This document shows, one piece after another, positions 1 to 64,000 of a stretch of DNA of 64,000 nucleotides. The notes under the pieces are model-generated. The model did no database searches, was not told where the DNA came from, and saw nothing but the letters and a program-made list of their open reading frames with translations. Both the position numbers and the translations under genes were made by a program. The stretch is from Lysobacterales bacterium PRO7 (lineage in GTDB: Bacteria; Pseudomonadota; Gammaproteobacteria; Xanthomonadales; Rhodanobacteraceae): positions 1-64,000 of the forward strand of contig QWHH01000005.1 of the NCBI GenBank assembly GCA_021404785.1, written 5' to 3'. Each line of letters starts with the position of its first letter. Positions within the stretch are counted from its first letter, which is position 1.

Positions 1-224
1 GCGGCGGCGCCGCTCATGTCGCCGGACTTGGCCTGTTCGGCGGCCTGCGTGGCCTGACTTGCAGCCTGCTGTGCGGCGGCGGCAGTTTCCTGCGCCTTCT
101 GCGCGGTGGCGGCGGCGGCTTCCTTCGCCTTGGCGGCGGCGTCTGCGGCCTGTTGTGCGTTGTCGCCGCAGGCGGCGAGCGCCAGAGTCAGCGAGGCGGC
201 GATGAATGCGTGCTTGAGTTGCAT
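1..224 (-). CDS. Ala-rich lipoprotein (partial, C-terminus beyond window)
   Basis: Reading leftwards from the ATG at 224, the first residues are a short signal peptide ending in a lipobox (LALAAC, Cys19), so the product should be a lipidated envelope protein. What follows is almost entirely Ala, Gln, Lys and Glu, in a pattern that favours a long amphipathic helix, as in small Lpp-like or stress lipoproteins. A good ribosome binding site (GGGAGA) lies just upstream of the start, which supports it. The gene runs off the left edge, so its length is unknown. I do not recognise a specific family; low-complexity Ala-rich lipoproteins occur in many proteobacteria. Confidence 0.7.
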   Translation of the reverse strand, partial: MQLKHAFIAASLTLALAACGDNAQQAADAAAKAKEAAAATAQKAQETAAAAQQAASQATQAAEQAKSGDMSGAA

Positions 225-329
225 GTGTGTCTCCCTATCGAGAATTTCGCATGGTTGGATTGAACGGAAATAATGAACGGAAATACAGCGTCCGCCCACC
301 GAGGGTGTCGGTTTTCGGGCTTTGTCAGC

Positions 330-1505
330 TTACACCAATTCGATCGCGAGCGCGGTAGCTTCGCCGCCGCCGATGCACAGCGAAGCCACGCCACGCTTGC
401 CGCCACGCGCCTTGAGCGCGTGTGCGAGCGTCACGACCAGACGCGCGCCAGAGCAGCCGATCGGATGGCCAAGCGCGCAGGCGCCACCGTTGACGTTGAG
501 CTTGGCGTGGTCGATGCCCAGTTCCTTGATCGGCGCCATCGCGACGACGGCAAACGCTTCGTTGACCTCGAACAAGTCGACGTCGGCAACTTGCCAGCCG
601 GCTTTTTTCAGAACTTGCTGGATCGCGCCGACTGGCGCGGTCGTGAACCACTCCGGTTCCTGCGACTGCGTGGCATGGGCGACGATGCGCGCGAGTGGCT
701 TGATGCCTAGCTTCTTCGCGGTGTCCTCGTCGAGCAGCACGGTCGCGGCAGCGCCGTCGGAAATGCTCGATGAACTGGCCGCGGTAACGGTGCCATCTTT
801 CTTGAAGGCCGGCTTCAGGGTCGGAATTTTCGTGACGTCGGACTTGCCAGGTTGTTCGTCCGTGGCGTATTCCACGTCGCCTTTCTTGCCGGCGACCTTC
901 ACCGACACGATCTCGGCGGCGAAGGCGCCCGACGCGATCGCGGCCTGCGCACGCTTGACCGATTCCGTGGCGAAAGCGTCCTGTGCCTCGCGCGTGAAGC
1001 CGTATTTTTCGGCACATTTTTCCGCGAACACACCCATCGATTGGCCGTCGTAGGGGTTGGTCAAACCATCCCAGGCCATGTGATCGACCAGTTTTGCGTC
1101 GCCGTAACGCAGACCCGTGCGCGCGGTGACCATGTGCGGCGCGTTGGTCATTGATTCCATGCCGCCAGCAACGACGACGGTCGCCGAGCCGGCCTTGATC
1201 AGGTCGTGACCTAGCATGATCGCCTTCATGCCCGAACCGCAGACCTTGTTGATCGTGGTGCAGCCGCTGGATTTTGGCAAGCCGGCAGCGATCGCCGCCT
1301 GGCGCGCGGGCGCCTGGCCGAGGTTGGCCGGCAGCACGCAGCCCATGATGACTTCGGAAACTTCGGCTGGCGCGATGCCGGACTGATCAAGAGCGGCTTT
1401 TATCGCGGTCGCACCGAGCACGGTGGTGGGCACGCCGGTGAACTGGCCGAGCATGGAACCGATCGCGGTGCGCTTGGCGCCGGCGATGACGACGGATGAG
1501 GACAT
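330..1505 (-). CDS. acetyl-CoA C-acetyltransferase (thiolase)
   Basis: A full-length 391-residue thiolase. It condenses two acetyl-CoA to acetoacetyl-CoA or runs the reverse thiolysis. The nucleophilic cysteine sits in KVCGSGMKA (Cys89), the catalytic histidine in GHPIGCSGAR (His347), and the acid/base cysteine in SLCIGGGEA (Cys377). The length matches biosynthetic thiolases of the PhaA/AtoB type. The next gene downstream of its start, on the same strand, encodes a polyhydroxyalkanoate-system protein, which hints at a role in polyester synthesis, but no phaB or phaC is visible here. An AtoB-like role in fatty-acid or ketone metabolism is equally possible. Confidence 0.93.
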   Translation of the reverse strand: MSSSVVIAGAKRTAIGSMLGQFTGVPTTVLGATAIKAALDQSGIAPAEVSEVIMGCVLPANLGQAPARQAAIAAGLPKSSGCTTINKVCGSGMKAIMLGHDLIKAGSATVVVAGGMESMTNAPHMVTARTGLRYGDAKLVDHMAWDGLTNPYDGQSMGVFAEKCAEKYGFTREAQDAFATESVKRAQAAIASGAFAAEIVSVKVAGKKGDVEYATDEQPGKSDVTKIPTLKPAFKKDGTVTAASSSSISDGAAATVLLDEDTAKKLGIKPLARIVAHATQSQEPEWFTTAPVGAIQQVLKKAGWQVADVDLFEVNEAFAVVAMAPIKELGIDHAKLNVNGGACALGHPIGCSGARLVVTLAHALKARGGKRGVASLCIGGGEATALAIELV

Positions 1506-1571
1506 GGCGAACTCCGCAGCGTGTGGGAACGGTCGATTATAGGACTGAACCGGTACGAGACTGAACTCGGA

Positions 1572-1847
1572 TCAGCCGAAGTTCTTGTCCAACTGGCGGT
1601 GGATTTCCTCTTCGATCGCGGGTTTCATCATGCCCAACAAGAAGCCCAGTTCCGCATGCACGCGCAACTCGGTCTTGCCGACATGGATGCGTCCGTTCAC
1701 GCCGCTGCGTGAAAAGTGCAGCGTATCGTCGTCCCATTCGCTGGAAATCCCGAATTTCTCGCCGATGGCGCCTGCCGTCTTGTCGACAGCCGCCTTGGCC
1801 GCCTTGAGGGATTTGCCGTGCTTGCGGCGGATATCGATGGTCGACAT
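1572..1847 (-). CDS. polyhydroxyalkanoic acid system family protein
   Basis: A 91-residue protein beginning MSTIDIRRKHGKSLKAAKAA, charged at the N-terminus, with a compact alpha/beta body ending in EEIHRQLDKNFG. This matches the small family annotated as polyhydroxyalkanoic acid system or granule-region proteins in gammaproteobacteria; its biochemical role is not established. The reading frame stays open for 62 codons upstream, but that part overlaps poorly conserved-looking sequence, and the ATG at 1847 gives the family length. It lies 66 nt upstream of the thiolase gene on the same strand, so the two may be co-transcribed. Confidence 0.75.
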   Translation of the reverse strand: MSTIDIRRKHGKSLKAAKAAVDKTAGAIGEKFGISSEWDDDTLHFSRSGVNGRIHVGKTELRVHAELGFLLGMMKPAIEEEIHRQLDKNFG

Positions 1848-1886
1848 GCGGGGCGCAGACCTGAATGCGGGCGGATGCCGCGCTTT

Positions 1887-1895
1887 TGCTATGAT
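1887..1895 (+). promoter_or_regulatory. possible extended -10 promoter for the FHA gene
   Basis: TGCTATGAT fits an extended -10 element (TGn followed by a TATAAT-like hexamer) about 125 nt before the FHA gene. No -35 box is evident. It lies in the divergent gap between the PHA-system gene and the FHA gene. Confidence 0.3.
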
Positions 1896-2020
1896 GCCGC
1901 AAATCCCGCAGGCAGGGGAAAGGGCATGGGGACATCTGCATTCGACCGGGCTGCGGCCGCCAACGGCAAACGTGGGCTGCTGTGCTACAGTCGCCGGGCC
2001 GCCGGTCGCTAAACTTCGCC

Positions 2021-2896
2021 ATGCGTTTGTCATTCCCGAACAACGAACATGCCGATGTGCTTGTCGCCCCCGGTGACACCACCATCGGGTCCGCTGCGGA
2101 CAATGTGGTCGTGCTCGCGACAGCCGGGATTGCCGCCCATCATGCGCACCTGACGGTTTCGGAACGCAGCATCGTGATCAGTGCCTGCACCGCGCAAGCG
2201 CGTATCCATGTCAACGCGCGCCCGGTCATCGAGAAGGCAATCTTGCGTCTGGGCGACGTGGTCAGCCTCGATACGCTGAAGTTCGTGCTCAAGCCCGATC
2301 GCGACGACAGCATCAGCGCCGACGTTCCTGTCGGGCACGCCACCCCGCTGCCTGCCGCACCGGCGGATGCGGCCGACACAGCGGCACGCATACGCCAACT
2401 GCCGGCGCGGGTGGTTCTGCGCGGCGTTTCCGGTGCATATTTCGGCAAGATCGTGCCGGTGCGCGGGCGCCTCACGATCGGGCGCGGCAGCGATTGCGGG
2501 CTGGTCCTCGACGAGCCGGAACTGCCGGCGCATCACGCTGTTGTCGAAAACTCCGGGGACGGAATCTATTTGCGCGCGATCGATGCGGGCAAAGGCACGC
2601 AGGTCAACGGCGTGCTGGTCCGCGATGCGGTGCTGCACACCGACGACCAGATTGCGTTCGAGCGCAATCGTTTCGTCCTCGAAGCGCCGAGCCTGCCCAC
2701 GCGCAGGGACCTGGCGCCGGATGCGCCGGCCGGACAGGCCGTCAACATCACCCAGACCATGCGCGCAATTGAAAAGCCCGCAGCGGCGCCGGCCGCGCCG
2801 GCCGATGCCGCCAACCGCAACGACATCTGGTGGCTGATCGGCGCCGCGGCGCTGATTGCTGCCGGAATCGCTGTGCTTCTGTACCTCAGATTTTGA
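2021..2896 (+). CDS. tail-anchored protein with two FHA domains
   Basis: A 291-residue protein. Residues 1-90 form a divergent FHA-like fold (TTIGSAADN, AAHHAHLTV). Residues about 130-230 form a clearer FHA domain: LTIGRGSDCGLVL, then PAHHAVVE, then GTQVNG. FHA domains bind phosphothreonine peptides. The last 24 residues (WWLIGAAALIAAGIAVLLYL) are one hydrophobic helix, so the protein should be held in the inner membrane with both FHA domains in the cytoplasm. The start at 2021 was chosen because the first FHA strand begins there. No kinase or phosphatase gene is adjacent. The gene ends convergently with msrQ, overlapping it by 11 nt. Confidence 0.8.
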   Translation: MRLSFPNNEHADVLVAPGDTTIGSAADNVVVLATAGIAAHHAHLTVSERSIVISACTAQARIHVNARPVIEKAILRLGDVVSLDTLKFVLKPDRDDSISADVPVGHATPLPAAPADAADTAARIRQLPARVVLRGVSGAYFGKIVPVRGRLTIGRGSDCGLVLDEPELPAHHAVVENSGDGIYLRAIDAGKGTQVNGVLVRDAVLHTDDQIAFERNRFVLEAPSLPTRRDLAPDAPAGQAVNITQTMRAIEKPAAAPAAPADAANRNDIWWLIGAAALIAAGIAVLLYLRF

Positions 2897-3512
2897 GTCG
2901 CGCAGCAACGCGCCGCAGTTCATCCGCAGGGCGTGAACGTACGCGCAACCGCGCCAGCATCAATACGATCCAGATGCACAGGTACAACGCCGGTTCGCGG
3001 TGGTCGGCCTTGACCAGCCAGAAGTAGTGCAGCACGCCGAGCAAGGCGATCAGGTACGCCACGCGGTGCAGACGCTGCCAGTTGCGGCCGAGCCGGCGCA
3101 TCATCGCCTGGGTCGAGGTCAGGGCCAATGGAATCAGCAGCAGCCATGCCGCGAAGCCAACCGTGATGTAAGGCTTCTTCGCAATCTGCTCGAAGATGTC
3201 TGCCCAGTAGCCGCCAAGGTCGACGAAAAGATAGATGAGCAGATGCACGCTGACGTAGAAGAATGCGAACAAGCCGAGCATGCGCCGGAAGCGGATCAGC
3301 TTGTGCCAGCCGGTTAACTTTCGCAATGGCGTGATCGCAAGCGTGGCGAGCAGCAGGCGCAACGCCCAGTCGCCGCTGCGATGCTCCAGCTGTGCAACCG
3401 GGTCGGGCCCCAGTGTGCCGTGCATCGCATCCCAGACCAGATGTGCGAATGGCAGCAGGCACAACGCAAAGACCAGCGGTTTGGTCGCGGCGATGCGGTC
3501 GCGAAATAACAT
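2886..3512 (-). CDS. msrQ: MsrQ, heme b membrane subunit of the MsrPQ system
   Basis: A 208-residue ferric-reductase-like membrane protein with about six hydrophobic helices. Histidines in the helices (HLVWDAMHG, YVSVHLLIY, WQRLHRVAYL, LGVLHYFW) are suited to heme b binding. In the known MsrPQ system, MsrQ passes electrons from the quinone pool or flavin reductase to periplasmic MsrP, which reduces oxidised methionine in envelope proteins. The start ATG at 3512 lies 17 nt after the msrP stop, so the two genes form an operon. Length and order match E. coli yedYZ. Confidence 0.95.
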   Translation of the reverse strand: MLFRDRIAATKPLVFALCLLPFAHLVWDAMHGTLGPDPVAQLEHRSGDWALRLLLATLAITPLRKLTGWHKLIRFRRMLGLFAFFYVSVHLLIYLFVDLGGYWADIFEQIAKKPYITVGFAAWLLLIPLALTSTQAMMRRLGRNWQRLHRVAYLIALLGVLHYFWLVKADHREPALYLCIWIVLMLARLRVRSRPADELRRVAARLKI

Positions 3513-3529
3513 CGTCGAAAATGCCGTCG

Positions 3530-4525
3530 TCAGAAATTCTTGCGCAGGTCCATGCCGGCGTACAGGTGCGCGACCTGTTCGGCGTAGCCATTGAACGGTA
3601 ACGTTTCGATGCGGTTGCCGAACAGGTTGAATCCCGTGCCGGCGATGCGGCGCTCGGTTTTCTGGCTCCAACGCGGATGATCCACGGCGGGATTCACGTT
3701 GGCGTAGAAACCGTATTCGTCCGCAGCCATGAGGTTCCAGGTTGTGCGCGGTTGGCGTTCGACGAATTCGATCTTCACGATCGACTTGATGCCCTTGAAG
3801 CCGTATTTCCACGGCACGACCAGACGCAGCGGCGCGCCGTTCTGGTTCGGCAAGTCGCGTCCGTACATACCCACGGCGAGCAGGGTCAGCGGATGCATGG
3901 CCTCGTCCATGCGCAGGCCTTCGCGATAGGGCCAGTCGAGCACCGGGTACGCAAGACCCGGCATTTGCGCGGGGCGTTCGACCGTCGTGAACGCGACGTA
4001 TTTTGCGGAAGCGAGCGGTTTGAAGCGCTTGAGCAGGTTGGCGAGAGGAATCCCGACCCACGGAATCACCATCGACCAGGCTTCGACACAACGCATGCGG
4101 TAGATGCGTTCTTCCAGCGCCTGGCCCTTGAGGATGTCTTCGAGCGTGAAGCGTCCGGTTTTCTCGGCCAGACCCGCGATTTCGACGCTCCACGGATGCG
4201 CCACAAAGCGTGCTGAATTGGCGGCGGGGTCGGACTTGTTGGTCCCGAATTCGTAAAAGTTGTTGTAGTGGGTTGCGTCTGCGTAGGTGGTTTGTGCCTC
4301 ACCATTCGCGTCGTCGACGTGGCTGGCGACGTCCAATGACTTGTCAGGCACCCTCGTTTCCGGAGCGGCAGCCTGCGGTGACGCGGCTTCGGAGCCGCAG
4401 CCGGCGGCCAGTGCGGCTGCGCCCAGTCCAAGCAACTGCAATACCTCGCGCCGCCGCCGGTACACGGGTTCCGGCGTGATGCAGGATTGCGGAAGGTGTG
4501 TGGGTTGATCGCGGCGCATCGACAT
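3530..4525 (-). CDS. msrP: MsrP, periplasmic molybdopterin methionine sulfoxide reductase catalytic subunit
   Basis: A 331-residue catalytic subunit for repair of methionine sulfoxide in periplasmic proteins. The N-terminus carries a twin-arginine signal (RRRRE at 23-27 followed by [14 protein letters not shown]), consistent with export of the folded molybdopterin protein. The molybdenum-ligating cysteine is in [11 protein letters not shown] (Cys146). Downstream motifs such as [19 protein letters not shown] are typical of the YedY/sulfite-oxidase fold. Cys43 in LAAGC resembles a lipobox, but it sits just after the Tat core and may be only part of the cleavage region. It is translated ahead of msrQ. 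Confidence 0.95.
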
Positions 4526-4660
4526 TCCCGATTATGCCGACAAGACCGGCCATTGCGTGGAAAGCTTCCAAAAACGCTGCCGCGCGCTTGACCCGGGCGC
4601 ACGCTTGCGGCGCTATACTCGAATGCGAGGAAATTCATCGGTATCGTCCGGACGGGGGAA

Positions 4661-7600
4661 ATGAATCTCGCTGGTGGGTTCCGCTTTTCATCCAGCCTGG
4701 TAGCCATTCTGGATGCCGGCGACGGGCGGGTTGTGGACGTGAATCCGGCCTTCGAGCGCGAACTGGGCTACAGCCGTGATGCGATGCTCGGGCGCAGCAC
4801 GCTGGAGATCGATTTCTGGCCGCATCCGCAGACCCGGGCAACGATCTGGGCGCACCTGCGCAGCGAACACCGGGTCTGCGGCGAGCGCGTGGTGTTCCGC
4901 AACCTTGCCCGCAGCGAATTTGCCGCCAACCTGTACTGCGAATTCTTCGAGCACGAAGGGCGGCGCCTGGTGCTTGCCGTGCTCCAGCGTCTGGAGTCGG
5001 CAGCTGCGCAGGACGCTCCCGTGGAAGTCGATCCGGGCAGTTACCGTTCCCTGTTCATGTCCAGCGCGGAAGGTTTCTACCGCAGTTTGCCCGAGGGCGG
5101 ACTGATCGACGTGAACCCCGCCTTGGCGCGCATTTTCGGTTATGAATCGCCGGCGCAAATGCTGAGCGAAGCACATGACCGGCGTGCCCGCGATCTTTAT
5201 GCCGATCCGGCTGTCGCCGTATCCCTGATCGAACGCCTGCACGCGGATGGGCATTTCGAGAATCAGCGCGTTCAGATTCGCCGCCGCGATGGCAGCGTGG
5301 TGTGGATTTCGGAAAATTCGCGCTGCGTGCGCGATGGCGAAGGCCATCTGCTGTTTTACGAAGGCTCGATCATGGACATCGGTGCGCAGGTCGAGGCGGA
5401 GGAGCGCCTGCGCCAGTCCGAGAACATGTATCGCACCCTTGTTGACAGCAGTCACGACGGTGTCTTCCTGATCCGGCACGACGGCAGCATCGGTTTCATC
5501 AACGAGGCGATGGCGCAGACTCTGGGGTACCGCGCCGACGAATTGATCGGCACGAATTACCTGAAGCTGATCGCGCCGGAAGCGATGGCCGAACAGACGG
5601 TCCGCCGCAACGAACGCGCCGGCGGTTCGTATGCGGTGCAGACCTACGATACGGTGATGATCCGCAAGGACGGCACGCGCCGGCTGCTGCACGTGCACGC
5701 CGGCGCGGTCGATTACGAAGGCGAGGTGGCCAGCACCGGCACCGCGCGCGATGTCACCGAGGAGCATCGCCAGCGCGAAGCGCTGGAATGGGCCGAGCGC
5801 ACCTACCGCGAACTGTTCCAGAACGCGGTGTCGGGCATGTTCCGCTCGCACCTGGATGGGCGCATCGTCGCCGCCAACGATGCGTTCGCGCGCATCCTCG
5901 GCTATGCCGACGCGTCGGAACTGCTCGAATCCGGGCGCGGCATCGGCGACTTCTATGCCAATCCCGAAAGCCGCAAGTACGTGCTGGCGCAACTGGCCGC
6001 AAGCCGTGAGCCGGTGACTTTCGAATTCGATGCGTGCCGCAAGGATGGCAGCATGATTCCCACGGAAGTCCGCGCGCAGGCGATCCGGGACAACGAGGGC
6101 AGGATCGTGTGGACCGAGGGTTCTGCGCAGGACATCAGCGCGCGCCGCCGCGCCGAAATCGCGCTCAAGGACTCCGAGGCACGTTATCGCACCCTGGTCG
6201 AACACAGCCAGGTTGGCGTGTACATGATGCTGGAGGACCGCTACACCTACGTCAACGCCGCGTTTGCCGCCTTGTTCGGTTATCGCGAAGACGAACTTGT
6301 CGGCGCCGATTTCCGCCTGCTCGTTCCGCCGGAGTCGCTTGAACACCAGGAAGACCGCTATCGCCGCCGTAGCGGGGGCGAGCCGAGCAATGGCGATTAC
6401 TGCATCGTGCTGATGCGCAAGGATGGGGCTCGCATACAGGTTGTGGTCAGCGCCGGGCAGGTGGAGATGCACGGCAAGCGCTACACCAGCGGCACGATTC
6501 GCGACGTGACTGCGCAGTTGCGCGTGCAGCGCGAGTTGGAACACAACGCATCCCACGACCAGTTGACCGGATTGTCCAATCGCGTTTACTTCGAGCGCCA
6601 ACTCGAACAGGCGATTGCCCACGCGCACGCGAGCGGCGATTACCACTACGCGGTGCTGTTCCTGGACCTGGATGGATTCAAGCTGGTCAACGACAGCCTG
6701 GGCCACGCCTCCGGCGACGACCTGCTGATGCAAATCGCCGAAACCTTGAGCGCGAATCTGGGCACCCAATGCCTCGTCGCACGTTACGGTGGCGACGAGT
6801 TCACCCTGCTGCCGCATGGTGTATGTCCGCGCGGTCGCGCCGAACAACTGGCCCAGCGCGTGCTCGCACTCCTGGCCGGTTCGTTCGAGGTGCGCGGTCA
6901 CCGCGTGTTTTCCGGAGCCAGCGTCGGCGTCGTGCTGGGTCACGCCGATTACCAGTCGCCGGATCAGTTGCTGCGCGATGCCGATACTGCGATGTATCGC
7001 GCCAAGGCCGGCGGCAAGTCGGCCTACGTCATTTTCGATGACGCCATGCACGCGGCGGCGCGCGCGCGCCTGAAACTGGAAACGGATCTGCGCTTTGCCG
7101 TCGAACGCGGTGAATTCCGCATCTTCCATCAACCGATCGTGGACCTGCGCAGTGGCCGCGTGCAGGGTTTCGAGGCGCTGGTGCGCTGGGAGCATCCGCA
7201 GCGCGGCTTGCTGCTGCCGAGTGAATTCCTCGAGGTTGCCGGTGAAACCGGAACACTGGTCGCGCTGGACTGGTGGGTGCTGGAACAGGTATGCCAGAAC
7301 CTGCTGCGCTGGCAACGGCGTCTGCCTGCGCACGCGCGCCTGCGCGCCAGCGTCAACGTCGATGACCGCCAGTTTGCAGACCGGAACCTGATCGAACATT
7401 TGCGCAACGTGTTGCGTCGCACCGGCGCGGATCCTTCCACGCTCGCGCTGGAGATCACCGAAACCGTGTTCCGGCGCGGTCGCGAGGAAGCGGCGCAAAC
7501 ATTGCACGGTCTCAAGCAACTGGGTGTGTCGCTCGTCGTCGACGATTTCGGGACTGGTTACTCGTCGCTGGATTCGTTTGCAGATTCGCCGTTCGATGCC

Positions 7601-7876
7601 TTGAAAATCGACCGCAGCTTCGTCCGCGACATGGTGACGAATTTCCGCCACCGCGCGATCGTGCGCACCATTGCCGCTTTCGCCGAAGACATGCGCCTTG
7701 ACTTGATCGCCGAAGGCGTCGAAACCGCGGAACAGGCCAATTTGCTGCGTGACCTGGGCTGCACCGTGGCGCAGGGCTTTCTTTATGCGCCTGCACTGCC
7801 GCTGGAGGAATTCGAAGCACTGCTCGAACGCGGTTTTGCGCGCCAGAGCGATTCCCCGCCGTCGGCGGTTGCGTAA
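4661..7876 (+). CDS. five-PAS GGDEF-EAL c-di-GMP signalling protein
   Basis: A 1071-residue soluble protein. Five PAS modules follow one another (about residues 10-110, 125-235, 255-365, 380-490 and 505-620), each with the 'I/VNPAF..LGY' type core. A GGDEF domain follows, with an intact YGGDEF signature at residues 709-714, and then an EAL domain starting with EALVRWEHP at about 838. The EAL domain keeps EITE, DDFGTGYSS, KIDRSF, AEGVE and QGFLYAP, so both diguanylate cyclase and c-di-GMP phosphodiesterase activities look possible. No transmembrane segment or signal peptide is seen. The ligands of the PAS domains cannot be told from sequence. It appears to be a single-gene unit. Confidence 0.92.
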   Translation: MNLAGGFRFSSSLVAILDAGDGRVVDVNPAFERELGYSRDAMLGRSTLEIDFWPHPQTRATIWAHLRSEHRVCGERVVFRNLARSEFAANLYCEFFEHEGRRLVLAVLQRLESAAAQDAPVEVDPGSYRSLFMSSAEGFYRSLPEGGLIDVNPALARIFGYESPAQMLSEAHDRRARDLYADPAVAVSLIERLHADGHFENQRVQIRRRDGSVVWISENSRCVRDGEGHLLFYEGSIMDIGAQVEAEERLRQSENMYRTLVDSSHDGVFLIRHDGSIGFINEAMAQTLGYRADELIGTNYLKLIAPEAMAEQTVRRNERAGGSYAVQTYDTVMIRKDGTRRLLHVHAGAVDYEGEVASTGTARDVTEEHRQREALEWAERTYRELFQNAVSGMFRSHLDGRIVAANDAFARILGYADASELLESGRGIGDFYANPESRKYVLAQLAASREPVTFEFDACRKDGSMIPTEVRAQAIRDNEGRIVWTEGSAQDISARRRAEIALKDSEARYRTLVEHSQVGVYMMLEDRYTYVNAAFAALFGYREDELVGADFRLLVPPESLEHQEDRYRRRSGGEPSNGDYCIVLMRKDGARIQVVVSAGQVEMHGKRYTSGTIRDVTAQLRVQRELEHNASHDQLTGLSNRVYFERQLEQAIAHAHASGDYHYAVLFLDLDGFKLVNDSLGHASGDDLLMQIAETLSANLGTQCLVARYGGDEFTLLPHGVCPRGRAEQLAQRVLALLAGSFEVRGHRVFSGASVGVVLGHADYQSPDQLLRDADTAMYRAKAGGKSAYVIFDDAMHAAARARLKLETDLRFAVERGEFRIFHQPIVDLRSGRVQGFEALVRWEHPQRGLLLPSEFLEVAGETGTLVALDWWVLEQVCQNLLRWQRRLPAHARLRASVNVDDRQFADRNLIEHLRNVLRRTGADPSTLALEITETVFRRGREEAAQTLHGLKQLGVSLVVDDFGTGYSSLDSFADSPFDALKIDRSFVRDMVTNFRHRAIVRTIAAFAEDMRLDLIAEGVETAEQANLLRDLGCTVAQGFLYAPALPLEEFEALLERGFARQSDSPPSAVA

Positions 7877-7896
7877 CTGTTGCACTGCGGCATAAT
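7869..7896 (+). promoter_or_regulatory. likely promoter of the serC operon
   Basis: TTGCGT (7869-7874) and CATAAT (7891-7896) are separated by 16 nt, immediately before serC. The -35 box overlaps the stop codon of the upstream signalling gene. The predicted start point leaves a short leader of about 15 nt with a GGAG ribosome site. Confidence 0.5.
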
Positions 7897-7918
7897 GAGA
7901 CTCCCTCTGGAGTCACGC

Positions 7919-9001
7919 ATGAGCCGCACCTACAACTTCAGCGCCGGTCCCGCGGCGTTGCCGGAATCCGTTTTGCGCCGCGCCCAGTCCGAGATGCTGG
8001 AATGGGGAAAGGCCCGTGCCAGCGTCATGGAAATCAGCCATCGCGGCAAGGATTTCATTGCCATGGCGCAAAAATCCGAACAGGATCTACGCGCCTTGAT
8101 GGCCATTCCGGCCAACTACAAGGTGTTGTTCCTGCAGGGCGGTGCGACGCAGCATTTCGCCCAGATTGCGATGAATTTCGCGCGTCGCGGACAAGTGGCC
8201 GATTACGTCGTCACCGGCCATTGGGGCGAGAAGGCGGCCAAGGAAGCAAAAACGCTCGCCGACGTGCGCATCGCGGCCAGCGGCGAGGGCGGCAAGTTCA
8301 CCGCGATTCCGCCACGTGCATCGTGGCACCTGGATGCCGATGCCGCCTACGTCCACTACACGCCGAACGAAACCATCCATGGCGTAGAGTTCCATGACGT
8401 CCCTGACGTCGGCGACCTGCCGCTGGTCGCGGACATGTCCTCCGATATCCTGTCCGCTCCAGTGGACGTGTCGAAGTTCGGCATCATCTACGCCGGGGCG
8501 CAGAAGAACATCGGCGCATCGGGCCTCGTGGTGATGATCGTGCGCGAGGATCTGCTCGCGCGTTGCCCGAAGGACATCCCGAAGATCTTCAACTACGCCG
8601 AACACGCGGCGAACGAATCCATGCTCAATACGCCGAATACGTTCGGCTGGTATCTCGCCGGCCTGGTGTTCGAATGGTTGCTGGAAAACGGTGGTGTTGC
8701 CGCGATGGGAGAACGCAACCGGGCCAAGGCCGATCTGCTTTACGGCTATATCGATAGTTCGGATTTCTACAAGAATCCAGTGGAAAAATCCGCGCGTTCG
8801 TGGATGAATGTACCGTTCACCCTGCCGCGCGAAGAACTCGACGCGCCGTTTTTGAAGGAAGTGGAAGGCGCAGGTTTGATGGCGCTGAAAGGCCATCGCG
8901 CCGTCGGTGGCATGCGCGCATCTCTGTACAACGCGATGCCGCTGGAAGGCGTGCAGGCGCTGGTGGGTTTCATGAAAGACTTTGCCGCGAGGAACGGCTG
9001 A
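7919..9001 (+). CDS. serC: phosphoserine aminotransferase
   Basis: A 360-residue class V aminotransferase that makes 3-phosphoserine from 3-phosphohydroxypyruvate and glutamate; it also serves pyridoxal phosphate synthesis. The sequence opens with the family hallmark SRTYNFSAGPAALPESVL, and the PLP lysine is in YAGAQKNIGASG. The ATG at 7919 follows a GGAG box by about 7 nt and gives the usual family length. The stop codon overlaps the start of the next gene (TGATG), pointing to translational coupling with the serine-pathway dehydrogenase. Confidence 0.97.
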   Translation: MSRTYNFSAGPAALPESVLRRAQSEMLEWGKARASVMEISHRGKDFIAMAQKSEQDLRALMAIPANYKVLFLQGGATQHFAQIAMNFARRGQVADYVVTGHWGEKAAKEAKTLADVRIAASGEGGKFTAIPPRASWHLDADAAYVHYTPNETIHGVEFHDVPDVGDLPLVADMSSDILSAPVDVSKFGIIYAGAQKNIGASGLVVMIVREDLLARCPKDIPKIFNYAEHAANESMLNTPNTFGWYLAGLVFEWLLENGGVAAMGERNRAKADLLYGYIDSSDFYKNPVEKSARSWMNVPFTLPREELDAPFLKEVEGAGLMALKGHRAVGGMRASLYNAMPLEGVQALVGFMKDFAARNG

Positions 9002-10164
9002 TGTTCGCCATCCAGACCCTCAACAACATCTCGCGCAACGGACTCGACCGGTTGCCCGCGAATCTGTATTCGGTAGCGAACGACGTCGCTGAACCGGATG
9101 CGATCCTGCTGCGCTCGGCGGACATGCACGGCAAGCCGCTGGCCGCGTCGATCAAGGCCGTGGCGCGCGCCGGAGCGGGCACGAACAATATCCCCGTCGC
9201 CGAGTTCAGCAAGCGCGGCGTGCCGGTGTTCAATGCGCCGGGCGCGAACGCGAACGCGGTCAAGGAACTCGTCGTCGCCGGCATGCTGATCGCCGCGCGC
9301 AACCTTGATTCCGCGCTTGCCTTCGTCGGCGGGTTGCACGCTGGCGACGATCTGCATCACAAGGTCGAAGCCGAGAAAAAACGCTTCGTCGGTTCAGAGC
9401 TCGCGGGCAAGACGCTCGGTGTCGTCGGCCTCGGCGCGATCGGCGTGAAGGTCGCCAACGCGGCGCACGCGCTCGGCATGCGTGTACTCGGTTTCGATCC
9501 ACACATGACGGTGGATGGCGCCTGGGCGCTGTCGGCGGATGTGGCCAAGGCCGGATCACTGAACGAGTTGTACGCGGCATCGGATTACATCACCTTCCAC
9601 GTGCCGCTCAACGATGCCACGCGCGGTGTATTCGGCGCAGCGTCGCTGGATGTGGTGCGGCCGGGAACTGTCGTACTCAACTTCGCGCGCGAAGGCATCG
9701 TCGATCAGGCCACGCTGGCGGCGGGACTGGCAAGCGGCCGCATCGGCCGTTACGTCACCGATTTTCCCAGTGCCGATCTCGTCGGCAACGCGCGCGTGAT
9801 CGGATTGCCGCATCTGGGCGCGTCCACCGGCGAGGCCGAGGAGAATTGCGCGCTGATGGTTGTCGATCAACTGCGCGAATTCCTGGAAAACGGCAACGTC
9901 CACAATTCGGTGAATTTTCCCAGCGTGCGCATGGCGCGCGCCGGCAAGGCGCGGCTGTGCGTTGCCAACAGCAATCGACCGAACATGATCGGCCAGCTCT
10001 CGCATGTGCTCGGCGAGGCGGGCGTGAACATCGCGCAGATGCGCAATGCCTCGCGCGGCGATATTGCCTACACCCTGATCGACCTGGATTCCGCCGCCAG
10101 CGACGCACTGGTCGCGGCAATTGGCAAGATCGACGGTATCCTTTCCGTTCGCGCAATTGCCTGA
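9001..10164 (+). CDS. serA: D-3-phosphoglycerate dehydrogenase
   Basis: A 387-residue NAD-dependent enzyme for the first step of serine synthesis. The Rossmann motif GVVGLGAIGVKVAN and the substrate-binding region VKELVVAGMLIAARN are clear. Catalytic Arg/Glu/His lie in the NFAREGIVD and LPHLGASTGEAEENCA segments. The last ~75 residues form an ACT domain (NMIGQLSHVLGEAGVNIAQM), expected for serine feedback control. The ATG overlaps the serC stop by one base, so two consecutive steps of serine synthesis are coupled. The length matches the short ACT-containing SerA class rather than E. coli SerA (410 residues). Confidence 0.93.
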   Translation: MFAIQTLNNISRNGLDRLPANLYSVANDVAEPDAILLRSADMHGKPLAASIKAVARAGAGTNNIPVAEFSKRGVPVFNAPGANANAVKELVVAGMLIAARNLDSALAFVGGLHAGDDLHHKVEAEKKRFVGSELAGKTLGVVGLGAIGVKVANAAHALGMRVLGFDPHMTVDGAWALSADVAKAGSLNELYAASDYITFHVPLNDATRGVFGAASLDVVRPGTVVLNFAREGIVDQATLAAGLASGRIGRYVTDFPSADLVGNARVIGLPHLGASTGEAEENCALMVVDQLREFLENGNVHNSVNFPSVRMARAGKARLCVANSNRPNMIGQLSHVLGEAGVNIAQMRNASRGDIAYTLIDLDSAASDALVAAIGKIDGILSVRAIA

Positions 10165-10165
10165 C

Positions 10166-11275
10166 ATGCCAAAGAAGAAGCCCGCCGCCGCTGCCCCGCT
10201 TTCGCTTGCCGATGTGCGCACGCGCATCGATGCGATCGACCGCAACATCCAGCAATTGATTGCGGAACGCGCAAACTGGGCGCATCAGGTCGGCAAGGCC
10301 AAAGGCAAGCTCGCCGCGGCGGTGGATTACTATCGACCGGAACGCGAGGCACAGGTGTTGCGCATGGTCGTGGATCGCAACGAAGGCCCGCTCTCCGACG
10401 ATGTGCTGGTGCACGTGTTCCGCGAAATCATGTCGGCGTGTCTTGCGCAGCAGGAGCCGCTCAAGGTCGGCTACCTCGGCCCGGAAGGCACGTTCAGCCA
10501 ACAGGCGGTGATGAAGCATTTTGGTCGCTCCGCACACGGCCTGCCGCTGTCCAGCATCGAGGAAGTGTTCCAGGAAGTGGAAAGCGGCAATGCCGATTTC
10601 GGCATCGTGCCGGTGGAGAATTCCGGGCAGGGCACGATCCAGATCACGCTCGACATGTTCCTGACCTCAAATCTGAAAATCTGCGGCGAAGTCGAACTGC
10701 GCGTGCGCCAGTTCCTGCTCTCGCGCTCGGGCCGCATCGAGGACATCGAACGCGTGTATTCGCATCCGCAATCGTTCGCGCAATGCAAGACCTGGTTGCG
10801 CGGAAACTTGCCGAAGGCGGAGAAGATCGCGGTGACCAGCAACGCCGAAGCGGCGCGCCGTGCGCGCAACGCCGACGACGCGGCTTCCATCGGCGGCGAA
10901 TCGACCGGACACGTGTACGGACTGCGCAAGGTCGTCATGACGCCGATCGAGGATCGCACCGACAACACCACGCGCTTCCTCGTGCTAGGTCGACAGATTT
11001 TCCCGCCGTCCGGCCACGACCGCACGTCGATCCTGGTCTTCATCAAGGACAAACCCGGCGCGCTGTTCCATGTGCTCAGTCCGTTCGCGCGCAACGGCAT
11101 CAGCATGAACCGCATCGAGTCGCGGCCTTCGCACCATGCCAAATGGGAATATGGTTTCTTCATCGACCTGGATGGTCATGTCGAGGATGAAGCCATGCGT
11201 CGCGCATTCGCGGAATTGAAGGAACACGCCGCGCAGATCAAGCTGCTCGGATCGTACCCGGTGGCGGTACCGTGA
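10166..11275 (+). CDS. pheA: bifunctional chorismate mutase / prephenate dehydratase
   Basis: A 369-residue P-protein for phenylalanine synthesis. Residues about 10-95 form an AroQ-type chorismate mutase (DVRTRIDAIDRNIQQLIAER). Residues about 103-285 form prephenate dehydratase, with GYLGPEGTFSQQA, VENSGQGTI and the catalytic TTRFLVLG. The C-terminal ACT domain carries the phenylalanine-sensing ESRPS motif. The ATG at 10166 lies one base after the serA stop. The downstream hisC-like gene starts inside the last codons, so the whole set is translated as a unit. Confidence 0.97.
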   Translation: MPKKKPAAAAPLSLADVRTRIDAIDRNIQQLIAERANWAHQVGKAKGKLAAAVDYYRPEREAQVLRMVVDRNEGPLSDDVLVHVFREIMSACLAQQEPLKVGYLGPEGTFSQQAVMKHFGRSAHGLPLSSIEEVFQEVESGNADFGIVPVENSGQGTIQITLDMFLTSNLKICGEVELRVRQFLLSRSGRIEDIERVYSHPQSFAQCKTWLRGNLPKAEKIAVTSNAEAARRARNADDAASIGGESTGHVYGLRKVVMTPIEDRTDNTTRFLVLGRQIFPPSGHDRTSILVFIKDKPGALFHVLSPFARNGISMNRIESRPSHHAKWEYGFFIDLDGHVEDEAMRRAFAELKEHAAQIKLLGSYPVAVP

Positions 11276-12378
11276 GTTTTCAAGTGGCGTCGCTTGCCAA
11301 CGCCGCCACGCGCGCACTTCGCGCCTACGATCCGGGACACGATCTGCCGGCGTTGCGCAAACGTTTCGGCGCGGTGCTGGCCGAACTCGGCTCGAACGAA
11401 AACACGCTTGGCCCGAGCCCGCGCGCGGTTGCCGCGATCGAAGCCGCCTTGCCCGATATTTTTCGCTACCCCGATCCGCAAGGCGGCGCGCTTAAAGCGG
11501 CCCTCGCCACGCATCTGCGCGTGGACCCTGCGCAAATCGCACTCGGCAATGGCTCGCACGAACTACTGATGCTGATCGCGCAGTGCTTTGCCGATGCGAG
11601 CAATTCAGTGGTGTTCTCGGAATTCGGTTTCGCGGTATTTCCCATCGCCACCGCTGCGGCGGGCGCCATTCCAATTCGTGTGCCGGCCCTGCCGCGCGAT
11701 CATTCGACCATGCCGCTCGGTCATGAACTCGACGCGATGGCAGCGGCAATTCGGCCCGACACGCGCATCGTCTATCTGGCCAATCCAAACAATCCGACCG
11801 GTACCTGGGTTTCCGATGCGGCGCTGGAGGCGTTTCTTGCTCGTGCGCCGGCAACCACGCTGGTTGTGGTGGATGAGGCCTATCAGGAATTCGTGGATGA
11901 TCCGGCTTTGACGACGGCGTTGCGATTGCTGCCGAAGTATCCGAACCTGATTGTTACCCGCACCTTTTCCAAAGCCTATGCGCTGGCCGGATTGCGCGTC
12001 GGTTATGCGGTCAGCTTTATTGAAAATATAAATGTAATCGAGCGTTTACGTGAATCATTTAATGTAAATTCACTAGCACTTGCCGCAGCCGAAGCCGCGC
12101 TTGGCGACGCCCAGCACGTCGCCCGATCGAAGTCGTTCAATCTTGCCGAACGGGCCTGGCTGACCGAACAACTGCGAGCGCGCGGCTTGCGTGTGCTGCC
12201 GTCGCAGACCAATTTCATCCTCGTCGATTTTGCGCGGGATGCCGCCCCGATCGAGGCTGCACTATTTGATCGCGGTGTAATCGCGCGACCGATGGGTGGC
12301 TACGGGCTGGGCGAATTCCTGCGCATCAGCGTCGGTTCGCGTGCGGAGAACGGGCGGTTGCTGGAAGCGCTGCCGTGA
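11272..12378 (+). CDS. hisC: histidinol-phosphate / aromatic aminotransferase (HisC family)
   Basis: A 368-residue class I/II PLP aminotransferase of the HisC subgroup: NPNNPTGTW, VVDEAYQEF, and the PLP lysine in TRTFSKAYALAG. The start is GTG at 11272, overlapping the pheA stop by 4 nt. Because it lies between pheA and aroA and not in a his operon, it may act mainly on aromatic keto acids or serve both pathways; HisC-type enzymes with both activities are known. Codons for residues about 248-268 (12016-12075) are unusually AT-rich compared with the rest of the gene. Confidence 0.9.
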   Translation: MSFQVASLANAATRALRAYDPGHDLPALRKRFGAVLAELGSNENTLGPSPRAVAAIEAALPDIFRYPDPQGGALKAALATHLRVDPAQIALGNGSHELLMLIAQCFADASNSVVFSEFGFAVFPIATAAAGAIPIRVPALPRDHSTMPLGHELDAMAAAIRPDTRIVYLANPNNPTGTWVSDAALEAFLARAPATTLVVVDEAYQEFVDDPALTTALRLLPKYPNLIVTRTFSKAYALAGLRVGYAVSFIENINVIERLRESFNVNSLALAAAEAALGDAQHVARSKSFNLAERAWLTEQLRARGLRVLPSQTNFILVDFARDAAPIEAALFDRGVIARPMGGYGLGEFLRISVGSRAENGRLLEALP

Positions 12379-13673
12379 GCGACTGGATCAGCGCGCCGGC
12401 AGGTCCATTGCGTGGTGAAATCCGCGTCCCCGGCGACAAGTCGATCTCCCATCGCGCGATCATGTTTGCTTCGCTGGCCGAGGGCAGCTCGCGCATCACG
12501 GGTTTCCTCGAAGGCGAAGACACGCGCGCCACCTCGCGCGCGTTCGCGCAGATGGGCGTGCGCATCGAAGCGCCGCGTCCGAGCGAACGCATCGTGCACG
12601 GTGTCGGCCTGCATGGATTGCACGCACCGGATGACGAAATCGACTGCGGCAATGCCGGCACCGGCATGCGTCTTTTGACCGGATTGCTTGCGGGGCAAGC
12701 ATTCGATTCGACATTGATCGGCGACGAATCGCTTTCGAAACGGCCGATGCGGCGCGTAATCGATCCCTTGACCCGCATGGGCGCGAAGATCGAATCGAAC
12801 GATGGTATGCCGCCGTTGCGCATTTGCGGCAAGCAAACCCTGCGCGGCATCGAGTACGACTTGCCGGTCGCCAGCGCGCAGATCAAATCCGCGATCCTGC
12901 TCGCCGGCTTGTACGCCGATGGCGAAAGCCTGGTGCACGAGCCGCATCCGACCCGCGACTACACCGAAAGCATGCTGCGCGCCTTCGGTTGGCCGATCGC
13001 ATTCGGCGCGGGCTGGGCAAAATCGAGCGGCGGGCACAGTTTACGCGCGACGGATGTTGCAGTGCCATCAGATTTTTCCTCGGCTGCATTTTTCATCGTT
13101 GCTGCGACGTTGGCACACGGATCGGAAATCGTTTTGCGCGACGTCGGCATCAATCCGCGCCGGACCGGTCTGCTGACGGCATTGCGCATGATGGGCGCGG
13201 ACATCCGCGAATCGAATCCGCGCACGTTGGGTGGCGAGCCGGTAGCCGACATGATCGTGCGTCATGCGCCATTGCGTGGCATCGACGTGCCGCTGGAAAT
13301 CGTGCCCGACATGATCGACGAATTCCCGATCCTGTTCGTCGCGGCGGCAGCGGCGCACGGAACCACGCGCATCTGCGGCGCCGCCGAATTGCGCGTCAAG
13401 GAATCCGACCGCATCGCGGTGATGGCCAAGGGCTTGCGTGCGCTCGGAATTCGCGTCGAGGAAACGCCGGACGGTGCGATTATCGAAGGCGGAAAGTTCT
13501 CCGGCGGCGGAGTCGATTCCGCCGGCGATCACCGTTGCGCCATGAGCTTTGCCGTGGCCGGGTTGCTCGCCGCCACGCCAGTGCGCATCGCTGATTGCGC
13601 CAATGTGGCCACGTCGTTCCCGGGCTTTGTCGAGCTGGCGCGGGCCAGCGGGTTCTTTTTGACGGCCGCTTGA
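12375..13673 (+). CDS. aroA: 3-phosphoshikimate 1-carboxyvinyltransferase (EPSP synthase)
   Basis: A 432-residue shikimate-pathway enzyme joining shikimate-3-phosphate and phosphoenolpyruvate. It has the LRGEIRVPGDKSISHRA phosphate-binding start, NAGTGMRLLTGLLAG, and the RVKESDRI motif near the C-terminus. The GTG start at 12375 overlaps the hisC stop by 4 nt. In related genomes aroA is usually followed directly by cmk; here a large secreted-protein gene separates them. An inverted repeat spans the stop codon. Confidence 0.96.
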   Translation: MSDWISAPAGPLRGEIRVPGDKSISHRAIMFASLAEGSSRITGFLEGEDTRATSRAFAQMGVRIEAPRPSERIVHGVGLHGLHAPDDEIDCGNAGTGMRLLTGLLAGQAFDSTLIGDESLSKRPMRRVIDPLTRMGAKIESNDGMPPLRICGKQTLRGIEYDLPVASAQIKSAILLAGLYADGESLVHEPHPTRDYTESMLRAFGWPIAFGAGWAKSSGGHSLRATDVAVPSDFSSAAFFIVAATLAHGSEIVLRDVGINPRRTGLLTALRMMGADIRESNPRTLGGEPVADMIVRHAPLRGIDVPLEIVPDMIDEFPILFVAAAAAHGTTRICGAAELRVKESDRIAVMAKGLRALGIRVEETPDGAIIEGGKFSGGGVDSAGDHRCAMSFAVAGLLAATPVRIADCANVATSFPGFVELARASGFFLTAA

Positions 13674-13683
13674 CCGCCGTCAA
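13659..13683 (+). repeat. inverted repeat across the aroA stop codon
   Basis: TTGACGGC (13659-13666) and GCCGTCAA (13676-13683) can pair as an 8-bp stem around a 9-nt loop containing the aroA TGA. No U-rich tail follows, so it is not a classical terminator. It may stabilise the 3' end or slow transcription at the end of the operon. Confidence 0.4.
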
Positions 13684-13758
13684 AGTCGAATCACATTCCC
13701 TTCACACGATATTGCTAGACTGCGCGTCGAACGGGGATACGAACTGGGGAGTTCTGGC

Positions 13759-16383
13759 ATGTCCGCAACACGCTTGTGGGTACGCGTTTTCGCCGTTGTC
13801 TTTTCGATTCCGTCCTGCTGGCACACTGCACTCGCGCGACCAGGTTCGGTCGACGTTACGCAGCCCGCAATGGGCGGTGCGGCGCAGCCGGTAGCGACAG
13901 CCAACGAAGTTGCGGCCGTCACCGCGTTCGTTTCTTCTGGTTATCGCAGCATCCATTCCGAAAACAGCATCGGCGGATTCACATTTCCGTTCCAGGTCAC
14001 CGCCGACAACGACATTGTGTATGTATCGGATGCAACCGCCAATGTGATTCAGGTGTATCAGATCACCGGGTCTGGATTCACCTTTGTGCGCACCATCGGC
14101 GCCAGTGGCAGCGGGCCCGGGCAATTCAACGGGCCAGAGCAGGTGGCGATCTCCGGCAACTATCTGTATGTGGCCGATTTTTCGAACAGCCGGGTACAGC
14201 GTTTCGACAAGAGCACGGGCGCCTATGTCAGCCAGTTCGGTATTTTCGGCTCCGGGGCAGGCCAGTTCAATGCGCCTTCGGGCTTGGTCTACAACCCGGT
14301 CAACGGCAATCTGTATGTTAGCGAAGTCGGCAATGACCGGGTGCAGGTTTTTTCAACGTCCGGTACCTACATCTCGCAGTTCGGGTCCCTGGGTTCCGGC
14401 AACGGCCAGCTCAATAATCCTTACGTGCTCGCCGTCGATGGCCGCGGAAATATCTATGCGGCGGACAACAACAACAACCGCATCGTGAAGTTCGATGCGA
14501 CGGGCGCTTTTCTGCGCAACATTGGCGTTGGTGCGACGACTCCGTTTGGAATCGCGGTCGATTCCGCCAACAAGGTGTGGGTGACTACGGGTACCAATGA
14601 CGTATATGCCTACGACTCCATCGGCAACTATGTCAGCTACTACTACGGCAACATCACCCCCTCGTGGTTTCAAGGCTATTTCACTGGCATGCGTGGAATT
14701 GCCGTTACCCAGCCCCTGTCGGTGGTGCCGTTCAATGGCGCACCCGCCGTGATCATTGCGGATGGCAGCTCCGGCAACGTGCAATTATTCACGCAATCCG
14801 CCCAACCCGTTGCGCATCCGGGCCTTGCTAGCCTTGCCGGGCTGAGCGGGTACATCGGCGGCGTGGCCTACGACAGTGCGGAAAATGTTTTCGTCACCTC
14901 CTACACGCTGAACCAGGTTTTCAAGTTCGACAAATTCGGCAAGCTGCTCCTGTCCTGGGGAAGCGCGGGAACGGGCAACGGCCAGTTCAGCGGGCCATAC
15001 GGGATCGCGATCGACGACAGCGACAACGTCTACGTTGCCGACAACGGCAACGATCGCATCCAGAAGTTCTCGGCCTACGGCGCCTACCTGACGCAATGGG
15101 GAACCGCAGGCAGCGGGAATGGGCAGTTCAATGGTCCGGGTTCCATCGCTACCGACGGCAACTGGATCTACGTGAGTGACGAAAGCAATGACCGCGTGCA
15201 GAAGTTCAGCCTTACCGGAACCTATGTGCGCCAGTGGGGCACCGCCGGCAGCGCGAATGGGCAGATGCAGAACCCCGCAGGCATTGCGGTAGACCGCATG
15301 CGCAATCAGGTTTATGTGGCCGAATACGGCAACAGCCGAGTGCAGCAGTTCACGGTTTTCGGCGATTTCATCAAGGTGTTTGCGGACTCGACCAGCGGCA
15401 GTGGGCAATTGTCGAGTCCCGTGGGATTGGCGATCAACCAGTACGGCAACGTGTACGTAGCCGATCGTGGCAACAACCGCGTGGTGCAATACAGCGACAA
15501 TGGCACCTACCTGACCAATTTTGCATCGGCCAATGCCAGTGCTATCGGTGTGAATCCGCGCAACGCACAGATGCACGTCGGAACGCCGGGAGGAACCGTA
15601 ACGCAATACGGTTCGGTCATAGGCAAGTTCGACCACGTGGGCGTCTACCGGCCCTCGAATCAGACGTTCTATCTGCGCAACAGCCTGAGCGCAGGCGCAG
15701 CAGATATCACCGCCGCCGTGACTGGCGCCAGCAGCACGGATTTGCCCATCGTTGGCGACTGGAACGGCGATGGCATCGATACGGCCGGGCTGTATCGGCC
15801 ATCCACGGCGACGTTCTACCTGTGGGATCGGTGGACCAGCCTGGACGTGGCCAAACCCGATTACAGTTTCGCCTTCGGTCCGGCGAACAATCTGCCCGAA
15901 GCCGGCGATTGGGATGGAGATGGTCGTGACGGGGTGGGTATATTTGAACCCTCCATTGGCGCACATTTGCTGAAGAACGACCTTCTCGCCGGTTCCGGCG
16001 ACTATTCCCTCGTTTTCGGCAGTTCCGCCGATAAACCCGTCGCGGGTGACTGGAACTCGGACGGCGCTGTCAGTGTTGGCGTGTACCGTCCGGCGGATGG
16101 CCGCTTCCATGCCGCCAATCGCAACGTCAGCGCCGTCGTGCCGGAAGAACTGAGCTACGGGATGGGCAACGCGACGGACTTGCCGGTGGTCGGCGACTGG
16201 ACGTCCAGCGGATACGCGAAGTTTGGCGTGTTCAGGCCATCGACGGCCACGTTCATCATCGATCAGCGCGATCGTGCGCCGGATTCCCTCTTCGGCAATG
16301 GCTTCGAGGCACCGCTGACGTTCGCGTTCGGCACGAGCGGCGATTTGCCGGTGGCGGGCGTCTGGGGCCAGCCGGCGGAATAG
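13759..16383 (+). CDS. secreted NHL-repeat beta-propeller protein with tandem 'VYRPS' repeats
   Basis: An 874-residue exported protein. A signal peptide (VFAVVFSIPSCWHTALA) is followed by about eight NHL repeats in two blocks (roughly residues 95-260 and 380-600), each containing the pattern 'GxFNxPxGIAVDxxGNxYVADxxNxRVQKF'. From about residue 627 to the end, five or six ~50-residue repeats occur with the core 'DLPVVGDWNGDG...VGVYRPSTATFYL'. These resemble calcium-binding integrin-like (FG-GAP) or sorting-associated repeats. Near the C-terminus 'LFGNGFE' (about 844) resembles a short motif in secreted Lysobacterales proteins. The function is unknown; adhesion or binding of a surface glycan is a guess. 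A GGGGAG ribosome site supports the start. Confidence 0.85.
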   Translation: MSATRLWVRVFAVVFSIPSCWHTALARPGSVDVTQPAMGGAAQPVATANEVAAVTAFVSSGYRSIHSENSIGGFTFPFQVTADNDIVYVSDATANVIQVYQITGSGFTFVRTIGASGSGPGQFNGPEQVAISGNYLYVADFSNSRVQRFDKSTGAYVSQFGIFGSGAGQFNAPSGLVYNPVNGNLYVSEVGNDRVQVFSTSGTYISQFGSLGSGNGQLNNPYVLAVDGRGNIYAADNNNNRIVKFDATGAFLRNIGVGATTPFGIAVDSANKVWVTTGTNDVYAYDSIGNYVSYYYGNITPSWFQGYFTGMRGIAVTQPLSVVPFNGAPAVIIADGSSGNVQLFTQSAQPVAHPGLASLAGLSGYIGGVAYDSAENVFVTSYTLNQVFKFDKFGKLLLSWGSAGTGNGQFSGPYGIAIDDSDNVYVADNGNDRIQKFSAYGAYLTQWGTAGSGNGQFNGPGSIATDGNWIYVSDESNDRVQKFSLTGTYVRQWGTAGSANGQMQNPAGIAVDRMRNQVYVAEYGNSRVQQFTVFGDFIKVFADSTSGSGQLSSPVGLAINQYGNVYVADRGNNRVVQYSDNGTYLTNFASANASAIGVNPRNAQMHVGTPGGTVTQYGSVIGKFDHVGVYRPSNQTFYLRNSLSAGAADITAAVTGASSTDLPIVGDWNGDGIDTAGLYRPSTATFYLWDRWTSLDVAKPDYSFAFGPANNLPEAGDWDGDGRDGVGIFEPSIGAHLLKNDLLAGSGDYSLVFGSSADKPVAGDWNSDGAVSVGVYRPADGRFHAANRNVSAVVPEELSYGMGNATDLPVVGDWTSSGYAKFGVFRPSTATFIIDQRDRAPDSLFGNGFEAPLTFAFGTSGDLPVAGVWGQPAE

Positions 16384-16435
16384 GCCGGCAGCGGGGGACT
16401 GCTGATCAGGTCGGGCTTTCCGGTAAAATGGCCGG

Positions 16436-17110
16436 ATGCCTGACAAGACCGTACCGGTACTCACCATTGATGGTCCTTCCGGTTCCGGCAAGGGCACGAT
16501 CAGCCGTGCTGTCGCCGATGCGCTGGGCTGGCATTTGCTCGATTCCGGCGCGTTGTATCGCGCGGTCGGTTTCGCGGCAGGCATGGAGGGGCTGGATTTG
16601 TCGGACGCCGAAGCGGTCACGCGCTGCGCCCAGACGACCAAGATTTCTTTCCGCGATCCCAAGGACGGCAGCGAGACGCGGGTAATCGTGAACGGCATGG
16701 ACGCCACCGGTGAAATCCGCACCGAAACCTGCGGCGCAGCGGCTTCTGCCATCGCTGCGATTCCGAGCGTCCGTGCCGCCTTGTTCGACAAGCAGCGATC
16801 CTTCCGCAAGACGCCCGGACTGGTTGCGGACGGCCGTGACATGGGCACGGTGATCTTTCCGGATGCCGGTACCAAGGTTTTCCTTACCGCCAGCGCCGAA
16901 GAACGCGCGAAACGGCGTTATAAGCAGTTGAAAGAAAAGGGATTGGGCGTTACACTTGCCGCCCTTTTGCGCGAGATCCAGGCGCGCGACGTGCGTGATG
17001 CGGGGCGTGCCGTCGCACCGCTCAAGCCGGCTGACGATGCAACGGTCATCGATTCGACCGGAATGTCGATCGAAGCCGTGGTCGCTGCGGTATTGCAACT
17101 GGCGCGTTGA
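16436..17110 (+). CDS. cmk: cytidylate kinase
   Basis: A 224-residue kinase that phosphorylates CMP and dCMP with ATP. The P-loop is [11 protein letters not shown] at the N-terminus. [12 protein letters not shown] binds the nucleotide, and [21 protein letters not shown] is characteristic of the family. The ATG at 16436 gives the usual length. It is followed by rpsA, as in nearly all gammaproteobacteria, with a 164-nt structured leader in between. Confidence 0.97.
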
Positions 17111-17135
17111 GCGCCAAGCCAAAGGGAACGATTTC

Positions 17136-17179
17136 GGAATGGCGCAAGCCGTTCCACAGGTCCTGCCGTTCGCGGCAGG
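17136..17179 (+). promoter_or_regulatory. two stable hairpins in the rpsA leader
   Basis: The leader between cmk and rpsA holds two neighbouring hairpins. The first (17136-17155) is an 8-bp stem GGAATGGC/GCCGTTCC, with one G-U pair, closed by a GCAA (GNRA) tetraloop. The second (17162-17179) is a perfect 7-bp stem CCTGCCG/CGGCAGG closed by TTCG. No U-tract follows either. The rpsA start lacks a strong Shine-Dalgarno box. In E. coli the rpsA leader folds into hairpins used for translation and for autogenous control by S1; the same role is inferred here. Confidence 0.6.
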
Positions 17180-17274
17180 GAACAGCAACGGCACGAGAGT
17201 GCCTCAACGGGTGGGTCAAAATCCAGCAAAATCAAAAATCTGGATCGCGATCTTGATATCCATTGGAATTCAAC

Positions 17275-18945
17275 ATGACCGAAAGTTTTGCCGAACTGTT
17301 TGAACAGAGCCAGACGCTCAACAAATTGAAGCCGGGCGCCATCGTCACCGGTACCGTCGTCGAGGTCCGCAATGACGTCGTCGTCATCAACGCGGGACTC
17401 AAGTCCGAAGGCATCGTGCCGATCGAGCAATTCCGCAACGACGCCGGCGAGATCGACGTCGGGGTTGGCGATCAAGTCAAGGTAGCTCTGGATTCGATTG
17501 AGAATGGTTTCGGCGAAACCGTGCTCTCGCGCGAAAAAGCCAAGCGTTCGCTGGTGTGGGACGAACTGGAAGAAGCGCAGACCGCCAATGCCACCGTGAC
17601 CGGCAAGATTTCCGGCAAGGTCAAGGGCGGCTTCACCGTCGACATCAAGGACGTGCGCGCGTTCCTGCCGGGATCCCTGGTGGATGTGCGTCCGGTGCGC
17701 GATCCGGTTTTCCTCGAGGGCAAGGAACTCGAATTCAAGATCATCAAGCTCGACCGCAAGCGCAACAACGTGGTGGTTTCGCGTCGCGCCGTGGTCGAGT
17801 CCGAGCATTCCGAGGAGCGCGAGCAGCTGCTCGAGCGCTTGCAGGAAGGCGCGGTGGTCAAGGGCGTGGTCAAGAACCTCACCGATTACGGCGCGTTCGT
17901 GGATCTGGGCGGCATCGACGGCTTGCTCCACATCACCGACATGGCGTGGAAGCGCGTGCGTCATCCGTCCGAGGTCGTGAATGTCGGCGACGAGCTCGAA
18001 GTACGTGTGCTCAAGTTCGACCGCGAGCGCAACCGCGTGTCGCTGGGCTTGAAGCAGCTCGGCGAGGATCCGTGGGTCGCCATCGCGCGCCGCTATCCTA
18101 CCGGCACACGCCTGTTCGGCAAGATTTCCAACGTCACCGATTACGGCTGCTTCGTGGAACTGGAACCCGGCGTCGAAGGCCTGGTGCATGTTTCGGAAAT
18201 GGACTGGACCAACAAGAACGTCAATCCGGCCAAGATGGTGCAGGTCGGCGACGAAGTCGAAGTCATGGTGCTGGACGTGGATGAGGAGCGCCGCCGCATT
18301 TCGCTGGGTATCAAGCAGACCCGCGCGAATCCGTGGGAATCCTTCGCCGCGATCCACAAGAAAAACGACAAGGTGTCCGGCCAGATCAAGTCGATCACCG
18401 ATTTCGGCATCTTCGTCGGCCTCGACGGCGGCATCGACGGCCTCGTGCACCTGTCCGACATTTCCTGGCAGAGCACGGGCGAGGAACTGGTGCGCAAGTA
18501 CAAGAAGGGCGACGAGGTCGAAGCCGTGGTGTTGGCGGTCGATCCGGAGCGCGAGCGCATCAGCCTGGGCATCAAGCAGCTCGAGCAGGATCCGTTTGGT
18601 CAGTTCATGGCGGCGCATCCGCGCGGCACCATCGTCAACGGCACGGTCAAGGAAGTCGACGCCAAGGGCGCCACGGTCGACCTGGGCGAGGGCGTGGAAG
18701 GCTATCTGTCCGCGCGCGACATTTCCAAGGATCGCGTGGACGACGCCACTGCCCACTTCAAGGTCGGCGACAGCGTCGAAGCCAAGTACACCGGTATGGA
18801 CCGCAAGGGCCGCGTGCTGCAGTTGTCGATCCGCGCCAAGGACGACGACGAGATGCAGCAGGCGCTGGAGGAATACCAGTCGGCTTCCGGCGGTACGACC
18901 AAACTCGGCGCTTTGCTCAAGGAGCAGTTGAACAAAGCCGAGTGA
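17275..18945 (+). CDS. rpsA: 30S ribosomal protein S1
   Basis: A 556-residue S1 protein, nearly the same length as in E. coli (557). Six S1/OB repeats are visible; the central four contain the typical 'GxVxxITDYGxFVDL...GLVHxSDMxW' and 'VxVLxxDxERxRxSLGxKQ' pattern. The protein binds mRNA leaders and the 30S subunit and is needed for initiation on structured or weak ribosome sites. The ATG at 17275 ([12 protein letters not shown]) was chosen over one four codons upstream because of family conservation. The neighbours cmk and ihfB match the conserved order. Confidence 0.98.
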
Positions 18946-18960
18946 TGTTGCTTTTGCTTG

Positions 18961-18983
18961 CGCCCCCTCCAACCGAGGGGGCG
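18961..18983 (+). terminator. GC-rich hairpin between rpsA and ihfB
   Basis: CGCCCCCTC and GAGGGGGCG form a perfect 9-bp stem with a 5-nt loop, 15 nt after the rpsA stop. The tail (TTCAACGG) is only weakly U-rich, so it may be an attenuator that lowers ihfB expression relative to rpsA, or an mRNA-stabilising end. Confidence 0.5.
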
Positions 18984-19026
18984 TTCAACGGCTCCGCGCA
19001 AGCGCCAGTCCACGCCAGAGGTCTGC

Positions 19027-19323
19027 ATGACGAAGTCCGAGTTGATTGAAGCCTTGGCCGCGCGCCAGAACCATCTGGCGTTCAATGACGTGGAGCTGTC
19101 GGTCAAGAACGTGATGGAGCAGATGAGCCTGGCGCTGTCCAGCGGCGAGCGCATCGAGATTCGCGGCTTCGGCAGTTTCTCGTTGCATTTCCGTCCGCCG
19201 CGCATGGGTCGCAACCCCAAGACCGGTTCCGCGGTCGCACTTCCGGGCAAGCACGTACCGCACTTCAAGCCCGGCAAGGAATTGCGCGAGCGCGTCAACG
19301 CCAACGTCCGCCGGTCGGCCTGA
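19027..19323 (+). CDS. ihfB: integration host factor beta subunit
   Basis: A 98-residue DNA-bending protein of the HU/IHF family. The beta arm contains GRNPKTG, the conserved Asn-Pro contact that inserts into the DNA minor groove. [14 protein letters not shown] and [14 protein letters not shown] are typical of IhfB. It pairs with IhfA (encoded elsewhere) to bend DNA in transcription, recombination and replication. It sits directly after rpsA, the standard gammaproteobacterial location. Confidence 0.97.
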
Positions 19324-19335
19324 GTTCCCGCGATC

Positions 19336-20523
19336 ATGAGTGTCCTGCCGCCGATGCTGTTTCCGGCGCTCGTTTTTTTGTTGCCGCTGGCCGCGCTGTC
19401 CGGCTGGTTCTACGGCCGCCGCAGCAGCGAACGCTCGCGCCGTGCCGGCGTCAGCGAATTGTCATCAAGTTATTTCCGCGGCCTGAATTACCTGCTCAAC
19501 GAGCAACCCGACAAGGCGATCGAGGTCTTCCTCAAACTCGCCGAATTCAACCGCGACACTGTGGAAACCCATCTTGCGCTCGGCAACCTGTTTCGCCGTC
19601 GCGGCGAGGTCGATCGCGCCATCCGCGTACACCAGCACCTGATCGCGCGGCCGAACCTCAACAACGAGGAAAAGACCGTCGCCTTGCTTGAACTGGGCGA
19701 GGATTACATGCGCGCCGGCCTGCTCGACCGCGCCGAGACCTTGTTCAGTGATCTGGTGGCGATGGACGCGCATGTGCCGTCCGCCCTGCGTCACCTGATC
19801 AGCATCTACCAGCACGAAAAGGACTGGAACAAGGCGATCGACCATGCGCGCCGGCTGGAGAAGATCACTGGCGAATCGGAAGGGCCGATCATCGCGCAAT
19901 TCCATTGTGAACTGTCCGAGCAGGCGCGCGCCGTGCGTGATTTCGCAGCGGCGCACGCGCACCTGGAAAATGCCTTCGTCTGCCAACCCGAGTGCGTGCG
20001 CGCCTACATCGTGCTTGGTCATCTTGAGATGCAGCAGGGCAATCTCGAATCCGCCGCGCAGGCCTTCGAACGCGTGGCCACGCTGGACGTGGATTTCGTC
20101 CCCGAAGTGCTGACGCCGCTGCTCGATTGCTATGCGCGCTTGGGCCAGATGCAGCGCGCCGAGCGCTTCCTGGTCGACATCATCGAACGCTCGCAGGGCG
20201 TGTCGCCGGTGATTGCGCTGGCCAAACTCTACGCAAACACGCAAGGCGAAGCCGCGGCGGTCGAGTTTCTCACTCGCCAGTTGCGCCAGCGCCCGTCTGT
20301 GCGCGGCCTGATGACGCTGATCGGGGCGTCGCTGGACACTTCGCGTGGCGAAGCACGCGAAACGCTGCTGATCCTGCAGGATCTGACCCGCAAGCTGATC
20401 GAAGGCCAGGCCATGTACCGTTGCAGCAAGTGCGGATTCGGCGCCAAGGCACACCATTGGCAATGCCCGAGTTGCAAGACCTGGGGATCGGTCCGGCCGA
20501 TCCACGGCGTGGCCGGCGAGTAG
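19336..20523 (+). CDS. lapB: LapB (YciM), TPR regulator of lipopolysaccharide synthesis
   Basis: A 395-residue inner-membrane protein. The N-terminal helix (MLFPALVFLLPLAALSGWFYG) anchors it. Residues about 40-345 are tetratricopeptide repeats. The C-terminal rubredoxin-like knuckle has two CxxC pairs (YRCSKCGFG and WQCPSC). In E. coli LapB presents LpxC to the FtsH protease and so balances LPS and phospholipid synthesis. It starts 12 nt after ihfB and is followed at once by glycan-assembly genes, which fits an envelope role. Confidence 0.93.
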   Translation: MSVLPPMLFPALVFLLPLAALSGWFYGRRSSERSRRAGVSELSSSYFRGLNYLLNEQPDKAIEVFLKLAEFNRDTVETHLALGNLFRRRGEVDRAIRVHQHLIARPNLNNEEKTVALLELGEDYMRAGLLDRAETLFSDLVAMDAHVPSALRHLISIYQHEKDWNKAIDHARRLEKITGESEGPIIAQFHCELSEQARAVRDFAAAHAHLENAFVCQPECVRAYIVLGHLEMQQGNLESAAQAFERVATLDVDFVPEVLTPLLDCYARLGQMQRAERFLVDIIERSQGVSPVIALAKLYANTQGEAAAVEFLTRQLRQRPSVRGLMTLIGASLDTSRGEARETLLILQDLTRKLIEGQAMYRCSKCGFGAKAHHWQCPSCKTWGSVRPIHGVAGE

Positions 20524-20529
20524 CTGCGC

Positions 20530-21627
20530 ATGTTCTGGTTCACCGAACCCGAAAGCTTGCGTTACGTCCTGTGGATGGCGGCGAGCTTCGCGATTTCCGC
20601 AATGGTTGCGTGGGCGGCGATCCGCTACGCGCAGCATCGCGAACTGATCGATCTGCCGGGGCGCCGGCGTTCGCATGATGTGCCGACTCCACGCGGTGCG
20701 GGCATCGGCATCGTCGTCGCAGCGCTGGCGTCAATTCTCGCGCTGGCGTATGTGGTGCCGGCAGCGGAATCGGGACTGCGCTTGTGCATACCGATCGCGC
20801 TCATCGCGGCAATCGGCTGGATCGACGACCACCGTCCGCTGCCGGTACTGTTGCGACTCGGCGTGCATTGTCTGGCGGTCGCTATCTTCCTGCAGCCGCT
20901 GTTGGTTGCGCTGCTCCATCTGACGGCTTCGTCGCCATGGCTGGACACGACGTTCTGGCAAAGCGCGGGCATTATCGCGCTGCTCGGTTTGGTTTGCGTG
21001 TGGTCGATCAACCTGCACAATTTCATGGATGGAATCGATGGCATTCTCGCCATGCAGGCGATCTTCGTACTCGTCGCGATGGCGGTGCTGTGCCAGCGTT
21101 ACGCGATCAATGCGCACGCGTTCCAGATCGCGCTGTGGGCGGCGGCGGTGGCGGGCTTCCTGCCGTTCAATTTTCCGCGGGCGCGCGCTTTCATGGGTGA
21201 CGTGGGCAGCGGCAGCGTGGGCTTTTTGATCGCGATTGCCGTGATCTGGCAGAATTCCTCGCCGTACACCGCCGCTTGCAGTGGCCTCGTCGCCGCTTCT
21301 GCATTCGTGGCGGACGCCAGTTCTACCTTGTTGTCGCGTATGCTGTGCGGACGCCGCTGGTACCGGCCGCATCGCGAACATCTGTACCAGTGGATGACGC
21401 GCGCCGGCATGTCGCACGCACGCGTGGTGGCCTGGTACATGGGATGGAACCTGCTGATTGTCGTGCCGGTGCTGTATTGGATGAATCTGCGGCCATTCGG
21501 CGCGCCGCCCAAGCCGGGCATCGCGGCGGCCGTGGGCGTCTACGTGCTCGCCGTTGTCGTGTGGATTTGTGGAAAACGCTGGTGTTTGTACAAAGTCAAA
21601 TCGAAGAAGCGAAATGGGCTTGCGTAG
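20530..21627 (+). CDS. undecaprenyl-phosphate glycosyl-1-phosphate transferase (WecA/WbpL family)
   Basis: A 365-residue polytopic membrane enzyme of glycosyltransferase family 4. Such enzymes move a sugar-1-phosphate (usually HexNAc-1-P) from a UDP-sugar onto undecaprenyl phosphate to begin O-antigen or surface-polysaccharide synthesis. Key motifs are IGWIDDHRPLP, HNFMDGIDG (metal and nucleotide site), MGDVGSGSVGF, and the C-terminal RPHREHLYQ. About ten hydrophobic helices are present. The next gene overlaps its end by 14 nt and encodes the matching nucleotide-sugar dehydratase type. The exact sugar cannot be told from sequence. Confidence 0.88.
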   Translation: MFWFTEPESLRYVLWMAASFAISAMVAWAAIRYAQHRELIDLPGRRRSHDVPTPRGAGIGIVVAALASILALAYVVPAAESGLRLCIPIALIAAIGWIDDHRPLPVLLRLGVHCLAVAIFLQPLLVALLHLTASSPWLDTTFWQSAGIIALLGLVCVWSINLHNFMDGIDGILAMQAIFVLVAMAVLCQRYAINAHAFQIALWAAAVAGFLPFNFPRARAFMGDVGSGSVGFLIAIAVIWQNSSPYTAACSGLVAASAFVADASSTLLSRMLCGRRWYRPHREHLYQWMTRAGMSHARVVAWYMGWNLLIVVPVLYWMNLRPFGAPPKPGIAAAVGVYVLAVVVWICGKRWCLYKVKSKKRNGLA

Positions 21628-23509
21628 GCTGACCGCCGCCATCCATCCGCGTCTGGCCGTCGTGTTGCACGATCTGGCCATGGTCTGGATCGCCTGGACC
21701 GCGGCAAACTGGCTGCGCTTCAGCTTCGAACCGATCATGCCAAGCGTGTGGCGGCTCGCGCCGGACACGGCCATCGTGCTGTTGGTGCAAGGCACGATCC
21801 TGTGGTGGACCGGCCTGTACAAGGGTTTATGGCGCTTTGCCAGCCTGCCGGACCTGTGGAATATCCTGCGCGCGGCCGTGGTTGGTGCGCTGGCCATCGC
21901 CATTGCGCTGTTCCTGTACGACCGCCTTGAAACAGTGCCACGCAGCGTTCTGTTCATTTATCCGGCGATCCTGTCGGTATTGCTCGGGACGCCGCGCCTG
22001 GCCTGGCGCTACTGGAAGGACAGCCGTTTTGAACTGCTCGCGCGAGTGCCCGCGCGGCGCGTGCTCGTGCTCGGCGCCGGGCGTTCCGCCGATGCGCTGT
22101 TGCGCGAACTGGCGCACGACGCGCGGTATCGGCCAGTCGGCCTGCTCGATGACAAGGCATCCTTGCGCGGCGCGCGCGTGCAGGGCGTGCCGGTGCTCGG
22201 TACGTTGGATCGCTTGCCTGAACTCGCCCGCGAGTCCGCGGCGCAGATGCTGCTGATCGCGATGCCGTCGGCAACCACGGTGCAAATGCGCCGCGCCGTC
22301 GGTTTGTGCGAAGCAACCGGATTGCCATTTCGCACCGTGCCGCGCCTGCAGGATGTCGTGGCCGGACGCATGGGCTTCAGCCAGCTCAAGGAAGTCGCGA
22401 TCGAGGATTTGCTCGGACGCGACCCGGTGCAACTGGACTGGGACGCGATGCGCTCCGGATTTTCCGGGCAGCGCGTGCTGATCACCGGCGGCGGCGGCTC
22501 GATCGGCTCGGAACTGTGCCGGCAGGTGGCGCGCCTGGGCGTCGAGTCGCTCGCGATCCTGGAATTGTCCGAATACAACCTGTATCGCATCGAACAGGAA
22601 TTGCGCCGCGAATTTCCTGATTTGCTCATCGACGCAACGTTGGGCGATTGTGGCGATGCGGTGGCCTGCGAGCGCCTGTTTGCGCGCGTGCGCCCGCAGG
22701 TGGTGCTGCACGCGGCCGCGTTCAAGCACGTGCCGCTGTTGCAGAACCAGGTGCGTGAAGCGTTTCGCAACAACGTGCTCGGCACGCAAGTCGTGGCGCA
22801 GGCGGCGGACCGCCATGGCGTGAGTTGTTTCGTGCTGATCTCCACCGACAAGGCAGTCAACCCGACCAGCGTGATGGGCGCGTGCAAGCGCGCCGCCGAA
22901 ATCTATTGCCAGAATTTCGCCGCACACTCGGCGACGCGTTTCGTCACCGTGCGTTTCGGCAATGTGCTCGATTCAGCCGGCAGCGTGGTGCCGCTGTTCC
23001 GCGAGCAGATCCGCAACGGCGGACCGGTAACGGTCACGCATCCGGAAATCACGCGCTATTTCATGACCATTCCCGAGGCCTGCCAGCTCATCCTGCAGGC
23101 CGGCGTGCTTGGCAAGGGCGGCGAGATCTTCGCGCTCGACATGGGCGAACCGGTGAAGATCCGTTATCTCGCCGAGCAGATGATCCGGCTCGCCGGAAAA
23201 GTGCCGGAGCGCGACGTTGCTATCACCTACACCGGTTTGCGGCCCGGCGAAAAATTGTTCGAGGAACTCTTCCACGAACTCGAGGACTACCAGGCCACGG
23301 CGCACGCCAAGATTTTCCTCAGCGCCCCGCGCAGCATGTCCTGGGAATTGTTGAACGTGCAATTGCGCCAGGCGGCGCAAGCCGTGCGCGAATACGACGA
23401 GGACGCGTTGCGCGCGTGCCTTACCACCTTGTTGCCGGATTTTTCCTGGCGTGACACGGCCGAATCGGCTGAAATCGTGCCGATCGTACGCCATGCTGAA
23501 GGAGCCTGA
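21614..23509 (+). CDS. membrane nucleotide-sugar 4,6-dehydratase (WbpM/CapD family)
   Basis: A 631-residue protein of the WbpM/CapD/FlaA1 type. Four hydrophobic helices occupy the first ~130 residues. A Rossmann-like region follows (VLVLGAGRSADALLREL). The catalytic SDR domain (about 280-600) has ITGGGGSIGSEL and STDKAVNPTSVMGACKRAAE. WbpM relatives convert UDP-GlcNAc to a 4-keto-6-deoxy sugar used for FucNAc or QuiNAc in O-antigen. The ATG at 21614 lies inside the end of the preceding transferase gene, so the two are probably translationally coupled. Confidence 0.9.
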   Translation: MGLRRLTAAIHPRLAVVLHDLAMVWIAWTAANWLRFSFEPIMPSVWRLAPDTAIVLLVQGTILWWTGLYKGLWRFASLPDLWNILRAAVVGALAIAIALFLYDRLETVPRSVLFIYPAILSVLLGTPRLAWRYWKDSRFELLARVPARRVLVLGAGRSADALLRELAHDARYRPVGLLDDKASLRGARVQGVPVLGTLDRLPELARESAAQMLLIAMPSATTVQMRRAVGLCEATGLPFRTVPRLQDVVAGRMGFSQLKEVAIEDLLGRDPVQLDWDAMRSGFSGQRVLITGGGGSIGSELCRQVARLGVESLAILELSEYNLYRIEQELRREFPDLLIDATLGDCGDAVACERLFARVRPQVVLHAAAFKHVPLLQNQVREAFRNNVLGTQVVAQAADRHGVSCFVLISTDKAVNPTSVMGACKRAAEIYCQNFAAHSATRFVTVRFGNVLDSAGSVVPLFREQIRNGGPVTVTHPEITRYFMTIPEACQLILQAGVLGKGGEIFALDMGEPVKIRYLAEQMIRLAGKVPERDVAITYTGLRPGEKLFEELFHELEDYQATAHAKIFLSAPRSMSWELLNVQLRQAAQAVREYDEDALRACLTTLLPDFSWRDTAESAEIVPIVRHAEGA

Positions 23510-24391
23510 ATGAACGCACCGCTGCGCAAAGTCGTGTTTCCCGTGGCCGGACTGGGCACGCGCTTCCTGCCCGCGTCCAAGGTCGTGGCCAAGGAAATGC
23601 TACCGGTGCTGGACAAGCCGCTGATCCAGTACGCGGTCGACGAAGCGGTGGATGCGGGCGCCGACACGCTGGTCTTCATCACCAGCCGTTACAAGCATTC
23701 GATCGCGGATTATTTCGATACTGCCTACGAGCTGGAACAAAAGCTCGAGCGCAGCGGCAAGAAGGAACTGCTCGCCGCGGTGCGCAACGTGGTCCCGAAG
23801 CATGTGCGCTGCGTCTACGTGACCCAATCCGAAGCGCTGGGCCTGGGCCATGCCGTGCTGTGCGCGAAGCCCGTTATCGGCGATGAACCGTTTGGCGTGA
23901 TCCTGCCCGATGACCTGATTTGGAATCGAGGCGCGGGCGCGCTGCGCCAGATGGCGCAGTTCGCGCCGAGTCGCGACGCCGGCGTCATCGCGGTCGAGGA
24001 AGTGCCGCACGATGAAACGCACAAATACGGCATCGTCGATGCCGAGAAAGCCGATGGCCGCGCCGCGCGCGTGCGTCATGTCGTGGAAAAACCCAAACCC
24101 GAAGTCGCGCCGTCGAATCTCGCCATTGTTGGCCGCTACGTGTTGCCGGGGAAGATTTTCGAGTTATTGGAAAAAACCACGCCCGGCGCGGGCGGCGAGA
24201 TCCAGCTCACCGATGCGATTGCCGCGCTATTGCGCGACGGTGACGTGCACGCCTATCGCTTCGATGGCACGCGTTTCGATTGCGGCGGCAAGGCGGGGTT
24301 AGTCCGGGCCACGCTGCATTTCGCCATGCAGGATCCCGCGCTTGCGGATATCGCCCGTGCGGCAGTAGCCGAAGCAGTTCAGCCGAACTGA
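23510..24391 (+). CDS. galU: UTP-glucose-1-phosphate uridylyltransferase
   Basis: A 293-residue nucleotidyltransferase that makes UDP-glucose from UTP and glucose-1-phosphate. The N-terminal VVFPVAGLGTRFLPASKVVAK (start of the domain) is the nucleotide-binding signature, and KEMLPVLDKPLIQY follows. EVPHDETHKYGIV and FDCGGKAGLVRA are further family motifs. The ATG follows the previous stop with no gap. UDP-glucose feeds surface glycan, so this ends a small envelope-polysaccharide operon starting at lapB or the WecA-like gene. Confidence 0.96.
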   Translation: MNAPLRKVVFPVAGLGTRFLPASKVVAKEMLPVLDKPLIQYAVDEAVDAGADTLVFITSRYKHSIADYFDTAYELEQKLERSGKKELLAAVRNVVPKHVRCVYVTQSEALGLGHAVLCAKPVIGDEPFGVILPDDLIWNRGAGALRQMAQFAPSRDAGVIAVEEVPHDETHKYGIVDAEKADGRAARVRHVVEKPKPEVAPSNLAIVGRYVLPGKIFELLEKTTPGAGGEIQLTDAIAALLRDGDVHAYRFDGTRFDCGGKAGLVRATLHFAMQDPALADIARAAVAEAVQPN

Positions 24392-24801
24392 CCGACCCAG
24401 AACCAGCCGGCAACCGCGACTGCCACGCCCAGCAAGCAGGTGATCAGTCCGGCAATGCGACTGGCATTGCCAATGCGTACCGCCTCGTCGCCTTCGCGCA
24501 CGGACGTGTCACGCAGTGGACGGGCATCGTTGGCCGGATAGCGGCGGTCGCGCACGATGCGGCGGCCGCGCAGCAGCAGATGCCGCCCGAGCAGCAACAG
24601 GCACACAGTCATCGCGATCACGCAGATGGAAATCATGCGTCCAACCGACCGCACAAGTTCCGTCGTGGTCATGCGCTGAGCCGCGTCCTCCAGCCAATGG
24701 TCGAAAGCGAAGTACGCCGCGATCAATACAATCGCGGCGATCGTAAGGATGACAGCGACGCGGCGGCGCTGGGCGGGATCGGCAGGCTGGATCTGCGACA
24801 T
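24379..24801 (-). CDS. small three-helix membrane protein, function unknown
   Basis: A 140-residue protein starting MSQIQPADPAQRRRV. Three hydrophobic segments are seen: about 15-34, 55-72 and 116-138. A basic loop (LLLRGRRIVRDRRYP) lies between the second and third. I do not recognise a family. The reading frame continues further upstream, but the ATG at 24801 gives a sensible protein that begins just before the first helix. The gene converges on galU and overlaps its end by 13 nt. Confidence 0.6.
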   Translation of the reverse strand: MSQIQPADPAQRRRVAVILTIAAIVLIAAYFAFDHWLEDAAQRMTTTELVRSVGRMISICVIAMTVCLLLLGRHLLLRGRRIVRDRRYPANDARPLRDTSVREGDEAVRIGNASRIAGLITCLLGVAVAVAGWFWVGQFG

Positions 24802-24875
24802 GCGCGCAGCATAGCGGATCGGCGCACGCGGGCGATACGGTATGCTTGGTGCATCGATTTTGAACGGAGTGGGGC

Positions 24876-25829
24876 ATGCGCGCGGCAATATTGTTGATCC
24901 TGTTCGGATTGCTGGCGGCATGCCAGACCCTGCCGGGCCGCAGTATGGCGACGGCTGGCGGCGCGCCGACCCGGCTCGATGCCGCGCTCGCCGGCGACTG
25001 GGACAACCACGAGCAGACCAAACAGGCATCCGCGGTGGCGACGCCACATGTGCGCGAGACCTTGCGCATGGTCGATCAGCGGCGCGACGGCAGCCTGTGG
25101 TTCTGGCGGCTGCAATCGACGGATGCAAAAAATGTATCGACGAGTGCACTCTGGCTGATGCTTGCGACGACCACGGAAAACGGTAATCGCGTCACGCTGA
25201 CGCCGTATCGCGCGCTCGATCCCGTGGCTGCGGACGAGATGTTCGACGGCAGGCGCAAGTTCCATTTTGACGCGGCGCAGTGGGCAGAACTTGCGCCGTG
25301 CGCGCAAACCGGCATGTGGAAAAACGCGCAATTCCGGGCCCAGGCCGATGCCGCCGCATGCAGCGCACTGTTGCCGGGATTGGGCGAATCCGCCGCACTG
25401 TTGCCATTGCGGATTGCGCTGGATGGCGACATGTTGCACACGGCCACATTCGCCGACCAGGCGCGTGGTGCGGACGCACAGATCGACACGCGGCGTGTGC
25501 GCTGGTTCTCCTGCTGGGCGGCGATCAATGGTGGCGGTCCGAAGGCGCGTGCCGGCAATCAGGACTGGCACATGCAGAAGGACTTGCGGCTTTCCAGCGA
25601 AGGCGGTCGCGTCGAACTGCGCTGGCGCGATGGCGCGGCCAGTGGTTGGTCGCTGGAACTGGAGCGCGTGACGTATGCCGAACGCAAACTGCACGTGCTG
25701 CAATTGAACGTGATCGACGACGCCAGCGGGCAGACGATCGACTACGTCTGGGCCGATCCGAAAGCGCAGTCGATCGGCTTCAATCTGGGCTGGTTGCAGG
25801 CGGGATTGACCGAGCAGGCAGCGCAGTAG
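24876..25829 (+). CDS. lipoprotein, possibly CpcT/CpeT-like
   Basis: A 317-residue lipoprotein: MRAAILLILFGLLAAC ends in a lipobox with Cys16. After it, LDAALAGDWDNHEQ and the following beta-rich body resemble the CpcT/CpeT family, whose cyanobacterial members attach bilins to phycobiliproteins. In proteobacteria without phycobilisomes the family has no known role. A pair of cysteines (LAPCAQTG and AAACSALL) could form a disulfide. The assignment to CpcT/CpeT rests on overall pattern and is uncertain. The gene converges with the anti-sigma gene, leaving only 2 nt. Confidence 0.65.
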   Translation: MRAAILLILFGLLAACQTLPGRSMATAGGAPTRLDAALAGDWDNHEQTKQASAVATPHVRETLRMVDQRRDGSLWFWRLQSTDAKNVSTSALWLMLATTTENGNRVTLTPYRALDPVAADEMFDGRRKFHFDAAQWAELAPCAQTGMWKNAQFRAQADAAACSALLPGLGESAALLPLRIALDGDMLHTATFADQARGADAQIDTRRVRWFSCWAAINGGGPKARAGNQDWHMQKDLRLSSEGGRVELRWRDGAASGWSLELERVTYAERKLHVLQLNVIDDASGQTIDYVWADPKAQSIGFNLGWLQAGLTEQAAQ

Positions 25830-25831
25830 CT

Positions 25832-26647
25832 TCAGCGCAAATCGCGCAGATCGTCAGGCAGTACATAATCCGGATATTTCTTGCGGAATTCGTCGAGGCT
25901 GCGTAGCGCCGCCTCGCGCTGGTTGTCGCGCAGCATCTGGCGGATATTCGCCAGCCAATGTTCCGGATACAACGTGGCATTGCGATCCTGCACCGCCGGC
26001 GCGGCCAACGTCTGCATCGGTGCGCCAGCGGATTCCATTTCCGCCGACTGCCTTGCGTGCGTCGGAGCGGCGGCTGACGGTACCGATGGCGCGGATTTCG
26101 CTTCGGCAGCGGCGGGTGGTGGCGCAGGTTCGCGCAGAGCGCTCGCGGAGTGCGGAAATGGGCGCGGCAACTCCTGCGATGCAGTATTTTCCATTTTTTG
26201 CAAAGCCCGCGGCGCTGCCCTGGCGGCGGGCGAGAGTGTCGGAGTCGGTGGTTCCAATGCGGGTTCGGCAAGCGCCGTTGGCGCAGGTGCGGTTTGGGGT
26301 GAGGTTACTATTTTGGCCGCCGGCTGTACGGGGGCGGATACGGGTTCCGCTGGAGCCACTGCTGCGGGCCGCTGCCAGAGCTGCGGCCCGAGCCGGAACG
26401 CGAAGCCAACCGCGAGCGCGACCACAGCCGCCGCACTGAACAGCGGCAGCCAGCGCCTGTGCGAAGGAACGCGGGCAGCCAGCTGCGTTGTCGCCACCGC
26501 ACGCCGCGCCATGGCTTGCATGGCTGCGTCCATGCTCGCGTCCGGCTCCGACGCCGGCAGCTTGCGGTAAAGCGCTTCCAGCCGCGCGTCGCCGCCGCTC
26601 AAGAACGATTCGAAATCGCGCTCGAATTTTGGATTGCCAGTATTCAT
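25832..26647 (-). CDS. probable membrane anti-sigma factor
   Basis: A 271-residue protein. The N-terminal ~90 residues are cytoplasmic (FERDFESFLSGGDARLEALYRKLP). One membrane helix follows (WLPLFSAAAVVALAVGFAFRL), then a Pro/Ala-rich periplasmic linker and a short C-terminal domain (EHWLANIRQMLRDNQREAALRSLDEFRKKYPDY, in two stretches). This layout and its place behind an ECF sigma gene are typical of anti-sigma factors in Lysobacterales. The start overlaps the sigma stop by 4 nt (ATGA). No zinc-binding HxxxCxxC motif is seen, so it is not a ZAS-type anti-sigma factor. Confidence 0.75.
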   Translation of the reverse strand: MNTGNPKFERDFESFLSGGDARLEALYRKLPASEPDASMDAAMQAMARRAVATTQLAARVPSHRRWLPLFSAAAVVALAVGFAFRLGPQLWQRPAAVAPAEPVSAPVQPAAKIVTSPQTAPAPTALAEPALEPPTPTLSPAARAAPRALQKMENTASQELPRPFPHSASALREPAPPPAAAEAKSAPSVPSAAAPTHARQSAEMESAGAPMQTLAAPAVQDRNATLYPEHWLANIRQMLRDNQREAALRSLDEFRKKYPDYVLPDDLRDLR

Positions 26648-27198
26648 TCGGCGAGCCTCTCGCGGATTTTCGCGAACGCATAACGCAGCCGCGATTTCAC
26701 GGTTTCCTGTCCGGTTCCGGTCAATTGCGCGATCTCGGCCAGACCGAGTCCGGATTCCATGCGCAACACGAAAGCCTCGCGCTGTGCGTGGGGCAGCGCA
26801 TCCAGTGCCAATTGCAGTCGCCGTCGTTCCTCGAAATCGCTCAGCGCATGCTCGGGCCATTCCGATTCCGGAGCATCCAGTTCACGCATCACGGCGTCGG
26901 TCTCTTCCACACCGGCCTGGGGGCGGGTGCGGCGGAAATGATCGATGACAAGGTTATGCGCGATCTGCAACAACCACGTGGTGAATTTCGCCTCGACCCG
27001 ATAGCGCTCGCGCGCCGCGATCAGCCGGCTCCAGGTTTCCTGGAACAGTTCGTCGGCCACGGCGCGATCCGCCACGCTGCGCAGGATGTAGCGGTACAAC
27101 ATGCCGCGGCTGCGTGCGTAGAGCGTGTCGAAAGCGCGCAGGTCGCCGCGCGCATAGGCCAGCATCAGTTTTTCGTCCGGGTAGTCGGCGTCCAGCAT
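26644..27198 (-). CDS. ECF-type RNA polymerase sigma factor
   Basis: A 184-residue sigma-70 family factor of the extracytoplasmic-function class. Region 2 is seen as LFQETWSRLI and FTTWLLQIAHNLVIDHFRR; region 4 as LPHAQREAFVLRMESGLGLAEIAQ then TVKSRLRYAFAKIRERL. The following gene encodes its likely membrane anti-sigma partner and starts in the last codon. Its regulon is unknown, and I could not identify a matching -35/-10 pair before its own start with confidence. Confidence 0.92.
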   Translation of the reverse strand: MLDADYPDEKLMLAYARGDLRAFDTLYARSRGMLYRYILRSVADRAVADELFQETWSRLIAARERYRVEAKFTTWLLQIAHNLVIDHFRRTRPQAGVEETDAVMRELDAPESEWPEHALSDFEERRRLQLALDALPHAQREAFVLRMESGLGLAEIAQLTGTGQETVKSRLRYAFAKIRERLAE

Positions 27199-27225
27199 GG
27201 AAACGTCGTCGAATGCGTCCTGGGG

Positions 27226-28659
27226 TCAAGCGTCGCGCATCACCATCAAACGGATTTCCGTCATGTCCTCGATCGCGTAGCGGATACCCTCGCGACCGAG
27301 GCCCGAATCCTTGACGCCGCCGTAGGGCATGTTGTCGACGCGGAAGCTCGGCACGTCGCCGATCACCACGCCGCCGACGTCGAGTTCGTCCCACGCACGC
27401 ATGGCCTTGCGCACGTCGAACGTGAACACACCGGCTTGCAGGCCGAATTCGGAATCGTTGACGATGCGGATCGCGTCATCGAAGTTTTTGTACTTTTGCA
27501 GCAGCGCGACCGGCCCGAACGCTTCCATGCAGCTGACTTTCTGCCTGGGATCGACGTTTTCCAGTACGGTGGCTTCGAGCATGGCCCCGTTGCGTTTGCT
27601 GCCGCAGAGGATCTTCGCGCCAGCCTTGACGGCCTCCTGGATCCAGCCATCGAGGCGCGTCGCTTCCTTCTCGTCGATCATCGGGCCGATGAAAGTTTTC
27701 TCGTCCTTGGGATCGCCGGCGACGAGTTTTTTCGTAGCCGCTACAAAAGCATCGCGAAACCGCTCGTAGAAATCTTCCTGCACCAGAATCCGCTGCACGC
27801 CGATGCAGCTCTGGCCGGATTGGTAGAACGCGCCGAAGATCATGCGCTCGACCACGAAATCCAGGCGTTCGCCCTGGTCCGCATCGACGATGCACGCCGC
27901 GTTGCCGCCGAGTTCGAGCACGACCTTTTTCTTGCCTGCGCGCGCCTTCAGGTCCCAGCCCACGGCCGGCGAGCCGGTGAACGACAGCAGCTTGAAGCGC
28001 TCGTCGGTGGTGAACAGGTCTGCACCGTCGCGGTGCGCAGGCAGGATCGAAAATGCGCCTTCCGGCAGGTCGGTTTCGGCCAGCACTTCGCCGATGATCA
28101 GCGCGCCGATCGGCGTGCGGCTTGCCGGTTTCAGCACAAACGGACAGCCGACCGCTAGTGCCGGCGCAACCTTGTGCGCAGCCAGGTTCAACGGGAAATT
28201 GAACGGCGAAATGAACGAGCACGGCCCGATCGGCACGCGCTTGCTGAATCCGCGATAGCCTTTCGCGCGCTGCGAGATTTCCAGATTGATCACCTCGCCG
28301 TCGATACGCACGGATTCCTCGGCAGCGACCTTGAACGTATCGATCAGTCGTGTTGCCTCGCCGCGCGCATCCTTTATGGGTTTTCCGGCCTCGATGCACA
28401 GCGCCATCGCGAGTTCTTCGAAACGCTCACGAAAGCGCTTCACGCAATGTTCGAGGATCGCCTGGCGCTGGAACGGCGCCATCTTGCGGCAGGCTTCCTG
28501 CGCCGCCACCGCCGCGGCGATGCCGGCGTCAATCGCCTTCGCATCCGCCAGCGCGACGCGCGTCACCACCTTGCCGGTGTACTTGTCGGTGACTTCCAGG
28601 TCCGTGTTGGCCGCGACAGGCTTGTTGGCTAGGTAGTAGGGGTAGGTGGGTTTGAGCAC
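27226..28659 (-). CDS. NAD(P)-dependent aldehyde dehydrogenase
   Basis: A 477-residue aldehyde dehydrogenase. The catalytic cysteine is in YQSGQSCIGVQ; the general-base glutamate is in VVLELGGNAACIV; the cofactor region is LSFTGSPAVGWDLK. The substrate class is not clear; the sequence looks closest to lactaldehyde/glyceraldehyde-type dehydrogenases. The start is GTG at 28659, preceded by an AGGAG box about 9 nt upstream. The frame stays open further upstream, but that part looks non-coding. The gene ends 27 nt from the ECF sigma start and may be read through into it. Confidence 0.88.
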   Translation of the reverse strand: MLKPTYPYYLANKPVAANTDLEVTDKYTGKVVTRVALADAKAIDAGIAAAVAAQEACRKMAPFQRQAILEHCVKRFRERFEELAMALCIEAGKPIKDARGEATRLIDTFKVAAEESVRIDGEVINLEISQRAKGYRGFSKRVPIGPCSFISPFNFPLNLAAHKVAPALAVGCPFVLKPASRTPIGALIIGEVLAETDLPEGAFSILPAHRDGADLFTTDERFKLLSFTGSPAVGWDLKARAGKKKVVLELGGNAACIVDADQGERLDFVVERMIFGAFYQSGQSCIGVQRILVQEDFYERFRDAFVAATKKLVAGDPKDEKTFIGPMIDEKEATRLDGWIQEAVKAGAKILCGSKRNGAMLEATVLENVDPRQKVSCMEAFGPVALLQKYKNFDDAIRIVNDSEFGLQAGVFTFDVRKAMRAWDELDVGGVVIGDVPSFRVDNMPYGGVKDSGLGREGIRYAIEDMTEIRLMVMRDA

Positions 28660-28842
28660 GGCCTGCTCCTGCTTAGATGGATGTCTGGATTCTACTCGCG
28701 TCAGGTGTGAAGCAGGGCGGTTGTGGCGTAGCGAATTCCGCAGGTATAGAGTTTGAATCCCGGGAGCGTGGATGCGCCGCCACTCTGCGGTTCGTGCCCC
28801 GCTTGATTCCGATGGCCCCATGAAACCGCGAGGAGAAAGCAG

Positions 28843-29817
28843 GTGGTCTCGAAGATAGCGCCTTGGTCATTCGTTTTGAACGCCGTTGTCGTATTTTCGG
28901 CAGGAGCGGCTCCCGCCAGCAGTGCACCAGCCGAGAACGCCCATGTCGCCAAGCCGACCGGGGCCGCGCCAACTGTGCACGCTTTGCTCGCGTTGGAAAA
29001 ACAGGCGCACGAAGCCTACGTCAAGGGCGACGGCAAATTCTTCGATAGCTTGCTCGGCGACAAGTTCGTGGAACAAAGAGGCGGAATTCGCGTGAGCAAG
29101 GCGGATGTCGTCAAGCACATCAGCGGCGTCAAATGTGAAGTCAACGCAGGATGGGCATTGACCGAGCCGCAGTTGCTGAAGATCGACAACGACGCGTATG
29201 TGCTCACCTACGTGTCGAACATGCAAGGTAGCTGTGCGGAAAGTGGCAAAACCGAAAAAATGCCAAGCCCGGTGCGCGCCGCGACCGTATGGATCAGAAA
29301 CGGCGGCCGCTGGCAGGTCGTTTTCCATGGCGAGAACCCGATTGTCGATCCCAGCGCTCCGCTGGCAATCGATAAAAAGGCCGAGGTCGGGAATGACGTT
29401 CACACCGCAGCGAACATCGGCTCGGCGCACAAGGTGACTTCGGATCCGATCACCGATGCGTTGCTGGTGGTCGACAATGCCGTGGAGGATGGGTGGATGC
29501 GGCACGATGCCGAAAAGATAAAGGCCGAGACTGCAAAGGACATTGCCTTTGTCGATATTTACGGCACGTTTAGCGCAGACAAGTCCGCCACGGTAAAGGC
29601 CTGGACGAGCACGTTATGTGAAGTCAGCGGCTACAAAATCACGAATGGTGTCGGAACTTCCGTTTCGCCGACGGTCGGCATTCTGACATTGACGGGAGCG
29701 TATACGGGCACCTGCGGTGGCCAAGACATCGGCGAGCTGAAAGTCTTCGTGAATGAAGTCTACATGAAGGTTGACGGCGTCTGGAAGTGGGTATTCGGCT
29801 TCAATTCGCTGACCTGA
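28843..29817 (+). CDS. secreted protein with two NTF2-like domains
   Basis: A 324-residue protein with an N-terminal signal peptide (FVLNAVVVFSAGAAPASSA). Two SnoaL/DUF4440-like folds follow: one at about residues 45-170 (LLALEKQAHEAYVKGDGKFF, then WIRNGGRWQVVFHGE) and one at about 200-324 (LLVVDNAVEDGWMRHDAEKI, then YMKVDGVWKWVFG). The two halves look like an internal duplication. Such domains bind small ligands or act as structural modules; no function can be named. The start is GTG at 28843, with AGGAG 7 nt upstream. Confidence 0.75.
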   Translation: MVSKIAPWSFVLNAVVVFSAGAAPASSAPAENAHVAKPTGAAPTVHALLALEKQAHEAYVKGDGKFFDSLLGDKFVEQRGGIRVSKADVVKHISGVKCEVNAGWALTEPQLLKIDNDAYVLTYVSNMQGSCAESGKTEKMPSPVRAATVWIRNGGRWQVVFHGENPIVDPSAPLAIDKKAEVGNDVHTAANIGSAHKVTSDPITDALLVVDNAVEDGWMRHDAEKIKAETAKDIAFVDIYGTFSADKSATVKAWTSTLCEVSGYKITNGVGTSVSPTVGILTLTGAYTGTCGGQDIGELKVFVNEVYMKVDGVWKWVFGFNSLT

Positions 29818-29829
29818 TCCGCTGGCATC

Positions 29830-31470
29830 TCACAGCTTTGCCGACAATTCCTTGATCTCGCGGTTCAGTATCCGGTCGTTGTCGGAATAATCGATCGGCA
29901 CATCGATCAGGTGCACGCCTGGCGTGTCGAGGCACTTTGCCAGCAGCGGCGCGAATTCGGCGGCGGATGAGGGTCGATGTCCGTGCGCGCCATAGCTTTG
30001 CGCGTAGGCGACGAAGTCCGGATTGCCCATGTCCATGCCGAACGTGGGGAAGTTCATGTTTGCCTGCTTCCACTTGATCATGCCGTAGGCGTTGTCGCGC
30101 AGCAGCAGGATCACGATGTCGAGCTTCAGGCGCACGGCGGTTTCCATTTCCTGCGAGTTCATCATGAAACCTCCGTCGCCCGCGACCGCGATCACTTTTC
30201 GATTCGGATGCACGATCTTCGCGGCGATGGCGGAAGGGAACCCCGCACCCATCGTCGCCAGCGCGTTGTCGAGCAGCAGGGTGTTCGGCTCGCGGCAGCG
30301 GTAGTAGCGCGCGAACCAGATCTTGTACATGCCGTTGTCCAGGCACACGATGCCGTCGGATGGCACCGTCTTGCGCACGTCGGCGACCAGGCGCTGCGGA
30401 TAGATCGGCCAGCGCGCGTCGTCAGCGCCCTGTGCCAGGTGCGCGTCGAGATGCTTGCGCACGGTCGTGAAGTAGGAAAAATCCCAGTGCGGACATGGCG
30501 CGATGCGCTGCTTGAGCCGCCACACCGAATTGCCGACGTCGCCTATCACCTCGATTTGCGGGAAGTAGACGGTATCGACCTCGGCGCTGGCGAAATTCAC
30601 GTGGATCACCGTGCGTTTGCCGGTGCGCATGAAGAACGGCGGCTTTTCGATCACGTCGTGGCCGACGTTGATGATGCAGTCGGCGCGCTCGATCGCGCGA
30701 TGCACGAAGTCACCGTCCGACAGCGCGGCGTTGCCCAGCCACAACGGATGCGTCTCGTCGAGCACGCCTTTGCCCATCTGCGTGGTGAAGAACGGGATGC
30801 CGGTGCTGTCGACGAACTCTCGCAGCATCTTGCTGCACAGCTTGCGGTTGGCGGCGGCGCCGATCATCAGCAGCGGATGGCGTGCGGCGCAGATCGCGTC
30901 GACGGCGTGCGCGATGCATTTCTCGTCAGCGATCGGGCGACGGTGGAAGCTCGCCGGAATCACCATGGCGTCAGTCGGATCGTGGGCGATGTCCTCGGGC
31001 AACTCCAGGTGCGTCGCGCCGGGGCGTTCTTCCTCGGCGCGGCGGAACGCTTCGCGCACGCGTGCGGGGATGTTGTCGGCGGAAACAATTTGCCGCGTGT
31101 ACTTGGTCAACGGCTTCATCATGTCGACCACATCGACGATCTGGAAGTGGCCCTGCTTGGACACCTTGATCGGTTTCTGTCCGGTGATCATCAGCATCGG
31201 CATGCCGCCCAATTCCGCGTACGCAGCGGCGGTGACGAAGTTGGTCGCGCCGGGACCCAGCGTGGCCAAGCACACGCCGGCCTTGCCGGTCAGGCGGCCG
31301 TAGGTCGCGGCCATGAAGCCTGCGGCCTGCTCGTGGCGGGTCAGGATCAACTTTATCGAAGAGGTACGCAGCGATTCGAGCAGGTCGAGGTTTTCCTCGC
31401 CGGGGATGCCGAACACGTAATGCACATGCTCGGCTTCGAGCGCCTTGACGAACAGGTCGGATGCCTTCAT
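29830..31470 (-). CDS. acetolactate synthase-like thiamine diphosphate enzyme
   Basis: A 546-residue ThDP-dependent enzyme. The N-terminal domain has HYVFGIPGEENLDLL and the catalytic glutamate in TRHEQAAGFMA. The C-terminal domain has the ThDP-Mg motif GDGGFMMNSQEMETAVRLKL, then DNAYGMI. It is annotated in relatives as the large subunit of acetolactate synthase. No small regulatory subunit (ilvN) or acetolactate decarboxylase lies nearby, so a catabolic role or another 2-oxo-acid substrate is possible. It converges with the NTF2-like gene, leaving 12 nt. Confidence 0.85.
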   Translation of the reverse strand: MKASDLFVKALEAEHVHYVFGIPGEENLDLLESLRTSSIKLILTRHEQAAGFMAATYGRLTGKAGVCLATLGPGATNFVTAAAYAELGGMPMLMITGQKPIKVSKQGHFQIVDVVDMMKPLTKYTRQIVSADNIPARVREAFRRAEEERPGATHLELPEDIAHDPTDAMVIPASFHRRPIADEKCIAHAVDAICAARHPLLMIGAAANRKLCSKMLREFVDSTGIPFFTTQMGKGVLDETHPLWLGNAALSDGDFVHRAIERADCIINVGHDVIEKPPFFMRTGKRTVIHVNFASAEVDTVYFPQIEVIGDVGNSVWRLKQRIAPCPHWDFSYFTTVRKHLDAHLAQGADDARWPIYPQRLVADVRKTVPSDGIVCLDNGMYKIWFARYYRCREPNTLLLDNALATMGAGFPSAIAAKIVHPNRKVIAVAGDGGFMMNSQEMETAVRLKLDIVILLLRDNAYGMIKWKQANMNFPTFGMDMGNPDFVAYAQSYGAHGHRPSSAAEFAPLLAKCLDTPGVHLIDVPIDYSDNDRILNREIKELSAKL

Positions 31471-31528
31471 CGCGCCTCCCCGGGCTGGATGGTGGGATTG
31501 TCTGCGTCGTTGCGGTTAGCGTCAACGT

Positions 31529-32224
31529 TCAGGCAACGGTGCCGAAAAGTGCGCCAATGCCTGCAGTCACCGCCATTGCGATGGCGCCCCAGAACAGTAC
31601 GCGCAACGCGCCCTTCACCACATTGGCGCCTCCGGCACTCGCGGCCAGGCCGCCAAGCAGGGTGAGCACGATCAGCGAAACCAGCGGCACAATGATGGTC
31701 ACGGTTGACGGCGTCGAAATGAACAAGCTGAGCAAGGGCAGCACCGCGCCGATGGCGTAGGTGATCGCGGAAGCGGACGCCGCCTGCAAAGGTTGCGCCT
31801 TCAGGGTTTCGGAAATGCCGAGTTCATCGCGCAGGTGGGCGTCGAGCGCATCGTGCGCCATCAGCTGCGTCGCGACCTGATCTGCAAGATGCGCCGTCAG
31901 ACCACGTTTGGCGTAGATGTTGGCAAGTTCCTTGTGCTCGGCGAGGTGGTTGGTCTCCAATTCCTTGCGCTCGGTTTCGGTTTCGGCCTTTTCCATGTCG
32001 GCTTGCGAACTGACCGATACGTATTCGCCGGCCGCCATCGACATCGAACCGGCGACGAGGCTGGCAACGCCGGCGGTAAGAATCGCCTCGCGCGAGGCGT
32101 GTGCCGCGGCGACGCCGAGGATCAGGCTGGCGGTGGAAATGATGCCGTCATTGGCGCCGAGCACGGCGGCGCGCAGCCAACCGATGCGTTGGGTAAAATG
32201 GTTTTCGTGATGGCGAGGGCGCAT
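31529..32224 (-). CDS. VIT1/CCC1 family transporter
   Basis: A 231-residue membrane protein. The first helix contains RAAVLGANDGIISTASLI, and SMAAGEYVSVSSQADMEKAE follows; both are hallmarks of VIT1/CCC1 proteins. In eukaryotes these move Fe(II) or Mn(II) into vacuoles; bacterial members are thought to export or store these metals. Five helices are expected, with a cytoplasmic helical domain (about 75-145) rich in Glu and His suited to metal capture. It lies between the acetolactate synthase-like gene and xseA on the same strand. Confidence 0.9.
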   Translation of the reverse strand: MRPRHHENHFTQRIGWLRAAVLGANDGIISTASLILGVAAAHASREAILTAGVASLVAGSMSMAAGEYVSVSSQADMEKAETETERKELETNHLAEHKELANIYAKRGLTAHLADQVATQLMAHDALDAHLRDELGISETLKAQPLQAASASAITYAIGAVLPLLSLFISTPSTVTIIVPLVSLIVLTLLGGLAASAGGANVVKGALRVLFWGAIAMAVTAGIGALFGTVA

Positions 32225-32227
32225 CGG

Positions 32228-33520
32228 TCAGTGCTCCGGGTCGTGGATTAGTGGAATCTCGCCGTCAACGAGGCGCGCGCTGAAACGGATGACTTCGTGC
32301 GAAGCCGCGACGTCGCGCACGACCTTTCCGCTGTCACGATCGACAAGGATGGCGTAGCCGCGCTGCAGTGTCGCCAACGGACTGACCGCGTTCAATGCGC
32401 GCGCCAGTTCGCCCAGTTGCAGTTCGCGCGCGCGCAGGCGGTGCGCGAGCTGCACGCGCATGCGCTCGACGCCGATGCGCAAGGTATCGGCATGCCGCGC
32501 CAGCGTGCTGGCTGGATGCAGGCGATGCAGGCGCGCGTGCAATTGGGCGAGGCGATCGCGACCGATGCGCAGGCGCTGTCGCGGGTGTTGCGCGCGCAAT
32601 CGCGCCAGCGCGTGATCGGTGCGCTGCGCATTCGAATGCAGATGGTGGCGAACCCACTGGTCCAGCCGTGCCCGGACGTGATTCAGCGCGCGCTGGATTT
32701 CATTCGCGTCCGGCACCAGCAATTCCGCCGCGGCCGATGGCGTCGGAGCGCGCAGGTCGGCCGCGAAATCGGCGATCGTGAAATCGATCTCATGGCCGAT
32801 GGCGGAAGCGATCGGAACCGAACAGGATCGGATGGCACGTGCAACCGCTTCGTCGTTGAACGCCCACAAATCTTCCAGCGACCCGCCGCCGCGGGTGAGC
32901 AGAAGCACGTCGTGGCGGTTTGCTTTCGATGCGGCGGCGAGCGCAGCAACGATTGCCGGTGGCGCTTGATTGCCTTGCACCGGCACTGGCAGGATTTCAA
33001 TCTGCGCCAGCGGGAAACGCCGCGCAATCACGCTGAGCACGTCGCGAATCGCGGCGCCGGTGGGTGAGGTGATGATGCCGATGCGCCGCGGCAACTTCGG
33101 AATCGGGCGTTTGGCGGCGGGATCGAACAGGCCTTCGGCGGCGAGCCTGGCCTTGAGTTCGGCAAAAGCGCGCAGCAGGGCGCCTTCGCCGGCTTCTTCG
33201 AGGTGTTCGACAATCAGCTGGAATTCGCCGCGCGCCTCGTACAGGCCTACGCGCACGCGCGCCAGCACGCGCGTGCCGTCGGCCGGCTTGAAGCGCAGCC
33301 AGGTGCTTTTCGGCTTGAACATCGCACAACGCACCTGTGCCTGTGCATCCTTGAGGCTGAAATACAGATGTCCGGAAGCGGGTCGCGAAAAATTGGAAAT
33401 CTCGCCTTCCACCCAGATCAGCGGAAACGCGTCTTCGAGCAGTTCGCGCGCCAGGCGCACGAGCTGGCTTGGGGAAAAGACTTCCCGCTCCGCGGTGTGG
33501 ACGGCAGGTGTTGCAGGCAT
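32228..33520 (-). CDS. xseA: exodeoxyribonuclease VII large subunit
   Basis: A subunit of exonuclease VII, which degrades single-stranded DNA. The N-terminal OB fold is clear (VFSPSQLVRLARELLEDAFP, then WVEGEISNFSRPASGHLYFSLKD). The catalytic region has PRRIGIITSPTGAAIRDVLSV and LTRGGGSLEDLWAFNDE. The C-terminal part is Arg/His-rich coiled coil. The start is uncertain: ATG at 33520 gives 430 residues and keeps only a short lead before the OB fold, while ATG at 33589 would add 23 residues. Neither has a strong ribosome site. The gene ends 3 nt before the VIT gene starts. Confidence 0.93.
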   Translation of the reverse strand: MPATPAVHTAEREVFSPSQLVRLARELLEDAFPLIWVEGEISNFSRPASGHLYFSLKDAQAQVRCAMFKPKSTWLRFKPADGTRVLARVRVGLYEARGEFQLIVEHLEEAGEGALLRAFAELKARLAAEGLFDPAAKRPIPKLPRRIGIITSPTGAAIRDVLSVIARRFPLAQIEILPVPVQGNQAPPAIVAALAAASKANRHDVLLLTRGGGSLEDLWAFNDEAVARAIRSCSVPIASAIGHEIDFTIADFAADLRAPTPSAAAELLVPDANEIQRALNHVRARLDQWVRHHLHSNAQRTDHALARLRAQHPRQRLRIGRDRLAQLHARLHRLHPASTLARHADTLRIGVERMRVQLAHRLRARELQLGELARALNAVSPLATLQRGYAILVDRDSGKVVRDVAASHEVIRFSARLVDGEIPLIHDPEH

Positions 33521-33637
33521 GCAGCAGGGGAGACCGTGGTATGAACCCGCAGCGTACTCCGGCGTCGTGGCGATTGCCATCGCATACATGACGTTCGGGG
33601 CAGTCGCGTCGTATGCGCGAGAAGCTATAGTGACCAC

Positions 33638-36073
33638 ATGAATGCGAATGCATCGACATCGAACACGGGGCAGGATATTCCGGCGCGCGGCGATCGTGCC
33701 CTGCGCCAACGCACGCAAGCATTCGTGCGCGACTGGCGTGCCAGCATCGGCCGGCAATGGCAGATCGAGCAGGCGAGCGCGCTGTACGAGGAACTCGAGA
33801 AACTGGCGGAACTGGCCGACTCACAGGGCGATGCGGATGTCGCCGATCCGGTTCTGGAACTGACCGCTTACCTGTGCACGTTCGTGGATCGCAACAGCAG
33901 GCCGAACCCTGCACAACTGCAGGGCCTGGAACGCATTATCGAGCGCTTGGCCGCCGCCAGCGGCGAAAAACCCGCGCGTCGTGCGCCGCACAAGCCTGCC
34001 ACGGCGTCCGAATCCGCGCACCGGCAGGTGTTTTATCTGCGCGAAAACGCGCGCGAGATTCCCGGATTGGCCGCACGCCTCGGCCAACAGGGCGCCGTGG
34101 TGCGTCCGTTCGACGAGCGCGATGCGTTGCTGCATGCGCTGGACGAGGCCAGTCCGGATGTCGTGCTGATCGGCGAGGCGTTCGCCGCCGAGATCAATAC
34201 CGTGGTCGAGGCCACGCAGCGGCTGCGGCCGGCGCACAAGGAACCGCCGCTGTTCCTCATGCTGGCGCAAGAGACGGACTTGACCCGCACCCTGTTCGCG
34301 CAACGCGCGGGTGCCGACGCCGTCGTGCTCGAACGCGATCCGATCGCGCTGGCCGCGCAGATCGACGGTCTGTTCGCGCAACGCCGCGCGCTCGGCTATC
34401 GCGTGCTGATCGTCGAGGACGACCGTGGGCAGGCCAAGTTTTGCGAATCGATCCTGCGCCATCGCGGCATGCTCACGCGCGTGTGCGAGGATCCCGCGGG
34501 CGTTCCGGCCGCGTTGTCGGAGTTCAAGCCGGATCTGGTGCTGCTCGACCTGTACCTGCCCGGCAGCAACGGCATCGAAGTGGCGCAGCGCATCCGCGAA
34601 TCGGGCAATGCATTCCTGCCGATCGTGTTCCTCTCCGGCGAACTCGACCCGGATTTCCGTTTTGACGCCATTCGCATGGGTGCGGACGATTTCATCACCA
34701 AGCCGGTCAAGCCCAAGCACCTGGTCACTGCGGTGGAAAGCCGCATCCATCGCGCGCGCCAGCTTGTCAACACGCACGGGGAGGGACGTGGCGAACGGCG
34801 CGGCATGCTGTCTGGCCGCGATGTGATGGCTGGCGAAGTACTGCGTGCGGCACAGGATGAATCCGACCGTTGCCCGGCGCTGGCGCTGATCGCCGTCGAC
34901 GATGCGGAAGATGTCATGCGCCGCAGCGGCTTCGTCGCCGCGAGTGCCCTGGGCCAGCAGTTGGCGAGCGCGCTGGCGGGGGAAATTCACGGCCAGCGTA
35001 CTTTGTGTGCGTGGGGTGAACTGAAGTTTCTGGTGCTTGTGCATGCGGACGATCAACTGGCCTTGCGCGAGCAGCTCGAGACGTTGCGACGCAAGCTCGA
35101 CGAGCGTTCGTGGCTTTCCGAGCGCACGCCCGTTCACCTGCACCTGAGTCTGGGCTGCGTGCGTTTGCATCCTCAGCTCGCGGGCATCGATGAAGCACTC
35201 GATCGTGTGCGCGCGATGCTCGCCAACGCCTGGGCCGCAGGCGGGGCACGCTGCGAATTCGATGTGCGCGAGACCAGTAGCCAGGACGGTGAAGACCCGC
35301 AGGTACGTCTCGTGCGCGCATTGTTGCGCGCACCGAGCGCGCGCGGCACCGCCCAGTTCGAATTTCAGCCGTTCGTGCCGCTGGCCGGGCAAATCGCCGG
35401 GCAATACGAAGTGCGCATGGCATTGAAGCCGCCGAAATCGCGGCAGGGCCTGCTGCTGCAGCGCAATGATTGGCTGCCGATTGCGCGCAAACTGGACATG
35501 GTCGCGCATGCGGACCGGCACTTCTTGCGTGGGGTGATCGAGCGCGTGCGCGAAAAGCGCATCAACGGCGTGGATTTGCGCCTGTACCTGCCGGTCGCTG
35601 CATCGAGCCTTTTCGATCCTGCTTTCGCGCCATGGCTTGCGGCCGAGTTCGGTGCCCATGCAGTACCCAGCCATACCCTGGCACTTGAATTCGAAGCTGC
35701 CGAAGTGCGCGCCGAACTACCGCGCTTGCATGCCATGCTGGAACCCGTGCAGCGGGTCGGCGTGCGCCTGGCCTTGAACGTGGGTGCCGACGCTGGAGCG
35801 GATCTCGGAAAATTGCTCGCTCTTGATGCGTTTGGCGTGGTCAAATTCGCGCGCGCCGGTGAATCCGACAGCGTGCCCGATGCCGCCTGGGAACCATGGT
35901 CGAAAGCCATTGCCGAGGCGCGTTCGCTGGGCAAGATCGTCGTGGCTACCCGCGTCGCCGGCATGGCGGATATCGGCGTGCTTCTGCGCATGGGCGTGCA
36001 CTATGCGCAGGGCGAAGCTCTCAGCGGCTGGCTGGCCGATTGGGATTTCGATTTCGCCGAAGCTGTTCTGTAG
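33638..36073 (+). CDS. receiver protein with degenerate GGDEF and EAL domains
   Basis: An 811-residue cytosolic protein. Residues 20-110 are helical. Residues about 128-245 look like a receiver fold lacking the acidic pocket. Residues about 254-375 form a true receiver (YRVLIVEDD; phosphorylatable Asp304 in LLDLYLP; Lys in ITKPVKPK). A GGDEF-like domain follows, with GELKF at 460-464 instead of GGDEF. The C-terminal EAL-like domain (from about 570) has YEVRM in place of EALxR and lacks the DDFGTGYS and KID motifs. It is probably a non-enzymatic c-di-GMP sensor or scaffold of the FimX kind, controlled by phosphorylation. No partner kinase is nearby. Confidence 0.85.
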   Translation: MNANASTSNTGQDIPARGDRALRQRTQAFVRDWRASIGRQWQIEQASALYEELEKLAELADSQGDADVADPVLELTAYLCTFVDRNSRPNPAQLQGLERIIERLAAASGEKPARRAPHKPATASESAHRQVFYLRENAREIPGLAARLGQQGAVVRPFDERDALLHALDEASPDVVLIGEAFAAEINTVVEATQRLRPAHKEPPLFLMLAQETDLTRTLFAQRAGADAVVLERDPIALAAQIDGLFAQRRALGYRVLIVEDDRGQAKFCESILRHRGMLTRVCEDPAGVPAALSEFKPDLVLLDLYLPGSNGIEVAQRIRESGNAFLPIVFLSGELDPDFRFDAIRMGADDFITKPVKPKHLVTAVESRIHRARQLVNTHGEGRGERRGMLSGRDVMAGEVLRAAQDESDRCPALALIAVDDAEDVMRRSGFVAASALGQQLASALAGEIHGQRTLCAWGELKFLVLVHADDQLALREQLETLRRKLDERSWLSERTPVHLHLSLGCVRLHPQLAGIDEALDRVRAMLANAWAAGGARCEFDVRETSSQDGEDPQVRLVRALLRAPSARGTAQFEFQPFVPLAGQIAGQYEVRMALKPPKSRQGLLLQRNDWLPIARKLDMVAHADRHFLRGVIERVREKRINGVDLRLYLPVAASSLFDPAFAPWLAAEFGAHAVPSHTLALEFEAAEVRAELPRLHAMLEPVQRVGVRLALNVGADAGADLGKLLALDAFGVVKFARAGESDSVPDAAWEPWSKAIAEARSLGKIVVATRVAGMADIGVLLRMGVHYAQGEALSGWLADWDFDFAEAVL

Positions 36074-36079
36074 CGCCGC

Positions 36080-39000
36080 TCAGTGCGGCGCCACAGTTGT
36101 GGAAGCGGCTTTGCCGTCGTTGGCAGTTCGTGTGGCCGGCAACACGCGCTGATTTTCCGGTGACTCGTCCACAAACCAGGGCTTGCCGTCCTTGTCCAGA
36201 TACAGGCGCTGCATTTCGTCCAGATGGAACGGGCGCGAGCCGATGCGGCCGAAGACAGCAATCTGGTTGCCGGATTCGTCCACCCCTCGATCGCGCTCGA
36301 GTCCGCGCGACAACGACAGTGCCGGATGCCTGGTCGGATACCAGGCGATCAATTGCGGTTTCGGTTCCGGACTGAAGCCATAGAAATTCGGCTGCGACTC
36401 GGGGCTGGTGAGCTGGATCACCTTGAGTCCGTTCTTGCCATCGGCGACATAGGCGAACAACGACGCATTCGTGGTGCCGACGACGACGTCACGCGCATCC
36501 GAGATTTTCCCGCCCGCATTGAACATCTGGTAGACGAAGGGATGCTCGGGACGCGTCACGTCGATGATGGCGATGCCATCCGCACCGTCGGCGACGTAGG
36601 CGTAGGTGCGCGCCACGTGTAACTTATGTGCATAGCGCAGTGGCACGAAACCCGATACGACTTCGATGGGTTTTTCGCGATGCGTCACGTCGATGACGTG
36701 CAGGCCGTCATTTGCGCTGACGAACAGGTAGCGGAACTGCACCTGCGCTGCCTGTGCACCAGCGATGGGAATCGTCGCGAGGTATTTCGGCTTGATCGGA
36801 TCGGTCATGTCGAGCACGACCACGCCTTTGTCGGTGGACACATAGAACGTGTCGCCGGCGATGGCGAGGTGGCGCGCGCCGTCAAGCACGCCGTTCTCGT
36901 TCCACGTCAACTGGCGCTTGAGGAAGTTGTTGCGCGGCTCGCCGTCGGCGAGCGTTTCGATGTCGGTGGCGATCAGGCCTTCCACTGCGTCGGTGATGAA
37001 CGCGTATTTGTAGATCGGCGCCATCGGCTGTTCTTCGTTGTCCTTGCGCATCAGGTCGCCGACATTGCGGTTGGGCGCTACCGGCTGCGTGGTGGCGAGC
37101 ACGACGCACGTCGCGTCCTTGCTGGCGATGTGCGTGTCCTGGCCGAGCGGCGAGAACGGCGCGGTGACGAGCTTCTCGGAAAAGCCCTTGTTGGCGACGC
37201 TGGCCACGTCGTATACGCGCATGCCCTTGGTGCCTTCCGCCACGTACAGGTATTCGCCGCGCAATTGCAGGCACTGCGCATCGCCGGCATTGTGCTCGGC
37301 GGCGTGCTGCAGCTTTTGTCCGCGATCTTCGTGTGCCTTGTACCAGTCCGGGTAGGCGTATTTCTGCAAATAGCTGCCGATCACGGCCTGCGGCTCGTCC
37401 CATTCGGTGACCTGCACCGCGCCGACGCCGCCGTTTTCGCCGACCCAGGCGTGGTAGCCGATGAAGTCGACGAACTTGGTGCCGAGCAGTAGCAGTTGCG
37501 ACAGGATCGCGTTGTTGTCGTTCGCTTTCGACAGATGGCAGTCGTCGCACTGTTTGGTTTCGGTCTTGCGTTCGGTGTGCGGATAGTGCGGCGCGAACGC
37601 CTGCGAGGAATAGCCCGAGGCCGCGATCGGCGGCTGCTGCACGTAGATCTTCTCGCGGTTGATGTTGGTCGAGGACAGCACCAGCGCCGAGGAGGAACGC
37701 ACCGGTGCGATCTTGTGGTCCTTGACGTCGCCGTGCACGCCGAGCTGAAACATCTGGTCGCGCGCGACCTGCGGGTTGTAGGTGGCAAAGTTGCGCGTGA
37801 AACCGCCTTCGTACTTGTGCCGCTCGGTCTTCCAGTTCGCCTGGATGGGCAGATGGCAACCGCCGCAACTCGTTGTCCACGAGGTGTGGCAGGCGTAGCA
37901 CAGCATCTTGTCCTCGTTGTGCGCGCGCTGGGCCTTGGGCACGTCCGCGCCGAATTTCATCGCGTCCGGGTTGTCAGACACGGTATGCGCCTGCGTCGCC
38001 TTGGCGTCGTACATCGGCGACTTCGGATCGGCGCTGTCCTTGACGAGCGTCATCGTCCATTCCAGTCCCGGCGTCACCGCCGAGCGCTGGATCAGCTTGC
38101 CTTCGACCCACTCGAAGCGCTTCTTGCCGTCCGGGTTGCGAATCAAGAGCAAGTCGCGGCCATACGGCCCGGCCGCGGGGCCGGAGGTCTTGAGCGTCGG
38201 ATACGCATCGACGGTGCCGTGACAATCCTGGCACTGGATTTCCACCGCACCCATGACTTCGGCCTTGACATAGCCGTTGCCGTGGTTGTCCTGGCTGAAA
38301 TGGCAGTCCACGCACTGCATGCCCACGTCGACGTGGATCGATTGCAGGTGCACGGCCTTCTTGAATTTTTCCGGATCGTCGTTGGCGACGATGGCGCGGC
38401 TCTTGTCGAGCAGATCGCCCTTGCGGTCGCGTGCGTACACGGCGCGGAAGTTCCAGCCGTGGCCGTGGTAGTCGGCGAACTGGGTGTCCTTGAGTTGCGG
38501 ATTGAGCAGGGAGACATCCTTCGAAAAATTCGGATCGCCCCACTTGCCGCGGATTGCCGCTTCCTCGGGATTGCGGTCGAGGATCTTGCGTTGCTCCGCG
38601 TCGCTCGGATCTTTCTGCTGCTTCGGCCACATCGATGCCGCGTCGGACTCATAGTCCCACATCGTGTAACCGAGCATGGTGTTGATGAACATGTTCGGCT
38701 GGTGCATGTGGCAGATCATGCACTGGCTGGTCGGGATCTGGCGCGTGAACTCGTGCTTGAGCGGATGCCCGGATTCGGCGTGCGAGATCGTCGGATCGGC
38801 TTCCTGCGACAGGCCGGTGTTGCCGTATTTGGCGTAGATCGCCGAATGGAAGGTGTCGCGGTCGTTCGCATAGACGACGTGGCAGGCCGAGCAGCCGGAC
38901 GAGCGGTAGTCGCCCGGATTGTCGTTGGTGCCGAGCATCCAGATGAAGGGATCGTTCAGGCGTGTCTTGACGATGTTGAGCACGGGAATCGCCACGCGCG

Positions 39001-39892
39001 AACCGGTCCCGGGGCCACGGTTGGACTGGCGGATGTCCGGGCGGCCGGGCTCCTCGAGGCGCTGCAACAGACCGGCCTCGCCGGGCAGGCCGATCTCGGG
39101 AAAAACCGTGCCGATGTTGCGGCCACCGCGCTCGAACACGCGGAAGATGTCGCCGGGCGGGGTGATCTCCCAGGCCGGCATCGGATAGATCTTCGGCAGG
39201 ATGTCATGCGCGGAAGGTTTGCCGTCCGGCACGGGCGGACTGGCCGTTGCGGCCGGCTTGCCGTCTTGCGTGTACGCCTCGCCGAGCACCGAATGCTTGT
39301 AGGGCAGGATGCCGTTGTTGTACGCCGCCGCGCCCCAGAACATCGCCGCATTTGCCATCAGGCTTTTTTCGTTGGCCTGGATTTCCGGCAGGTGGCAGGC
39401 ACCGCAGGCCATGGTCGCCGCGCGCAGGTCGCCGGGATTGACGAAGCGCACGAACTCGGCCGATTCCTTCATCCACCACGTGTAACTGCGCTGCGGATTC
39501 GCGCTGGTCTTCCAGTGCTCGGGATAGCGCGGCAGCACGTGAGCCTTGTCCATCGCGGCCTGGTAGGCGGCCGACCAGTCGCGCTTGTCGTGCTGCGCGT
39601 CGGCATCGTAGCCTTCGCCCGCCGGCGTGTTCACGCTGGCATCGCCACCGTGGCAATCCGTGCAGCCGAGCACGACGCCGCCCGTCGGATGCATGGTCTT
39701 GCGATCCGATTTCGTATGGCAGGACACGCAGCCGCCGGATTTCGCGTCGGCCTGTTCCAGAGTTTGGAACGCGGGCGCGGGCGGTGCGGTGGTGTAGCTG
39801 CGCATGACCGGCTGTTCTTCGTTGGCGCTGGCGAGCGTGGTCGGCAGCGACAGCGCAAATACGACGGCAACGACCCATTTGGCTTTGGTCAT
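36080..39892 (-). CDS. decaheme c-type cytochrome with C-terminal LVIVD propeller
   Basis: A 1270-residue exported protein. A Sec signal peptide (WVVAVVFALSLPTTLASA) is followed by ten CxxCH heme sites starting at Cys55, 77, 163, 334, 391, 527, 554, 665, 676 and 782. From about residue 875 to 1175 there are LVIVD-type beta-propeller blades (YLYVAEGTKGMRVYDV, TFYVSTDKGVVVLDM, YLFVSANDGLHVIDV, YAYVADGADGIAIIDV). No lipobox is present, so attachment to the outer membrane would need a partner; the beta-barrel encoded just upstream is a candidate. It is the last gene of the six-gene electron-transfer cluster and converges with the degenerate GGDEF/EAL gene, leaving 6 nt. Confidence 0.88.
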   Translation of the reverse strand: MTKAKWVVAVVFALSLPTTLASANEEQPVMRSYTTAPPAPAFQTLEQADAKSGGCVSCHTKSDRKTMHPTGGVVLGCTDCHGGDASVNTPAGEGYDADAQHDKRDWSAAYQAAMDKAHVLPRYPEHWKTSANPQRSYTWWMKESAEFVRFVNPGDLRAATMACGACHLPEIQANEKSLMANAAMFWGAAAYNNGILPYKHSVLGEAYTQDGKPAATASPPVPDGKPSAHDILPKIYPMPAWEITPPGDIFRVFERGGRNIGTVFPEIGLPGEAGLLQRLEEPGRPDIRQSNRGPGTGSRVAIPVLNIVKTRLNDPFIWMLGTNDNPGDYRSSGCSACHVVYANDRDTFHSAIYAKYGNTGLSQEADPTISHAESGHPLKHEFTRQIPTSQCMICHMHQPNMFINTMLGYTMWDYESDAASMWPKQQKDPSDAEQRKILDRNPEEAAIRGKWGDPNFSKDVSLLNPQLKDTQFADYHGHGWNFRAVYARDRKGDLLDKSRAIVANDDPEKFKKAVHLQSIHVDVGMQCVDCHFSQDNHGNGYVKAEVMGAVEIQCQDCHGTVDAYPTLKTSGPAAGPYGRDLLLIRNPDGKKRFEWVEGKLIQRSAVTPGLEWTMTLVKDSADPKSPMYDAKATQAHTVSDNPDAMKFGADVPKAQRAHNEDKMLCYACHTSWTTSCGGCHLPIQANWKTERHKYEGGFTRNFATYNPQVARDQMFQLGVHGDVKDHKIAPVRSSSALVLSSTNINREKIYVQQPPIAASGYSSQAFAPHYPHTERKTETKQCDDCHLSKANDNNAILSQLLLLGTKFVDFIGYHAWVGENGGVGAVQVTEWDEPQAVIGSYLQKYAYPDWYKAHEDRGQKLQHAAEHNAGDAQCLQLRGEYLYVAEGTKGMRVYDVASVANKGFSEKLVTAPFSPLGQDTHIASKDATCVVLATTQPVAPNRNVGDLMRKDNEEQPMAPIYKYAFITDAVEGLIATDIETLADGEPRNNFLKRQLTWNENGVLDGARHLAIAGDTFYVSTDKGVVVLDMTDPIKPKYLATIPIAGAQAAQVQFRYLFVSANDGLHVIDVTHREKPIEVVSGFVPLRYAHKLHVARTYAYVADGADGIAIIDVTRPEHPFVYQMFNAGGKISDARDVVVGTTNASLFAYVADGKNGLKVIQLTSPESQPNFYGFSPEPKPQLIAWYPTRHPALSLSRGLERDRGVDESGNQIAVFGRIGSRPFHLDEMQRLYLDKDGKPWFVDESPENQRVLPATRTANDGKAASTTVAPH

Positions 39893-39902
39893 GGCAAGGC
39901 CC

Positions 39903-41732
39903 TCAATAGGTCAGGATCACGTTTGCAAGCACGGAGTAGTACAGCGAATGGTCGGAGCTGAACAGGCTCTTGAAACCGGAGCCGGGTCTGAGTGCGGCGC
40001 CGGACAGGCGCACGATCACGTTCTGGGTGAAGTAGGGTCGCCATGTCCACGCCACCGACACATCCGTGCCGATGCTGCGCCCGATGTTCGCCTGTTGGCG
40101 CAGCGCTTCGAGTGTCGCCGTGTTGTCGAACCAGAGTTCGTTGAGATTGCCGGTTACGCGCGATTGCGGCGTGATGTCGAAATCCGCGCCGATGCCGAGC
40201 AGGCGCAGGCCGGGGTTGTCGAAATTCGATTGGCCGAGCGCGCTGGACGAGCGCAAGTCCGCCAACATGCCGTTGGGCTGGCTCAGCGCCACACCGCCGC
40301 CGCCGATCAACGGCACGGCCTGGCTGATCCAGTAACTGGTATCAGCGCCGGCGAAGATCGGGTTCTCGTTGATCGCATCGAATCCGCTCGAACGGCGGTC
40401 GTGGGCATTCTTGTCGCCGCTCGCGTAGGCCGCGGACAGGCGCGCGCGGATCCAGTCGAAATCCATCGACGCCTCGGCGGCGAGGAAGCCGGCGCGGATG
40501 CTGGTGGATGGTTCCACGAACACGCCGTGATCCTGATGTCCGAACGCGCCGTAAGCGGACACGGTGAGATTGACGCGGCCGATGTGGCCGTCGCCGTTGT
40601 AACCCAGGTAGGTGACGTCGTATTTGCGCGGCAACTGGAGGCCGATCGCGGCCGGGCGCTGGATGAAGCCGTTGGAATCGTAGATCGTGCCGTCGGAATT
40701 GTGGTTGTAGACGATGGTCGCCTGCGAGGTGTAGCCCAGCCAAGGCCAGTCCTGGCGGTACAGGTTGGCGACGAGGATGTCGTCATGGCGCGGCGTCTTC
40801 GTCACGTCGTTGAGGCCGGAATTGAGGTCCTTCTCCAGGCGCCGGAAGTAGGCGAAGTTGTACTGCCAGCGGTTGTTGTCGCGGTTGCCGAACAGGCGGA
40901 TGCCGGGCTGCGAGTCCTGGAACAGGAAACCGCGGAAATCCGTCGAGAACGGCTGGATGCCGATGCGCAGCGAATCGAAATCGTAGCGCGAGGAAACGTC
41001 GCGCAGGTGCTTGTCGACCCACAGTTCCTGCACGCCGATGAAGCCGTCGTCGCGGTCGGTGCCCAGGCGCGGGTCGATGTTCACCGCGCGCGTCTCGCGC
41101 GTGTTGATGCGGTTGTAGTTGAACGCGAGCGTGGCCTTGTATTCGATATTGGGTGGCTTGAACGTGGTGTCGCCTTCGTAGTAGTCCACGCTGGCGATGA
41201 AATTCTGCACCAGCAGCAGCTGGTTGATGCCGCCGAACACGCCTTGTTCGCCCGGGTTGCCGGTGTTCTGCGGCGCGACCGGCGTCGGCACGCTGCGCGG
41301 CTCGATGAAAGTGTCGGAGATACCGGTGAGGACGAGGAAATGATCCTTGCCGTCGATCGGCTTGTCGCCCTTGTACATGTTCTGGTTGTATGGGTCGTAC
41401 CAGGGGAACTTGAAACCGAGCGATTCCATGATGCGCCAGCGGTCGGGCACCGGGATGAAGGCGCCGGCCTGGTCTACCGGCGCGGGCGGAATGCCGTTCG
41501 GGTTGACGACCTTGAATTCCGGCGGCGCCTCGTAGGGATGTCCGGGGCGCCGGCGCGGGATTTCCGACTGGCTCGGATCGTAGGTCGGCGCCGGCAGCAC
41601 GCCGAACAGTTCCAGCAGGTGCGGAACGGCGCTCGCATCCTGCGCGCGTATTTGCGGAGGTGTGGAAAGCGCGGCCAACCCGCAGATCAGGGCGGCGGCG
41701 ATGGCGGGGCGATGGCGAAGATGCGCGTTCAT
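39903..41732 (-). CDS. outer-membrane beta-barrel of the cytochrome cluster
   Basis: A 609-residue exported protein. Signal peptide AIAAALICGLAALSTPPQIRA leads into a ~100-residue Pro-rich N-terminal part and then a long series of alternating hydrophobic/polar strands (for example RWQYNFAYFRRLEKDL, ATIVYNHNSDGTIYD, RVNLTVSAYGAFG). It ends in an aromatic residue (VLANVILTY), as outer-membrane barrels do. I do not recognise it as MtrB or a named family. Between two multiheme genes, a porin-cytochrome conduit role is the natural inference. The ATG is one base beyond the stop of the preceding gene; the decaheme gene follows 10 nt later. Confidence 0.75.
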   Translation of the reverse strand: MNAHLRHRPAIAAALICGLAALSTPPQIRAQDASAVPHLLELFGVLPAPTYDPSQSEIPRRRPGHPYEAPPEFKVVNPNGIPPAPVDQAGAFIPVPDRWRIMESLGFKFPWYDPYNQNMYKGDKPIDGKDHFLVLTGISDTFIEPRSVPTPVAPQNTGNPGEQGVFGGINQLLLVQNFIASVDYYEGDTTFKPPNIEYKATLAFNYNRINTRETRAVNIDPRLGTDRDDGFIGVQELWVDKHLRDVSSRYDFDSLRIGIQPFSTDFRGFLFQDSQPGIRLFGNRDNNRWQYNFAYFRRLEKDLNSGLNDVTKTPRHDDILVANLYRQDWPWLGYTSQATIVYNHNSDGTIYDSNGFIQRPAAIGLQLPRKYDVTYLGYNGDGHIGRVNLTVSAYGAFGHQDHGVFVEPSTSIRAGFLAAEASMDFDWIRARLSAAYASGDKNAHDRRSSGFDAINENPIFAGADTSYWISQAVPLIGGGGVALSQPNGMLADLRSSSALGQSNFDNPGLRLLGIGADFDITPQSRVTGNLNELWFDNTATLEALRQQANIGRSIGTDVSVAWTWRPYFTQNVIVRLSGAALRPGSGFKSLFSSDHSLYYSVLANVILTY

Positions 41733-41733
41733 G

Positions 41734-43728
41734 TCATTTCCCATCGCATACGTTGTCGGCGTTGCTGTCGAGGAATGGCGACTGCGGGCATTGCACGTAA
41801 CGCAGGTGCACGCCCTGCGGCGCGAGCTGATCCGCACGCATTGCCGGCGGCGCGTTGCCGATCGCGCCGCCGAGCTGGACGCCGGCGTTGTACAGGCCGA
41901 GGAAACTGACCATGTCGTCCTGGTCGACGCCGTCGCCGGAAACCCCGAGGCCGCCGACCAGGGTACTGCCGCGATAGATCGGCACGCTGCCCGGGAAAAC
42001 CTGAATGCCATTCGGCAGGTGCGGGCTGGCCGTACAGAACGGCGTCGCAGCCGGCACATTGTCGGCGCTGATCGCAAAACCCTGCGCGCTCAGGTAACCG
42101 ACCAGGTTGAGTGCGACCGCGTTGTAGACGAGGTCGAGTTGCAGACCTTCCTGGAATGGACTCCACTGCGCGAGCGGGTGGCTGAACGGACCATTCGGGT
42201 TGCCGTCGATGCCATCCGGGAAGAATGGCCGTGACAGGTTGCCGCCGGCGCGGTCAGTGAAGGCGATGTTGCCGGTCAGCGCGCTGGGCATGCCGAGAAA
42301 CGCGCGCACGGCGGAAACGTAATCGCCCAGGTTGCCCTGTGCGACGGTGGTGAACGTCGCCTTTTTGTTGGCGAAGTCGAGGCTGTCGCCGAAGTAATTC
42401 GCCGGTGCCAGCGATTGCAGTACGTCCGCCGCGTAGCTGCCGGAATTGAACGCGGCCGTGCGTGCCTTCTGCAGCGATACATCGATGCCGAACACCGGTG
42501 CGTCGCGCGTGCGCGCGACGGCGAGCGCGACACCATTGGTATCGACTATGGAAATCGACACGCGCGCCCGGCTGCCTAACGGATTGCGGATCTGCGCACG
42601 CGCGCGATTGGCGATCATCAGCGCCTGCTCTTCGATGGTCTGCACCTCGTGCGCGGTCAGCGCATTCGCGCCGTCGGTGCCATCCTTCGGCGGATAGCGA
42701 TTGCCGCCGCTGCCGTCGTCGAGTACAAAGGCGTCCAATCCAGCGTACAGTGTGGTGTCCGGACGTACACCCGAAGCGGTTTGCCCGAACGCGGTGCCAG
42801 CGAGGATGGCGCTGCCGTCGAAATAACCCGGCACCTTCATCAATGCGCCGGTCAACGCGGAGTAGGGTGGCGCGCTTTGCGGGTGCGAAGCCAGGTCTGA
42901 ATAGCCAACGTCGCTGAAGCGCAGGCTGATGCCGCCGGCGGTGATCGTGTCGGCGCGGCGGTCGGCGGGTGCGCCGAAGCCGTAAGTGCCGGCCATCGCG
43001 ATCAACTCATCGACGTTTCGATCCTTGTCCATGACATTCGGATCGAGGCCATACAAGCCATCGGCAGCGACGCCGATGCCACCAACCGGAGTTCCACTTT
43101 TATACAATGGAAATCCGCCAGGATCGGCGGAAAGCCCGAGCGGCGAATTGTGCGGACCGACGCCGGTTCCCGACGTGAAATGGGTTGCCAGGTCCGAGCA
43201 GGGCAGTTGCGAGAACTGCACACCGAAAAGCGGGCCGGCCGGAGTGCCGAGCACGCCGGGATTGAAATGCTCCTGCACGATCTGGCTGGCGGTACGCGTT
43301 GAGAATGCGTTGCCTTCGCTGGACAGGTAGGCGCCGGTAACGGCTTTGGCGATGGCGGCGAGCTCACCGGGAACTTTCAGGCCTTCCAGTCCGCCGGTGA
43401 CGTTGCGGCCGGAGGTGATGGTCACGGTGTCCGGCGCGCCATTCATTTTGTATACCGCGAGCACGTTGCCGACGCGATCGACCACGGCGATGACCGCTGG
43501 CTTGCCTTGCGCTTGTGCTTCGGCGGCGGCCTGTGCGATCACGGTCTGCACGTCGGGGGTGCCGAGGAAGGTTTGCGCATTCGCGCACGAACCGTTGCAC
43601 CCGGAATCCGGGGTGGATTGCGGCGGGGGCGGCGCAGTGCCTTCGGTACTCGCCGAATTGCTGCCGCCGCCGCAGCCGGTGAATGCCGCCATCGCAAGCA
43701 CCAGCCACAATACCCTGTTCGTGCGCAT
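41734..43728 (-). CDS. lipoprotein with two GlcG/HbpS-like domains
   Basis: A 664-residue lipoprotein: LWLVLAMAAFTGC is a lipobox signal. Two GlcG/HbpS-like modules are visible: one near the start (IAQAAAEAQAQGKPAVIAVV, then DRVGNVLAVYKMNGA) and one in the second half (MIANRARAQIRNPLGSRARV, then SISIVDTNGVALAVARTRDA). HbpS binds heme and iron in Streptomyces; GlcG is of unknown function. The module ends with YRGSTLVGGLGVSGDGVDQD, also typical. In this cluster it may bind heme or assist cytochrome maturation, but that is inference. A strong ribosome site (GGGAGAAGAG) precedes the ATG. Cysteines CNGSC near the N-terminus lack the histidine needed for heme c. Confidence 0.75.
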   Translation of the reverse strand: MRTNRVLWLVLAMAAFTGCGGGSNSASTEGTAPPPPQSTPDSGCNGSCANAQTFLGTPDVQTVIAQAAAEAQAQGKPAVIAVVDRVGNVLAVYKMNGAPDTVTITSGRNVTGGLEGLKVPGELAAIAKAVTGAYLSSEGNAFSTRTASQIVQEHFNPGVLGTPAGPLFGVQFSQLPCSDLATHFTSGTGVGPHNSPLGLSADPGGFPLYKSGTPVGGIGVAADGLYGLDPNVMDKDRNVDELIAMAGTYGFGAPADRRADTITAGGISLRFSDVGYSDLASHPQSAPPYSALTGALMKVPGYFDGSAILAGTAFGQTASGVRPDTTLYAGLDAFVLDDGSGGNRYPPKDGTDGANALTAHEVQTIEEQALMIANRARAQIRNPLGSRARVSISIVDTNGVALAVARTRDAPVFGIDVSLQKARTAAFNSGSYAADVLQSLAPANYFGDSLDFANKKATFTTVAQGNLGDYVSAVRAFLGMPSALTGNIAFTDRAGGNLSRPFFPDGIDGNPNGPFSHPLAQWSPFQEGLQLDLVYNAVALNLVGYLSAQGFAISADNVPAATPFCTASPHLPNGIQVFPGSVPIYRGSTLVGGLGVSGDGVDQDDMVSFLGLYNAGVQLGGAIGNAPPAMRADQLAPQGVHLRYVQCPQSPFLDSNADNVCDGK

Positions 43729-43822
43729 CGCTCTTCTCCCCAAGCGCGGTGCCTCGCGCCGTTGCCTTCTCAGCACCGGCGCCGCCAGTTCCCCTGTCCC
43801 GCGATGATAACCCAAGGCAAGG

Positions 43823-45502
43823 TCATAACGTACCCATCTTCAGCGTCGGCGACTGGTGGTAATCGTGGCAGGCGATGCAGGTGGTGGCGACCTTGTCCTT
43901 CGCCTTCGCCCCGCCATGGCAGGTGCGGCAGTTGGCGATGCCCGGGATAAGCACATCGCTGGATTGCGTGGATTTGGGTGCGCCATCGTGGCAATCCTCG
44001 CATTTGACCGTGCTGTGCTTGGCATGAGTGAACCGGGCGTCCGCATACCACACGCCGGACACGCGCACCGGCGCCACGTGCCAGGTGTCGTCGGCGGTTC
44101 GTGGCGGGGTAACCTTGTGGCAGGTGCTGCAGGCTTTGCCGGTGAACAGGCTGTCGGTCGCTTCGCTCGCGCGCTGGCGCGCCCAGGCGAGCGCTTCCTG
44201 CTGCTGCTGCTGTGACAACGGTGGTGACCCGGGCCGGCGGCGCTGCTGCACGATGTCCGGCGAGCGCGCGTCTGCATAGCCGCCTTCGAGTGCCACCTTC
44301 GCGTAATACTCGTTGAGCGTGTAGGCGACCGCCGCGACCTTGCCATGCGGCACTTCGCGATCCGGCGCGAGCGTGTCGAAGCCGAGCTTGTGGCAGTCGT
44401 GGCACATGGCGTCGAAATTCACCGGGCGCATCTTCGCGCCGCCGGCTTCCGGCAGGTGGCAGGTCGCGCAAGTGAGCGTGCGATGGCCGCTCGGCGTGTT
44501 CAGACCATCAGGCTTCAAGTGTTTTTCGTGGTTGAACTTGAGGCCGGAGTCTTCCTTCAGGTTCGCGGCCCAGGTCGTGCGTAGCGGCGCGAATTTCCCG
44601 TTCGCATCCCATTCGGGCAGGCTGACCTTGAACTCCGGATGATTCGTGCCGAAGTCGCTGACATCCGCGAACGTGCTGGCATCTTTCGTACGCGCCTTCA
44701 GATTGATGTGGCAATCCGAACACAGACGCTGGTCGGTGCGGATCAAGCCGCGGATTCCTTCATGATCCTGGTGGCAGCTGCGGCACTGCGCGTTGCCGAG
44801 TTGCGGCAGGTTGAACTTCGCCGGATCAGCATGCGCGGCGGTATTCGCGTGGCAGGCCAGGCAGGCCTTGTCGCGCACGGTCAGGAATGCGGTCTGGTGG
44901 CACTTCGTGCAATCGTTGGCGAAAAAATGATGCGCCGAATCGAGCGTGCCGGGATTCCAGCTTTGCGTGCTTGGCAGCAGCGGCAAGCGGCGCAGCAGCT
45001 CGCCGAAGCCGGGAACGAAATGCCCGATCATCGGCAGGATCAGGGCGAACACAAGTATCGCCACAAACAAGATCCACGATGGCTGGCGTTTGCTCAGGCC
45101 GGTCTGCGCCAGACGCGTCGGCTTGGCGCGCAGCGCGCTTTCGGCTTTCTGTTCGCTCTTGTCGAGCGTGGATACCTCGATCGCGGCGTCGTAATCCTGC
45201 GGTGCGGCGAGCAGCGTCAGGCGTGTATTGCCGATCGCCACCACGGCGCCGGCATCGGCGGTGGTGGTGTAGGTGATCGCGTCGTTGACGCGGATGCCGG
45301 CGAGGATCAGCGATTCGATCTTGTACTGGCCGCTGGAAAGCTGGGTCACGCGCGCGTGGTTGAGCGCGACGCGCAGGTCCGGCAGGAAGATGGCCTGGTC
45401 CGCCGCGCGCCCGATCGTGAGCACGTCGCCGTAGTGGACGTCCTCCTCGTAGGAAACGGCGCCCTTGCCCTTCTTCAATACTCGGCGGATGAGCCAGCGC
45501 AT
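43823..45502 (-). CDS. FHA domain fused to a membrane-anchored decaheme cytochrome
   Basis: A 559-residue protein. Residues 1-105 are an FHA domain (VLTIGRAADQAIFLPD, then VALNHARV), which would sit in the cytoplasm. One membrane helix (about 142-164) follows. The periplasmic part has ten CxxCH heme sites starting at Cys198, 214, 240, 261, 345, 367, 458, 501, 525 and 542. FHA domains recognise phosphothreonine, so the cytochrome could be recruited or regulated by a phosphorylated partner; the usual Ser before the conserved His is Asn here. I know of no characterised protein with this arrangement. It is the third gene of the cluster. Confidence 0.88.
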   Translation of the reverse strand: MRWLIRRVLKKGKGAVSYEEDVHYGDVLTIGRAADQAIFLPDLRVALNHARVTQLSSGQYKIESLILAGIRVNDAITYTTTADAGAVVAIGNTRLTLLAAPQDYDAAIEVSTLDKSEQKAESALRAKPTRLAQTGLSKRQPSWILFVAILVFALILPMIGHFVPGFGELLRRLPLLPSTQSWNPGTLDSAHHFFANDCTKCHQTAFLTVRDKACLACHANTAAHADPAKFNLPQLGNAQCRSCHQDHEGIRGLIRTDQRLCSDCHINLKARTKDASTFADVSDFGTNHPEFKVSLPEWDANGKFAPLRTTWAANLKEDSGLKFNHEKHLKPDGLNTPSGHRTLTCATCHLPEAGGAKMRPVNFDAMCHDCHKLGFDTLAPDREVPHGKVAAVAYTLNEYYAKVALEGGYADARSPDIVQQRRRPGSPPLSQQQQQEALAWARQRASEATDSLFTGKACSTCHKVTPPRTADDTWHVAPVRVSGVWYADARFTHAKHSTVKCEDCHDGAPKSTQSSDVLIPGIANCRTCHGGAKAKDKVATTCIACHDYHQSPTLKMGTL

Positions 45503-45576
45503 TCACCAAATCTCCAGTTGAAACCATCCTTGGTGCGTTGCCGTTCGGCGTCCTTGCCTCACCAGCGTTCCGTCGC

Positions 45577-45602
45577 GCGCGATGCGATTCAACGCATCGC
45601 GC
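45577..45602 (-). repeat. 10-bp inverted repeat in the cluster's only sizeable gap
   Basis: GCGCGATGCG (45577-45586) and CGCATCGCGC (45593-45602) are perfect inverted repeats with a 6-nt loop. They lie in the 115-nt gap between the cytochrome b-like gene and the FHA-cytochrome gene. No U-tract follows on the minus strand. The element may be an mRNA processing or stability hairpin, or a partial attenuator. Confidence 0.45.
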
Positions 45603-45617
45603 TAGCGCGCCGGCCCG

Positions 45618-46514
45618 CTACCAGTAGAAGAACGAAGACACGATGTGTGCGATCAGCGCCGCGAGCAGCGCGAACGACAACGGTACGTGGATGTACAGCC
45701 AGATTTCCATCATCGCCTGATACTGCATGTCGCGCGCAACCTTGGTTGCGAGGCCCTTCTTGCGCGAGATCAGGTCGATCAGCGAGCGCATTGCCTCGCC
45801 CTGCTTGTCGGTCGCGCGGCCGGCGAGAAAGTCCACCATCGCGAACATGGTCGGCATTTCCGTGGTCTTCATCTCCGAGCGCTTGTCGCGTTCGGCCAGC
45901 GACGCATGCAACGAGTCCAGCGCGATGTCGGAGCCGTCGCGGGCGCGCAACTGCGTCCACACGCCGCCGCCTAGGCGCGTGTTCTGGATCGAACGCAACA
46001 CGACCGCATGGATCTTCGGGTCGATGCCGTCCGCCAGGGCGAGCGCGTTCTGGTCGATTTCGGCGACCTCGTCGAGCATGGCCGTGCGCGTGGCGCTGTC
46101 GCGGTTGCGCGTCATCAGGTTCGGATAGCGCAGGTAGACGTAGACGCCGAAGAAACCCGAGAAGATCACCACGAGCATGAGTACGAAGGCGAGGGTGTGG
46201 ATGTTCCAGCCGAACTGGAATCCGCTGTGCAGCAGGACGACCAGGATCAGCGATGTGCCCAGGTAGATGTGCGCCGACAGCCAGCCGCGCAGCGTGCCGG
46301 GACTGTTGCGGTAATTGCGCTTGCGCACGCCGAACAGCATCAGCCAGACGATGAGCGCGGCGCCGATGGTGCCGAGCGTGTAGCCGAGCCAGGTGCCGCC
46401 ATTCGGCGGGCCGCCCGGATCGTGGGCGATGTACGCGATCAGCGAGGCGAGCGTGAGCGCCAGCGCGATCCACAGATATCGCGATTTGGCGTAGGTGAGG
46501 ATGGAATCGTGCAT
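45618..46514 (-). CDS. membrane protein, probable cytochrome b
   Basis: A 298-residue polytopic protein starting MHDSILTYAKS. About five hydrophobic helices are seen: 12-31, 37-61, 76-101, 106-133 and 271-298. Histidines fall within helices (LSAHIYLGTSLILVVLLHSG and YIHVPLSFALLAALIAHIV), at spacings suited to binding two hemes b, as in ferric-reductase or formate-dehydrogenase gamma-type subunits. Between helices 4 and 5 lies a ~135-residue soluble stretch. The gene is 8 nt after the iron-sulfur oxidoreductase, so it probably carries electrons between that protein, the quinone pool and the periplasmic cytochromes. I do not recognise a named family. Confidence 0.78.
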   Translation of the reverse strand: MHDSILTYAKSRYLWIALALTLASLIAYIAHDPGGPPNGGTWLGYTLGTIGAALIVWLMLFGVRKRNYRNSPGTLRGWLSAHIYLGTSLILVVLLHSGFQFGWNIHTLAFVLMLVVIFSGFFGVYVYLRYPNLMTRNRDSATRTAMLDEVAEIDQNALALADGIDPKIHAVVLRSIQNTRLGGGVWTQLRARDGSDIALDSLHASLAERDKRSEMKTTEMPTMFAMVDFLAGRATDKQGEAMRSLIDLISRKKGLATKVARDMQYQAMMEIWLYIHVPLSFALLAALIAHIVSSFFYW

Positions 46515-46522
46515 CGCGGCGC

Positions 46523-48934
46523 TCAGCTGCGCGATTGCGCGTAGGCCGGGAATTCCTCCGGCGAGATGCGGATCGCCGCACCAGTCGGGCAGGAACGCAC
46601 GCAGGCGGGGCCGCCGTGCACGTCCTTGCACATGTCGCACTTGACCGCCTTCTTGATTTCGCCTTCGGCATGGTCGTGGGCGTCGTGCGGCGCCTCGCCC
46701 GGGCCGGGGCCGCGCCCGAACAGCAGCCACTGGATGAGACCCGGCTTCTTCGGCGGCTTGTACGCCATGTGGATCACGCCATACGGGCAGTTGCGCTCGC
46801 AGTTGCCGCAGCCGATGCAGTTGTCGGCGATGAACACCTCGCCGTTCGGCGCGCGATGGATCGCGTCCGGCGGGCAATCCTTCATGCAATGCGGATGCTC
46901 GCAGTGCCGGCACGAGGTCGGCACATGCACGCTGGCGAAGGTCGGGCCGGCCTCGCGGTTCAGGCGCGAGGTGCCGGCGTGGGTTTCGGCGCAGGCCTTT
47001 TCGCAGTTGTCACAGCGCACGCACAGCGATTCGTCGATGAGCAGGATATCGGTCGCTTCGCCGGCGCCCTGCGCGAGGAGGAACGAAATGATGTCGCCGC
47101 CGGTCGGCAGCGCCTGCATGGCGAGATTGGCGGCGGTGCGCTGGCGGTATTCGGACTGCAGGCGCAGGCGCAGCACCGGAATGCGGTTCACGAGCTTCTT
47201 GAAGGATTCGCCGTCCAGGCGCACGGTTTCGCTGGCGATCGCCGCGCGTGCCGTCGCCGAACGCCGCGACTCGCCCATCAGCGCCATCTCGCCGACGTAG
47301 TTGCCGGCGGGCACATAGCTGAGCACCACGTCCTTGCCGCCGATGTTGCGCGAAATCGTGAGCGAGCCGACGCGGACCAGGTGCAGGCTGTCGCCGACTT
47401 CGCCCTCGTTGAACAGCACGTCGCCGGCCTTGAACTTTTCCAGCCGCGCCGCAGCGACCACGTCGGCAAGCTGCTCGGCGCTGGCTTCCGGCGCGAAGCG
47501 CGATTGCAGCGCGCGCAAGATGAACACCTCGTCGATATGGCGCTTCACCGCCTCGACCGAGGCGATGAGGCGGTTCATCGAACGCCGCGGCGTCTCGATC
47601 AGCACGCAGTTGCTTCCGGCCAGCACGGTCGCGGAGCGACGGCGGCCCGAGATCAGGCTCATTTCACCGAAGAATTCGCCGCGGCGCAGGGATACGCGCT
47701 TGTTCGCGGCCTCGTCCACGACCACCTGCACGTCGCCGTCGACGACGCTGAAAAACGTGTTCGTGTAATCGTTGCGCGCGAAGATCGTCTCGCCCGGCGC
47801 CGGCGTGCGGATGTCGGAATCGAGCATGAACTCGCGCAGTTGCAGCGGCGTGATGCTGGCCAGCAACGGCACGTTCTTCTGGATGCGCGCGAGCGCCTCG
47901 TCGACCGAGCGGAAGCCCGGCATCTTCGCGAACTTGGCCTTGAGCAGCGGCTCGTCGGCCGGCTCGACCTTGTTGCCGAGGATGTATTCGATGACCTCGT
48001 AGCCCTGGTTCATCGCCTGCTTGATCAGCGGATAGCCGCCGAGCGCCCCGACAATGTACAGGCCCTTCACGTTGGATTCGTACTGCGAACTGATGGCCGG
48101 CACCGAAGCCGGATCCTTGTTCGGGAACGTCACCCCGCAGGCTTCGACGAAACCGCGTGGTGCGGTCGCGCCGAGGCGTGCGATCACGCGGTCGATCAGT
48201 ATCTGTGCCTTGCCGCTGGCGGTGTTGAGGATCATGCGGCCTTTCTTGCGGCCGACGCTGAGTGCGTCGACGCGTTCGGGACCGGAGTTGTAGTAGCACT
48301 CGATGACACCGTCGGCGATGGCCTTGAGGATGGCCTGCTCATTGCCTTTCTTGGCGCGCGCGAACTCGTCCTTGCGGTTGACGATGACGACGTTGTTCTG
48401 CTTCGACAGCGCCACCGCGTTCTCGATCGCCGCGTCGCCGGCGCCGATCACGACGATGGTCTCGCCGGAGTATTCGTCCGGATCGTCGAGCTGGTATTGC
48501 ACGAACGGCAAGTCCTCGCCGGGCACGCCGAGCTTGCGGATGTTGCCCTGCAGGCCGATGCCGAGCACGACGAAATCCGCGGCGATGAGCTGGCCGTTCG
48601 TGCACTTCAATTCGAAACCGCCGCCCGGTGCCTGCTTGATTGCGCTGACCTCATGGCCGTGGCGCACGTTGATTTTCAGGCGCGCGGCGGATTCGTCCCA
48701 GGCGCCGAGGATGGATTCGCGCGAGCCGGCCTTGAACGGCACCGGCGAGCGCAGCGGCAGGATGCCGGGCTCGTCCATCACGAACTTGCCTTTCTGGTAG
48801 CGGAAGATCGTGTTCGACAGATGCGGTTCGGCTTCGAGCAGCACATGCGATTCGCCGCGCTCGGCGGCGCGCGCCGCGGCGGAAAGCCCGCCCGGACCGG
48901 AACCGACGATGGCGATCTTGAAGCGCTCGGACAT
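46523..48934 (-). CDS. FAD oxidoreductase with two cyclic-nucleotide-binding domains and four [4Fe-4S] sites
   Basis: An 803-residue cytosolic protein. Residues 1-325 are a thioredoxin-reductase-like flavoprotein: FAD motif GSGPGGLSAA (11-20) and NAD(P) motif VIGAGDAAIENA (about 162-173), without a redox CxxC. Two cyclic-nucleotide-binding domains follow; their phosphate cassettes FGEMSLISGRRRSAT (about 422-435) and VGEMALMGESRRSAT (547-561) keep the Glu and Arg that bind cNMP. The C-terminus holds 16 cysteines in four groups (638-648, 675-687, 706-716 and 766-782), enough for four [4Fe-4S] clusters of the HybA/DmsB kind. It is the first gene of the cluster; GGGAGGGA precedes the ATG. Confidence 0.9.
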   Translation of the reverse strand: MSERFKIAIVGSGPGGLSAAARAAERGESHVLLEAEPHLSNTIFRYQKGKFVMDEPGILPLRSPVPFKAGSRESILGAWDESAARLKINVRHGHEVSAIKQAPGGGFELKCTNGQLIAADFVVLGIGLQGNIRKLGVPGEDLPFVQYQLDDPDEYSGETIVVIGAGDAAIENAVALSKQNNVVIVNRKDEFARAKKGNEQAILKAIADGVIECYYNSGPERVDALSVGRKKGRMILNTASGKAQILIDRVIARLGATAPRGFVEACGVTFPNKDPASVPAISSQYESNVKGLYIVGALGGYPLIKQAMNQGYEVIEYILGNKVEPADEPLLKAKFAKMPGFRSVDEALARIQKNVPLLASITPLQLREFMLDSDIRTPAPGETIFARNDYTNTFFSVVDGDVQVVVDEAANKRVSLRRGEFFGEMSLISGRRRSATVLAGSNCVLIETPRRSMNRLIASVEAVKRHIDEVFILRALQSRFAPEASAEQLADVVAAARLEKFKAGDVLFNEGEVGDSLHLVRVGSLTISRNIGGKDVVLSYVPAGNYVGEMALMGESRRSATARAAIASETVRLDGESFKKLVNRIPVLRLRLQSEYRQRTAANLAMQALPTGGDIISFLLAQGAGEATDILLIDESLCVRCDNCEKACAETHAGTSRLNREAGPTFASVHVPTSCRHCEHPHCMKDCPPDAIHRAPNGEVFIADNCIGCGNCERNCPYGVIHMAYKPPKKPGLIQWLLFGRGPGPGEAPHDAHDHAEGEIKKAVKCDMCKDVHGGPACVRSCPTGAAIRISPEEFPAYAQSRS

Positions 48935-49001
48935 GTGTCCCTCCCCGTGGCAGATGATACCGAATGTGCCGCACTGGCGCGCAATCTGCGATGATTCGGC
49001 G

Positions 49002-50933
49002 ATGACGGATTTTCTCGCCGACACTGCGGATTGCGTCGCGCGCATCCTTGCCCACGCGCGCGGAACGCTGAAACTCGCCACGCCGCTGGGCCTGGGCAAG
49101 CCGAACGAGTTGCTCAATGCGCTGTATGCGGCCGCGGCGCACGATGCGTCGCTGAGGTTCGACATCTACACCGCGCTGTCGCTGGCGCGTCCCAAGGCGA
49201 AGAGCGATCTGGAACGGCGATTCCTCGAGCCGTTCCTCGAACGTCAATTCGGCAAAAACTATCCGGACCTGGCCTGGGTCGCAGCGCAGCATGCGAACGC
49301 GCTGCCGGCGAATATCCGCGTGCACGAGTTCTATCTGCAGTCCGGTGCGATGCTCGGCGTGGCACAGTCGCAGCGCGACTACGCGAGCCTGAACTACACG
49401 CACGCGGCGCGCGATCTGGCCGGCGTCGGCATCAATGTCGTCGTGCAGATCATCGCGGTGCGCGGTCATGGCGCAGCGCGGCAATACAGTCTCGGCTGCA
49501 ATCCCGATACGACAACCGACCTGTTCGACCGCATGACCGCGATCGGCGCGCCGCGGCCGCTGATGGTGGGCGTGATCCATCCGGATTTGCCCTTCATCGG
49601 CAACGAGGCGCTGGTCGAAGAAAGATTCTTCGACATCGTGCTGGACGATCCATCCTCGTCGCATGCGCTGTTCGCGTTGCCGCGCGAGCCCGTGGATACC
49701 GCCGAGTACGCGCTTGGGCTGCATGCGAGCACGCTGGTGCGCGATGGCGGCACCTTGCAGATCGGCATCGGCGCGTTGTCGGATGCGCTGGTGCATGCTC
49801 TGCTGCTGCGGCATGCGCATAACGCGGATTACCGCGCCGCACTTCAGGCGCTCGGAAACGTCGACGCGAGCCTGTCGGCTAGTTGTGGCGGCATGGACCC
49901 GATGCCGCGCGGCCTGTATGGCGCCAGCGAAATGATCATGGATGGCTTCATGCACCTGGCCCGCGCCGGAATCCTGTCGCGACGGGTCTATGACGATCTC
50001 GACATCGAGAAGGCGCTGGCAACGGGACGAACCATGGATGTATCCGGCCGCGGCGACGGACGCTATCTGCGCGGCGCGTTCTATCTGGGGTCGAAGGCGT
50101 TCTACGCCTGGCTGCGCGGACTGCAAGGCGCGGACTTCGACGGCCTGTCGATGACGCGCGTATCCGACATCAATCAACTCTACGGCGGGCGCGAGACACT
50201 CGATGCGCTGCAACGCCGCGGCGCGCGTTTTTTCAACACCTGCATGATGGCGACCGTGCTCGGCGCTGCGGTATCCGACACGCTGGAAAACGGGCAGGTC
50301 GTCAGCGGCGTCGGTGGCCAATACAACTTCGTGGCGATGGCGCATGCACTCGCGGACGGACGCTCAATCCTGATGTTGCGCAGCACGCGCACGCGCGGCG
50401 GCAAGCTGCATTCGAACATCCTGTGGAATTACGGCCAGTGCACCATCCCGCGTCATCTGCGCGACATTTACGTGACCGAATACGGCGTGGCCGATCTGCG
50501 TGGCAAATCCGATGAGGACTGCATCATCGCCATGCTCGGCATTGCCGACGCGCGTTTCGTCGATGCGCTCGCCACGCAGGCCAAGGCGGCGGGAAAATTG
50601 CGCCGCGATTTCGCCATCCCCGCCGCGTGCCGACAGAACACGCCCGCACACCTTGCCGCGGCGCTCGCGCCGCAGCGCCAACGCTTTCCGAATTTCCCGT
50701 TCGGCAGCGATTTCGATGACACCGAATTGCGCCTGTTGCCGGCCTTGCAGAAGCTACAGGCACTGGCCGCAAACAAATGGCGTCTGGCGGTATTTGTGCT
50801 TGGGGCTTTGCTATCAGGTAGCCCGCGTCTGGCCGATGCCAGCCTGTATGAACGCATGGGACTGACGCGTCCGCGCGGCGTGGGCGAGCGCCTGACGCGA
50901 CGCCTGTTGGCGCGGGCCCTGCGCGAGCGCTGA
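49002..50933 (+). CDS. acetyl-CoA hydrolase/transferase family protein
   Basis: A 643-residue protein of the acetyl-CoA hydrolase/CoA-transferase family. It carries the family motifs GGTLQIGIGALSDALVHAL, GGQYNFVAMAHAL and VTEYGVADLRGKSDEDCI. It should hydrolyse acetyl-CoA or move CoA between acetate and another acid such as succinate. The C-terminal ~60 residues (VFVLGALLSGSPRLADASLY) are an extension beyond the usual length. It is transcribed away from the electron-transfer cluster, leaving a 67-nt shared upstream region. Confidence 0.85.
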   Translation: MTDFLADTADCVARILAHARGTLKLATPLGLGKPNELLNALYAAAAHDASLRFDIYTALSLARPKAKSDLERRFLEPFLERQFGKNYPDLAWVAAQHANALPANIRVHEFYLQSGAMLGVAQSQRDYASLNYTHAARDLAGVGINVVVQIIAVRGHGAARQYSLGCNPDTTTDLFDRMTAIGAPRPLMVGVIHPDLPFIGNEALVEERFFDIVLDDPSSSHALFALPREPVDTAEYALGLHASTLVRDGGTLQIGIGALSDALVHALLLRHAHNADYRAALQALGNVDASLSASCGGMDPMPRGLYGASEMIMDGFMHLARAGILSRRVYDDLDIEKALATGRTMDVSGRGDGRYLRGAFYLGSKAFYAWLRGLQGADFDGLSMTRVSDINQLYGGRETLDALQRRGARFFNTCMMATVLGAAVSDTLENGQVVSGVGGQYNFVAMAHALADGRSILMLRSTRTRGGKLHSNILWNYGQCTIPRHLRDIYVTEYGVADLRGKSDEDCIIAMLGIADARFVDALATQAKAAGKLRRDFAIPAACRQNTPAHLAAALAPQRQRFPNFPFGSDFDDTELRLLPALQKLQALAANKWRLAVFVLGALLSGSPRLADASLYERMGLTRPRGVGERLTRRLLARALRER

Positions 50934-50979
50934 AAAGGGCAGCAGGAGTATACTTGGCGCCCGTGGACAGGGGTGTTCA

Positions 50980-52713
50980 ATGAGCGTGTTGTTCGATCGG
51001 TTGGCCAGTGCATTGCCGGAACGGCATGCTCCGCGGCGCAATTCGTTCGCCAGCGACGCCAGATCCGTGCGCCAGTGGCTGGCGCAATTGCCGTTGGCCA
51101 ACCCGGGAGCCACCGCGCGCCTGTTGATGTCCGCATTGCGCGAATTGAACCAGCTGCACATTGATCCGCAACAGCGCATCGATGCACTGGAGTTGCTGCG
51201 CGAACCGATCGGTGAAATCGTCGCCACCCTCGACAAGCAGGTACTCGGCGACAGTTTCCCGCTGCCGCCGCTGAAGCAGCAGATTGGCCAATTGGCCCAG
51301 GATTTCGAGCACGAACTGGCGTTGGGATATTGCGCCGCGGTTTACGACCTTTGCGCTCCGGCGGGAGCCGTTCCGTTCCTGCGCGGCAAGCCCGTGGCCC
51401 TGGCGTTGACACGTGCCATGCGGCATCGTGGCGGTTTCCTGTATCAAGCGTACCTGCGCTATCACGCCCCGCCAGCAGGCGCATGGCAGAACCTGCACGA
51501 TCTGTTCGGCTTTGCCGCCGCCGTCGGCGCAGTCGACCGCGCGGTGTCGGGACGAGCCGGCACGACGACCAGCGTGCGCCTGGCCTACATCCAGGCTCTG
51601 CTGTTCGCGTTGTCGAATCCATACCGGTTTTCCCAGCGTGAAAATGGCGACATCCACGAACTCACGCGAATCTGGTCCACGCATTGCGAACTGCGCGAAG
51701 GCCGCGCGCCGAGCGGGGCGATTGCGATCCGCACGGGCGATGACCACGGTCCTGGCTACATCGCCACGGAGCGCCGAGCTCCCGAGGCGGATTCGTGGGC
51801 GCTGGAAATCAGCGGATTGGTGCGTTTCCTGGAAGGTCATCTCGCCCTGTTGCCGCCCGGCACGCACGTCACCCAGTTCGGCAGCCGAGACGCACCGGTT
51901 ACGGTTGCGACCGACCTGGTCGGGCGCCTCATGCACGCATGGGAATCCGGCGCCGAGCGCAGCCAGGCACGCCTGCCTGCAAGCCACACGCTCGATTCCG
52001 TGGTCGGATTGCATGACTTGCACTATGTGCTTGCCGGCAACGCCGATTTCGAGGGATTCCTGATCAAGACACGTGGCGTCGCCATCACCCTGCACGAGGG
52101 TGATCGTGCGGCAACCTGGGCCAACAACGCGGCTGGGGCCGCGCGCATCCGGCGCATCCCGGCGCGGGTCATCGACCAGAGTCTGGGCGGCTATCGGCTT
52201 GCCTGGGAGAAAACCGAGGGCATGCGTCTGCGCGTCGGCGAACTGCTTGGCCTGGCGCCACAGTCTGACGACGACGAGGCACGCGACTGGATGGTTGGCG
52301 CGATCCGCTGGCTGCGGATCGAAGGCGAGGGCATGCAGGCAGGCGTGGAGTTGCTGGCGCGACGAGCGCAACCAGCCGCAGTGCGCAGCTTCGACACACA
52401 CGGCATACCGCGTGCCGCCATGCGCGCGATCGCCCTGGAAGACATGGATAGCGGCGAAATGGCGGCGATCGTCGTGCCTGCGCTGTTCGAACGCGATGCC
52501 GGCGAGATCGAATTGACGCGGCCGGGTGACCCTTACCGTTGGCCCGCCGAGCCGGTGATCGAGACCCTGCGCGGGCTACGTACCAGCGATGGCGGTGGCG
52601 GCTATCTGCGCATCGAACTGATCGGCGGCGCCGGTGCGATCGAATCCGGTGCGCCGCAAGCGGCAAATGACGATTCGGGAATACCGGCGTCGGTCAACGG
52701 TGATGGTGCTTGA
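50980..52713 (+). CDS. conserved protein of unknown function (possible C-terminal PilZ-like part)
   Basis: A 577-residue soluble protein without signal peptide or membrane helices. The N-terminal ~330 residues are mostly helical ([20 protein letters not shown]). From about residue 395 the sequence [20 protein letters not shown], then RVGELLGLA, recalls a PilZ-like barrel, but the diagnostic RxxxR and DxSxxG motifs are not clear, so c-di-GMP binding is only a possibility. A similar unknown protein lies beside ispG in related genomes, to my recollection. A possible -10 (TATACT, 50949-50954) precedes it. Confidence 0.7.
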
Positions 52714-52768
52714 CGGCTTGGCGCCGAACGGGTCAACTGCACGCAGCAGGCAAGTTCTCGAAACCGTG

Positions 52769-54013
52769 ATGACATCCGAAGACCAGACGGCGGCGCCGCG
52801 CATGCGCCGCGCAAGTGTGGGCGTGAGCATCGGTGGCGTGCGCGTCGGCGCCGATGCGCCGATCGTCGTGCAGTCGATGACCAATACCGATACGGCTGAT
52901 GTTGCCGCGACCGCCAAACAGGTCGCGGAACTCGCTCGCGCGGGATCCGAACTCGTGCGCATTACCGTCAACACGCCGGAAGCCGCCGCTGCCGTGCCGC
53001 GCATCCGCGAGCGCCTGGACATGATGGGTGTCGGTGTCCCGCTGATCGGCGATTTCCATTACAACGGCCACCAGTTGCTGGCCGCCGAACCGGCCTGCGC
53101 GCAAGCGCTGGCCAAGTACCGGATCAATCCCGGCAATGTTGGTTTCGGCAAGAAGCGCGATACCCAGTTCTCGACCATCATCGAGTTCGCATTGAAGTAC
53201 GAAAAGCCCGTGCGCATTGGCGCCAACTGGGGCTCGCTCGATCAGTCTTTGCTGGCTGCGCTGATGGACGAAAATCATTCCCGCACGCAGCCCTGGGATG
53301 CGGCACGCGTAGCCCGCGAAGCCCTGATCCGTTCAGCGTTGGATTCAGCGGCGCGCGCAGAAGAATTGGGATTAACTTCGGATCGTATCTTGTTGTCTTG
53401 CAAGGTTTCTGGTGTGCAAGAATTGATCGCTGTCTACCGCGATCTGGCGGTCCGCTGCGATTTCGCCCTGCACTTGGGATTGACCGAGGCGGGTATGGGT
53501 TCCAAGGGAATCGTTGGCTCGACCGCCGCGCTGGCCGTGCTGCTGCAGGAAGGCATCGGCGACACCATCCGTATCTCGCTCACACCGGAGCCGGGTGAGT
53601 CACGCACGCGCGAGGTGATCGTCGCGCAGGAATTGTTGCAAACGATGGGTCTGCGCGCGTTTACGCCGCTGGTTACGGCATGCCCGGGTTGCGGGCGCAC
53701 GACGAGCACGCTGTTCCAGCAGATCGCCAAAACCGTGCAGGATCATGTCCGCGCGAAGATGCCGGAGTGGCGCGTCAAGTACGACGGCGTCGAGAACCTC
53801 ACCCTTGCGGTGATGGGCTGCGTGGTCAACGGGCCGGGCGAATCGCGCCACGCCGATATCGGCATTTCGTTGCCTGGCACCGGCGAGGCGCCGGCCGCAC
53901 CAGTTTTCATCGACGGTGAAAAGGCGATGACCTTGCGCGGCGCGAACATTGCGACCGAATTCGTCGGCGTGATCGAGGACTACGTCGCGCGCAAGTACGC
54001 GGCGCGGCACTGA
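52769..54013 (+). CDS. ispG: 4-hydroxy-3-methylbut-2-enyl-diphosphate synthase
   Basis: A 414-residue iron-sulfur enzyme of the MEP isoprenoid pathway; it converts the cyclic diphosphate MEcPP to [25 protein letters not shown], then MTNTDTADV, marks the N-terminus. The [4Fe-4S] cluster ligands are in [10 protein letters not shown] and [12 protein letters not shown]. The frame is open 45 codons further upstream, overlapping the previous gene, but ATG at 52769 gives the normal length. kdsB follows 4 nt downstream. Confidence 0.96.
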
Positions 54014-54017
54014 GGCC

Positions 54018-54788
54018 ATGGGCGCGGAACCCTTCATCGTCGCCATTCCTGCGCGTTATGCGTCCACGCGCTTGCCCGGCAAGCCGCTCCAGATGATCGC
54101 CGGCGAGCCGATGATCATGCACGTCGCGCGGCGGGCGATCGCGGCCGGTGCGGCGCAAGTCGTGGTCGCCACGGACGATGTTCGCATCATAGATGCCTTG
54201 CGTGATGCGGCGGTGCGCGTGGTGATGACTCGCCTCGATCATCTTTCCGGAAGCGACCGGCTGGCCGAGTGTGCCGAACACTTGCGTTGGGCGGACGGTG
54301 CCATCATCGTGAACCTGCAAGGCGACGAGCCGCTGGCGCCACCGAGCGGAATCCGCGCCGTGGCCGAATGCCTTGCATCGAGCAATGCGTCGATGGCGAC
54401 GCTGGTCACGCCGATCGCCAGCGCGCAGGAATTGTTCGATCCGAACTGTGTAAAAGTCGTGGCCGGTCGCGACGGAAATGCGCTGTACTTCTCGCGTGCG
54501 CCTCTGCCGTGGGCACGTGATGCGTTCGCGCGTACCCGCGACGCGTTGCCGGATGGACACGTCTTTCTGCGCCATATCGGCATTTACGCCTATCGCGCGG
54601 GATTCCTGCGCGCGTTCGCCGCGTTGGCGCCGACGCCGGCCGAGCGCGCCGAATCGCTGGAACAACTGCGCGCCCTTGAACATGGCCATCGCATCGCTGT
54701 GCGCCTTGCGCCCGAGCCGTTCCCGGGCGGCGTCGATACGCCCGAGGACCTGGCGCGGGTCGATGCGCAGCTGCGCAAGGGCGCATAA
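54018..54788 (+). CDS. kdsB: CMP-KDO synthetase
   Basis: A 256-residue nucleotidyltransferase that activates the lipopolysaccharide sugar KDO as CMP-KDO. The sequence opens with [19 protein letters not shown], the family hallmark. [14 protein letters not shown] and [13 protein letters not shown] are further conserved blocks. It is needed for the lipid A-KDO core, so it is normally essential in Gram-negatives. The start is 4 nt after ispG. Confidence 0.96.
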
Positions 54789-54819
54789 TGGCGGCGGTCA
54801 TCAGCAATCCCCAACACGC

Positions 54820-56247
54820 ATGAATGCCAGAGTCACCGCTCCCGAGTTGCCGCCATCGCTGGACTGGGTAAACACCGACGCGCCGCAAACGTTGGCCGCA
54901 CTGCGCGGACGCATCACCGTGCTCAATTTCTGGACCTTCGATTGCGTGAATTGCCGCAATGTCCTGCCCGACCTGCGCTACCTCGAGAACAAGTACCACG
55001 ACGGCTTGAGCGTCATCGGCGTGCACACGCCGAAGTTCGAATACCAGCGCCACAGCGACCCGGTGCTCAAAGCGGTCAATCGCAACCACATTCGGCATGC
55101 GGTGGCGAACGATCCGGATTATTTGCTGTGGCAGGCCTACGGCATTGATTCGTGGCCGACCCTGGCGGTAATCGATGCGCAAGGCCAACTTGCCGCATTG
55201 TTGCCGGGCGAAGGCCGGCGCCAGGAAGCGGACACGCTCATCGCGCACCTACTCGACGAGGCCGCGGCTCAGGATAGGCGCGTGTACGACTCCGGCGTTG
55301 CCGCGTTGCGCCCCGAGCCCGTCACGCCGCTGCGTTTCCCGTCGCGACTGGTGGTGGGCGAATCGAGCCTGTGGATATCCGACAGCGGCCACAATCGCAT
55401 CCTGGAATGCACGCACGATGGCCGCATCCAGCGCCAGTTCGGGTCGGGCAATCCGGGTTATTGGGATGGCCGTGCGCGCGAAGCCGGGTTCAGCGATCCG
55501 CAGGGTCTGGCGCTGGGCAAGGATGTGCTGTTCGTTGCCGATACCGGCAACCACGCCGTGCGCCGCGTGCGACTGCTCAGTGGCGACGTGGATACCGTGG
55601 CCGGCACCGGCGTCGCAGGCCACGACCTGACGAACGAAAACCTGGAGCCGGCCAAGGTTGCGATGTCGGCGCCGGCCGATGTCGCCGTGCTCGGCGACAA
55701 CCTCTATATCGCCGTGTCCGGGCAGAACCAGATCTGGCAACTCGACCTGGTACGCAACAAGCTCGTCGTGCTTGCGGGCAGCGGCCAACTCGGGCTGACC
55801 GATGGTGTAGGCGTGACCGCGAGTTTCGCCCAACCGTCCAGCCTGAGCGTAGTCGGCCAACAACTCGTGGTGGCTGATGCCGCCTCGTCATCCGTGCGCC
55901 TGCTGCGCCTTCTGGACAATCGCGTCAGCACGCTGGCCGGCACCGGGCTATACGATTTCGGCGATGCGGCAGGCAAGCGCGAAGACGCGCGCCTGCAACA
56001 CCCGCTGGCCGTGTGCGGCGATCCACGTGGCCTGATTTTCGTGGCCGACAGTTACAACGGCAAGATCAAGGCGATCAACATGCGCAGCGGCGATGTGCGC
56101 GCGTTGAACCTGCCGTATCGCTTGCAGGAGCCGGCAGGTCTGGCGCTCGGCGCGGGCGCGTTATGGGTGGCGAATACGAACGCGCACGAGATCGTGAGCG
56201 TGGATCTTTCCAGCGGACAGATCCGGCGCCTGACGATTTCCGAGTGA
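54820..56247 (+). CDS. thioredoxin-fold plus NHL-propeller protein (NHLRC2-like)
   Basis: A 475-residue protein. Residues about 20-150 are a thioredoxin fold with a redox-like CVNC motif (FWTFDCVNCRNVLPDLRY). Residues about 175-475 form an NHL beta-propeller (LWISDSGHNRILECT, LFVADTGNHAVRRV, LIFVADSYNGKIKAI). The same two-part order is found in human NHLRC2. No signal peptide is visible from the chosen start, so it is probably cytosolic, unlike TlpA-type periplasmic thiol proteins. Substrates are unknown. It sits between kdsB and uvrC on the same strand. Confidence 0.85.
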   Translation: MNARVTAPELPPSLDWVNTDAPQTLAALRGRITVLNFWTFDCVNCRNVLPDLRYLENKYHDGLSVIGVHTPKFEYQRHSDPVLKAVNRNHIRHAVANDPDYLLWQAYGIDSWPTLAVIDAQGQLAALLPGEGRRQEADTLIAHLLDEAAAQDRRVYDSGVAALRPEPVTPLRFPSRLVVGESSLWISDSGHNRILECTHDGRIQRQFGSGNPGYWDGRAREAGFSDPQGLALGKDVLFVADTGNHAVRRVRLLSGDVDTVAGTGVAGHDLTNENLEPAKVAMSAPADVAVLGDNLYIAVSGQNQIWQLDLVRNKLVVLAGSGQLGLTDGVGVTASFAQPSSLSVVGQQLVVADAASSSVRLLRLLDNRVSTLAGTGLYDFGDAAGKREDARLQHPLAVCGDPRGLIFVADSYNGKIKAINMRSGDVRALNLPYRLQEPAGLALGAGALWVANTNAHEIVSVDLSSGQIRRLTISE

Positions 56248-56254
56248 GCATCGC

Positions 56255-58087
56255 GTGAGCGGATCGGATGCGAACGCGGCGATCTTCGATGGCAAGGCTT
56301 TTGTTCGAACCCTGAGCACATCGCCCGGCGTTTACCGCATGCTCGACGCGCGCGGGGAACCGCTTTATGTCGGCAAGGCGGGGAATTTAAAGAAGCGGGT
56401 CGGCAGTTATTTCCTGAAACCCGCGTTGCAGCCGCGCATCGCCAGCATGATCGCGCAGATCGCGCGCATCGAAGTCACGCTCACGCGCACCGAAGGCGAA
56501 GCGTTGCTGCTCGAGGCGCAACTGATCAAGAGCCTGAAGCCGCGCTACAACATCCTGCTGCGCGACGACAAAAGCTACCCCTACATTTATTTGTCCGGCG
56601 AAGAGGACTTCCCGCGCATCGCCTTCCATCGTGGCGCCAAGAGCGGAAAAGGCGAATATTTCGGTCCGTATCCGAGCGCGTGGGCGGTGCGCGAAAGTCT
56701 GGATCTGATGCAGAAACTGTTTCGCGTGCGTCAGTGCGAAGACAGCTACTTCCGCAACCGCACACGGCCCTGCCTGCAATACCAGATCGGCCGTTGCAGC
56801 GCGCCGTGCGTCGGTCTGATTGGCGTTGCTGAATATCAGGAATCCGTGCGCCACGCGGCGATGTTCCTGCGCGGCAAGAGCAGCGACGTGATCGAGGAAC
56901 TCGGCACGGCAATGGAGCGCGCCAGCGTCGCCCTCGAATTCGAAAAGGCGGCGCGCCTGCGCGATTCGATCGCCACGCTCAAGCGCCTGCACGCGCAAGT
57001 GCACGTGCGCGGCGCCAGTGCGGACCTGGATGCGCTCGCCTGCCGCATCGAGTCCGGAACAGCATGTGTGTCGGTGCTGTTCTTCCGCAATGGCGTGAAC
57101 CTGGGTTCGCGCGATTTCTTCCCGCGCCTGCCGGTGGACGCGGACGAAAGCGCCGTGCTTGCCGCATTCATCGCTCAGTATTACCTCGACAAGCCGGTGC
57201 CGCGCGAATTGCTGCTCAGCCATAGCGTGGAAGAAGTCGAGTTGCTCGCGGGCGCGCTCGGTGAACAGGCTGGCCACAGCGTGGAAATCAAGGCCCAGGT
57301 GCGCGGCGACCGCGCGCATTTTGTGGAACTTGCGCGCAAGAACGCGCAGGCGGCGCTGGTGGCGCGGCTGGCCAGCCAACAGACGATCCACGAGCGCTTT
57401 GAGTCGTTGCGTGAGCTGCTTGAACTCGGCGACATGCCGCAGCGGCTGGAGTGTTTCGACATCTCGCACACGATGGGCGAGGCAACGGTGGCGTCGTGCG
57501 TGATTTATGGCCCCGAGGGTCCGGTCAAATCCGCATACCGTCGTTTCAACATCACCGGCATCGAGCCCGGCGATGACTACGCAGCCATGCGCCAGGCCCT
57601 GGAACGCCGCTACAAGCGCCTGCAAGCGGGCGAGGGCGTCCTGCCGGACATCCTGCTGATTGATGGCGGCAAGGGACAAGTCACGCAGGCGCTCGAAGTG
57701 CTCGCAGACTTGGGCGTGAGCGGCGTGCTGGTGCTCGGCATCGCCAAAGGGCCGGAGCGGCGCAGCGGCCACGAGAGCCTGATCCGCGGCGACAACGGCA
57801 AGGTGCTGTGGCCGGGGCCGGAATCGCCGGCCTTGCATCTGCTCGACGCGATTCGCGACGAGGCGCACCGGTTCGCCATCACCGGCCACCGCAAGCGCCG
57901 CGAGAAGGCGCGCGAGAAGAGCCGGATCGAGGAAATCGCCGGCGTAGGCGCCAAGCGCCGCGCGGCATTGTTGAAGCATTTTGGCGGCATCGGCGGTGTC
58001 GCCGCGGCGGGCATCGACGAACTCGCGCAGGTCAATGGCGTGAGCCGTGAAATGGCCGCAAACATCTACGCCGCATTCCACGGCTGA
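56255..58087 (+). CDS. uvrC: UvrABC excinuclease subunit C
   Basis: A 610-residue DNA-repair nuclease that makes both cuts around a UvrB-bound lesion. The N-terminal GIY-YIG domain begins SPGVYRMLDARGEPLYVGKA. A UVR motif lies at about 205-240 (LEFEKAARLRDSIATLKRL). The RNase H-like C-terminal nuclease has LECFDISHTMGE and LLIDGGKGQ, and helix-hairpin-helix motifs close the protein. The start is GTG at 56255; it gives the typical length and there is no suitable ATG nearby. pgsA follows, as in E. coli. Confidence 0.96.
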   Translation: MSGSDANAAIFDGKAFVRTLSTSPGVYRMLDARGEPLYVGKAGNLKKRVGSYFLKPALQPRIASMIAQIARIEVTLTRTEGEALLLEAQLIKSLKPRYNILLRDDKSYPYIYLSGEEDFPRIAFHRGAKSGKGEYFGPYPSAWAVRESLDLMQKLFRVRQCEDSYFRNRTRPCLQYQIGRCSAPCVGLIGVAEYQESVRHAAMFLRGKSSDVIEELGTAMERASVALEFEKAARLRDSIATLKRLHAQVHVRGASADLDALACRIESGTACVSVLFFRNGVNLGSRDFFPRLPVDADESAVLAAFIAQYYLDKPVPRELLLSHSVEEVELLAGALGEQAGHSVEIKAQVRGDRAHFVELARKNAQAALVARLASQQTIHERFESLRELLELGDMPQRLECFDISHTMGEATVASCVIYGPEGPVKSAYRRFNITGIEPGDDYAAMRQALERRYKRLQAGEGVLPDILLIDGGKGQVTQALEVLADLGVSGVLVLGIAKGPERRSGHESLIRGDNGKVLWPGPESPALHLLDAIRDEAHRFAITGHRKRREKAREKSRIEEIAGVGAKRRAALLKHFGGIGGVAAAGIDELAQVNGVSREMAANIYAAFHG

Positions 58088-58112
58088 GCGTGGACGTGTC
58101 ACACTCGCGCCC

Positions 58113-58682
58113 ATGCAATTGACGTGGCCGACCATCCTTACCTTGTTTCGCATCGCCCTGTTGCCGGTGATGGTTGGCGTGTTTTATGCGGGATTCCACG
58201 GTGCGAATATCGCTGCCGCGGCGATATTCCTCGCAGCGGCGCTCACCGACTGGCTGGATGGCTTCATCGCACGGCGCTTCAACCAATACTCGCGCTTCGG
58301 CGCCTTTCTCGATCCGGTCGCCGACAAGCTGATGGTGGCGGTGACCCTGTTCTTGCTCGTGCAGGAAAATCCAACGCCGCTGTTGGCGGTTGTCAGCGCA
58401 ATTATCGTTGGCCGCGAAATTGCGATTTCCGCACTGCGCGAGTGGATGGCGGAAATCGGCGCGCGCGGCCTGGTCAAGGTGGCGTTTCTGGGCAAGCTCA
58501 AGACAGTCATGCAGATCGTCGCGATCGTGGTGCTGTTGTACCAGCACGAATCCGCCGGACTGAAGCTGTTCCATGTCGGCGAGGCGTTGCTCGTGATCGC
58601 CGCTGGATTGACGATCTGGTCGGGCCTGGACTACCTGCGCGCGGCTTGGCCGGCGATGCGTGGGGATGTGCGGCGAGGCTGA
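58113..58682 (+). CDS. pgsA: CDP-diacylglycerol-glycerol-3-phosphate 3-phosphatidyltransferase
   Basis: A 189-residue membrane enzyme that commits CDP-diacylglycerol to phosphatidylglycerol. The CDP-alcohol phosphotransferase motif is intact: DWLDGFIARR, then FGAFLDPVADK, giving the DGx2ARx8Gx3Dx3D pattern. Several hydrophobic helices follow. The ATG at 58113 gives the usual length; an in-frame ATG upstream lies within uvrC. It is followed by three tRNA genes, the same order as pgsA-glyW-cysT-leuZ in E. coli. Confidence 0.95.
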   Translation: MQLTWPTILTLFRIALLPVMVGVFYAGFHGANIAAAAIFLAAALTDWLDGFIARRFNQYSRFGAFLDPVADKLMVAVTLFLLVQENPTPLLAVVSAIIVGREIAISALREWMAEIGARGLVKVAFLGKLKTVMQIVAIVVLLYQHESAGLKLFHVGEALLVIAAGLTIWSGLDYLRAAWPAMRGDVRRG

Positions 58683-58688
58683 TGGTTG

Positions 58689-58716
58689 TTGCCAATCTCC
58701 ACGCAAACCGTATAAT
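58689..58716 (+). promoter_or_regulatory. promoter of the tRNA-Gly operon
   Basis: TTGCCA (58689-58694) and a perfect TATAAT (58711-58716) are separated by 16 nt, and the tRNA-Gly begins 12 nt after the -10 box. The sequence between, GCGCGTCCTCGC, is GC-rich like stringent-controlled stable-RNA discriminators. Confidence 0.75.
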
Positions 58717-58728
58717 GCGCGTCCTCGC

Positions 58729-58804
<76 letters not shown>

Positions 58805-58812
58805 GCATTTAT

Positions 58813-58874
58813 GCGTTCGTCCGTGAACGCGAAGATCAAGAAGCGGCCATCCGTGGCCGCACTCTTCATCAAGC
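58813..58874 (+). repeat. two-hairpin tRNA spacer, copy 1
   Basis: After tRNA-Gly. Hairpin 1 pairs GCGTTC with GAACGC (58813-58830). Hairpin 2 pairs GCGGCCA with TGGCCGC around TCCG (58843-58860). The linker GAAGATCAAGAA is nearly the same in copy 2 (59030-59089). Likely a tRNA-processing spacer or a member of a dispersed repeat family. Confidence 0.7.
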
Positions 58875-58877
58875 AGC

Positions 58878-58909
58878 AAAACCTCGGGCAATCCGAGGTT
58901 TTGTTTTTT
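58878..58909 (+). terminator. Rho-independent terminator after tRNA-Gly spacer
   Basis: AAAACCTCGG and CCGAGGTTTT form a 10-bp stem with a 5-nt loop, followed by GTTTTTT. This is a strong intrinsic terminator. It would separate tRNA-Gly from tRNA-Cys, though some read-through or a separate promoter for tRNA-Cys is needed; I see no clear promoter in the 32 nt before tRNA-Cys. Confidence 0.88.
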
Positions 58910-58941
58910 GCGAGCGGCGTTGCTACGCTGTCGCAGTCACC

Positions 58942-59015
58942 GGCCAGGTGGCAGAGTGGTCATGCAGCGGCCTGCAAAGCCGTGTACGCCGGTTCGATTC
59001 CGACCCTGGCCTCCA
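58942..59015 (+). tRNA. tRNA-Cys (GCA)
   Basis: A 74-nt cloverleaf. The acceptor stem pairs GGCCAGG with CCTGGCC, the anticodon loop is in GGCCTGCAAAGCC giving GCA, the T loop is GGTTCGATTCC, and CCA is encoded. Its position equals cysT of E. coli. Confidence 0.96.
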
Positions 59016-59029
59016 CATCGGGTATTCTT

Positions 59030-59089
59030 GCGTTAGTCCATTAACGCGAAGATCAAAAAGCGGCCATTCGTGGCCGCACATTTCAACAA
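59030..59089 (+). repeat. two-hairpin tRNA spacer, copy 2
   Basis: Between tRNA-Cys and tRNA-Leu. Hairpin 1 pairs GCGTTA with TAACGC (59030-59047); compared with copy 1, both sides of the closing pair changed together (C-G to A-T). Hairpin 2 pairs GCGGCCA with TGGCCGC around TTCG (59060-59077). It ends directly at the tRNA-Leu 5' end. Confidence 0.7.
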
Positions 59090-59178
59090 GCCCCGGTGGC
59101 GAAACTGGTATACGCAAGGGACTTAAAATCCCTCGGCGGGTAACCGCCTTGCCGGTTCGAGTCCGGCCCGGGGCACCA
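59090..59178 (+). tRNA. tRNA-Leu (TAA)
   Basis: An 89-nt class II tRNA with a long variable arm. The acceptor stem pairs GCCCCGG with CCGGGGC, the anticodon loop CTTAAAA is flanked by AGGGA/TCCCT and gives TAA (reads UUA/UUG), and CCA is encoded. It is equivalent in position to leuZ of E. coli. Confidence 0.96.
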
Positions 59179-59226
59179 CGCGTGCTAACATCGCTGTTCG
59201 TTTGGACATCCGAAACGGGACGCACG

Positions 59227-60372
59227 ATGCAGATCCGGACCAAGCTGCCCAAGGTCGGCACGACCATTTTCAGCGTGATGTCGCAGCTCGCCACGCAGCA
59301 CAAGGCGATCAATCTCGGTCAGGGATTTCCCGATTTCGACGGTCCGCAGGCACTGCGCGACGCGTTGGCGGCGGCGATGAATTCCGGCAAGAACCAGTAC
59401 GCACCAATGACCGGCGTGCCGAAGTTGCGCGAACAGATCGCGCTCAAGACCGAGAAGCTCTACGGCCGCAAGGTCAGCGCCGACACCGAGATCACCGTGA
59501 CGAGCGGGGCAACCGAGGCGCTATTCGCGGCGATCGCCGCCGTGGTGCACACGGGCGAGGAAGTGATCGTGCTCGATCCGTGTTACGACAGCTACGAACC
59601 GGCGATCGAACTCGCGGGCGGTCGTGCCGTGCATATTCCGTTGCGCCTGCCGGGTTTTTCCGTCGACTGGCAGCGCGTGAAGGATGCGATCACGCCGCGC
59701 ACGCGCGTGATCCTGATCAATTCGCCGCACAATCCTTCCGGAGCGGTGCTGGCAGCGTCCGATCTGGAAATACTGGCCGAAATTGTGCGCGGCACGGAAA
59801 TCTTCGTGCTGTCCGATGAGGTCTACGAGCACATCATTTTCGATGGGCTGGCGCACCAAAGCGTGTTGCGTCACGCAGAACTCGCCGCACGCAGCTTCGT
59901 GATCTCGTCGTTCGGCAAGACTTATCACTGTACCGGCTGGAAGGTCGGTTATTGCATCGCGCCGCCGCAATTGAGTGCGGAATTCCGCAAGGTGCACCAA
60001 TACCTGACGTTCTGCACGTTCAGTCCGGCGCAATGGGCGTTTGCGGACATGCTTGAGTCCGATCCGCAACACTATTTGGACTTACCCGCGTTTTACCAGG
60101 CCAAGCGCGACCGCTTCCGCGCGCTGCTCGCGCCGTCGAAATTCAAACTGTTGCCGGTCAATGGCGCCTATTTTCAGGTCGTCGAGTATTCCGATCTGAG
60201 CAAGGCAGACGACCTCAATTTCAGCGAGTGGCTGGTGCGCGAGGCGGGCGTGGCGGCGATTCCGGTGTCGGCGTTCTACGAGACGCCGCCGGATGCGCGC
60301 CTGGTGCGGCTGTGCTTTGCCAAGAGCGATGAAACCCTCGCGGCGGCGGCGGAACGGCTATGCAAACTTTGA
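59227..60372 (+). CDS. class I aminotransferase, probable methionine/glutamine transaminase (YbdL-like)
   Basis: A 381-residue PLP aminotransferase. INLGQGFPDFDGPQALRDAL is typical of the kynurenine/glutamine transaminase K and YbdL group. LINSPHNPSGAVL and the PLP lysine in SSFGKTYHCTGWKVGY are clear. YbdL transaminates 4-methylthio-2-oxobutyrate to methionine. The next gene, overlapping by 13 nt, encodes an omega-amidase, which removes the 2-oxoglutaramate made when glutamine is the amino donor. The tight overlap supports a shared methionine-salvage or glutamine-transaminase role. The ATG at 59227 was chosen because the tRNA-Leu ends just upstream. Confidence 0.9.
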   Translation: MQIRTKLPKVGTTIFSVMSQLATQHKAINLGQGFPDFDGPQALRDALAAAMNSGKNQYAPMTGVPKLREQIALKTEKLYGRKVSADTEITVTSGATEALFAAIAAVVHTGEEVIVLDPCYDSYEPAIELAGGRAVHIPLRLPGFSVDWQRVKDAITPRTRVILINSPHNPSGAVLAASDLEILAEIVRGTEIFVLSDEVYEHIIFDGLAHQSVLRHAELAARSFVISSFGKTYHCTGWKVGYCIAPPQLSAEFRKVHQYLTFCTFSPAQWAFADMLESDPQHYLDLPAFYQAKRDRFRALLAPSKFKLLPVNGAYFQVVEYSDLSKADDLNFSEWLVREAGVAAIPVSAFYETPPDARLVRLCFAKSDETLAAAAERLCKL

Positions 60373-61145
60373 GGGTTTCGCTGGTCCAGGGCGCGACGCG
60401 CTGGCACGATCCGGCGGGAAATCGCGCCTATTACGGCGATCTGATCGCGTCGCTTGCAGGCAGCGACTTGATCGTGCTGCCGGAGACCTTTACCAGCGGA
60501 TTTTCCAACGAAGCGATCCACAACGCGGAAACGATGCAAGGTCCGAGCTTGGCGTGGCTGTCGGCGCAGGCGCACAAACTCGATGCGGCGATCTGCGGCA
60601 GCGTGCAGTTGCGTGTGGATCAAAAGGTATACAACCGGCTGCTGTTTGTGACGCCGGACGGAAACATCCGTTATTACGACAAGCGCCACCTGTTCCGTTA
60701 CGCCGATGAGCACAAGCGCTATGCCGCTGGCAACGAGCGCCTGATCGTGGAATGGCGCGGCTGGAAGATCTGTCCGCTGGTGTGCTACGACCTGCGCTTT
60801 CCGGTGTATTCGCGCAACCAGCATGCGCAGTCCGGATTCGATTATGACTTGCTGTTGTACGTGGCGAACTGGCCGAGCGCGCGGCGCTACGCCTGGCAAA
60901 CGCTGTTGCGCGCGCGCGCGATCGAAAATCTCGCGTATTGCGCCGGGCTCAATCGCGTCGGCACTGACGGCAATGGCCTGGGTTACTCCGGCGACAGCAC
61001 GGTGCTGGATTTCCTCGGTCAACCACTGGTCGAATTGGGCGCTCAGGAACAAACCGTCACGGTGGCGCTCGATGCTGCGACGCTCGCGGCGCATCGCGAG
61101 CGTTTTCCGGCCTGGATGGATGCGGACGCGTTTACGCTTCGCTAG
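60360..61145 (+). CDS. omega-amidase of the nitrilase superfamily (YafV-like)
   Basis: A 261-residue carbon-nitrogen hydrolase. The Glu-Lys-Cys triad is visible: Glu in IVLPETFTSGF, Lys in YYDKRHLF, and Cys in CPLVCYDLRFPVY. YafV/Nit2-type enzymes hydrolyse 2-oxoglutaramate to 2-oxoglutarate and ammonia. It overlaps the transaminase gene by 13 nt, so the pair probably works in sequence. It converges with a small gene on the other strand, overlapping by 4 nt. Confidence 0.9.
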   Translation: MQTLRVSLVQGATRWHDPAGNRAYYGDLIASLAGSDLIVLPETFTSGFSNEAIHNAETMQGPSLAWLSAQAHKLDAAICGSVQLRVDQKVYNRLLFVTPDGNIRYYDKRHLFRYADEHKRYAAGNERLIVEWRGWKICPLVCYDLRFPVYSRNQHAQSGFDYDLLLYVANWPSARRYAWQTLLRARAIENLAYCAGLNRVGTDGNGLGYSGDSTVLDFLGQPLVELGAQEQTVTVALDAATLAAHRERFPAWMDADAFTLR

Positions 61146-61381
61146 GCCGCGCGGATATCCTTGTTCAGGCGCTGCGTCCCAGCGCGGATAGCACGCAATT
61201 CATGCACGATCGCGAAGCGTTTGGCGGTTTGCGAATCGTCGAATGCACCAAGCACGACGCCGGTTTTCGGGCACAACACCTCGAAGCGAGGAGGGCGGGG
61301 CAGGCCGGTCTCGTCGTACTCATCGAGGCGCTCGATGGCATAGCCGAAAACGCGGGATTCAGGATATCGCTTGCAGCGCAT
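61142..61381 (-). CDS. small protein of unknown function
   Basis: A 79-residue soluble, basic protein beginning MRCKRYPESRVFGYAIERLD. PPRFEVLCPKTGVVLGAFDD suggests a short beta-hairpin, and the second half is a helix (SQTAKRFAIVHELRAIRAG). No family is recognised. A GAGGA ribosome box lies about 8 nt upstream of the ATG, which supports it as a real gene. A weak -10 (TATTTT, around 61414-61419) precedes it. Confidence 0.55.
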   Translation of the reverse strand: MRCKRYPESRVFGYAIERLDEYDETGLPRPPRFEVLCPKTGVVLGAFDDSQTAKRFAIVHELRAIRAGTQRLNKDIRAA

Positions 61382-61439
61382 GGAAATTTTCCTCGTTCGA
61401 TGACCCTGCGCCCAAAATAGCCGGCGCGCATGAGCATAC

Positions 61440-61469
61440 GGTTAACGCTCTGTTGCGGTCGGGTTAACG
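61440..61469. repeat. twin GGTTAACG direct repeat
   Basis: GGTTAACG occurs at 61440-61447 and again at 61462-61469. The two starts are 22 bp apart, two helical turns, so the sites face the same side of DNA. Each contains the palindrome GTTAAC. They lie in the divergent gap between the 79-residue gene and the CsgG-family gene and may be an operator. Confidence 0.4.
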
Positions 61470-61569
61470 AGGGAATCTTCACGTGAGCGGGAAACTTCAA
61501 CGGGTTGGCGTGATCAAATTTCTTTCATCACGATGGCTTCACGACGCTGCCGGCATTCTTGGTCGCTGG

Positions 61570-61575
61570 TATAGT
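61570..61575 (+). promoter_or_regulatory. possible -10 box of the CsgG-family gene
   Basis: TATAGT lies 57 nt before the ATG at 61632. The matching -35 position holds only a weak hexamer, so activation by a regulator is possible. The rest of the gap contains the twin repeat and no gene. Confidence 0.4.
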
Positions 61576-61631
61576 ACGCGCGACAGGGTGTGCGGTTTTT
61601 CGCAAACAATCCGATTGGGGAGTACCGATTC

Positions 61632-62348
61632 ATGAAGAAGCTGGCCTTGGGTGTGATGATTGCAATGGGTGCGCTGGCTGCCGGCAATGCGCTTGCCGCC
61701 GGCGACGGACGCCCCACGATTGCGGTGGCGGAGTTCCGCAACGAATCCGGCGCGGCGTGGTGGCGTGGCGGCGTGGGTTGGGAATTGTCCGGCATGCTGT
61801 CGAACGAACTGTCTTCATCCGGCGACTTCAAGGTCGTCGAGCGCCAGAAGATCCAGAACGTCCTGGAAGAACAGAATTTCGCCGCTTCCGGTCGCGTGCG
61901 CGCTGGCACCGGACCGAAGATCGGCAAGGTGACTGGCGCGCAATACCTGATCACCGGCACGGTGACTGCGTATGAGGAAAACACCGCGAGTACCGGCGGC
62001 GGTTTCAGTTTCAAGGGCATCAGTCTGGGCGGCAAAAAAAGCGAAGCCTATCTGGCCGTGGATCTGCGCGTGATCAACACCGAGACCAGCGACGTCGAAT
62101 ACTCGCGCACGATCGAGGGCCGCAGTTCGGGCGGCGGCGTGGCGGTAGGTCTGTATCGTGGCGGTTTCGGCGGCAATCTCGCGCACGAGGAAAATACGCC
62201 GGCAGGCAAGGCGATTCGCGCGGCATTGGTCGAGGCAACCGATTATCTGGATTGCGTCATGATCAAGCGCGACAGTTGCATCGCCGACTTCCGTGCGAAG
62301 GAGCAGAAACGCCGCAACAGCGACAAGGGCGCAATCAAGCTCGATTGA
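61632..62348 (+). CDS. CsgG/HfaB-family exported protein
   Basis: A 238-residue protein. MKKLALGVMIAMGALAAGNALAA is a signal peptide without a lipobox. RPTIAVAEFRNESG, then SGMLSNELSSSGDFKVVERQ, then QYLITGTVTAYEENT match the CsgG core, which forms an outer-membrane secretion pore for curli in E. coli. No csgA/B/E/F genes are nearby, and the missing lipid anchor makes a true curli channel less likely; many CsgG relatives are orphan envelope proteins. GGGGAG precedes the ATG. An intrinsic terminator follows. Confidence 0.8.
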   Translation: MKKLALGVMIAMGALAAGNALAAGDGRPTIAVAEFRNESGAAWWRGGVGWELSGMLSNELSSSGDFKVVERQKIQNVLEEQNFAASGRVRAGTGPKIGKVTGAQYLITGTVTAYEENTASTGGGFSFKGISLGGKKSEAYLAVDLRVINTETSDVEYSRTIEGRSSGGGVAVGLYRGGFGGNLAHEENTPAGKAIRAALVEATDYLDCVMIKRDSCIADFRAKEQKRRNSDKGAIKLD

Positions 62349-62373
62349 TTTTTCAGTACGACCCGTAAAGCCG

Positions 62374-62406
62374 ACGAAGGCCGCTTTTGCGGCCTTCGTT
62401 GTTTTT
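62374..62406 (+). terminator. Rho-independent terminator after the CsgG-family gene
   Basis: ACGAAGGCCGC and GCGGCCTTCGT form an 11-bp stem with a TTTT loop, followed by TGTTTTT. The stem lies between the convergent CsgG-family and rluB genes, and may serve rluB weakly in the other direction. Confidence 0.9.
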
Positions 62407-62411
62407 GCGAA

Positions 62412-63839
62412 TCAGCGCCGTGGCGGCTTGCCGCGTCGTTTGCCCTGCCCATCGCGCGGGCCACTGATGCGGTTGCCGATATCGTCACGTGGAACACCTT
62501 GGCCGGGGCGCAGGGGGCGCGGTTCGCCGCGTGGCACGTAACGGGTTTTCTCCGCACGCAGCCCGGCAATGAAGCGGCGCGCGCTGCTGTCATCCTCACG
62601 CTGGCCGGGAATTCCGGTCACTGGCGGACGCCATTGTGCGGGTTTTTCGCGCCGCGGGTTGCGCGGGGCGCCATTTACGTTCTCGTTCGACCAGCGCGTA
62701 CCCGGCTGATACACGCCGATCTGGGCTTGGCCGCGGCCACCGCCGCGACGCGGACCGCGGGCGTCACGGTTCTGCGGATTGCCGCCCGGCGCGCGGCGGT
62801 CGCGAGCCTGCGGATTGCCGCCGCCAGGGCCACGCTGCGGTTTTTTCTTGCCGAACTTGCGCTGGCCGCCGGGGCGTGAGGGTTTGTCTTCGCGGATGCG
62901 ATCAAAGGCGCGCAGCTCGCGGCCTTCGTCGCTGCCACCGGTCCACGCCTGCTGTGTCTTTGGTGCCGGGCGATATTCGTTGCTCGCCAGTTTTGGCGCG
63001 CGGCGTTGTCCGATCACGGGCTGCAAGGTCAGGGTCGGTTGGGTTTCCACGGCGCCGGCGAGCTGGCGCAGGGCCTTGACCTGCTCGGGTTCGAGCGCCT
63101 CGCTGCGGCCCTTGAGCAGTCCGCGCGGCAGTTCGACGTTGCCGTAGCGGATGCGCTTGAGCCGACTGACCATCAGCCCCTGGGTTTCCCACATGCGCCG
63201 CACTTCGCGGTTGCGGCCTTCGCGGATGACGACGCGAAACCATGAGTGGCTGGGGCCGCGGCTGATCACGGCCAGCTCCTCGAAACTCGCCGGACCGTCT
63301 TCGAGCTGCACGCCGGACTTGAGCCGTTCCAGCGCTTCATCGGGCACTTCGCCGTGGACGCGGCAGATGTATTCGCGCTCGATCTCGGTACTCGGATGCA
63401 TCAGCCGATGTGCGAGAGCGCCATCTGTCGTGAGCAGCAGCAGACCGGTGGTGTTGATGTCGAGGCGTCCGACCGCGATCCAGCGCGCGCCCTTGAGGTG
63501 CGGCAATTGCTCGAACACCGTCGGGCGGCCTTCCGGATCGTCACGCGTGGTCACCACGCCGTCGGGTTTGTGGAACACGATCACCTGCGCGTGTTCGGCG
63601 CTGTCGTTGACTGCGACGAACAGTTTGCCGTCGAGTTCCACGCGATCACCGGCGCGCACGCTCGAACCGATTTCGGCGACAACGCCGTTGACGCGGATAT
63701 CGCCGGCCTGGATGCGTTCCTCGAGCATGCGGCGCGATCCCAGGCCGGCATTGGCCAGCACTTTGTGCAAGCGTTCTTCCAGAGCAGGGCCATCGGTTTG
63801 CGTGCGCTTCAGGGAGAGCAGGGTGCGTGGGGTATTCAT
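62412..63839 (-). CDS. rluB: 23S rRNA pseudouridine synthase RluB with long Gly/Arg-rich tail
   Basis: A 475-residue protein. Residues about 20-75 are an S4 RNA-binding domain (RLHKVLANAGLGSRRMLEER). Residues about 85-255 are the RsuA/RluB catalytic domain with GRLDINTTGLLLLTTDG (catalytic Asp) and NREVRRMWE. RluB makes pseudouridine 2605 in 23S rRNA in E. coli. The last ~190 residues are disordered, rich in Gly, Arg, Pro and Asn, with repeats like GGNPQARDRRAPGGNPQNRD; E. coli RluB (291 residues) has a much shorter tail. The ATG overlaps the scpB stop (ATGA), so the two are coupled. Confidence 0.93.
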   Translation of the reverse strand: MNTPRTLLSLKRTQTDGPALEERLHKVLANAGLGSRRMLEERIQAGDIRVNGVVAEIGSSVRAGDRVELDGKLFVAVNDSAEHAQVIVFHKPDGVVTTRDDPEGRPTVFEQLPHLKGARWIAVGRLDINTTGLLLLTTDGALAHRLMHPSTEIEREYICRVHGEVPDEALERLKSGVQLEDGPASFEELAVISRGPSHSWFRVVIREGRNREVRRMWETQGLMVSRLKRIRYGNVELPRGLLKGRSEALEPEQVKALRQLAGAVETQPTLTLQPVIGQRRAPKLASNEYRPAPKTQQAWTGGSDEGRELRAFDRIREDKPSRPGGQRKFGKKKPQRGPGGGNPQARDRRAPGGNPQNRDARGPRRGGGRGQAQIGVYQPGTRWSNENVNGAPRNPRREKPAQWRPPVTGIPGQREDDSSARRFIAGLRAEKTRYVPRGEPRPLRPGQGVPRDDIGNRISGPRDGQGKRRGKPPRR

Positions 63840-64000
63840 GCGTTGTGCTCCGGTGCTGCGTCCGCGGAATCTTCGTTCGCGGATTCCTCGTTGGCCGCTT
63901 TTGTCTCCGACATGACCAAAACTTCATCGGTAGCATCCGCCGGCGCGACGGGAGCGAGGGTCAGTTGTGGATCGAAGTCCTCGATGTCGCGGATCTCGGC
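63836..64000 (-). CDS. scpB: segregation and condensation protein B (partial, 3' end)
   Basis: Only the last 54 residues are in the window. They begin AEIRDIEDFDPQLTLAPVAP, which fits the end of ScpB, the winged-helix kleisin partner of SMC, and continue as an acidic tail (ANEESANEDSADAAPEHNA). The stop overlaps the rluB ATG. scpB followed by rluB is the usual gammaproteobacterial order, and it supports the call for this short piece. Confidence 0.8.
   Translation of the reverse strand, partial: AEIRDIEDFDPQLTLAPVAPADATDEVLVMSETKAANEESANEDSADAAPEHNA

Follow-up and report, generated by a model that had tools for sequence, protein, structure and literature searches.

Introduction

Electron export to the outside of the cell is known mainly from metal-respiring specialists. 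In conduits of the MtrCAB type the entry point for the electrons is a CymA-like quinol oxidase, and the outer-membrane barrel MtrB, made of 26 strands, encloses the periplasmic cytochrome. The trans-membrane reductases of the NOX/FRE kind work with NADPH, FAD and two stacked hemes b, and deliver electrons to the outer face. The Geobacter extHIJKLMNOPQS cluster resembles the locus described below in associating a porin and several multiheme cytochromes with an inner-membrane cytochrome b and an Fe-S protein.

We describe here a locus of six genes that we rate, from its sequence, as a putative multiheme trans-envelope electron transfer system using other protein families and another entry point, with signalling domains built in. 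Our main reading, to which we give a probability of about one half, is that the six genes form an operon for a trans-envelope electron exporter fed by NAD(P)H and controlled by cyclic nucleotides and possibly by phosphorylation. In the open PMC literature we found no published description of this gene set. The accessible text of Garber 2024 (PMC11475568) speaks of 440 clusters without FeGenie homologs; the supplements of that paper, which lie outside our search, may list the cluster.

Gene layout

Six minus-strand genes, named G1 to G6 in transcription order, are all open at positions 36080-48934 of the window (the whole stretch of DNA analysed, 64,000 nucleotides from Lysobacterales bacterium PRO7) when the sequence is read at the coordinates given below for each of them. 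The intergenic gaps, from G1 to G6, are 8, 115, 94, 1 and 10 nt, and the compact arrangement announced by the original prediction is therefore confirmed, positions and gaps included. The same holds for the 20 heme c and four cluster sites that it had counted: the locus contains 20 heme-c motifs (CxxCH), ten each in G3 and G6, and four [4Fe-4S] motifs, corresponding to 16 cysteines of G1. The host genome is of 2.8 Mb and 99.5% complete. No NCBIfam family scored above its own cut-off for any of the six proteins (for G1, among the best 25 of 107 matches).

The inner-membrane chain, G1 to G3

G1 (46523..48934, minus strand, 803 aa) would be, from Pfam and alignment, a soluble NAD(P)H/FAD oxidoreductase with tandem cyclic-nucleotide-binding domains and four [4Fe-4S] clusters; it has no hydrophobic segment, and its Pfam matches are Pyr_redox_3/2, cNMP_binding (two stretches) and Fer4. 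The FAD/NAD(P) part, a two-dinucleotide-binding domain whose Pfam range covers residues 5-311 (48002..48922, minus strand), keeps in the alignment the invariant residues G11, G13, P14 and G16, then G164, G166, D167 and I170-A173. After the second dinucleotide fold come two arginines, R187 in 42/44 and R193 in 37/44 sequences, which recall the NADPH-specific thioredoxin reductases; we take this as a lead only. At the other end of the protein, the ferredoxin domain (about residues 631-787; 46574..47044, minus strand; Pfam, profile and alignment) shows a likeness to formate hydrogenlyase subunit 2/HycB, and all its 16 cluster cysteines, i.e. those of four [4Fe-4S], are invariant in the 44 aligned sequences.

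The tandem cyclic-nucleotide-binding domains lie between these two parts, at about residues 384-584 (47183..47785, minus strand, the left edge being approximate), as delimited by Pfam, profile and alignment; they show a likeness to the regulatory subunits of PKA. The phosphate-binding cassette of cyclic-nucleotide-regulated proteins carries a Glu and an Arg, and it is present in both domains of G1: in domain A the Gly, Glu and Arg are kept in 44/44, 43/44 and 44/44 sequences, and in domain B in 43/44, 37/44 and 44/44. Since both cassettes mostly keep Glu and Arg, a cyclic-nucleotide input via G1 appears credible.

G2 (45618..46514, minus strand, 298 aa) is predicted, from alignment and hydrophobicity, to be a five-helix membrane cytochrome b. 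In bis-histidine diheme cytochromes b, two helices each carry two His about 13-14 residues apart. The two His pairs of G2, 82/96 and 276/290, are both spaced by 14 and lie within or at the edge of its five hydrophobic segments; H82, H96, H106, H276 and H290 are invariant in 28/28 aligned sequences (the host and 27 of 50 relatives). G2 thus presents the four-histidine pattern expected of a two-heme cytochrome b, newly recognised here. Its Pfam match to Ni_hydr_CYTB is below the cut-off, and a sequence search of the PDB gave weak matches only, e.g. to ATP synthase subunit b, which we set aside as chance (best E 0.071).

G3 (43823..45502, minus strand, 559 aa) combines, according to Pfam, motifs and hydrophobicity, a predicted cytosolic FHA-like domain, a single hydrophobic segment that would cross the membrane, and a periplasmic decaheme domain. 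Pfam recognises multiheme cytochrome domains, and the ten CxxCH are kept in 11/11 relatives. The FHA-like domain (about residues 29-97; 45212..45418, minus strand) is less clear: its Pfam match reaches 19.2 bits for a cut-off of 20.7. The phosphothreonine-binding site of FHA domains comprises a Gly-Arg, a Ser, a His and an Asn. In the alignment of 53 sequences the Gly is kept in 48, the Arg in 40, the His in 34 and the Asn in 29, and the position of the usual Ser is occupied by Ala in 27. Because this Ser is mostly Ala, though Gly-Arg is mostly kept, phosphothreonine binding by the FHA-like domain of G3 itself is uncertain. Altogether, a chain from a cytosolic flavin/Fe-S protein to a membrane heme b and then to a periplasmic decaheme (G1-G2-G3) is strongly indicated by the sequences.

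The outer-membrane module, G4 to G6

G4 (41734..43728, minus strand, 664 aa) is a probable lipoprotein with an HbpS/GlcG-like domain in three stretches (Pfam, PF03928, E 1.4e-24); its lipobox, FTGC, was seen by eye, and a lipobox-like motif occurs in 38/55 relatives. The next gene product, G5 (39903..41732, minus strand, 609 aa), is very probably an outer-membrane barrel, as had been proposed for the fifth gene: in the AlphaFold2 model (pLDDT 73.7) 18 strands, placed at residues 131-608, form a closed barrel with an AlgE-like fold, which by structure comparison is also that of the OprD/Occ solute porins, and the terminal residue is aromatic in 63/63 sequences. Searched by sequence, G5 has no Pfam match and zero NCBIfam families at E≤0.01, and no PDB relative, either with the single sequence or at E≤5 with a 41-sequence profile (the host and 40 of 48 usable relatives).

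G6 (36080..39892, minus strand, 1270 aa) is, from Pfam and motifs, a presumably secreted decaheme cytochrome ending in a C-terminal beta-propeller: Pfam finds LVIVD repeats and multiheme domains, and exactly ten CxxCH are present in 80/80 relatives. Its signal peptide looks plain to the eye, a lipobox-like motif being found in 1/76 sequences. At the E-values used, neither single sequences nor profiles (alignment of the host and 43 of 74 usable relatives) gave a PDB sequence relative. The G6 model is of low quality in its heme part, with pLDDT below 60 in 45 of the first 75 ten-residue blocks; propeller matches (model residues 700-1166) take up its whole VIA list of related structures, the top one being the propeller of a surface-layer protein.

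For this module the original prediction had referred to conduits of the MtrCAB type. The general layout is the same, with barrel and multiheme cytochrome genes side by side in an operon, but the proteins differ. G5 has no match to the MtrB/PioB barrel model TIGR03509 at E≤0.01; hhalign of the 41 G5 sequences against 8 MtrB sequences (those aligned out of 12 MtrB loci) returns a probability of 0.1%; and its model has 18 strands, not the 26 of an MtrB-type barrel. MtrB has no match in the host genome at E≤0.001. The cytochromes also stay below the Mtr cut-offs: the MtrA/DmsE-type decaheme model TIGR03508 matches neither G3 nor G6, and the OmcA/MtrC-type model TIGR03507 gives 18.4 bits for G3 (cut-off 209.3) and no match for G6. 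The family models, the hhalign result and the predicted barrel together rule out membership of the MtrCAB/PioAB/MtoAB porin-cytochrome family, to which we leave next to no probability.

An 18-strand barrel is narrower than MtrB; therefore the whole of G6 (about 140 kDa) cannot fit inside G5, and G5 may be a solute pore rather than the housing of an electron wire. A tentative alternative, rather unlikely in our opinion, is a multiheme reductase that works in the periplasm and is served by a porin of its own: an AlgE/ExtI-like G5 would admit an anion or another solute, G6 and the cytochrome T4 (see below) would reduce it with electrons supplied by G1-G3, and no electron would cross the outer membrane. 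In its favour, G5 has the predicted fold of AlgE and the solute porins and no profile similarity to MtrB; G6 does not look like a lipoprotein and has a distant match to ExtM (64 bits for a cut-off of 800); and PMC5877670 reports that ExtI, the porin of the Geobacter ext cluster, matters for the reduction of selenite and tellurite, not of Fe(III) citrate. However, G6 matches no catalytic family in Pfam or NCBIfam and has a size unusual for an enzyme dissolved in the periplasm, the best structural counterpart of its propeller belongs to a surface-layer protein, and the lipoprotein G4 suggests an assembly at the outer membrane, although none of these points is decisive. We retain as preferred reading the export of electrons to the outer membrane or beyond.

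Conservation and distribution of the locus

A scan of GTDB contigs for G6 relatives gave at least 595 pattern stretches, of which at least 594 were confirmed to encode one; 80 loci were retained, the titles of most of them naming Alpha-, Beta- or Gammaproteobacteria. Most of the 80 loci are MAGs, but cultured strains also occur among the carriers, such as Duganella radicis KCTC 22382, Limnobacter alexandrii LZ-4 and Sphingobium herbicidovorans MH. Gene order was counted in the 66 loci with at least 2 kb upstream and in the 53 with at least 9 kb. G5 stands directly upstream of G6 in 64/66 loci, and the order 2-3-4-5-6 is found on one strand in 46/53 and fails in 7/53. G1 is upstream in 38 of these 53 loci, downstream in 8, and not found in 7, a count that concerns the same strand only (L110 carries the inner block on the other strand). 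The two refuting tests proposed with the original prediction, synteny and barrel prediction, thus did not go against it, and the synteny supports the genes as one conserved unit, not a chance assembly.

The host included, G6 is carried by 12/274 sampled genomes of the class, 11/398 of the phylum and 33/200 of the order. Apart from the host itself, its genus and family gave no match among the sampled genomes (1 congener and 19 family members listed without one), yet four contigs (L033, L034, L037 and L045) show 89-93% best-segment identity; the distribution is therefore patchy, and the system is conserved but uncommon. The 84-row G6 tree, built by a quick method with a midpoint root, groups mostly by class, with the host G6 inside the Lysobacterales clade, which suggests an old system inherited largely by descent. 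MAGs titled Vicinamibacteria, Marinimicrobia and Mycobacteriaceae nest within proteobacterial groups of this tree; these cases may be transfers or mis-binned contigs.

A seventh member, T4

In many relatives G6 is directly followed by a cytochrome of 430-450 residues, T4, which lies within the locus in 32 of the 62 loci with at least 3 kb downstream. It is of the cytochrome c554 kind (Pfam) and has four CxxCH plus a CX4CH, the latter in 36/36 sequences; it is a probable pentaheme cytochrome. Its score with the MtrA/DmsE-type model TIGR03508 is 21.1 bits, for a cut-off of 192.2. In the host genome T4 is encoded elsewhere than the six-gene locus, on contig C3 at 72758-74068.

Among the 274 genomes sampled in the class, G6 occurs in 12, T4 in 14 and G1 in 15: all 12 G6 genomes carry both T4 and G1, and the other 262 have T4 in only 2 and G1 in only 3. 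T4 was also present in 39/39 carrier genomes tested, which derive from 40 loci picked mainly for their long flanks out of the 80 (L042 was left out). We regard T4 as a seventh member of the set, newly recognised here. As it accompanies the set in all 39 carriers, the six genes do not make a complete path from the cytosol to the outer membrane, in which the original prediction was mistaken.

Other loci separate an inner from an outer block. Two Sphingobium plasmids carry the outer block T4-G4-G5-G6 with an inner block nearby on the opposite strand, and a Sphingopyxis plasmid stretch has T4-G4-G5-G6 without inner block. In one genome (G091), G1-G2-G3 and two T4 genes go with a different outer module, in which one protein carries five CxxCH and another is barrel-like and has no Pfam match; this pairing, a single case, fits a modular design. 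Another genome (G155) possesses a second set of inner type next to its main cluster; the cNMP-ferredoxin protein of this second set has no FAD-domain matches. A third (G214) has pieces of G1-G5 on a contig that breaks off early, and G6 has no match in this genome.

Two other explanations of the gene set were considered and rejected. Chance or artefact is ruled out by synteny and co-occurrence. For anti-phage defence, PADLOC gave six matches, all in G1: five fall on the cyclic-nucleotide-binding domains (Pycsar-type) and the sixth is a marginal N-terminal match to LmuA (16.7 bits); G2-G6 and T4 have no match.

Signalling genes and other neighbours

Neighbours were clustered by single linkage in 94 loci (the 80 and 14 others), the labels coming from one representative per cluster checked in Pfam. 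PP2C phosphatases were found in 10 of these loci, an FHA protein in 7, a CHASE2 cyclase in 6 and a glutamate dehydrogenase in 6; CcmA-like (a label given by eye) and CcmI/CycH-like proteins occur in 9/94 each. We count the cyclase and the two Ccm-type clusters in favour of the exporter. Three loci (L080, L092 and L102) form a single run of G1-G6, T4, PP2C and FHA, and after the T4 gene of the host come one for a Hanks-type (Ser/Thr) kinase and, on the other strand, one for a PP2C.

A PP2C gene lies at most 3 kb from T4 in 17/39 carrier genomes, against 0.1 expected from the PP2C density. These 17 cases represent two arrangements, not 17 independent events: in 12 genomes, of the Lysobacterales clade, the distance is 0.2-2.6 kb, and in the 5 others, L102 and four Halieaceae, it is 39-133 nt. 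A kinase adjoins T4 in at least six genomes (G657, G665, G668, G669, G673, within 0.2 kb, and G687, at 1.1 kb), but the kinase linkage alone is weak since the 14 genomes of the Lysobacterales clade hold 10-49 kinase matches each, among the matches listed. At the opposite, 8/39 carriers show no PP2C and no kinase among the matches listed, and all eight fall in the alphaproteobacterial part of the tree, so that control by phosphorylation cannot be universal. Of the two inputs initially proposed, cyclic nucleotides and phosphothreonine, the first thus stands as credible, the cassettes of G1 being kept; the second is doubtful as far as it would pass through the FHA-like domain of G3. Some carriers have linked genes for PP2C, kinase and a separate FHA protein, which point towards such an input, but the eight just mentioned match neither PP2C nor kinase.

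Signalling domains inside two electron-transfer proteins, and the linkage of PP2C, kinase, FHA and cyclase genes that some carriers show, would also suit a redox sensor or envelope-signalling device, in which few electrons flow and the heme state informs the cyclic-nucleotide and phosphorylation machinery. We consider this very improbable: 20-25 c hemes, four clusters and two b hemes seem far beyond the need of a sensor, and the Pfam matches listed for the six proteins (for G1, the best 25 of 27) include no kinase, cyclase or DNA-binding domain.

Proposed mechanism and direction of the flow

For the exporter that we favour, the steps may be as follows. In the cytosol G1 would bind NAD(P)H and FAD, and the electrons would pass through its four [4Fe-4S] clusters; G2 would move them over the inner membrane via two bis-histidine hemes b, and G3 would take them on its ten periplasmic hemes c, three steps for which the sequences give support. 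More conjecturally, T4 would shuttle the electrons through the periplasm to the G4-G5-G6 module, where the decaheme G6 with its propeller, held by the barrel G5 and the lipoprotein G4, would reduce an acceptor located at the outer membrane or beyond it. The flow could be switched after translation by the pair of cyclic-nucleotide domains in G1 and, in many carriers, by the products of the T4-linked kinase, PP2C and FHA genes.

Outward flow would be the default, given the low potential of NAD(P)H as a donor and a membrane potential that helps electrons to leave. The anatomy of the system, on the other hand, fixes no direction, and the flow could be inward, an extracellular donor (reduced metal, humic matter or a surface) feeding G6/G5 and NAD(P)+ being reduced. 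One carrier is a Haliea MAG (L084) whose name suggests a biocathode, and several named carriers are aerobes, which could profit from a donor outside. Yet the reduction of NAD(P)+ by outside donors would be uphill against both redox and membrane potential, and Pfam reveals no energy-coupling subunit among the six genes; we hold inward flow for improbable.

A wider proposal can be made, with less confidence than that in the exporter itself and only as a tentative one: a widespread and old trans-envelope line might bring NADPH-derived electrons to the cell surface via an AlgE-like barrel module, with a direct post-translational switch formed by cyclic nucleotides binding to G1 and, in the majority of the gammaproteobacterial carriers, also by a circuit of linked Ser/Thr kinase, PP2C and FHA genes, its inner and outer modules being re-pairable and many of its proteobacterial carriers not being known metal respirers. 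Among the carrier genera, Duganella, Limnobacter, Haliea, Parahaliea and Sphingobium are ordinary aerobic heterotrophs. If the export reading is true, these and many other bacteria beside the metal respirers would possess a conserved route, fed by NAD(P)H, by which electrons leave the cytosol, with second-messenger domains inside the redox proteins themselves. The post-translational gating of electron export would become accessible to a direct test, and environmental genomes would offer an added marker for envelope redox activity.

Comparison with known systems

With MtrCAB, PioAB and MtoAB the locus has in common a barrel gene beside multiheme cytochrome genes and a proposed crossing of the outer membrane by electrons; it differs by its entry, which here would be NAD(P)H, FAD, Fe-S clusters and a cytochrome b, accompanied by signalling domains. 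Membership of the Geobacter ext cluster is ruled out: G6 is far below every cut-off of the ext models (ExtM 64 of 800 bits, ExtO 19.7 of 200, ExtN 19 of 200), and no rhodanese or Rieske is matched among the Pfam matches listed for the six proteins. ExtI, of 45.2 kDa, is smaller than G5, and the accessible part of PMC5877670 names for the ext system no FAD, cyclic-nucleotide-binding or FHA part, unlike what we find in G1 and G3.

AlgE, the alginate exporter, resembles G5 by the predicted fold of 18 strands in a closed barrel; however the identity is of 12-14%, G5 has no Pfam match, and none of the six genes looks, by Pfam, like one of polysaccharide synthesis. For the FAD/NAD(P) part of G1 the likeness is to YpdA and thioredoxin-reductase-like flavoproteins, but G1 is below the cut-off of the YpdA family model in NCBIfam (108.8 bits for 339.9) and is fused to cyclic-nucleotide-binding and ferredoxin domains. 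The NOX/FRE reductases, finally, share with the locus the working idea of an outward delivery of electrons from NADPH through FAD and heme b; the differences are the TrxR/YpdA-like flavoprotein, the four Fe-S clusters in between and the heme c chain that follows, and no ferric-reductase domain appears among the Pfam matches listed for the six proteins. As a working likeness, the whole may be compared to an NADPH:acceptor reductase of the trans-membrane kind to which a cytochrome module of the outer membrane has been coupled.

Genes around the cluster in the window

Divergent from G1, the first gene of the six-gene cluster, is a gene (window 48996-50933) whose product carries an acetyl-CoA hydrolase/transferase domain at its C-terminus; as the two genes start about 61 nt apart, they may share a control region. 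The gene of a response regulator-GGDEF-EAL protein (33638-36073) is convergent with G6, the last of the six, and further left lies that of a PAS-GGDEF-EAL protein (4661-7876). The window also encodes a thioredoxin-like domain fused to an NHL-repeat part (54478-56247) and a second NHL-repeat protein (13759-16383).

The T4 locus and variant module pairings

In the host, the gene after that of the probable pentaheme cytochrome T4 encodes a Hanks-type Ser/Thr kinase that includes a TPR part, and a PP2C gene lies on the opposite strand (L113 8759-12418; L113 is contig C3, 64000-83500). By eye, these genes are adjoined by a large protein with an autotransporter-barrel-like end and by a caspase-like protein.

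In genome G091 (contig C41, stretches L133/L138) the inner module G1-G2-G3 and two T4 genes are joined to a different outer module, in which a protein of 593 aa has five CxxCH and another, of 542 aa, is barrel-like; no G4-G5-G6 was found in this stretch. In genome G155 the main cluster is directly adjoined by a second, distant inner-type set (L136 10150-16522): a c554-like cytochrome, a cNMP-ferredoxin protein devoid of FAD-domain matches, a small G2-like membrane protein and an 869-aa decaheme.

Recurrent neighbours in other genomes

Ten loci of alphaproteobacterial type (L060, L061, L063, L071, L074, L087, L089, L096, L103 and L110) share a protein of about 152 aa, which in several of them seemingly sits between G3 and G4; the one representative scanned had no Pfam match. 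Glutamate dehydrogenase genes adjoin the cluster in 6 of the 94 loci compared (L018, L021, L025, L055, L073 and L102; annotated as NADP-specific in L018), and might connect it to NADPH balance.

CHASE2 cyclases lie near the cluster on two Sphingobium plasmids (L017, L019) and in Limnobacter (L085). Two-partner-secretion genes, accompanied by very large exoprotein-like genes, occur in the vicinity of the cluster or of the inner module in L017 (annotated TpsB-type) and, by eye, in L138 and L085. The cluster may be connected with secreted adhesins.
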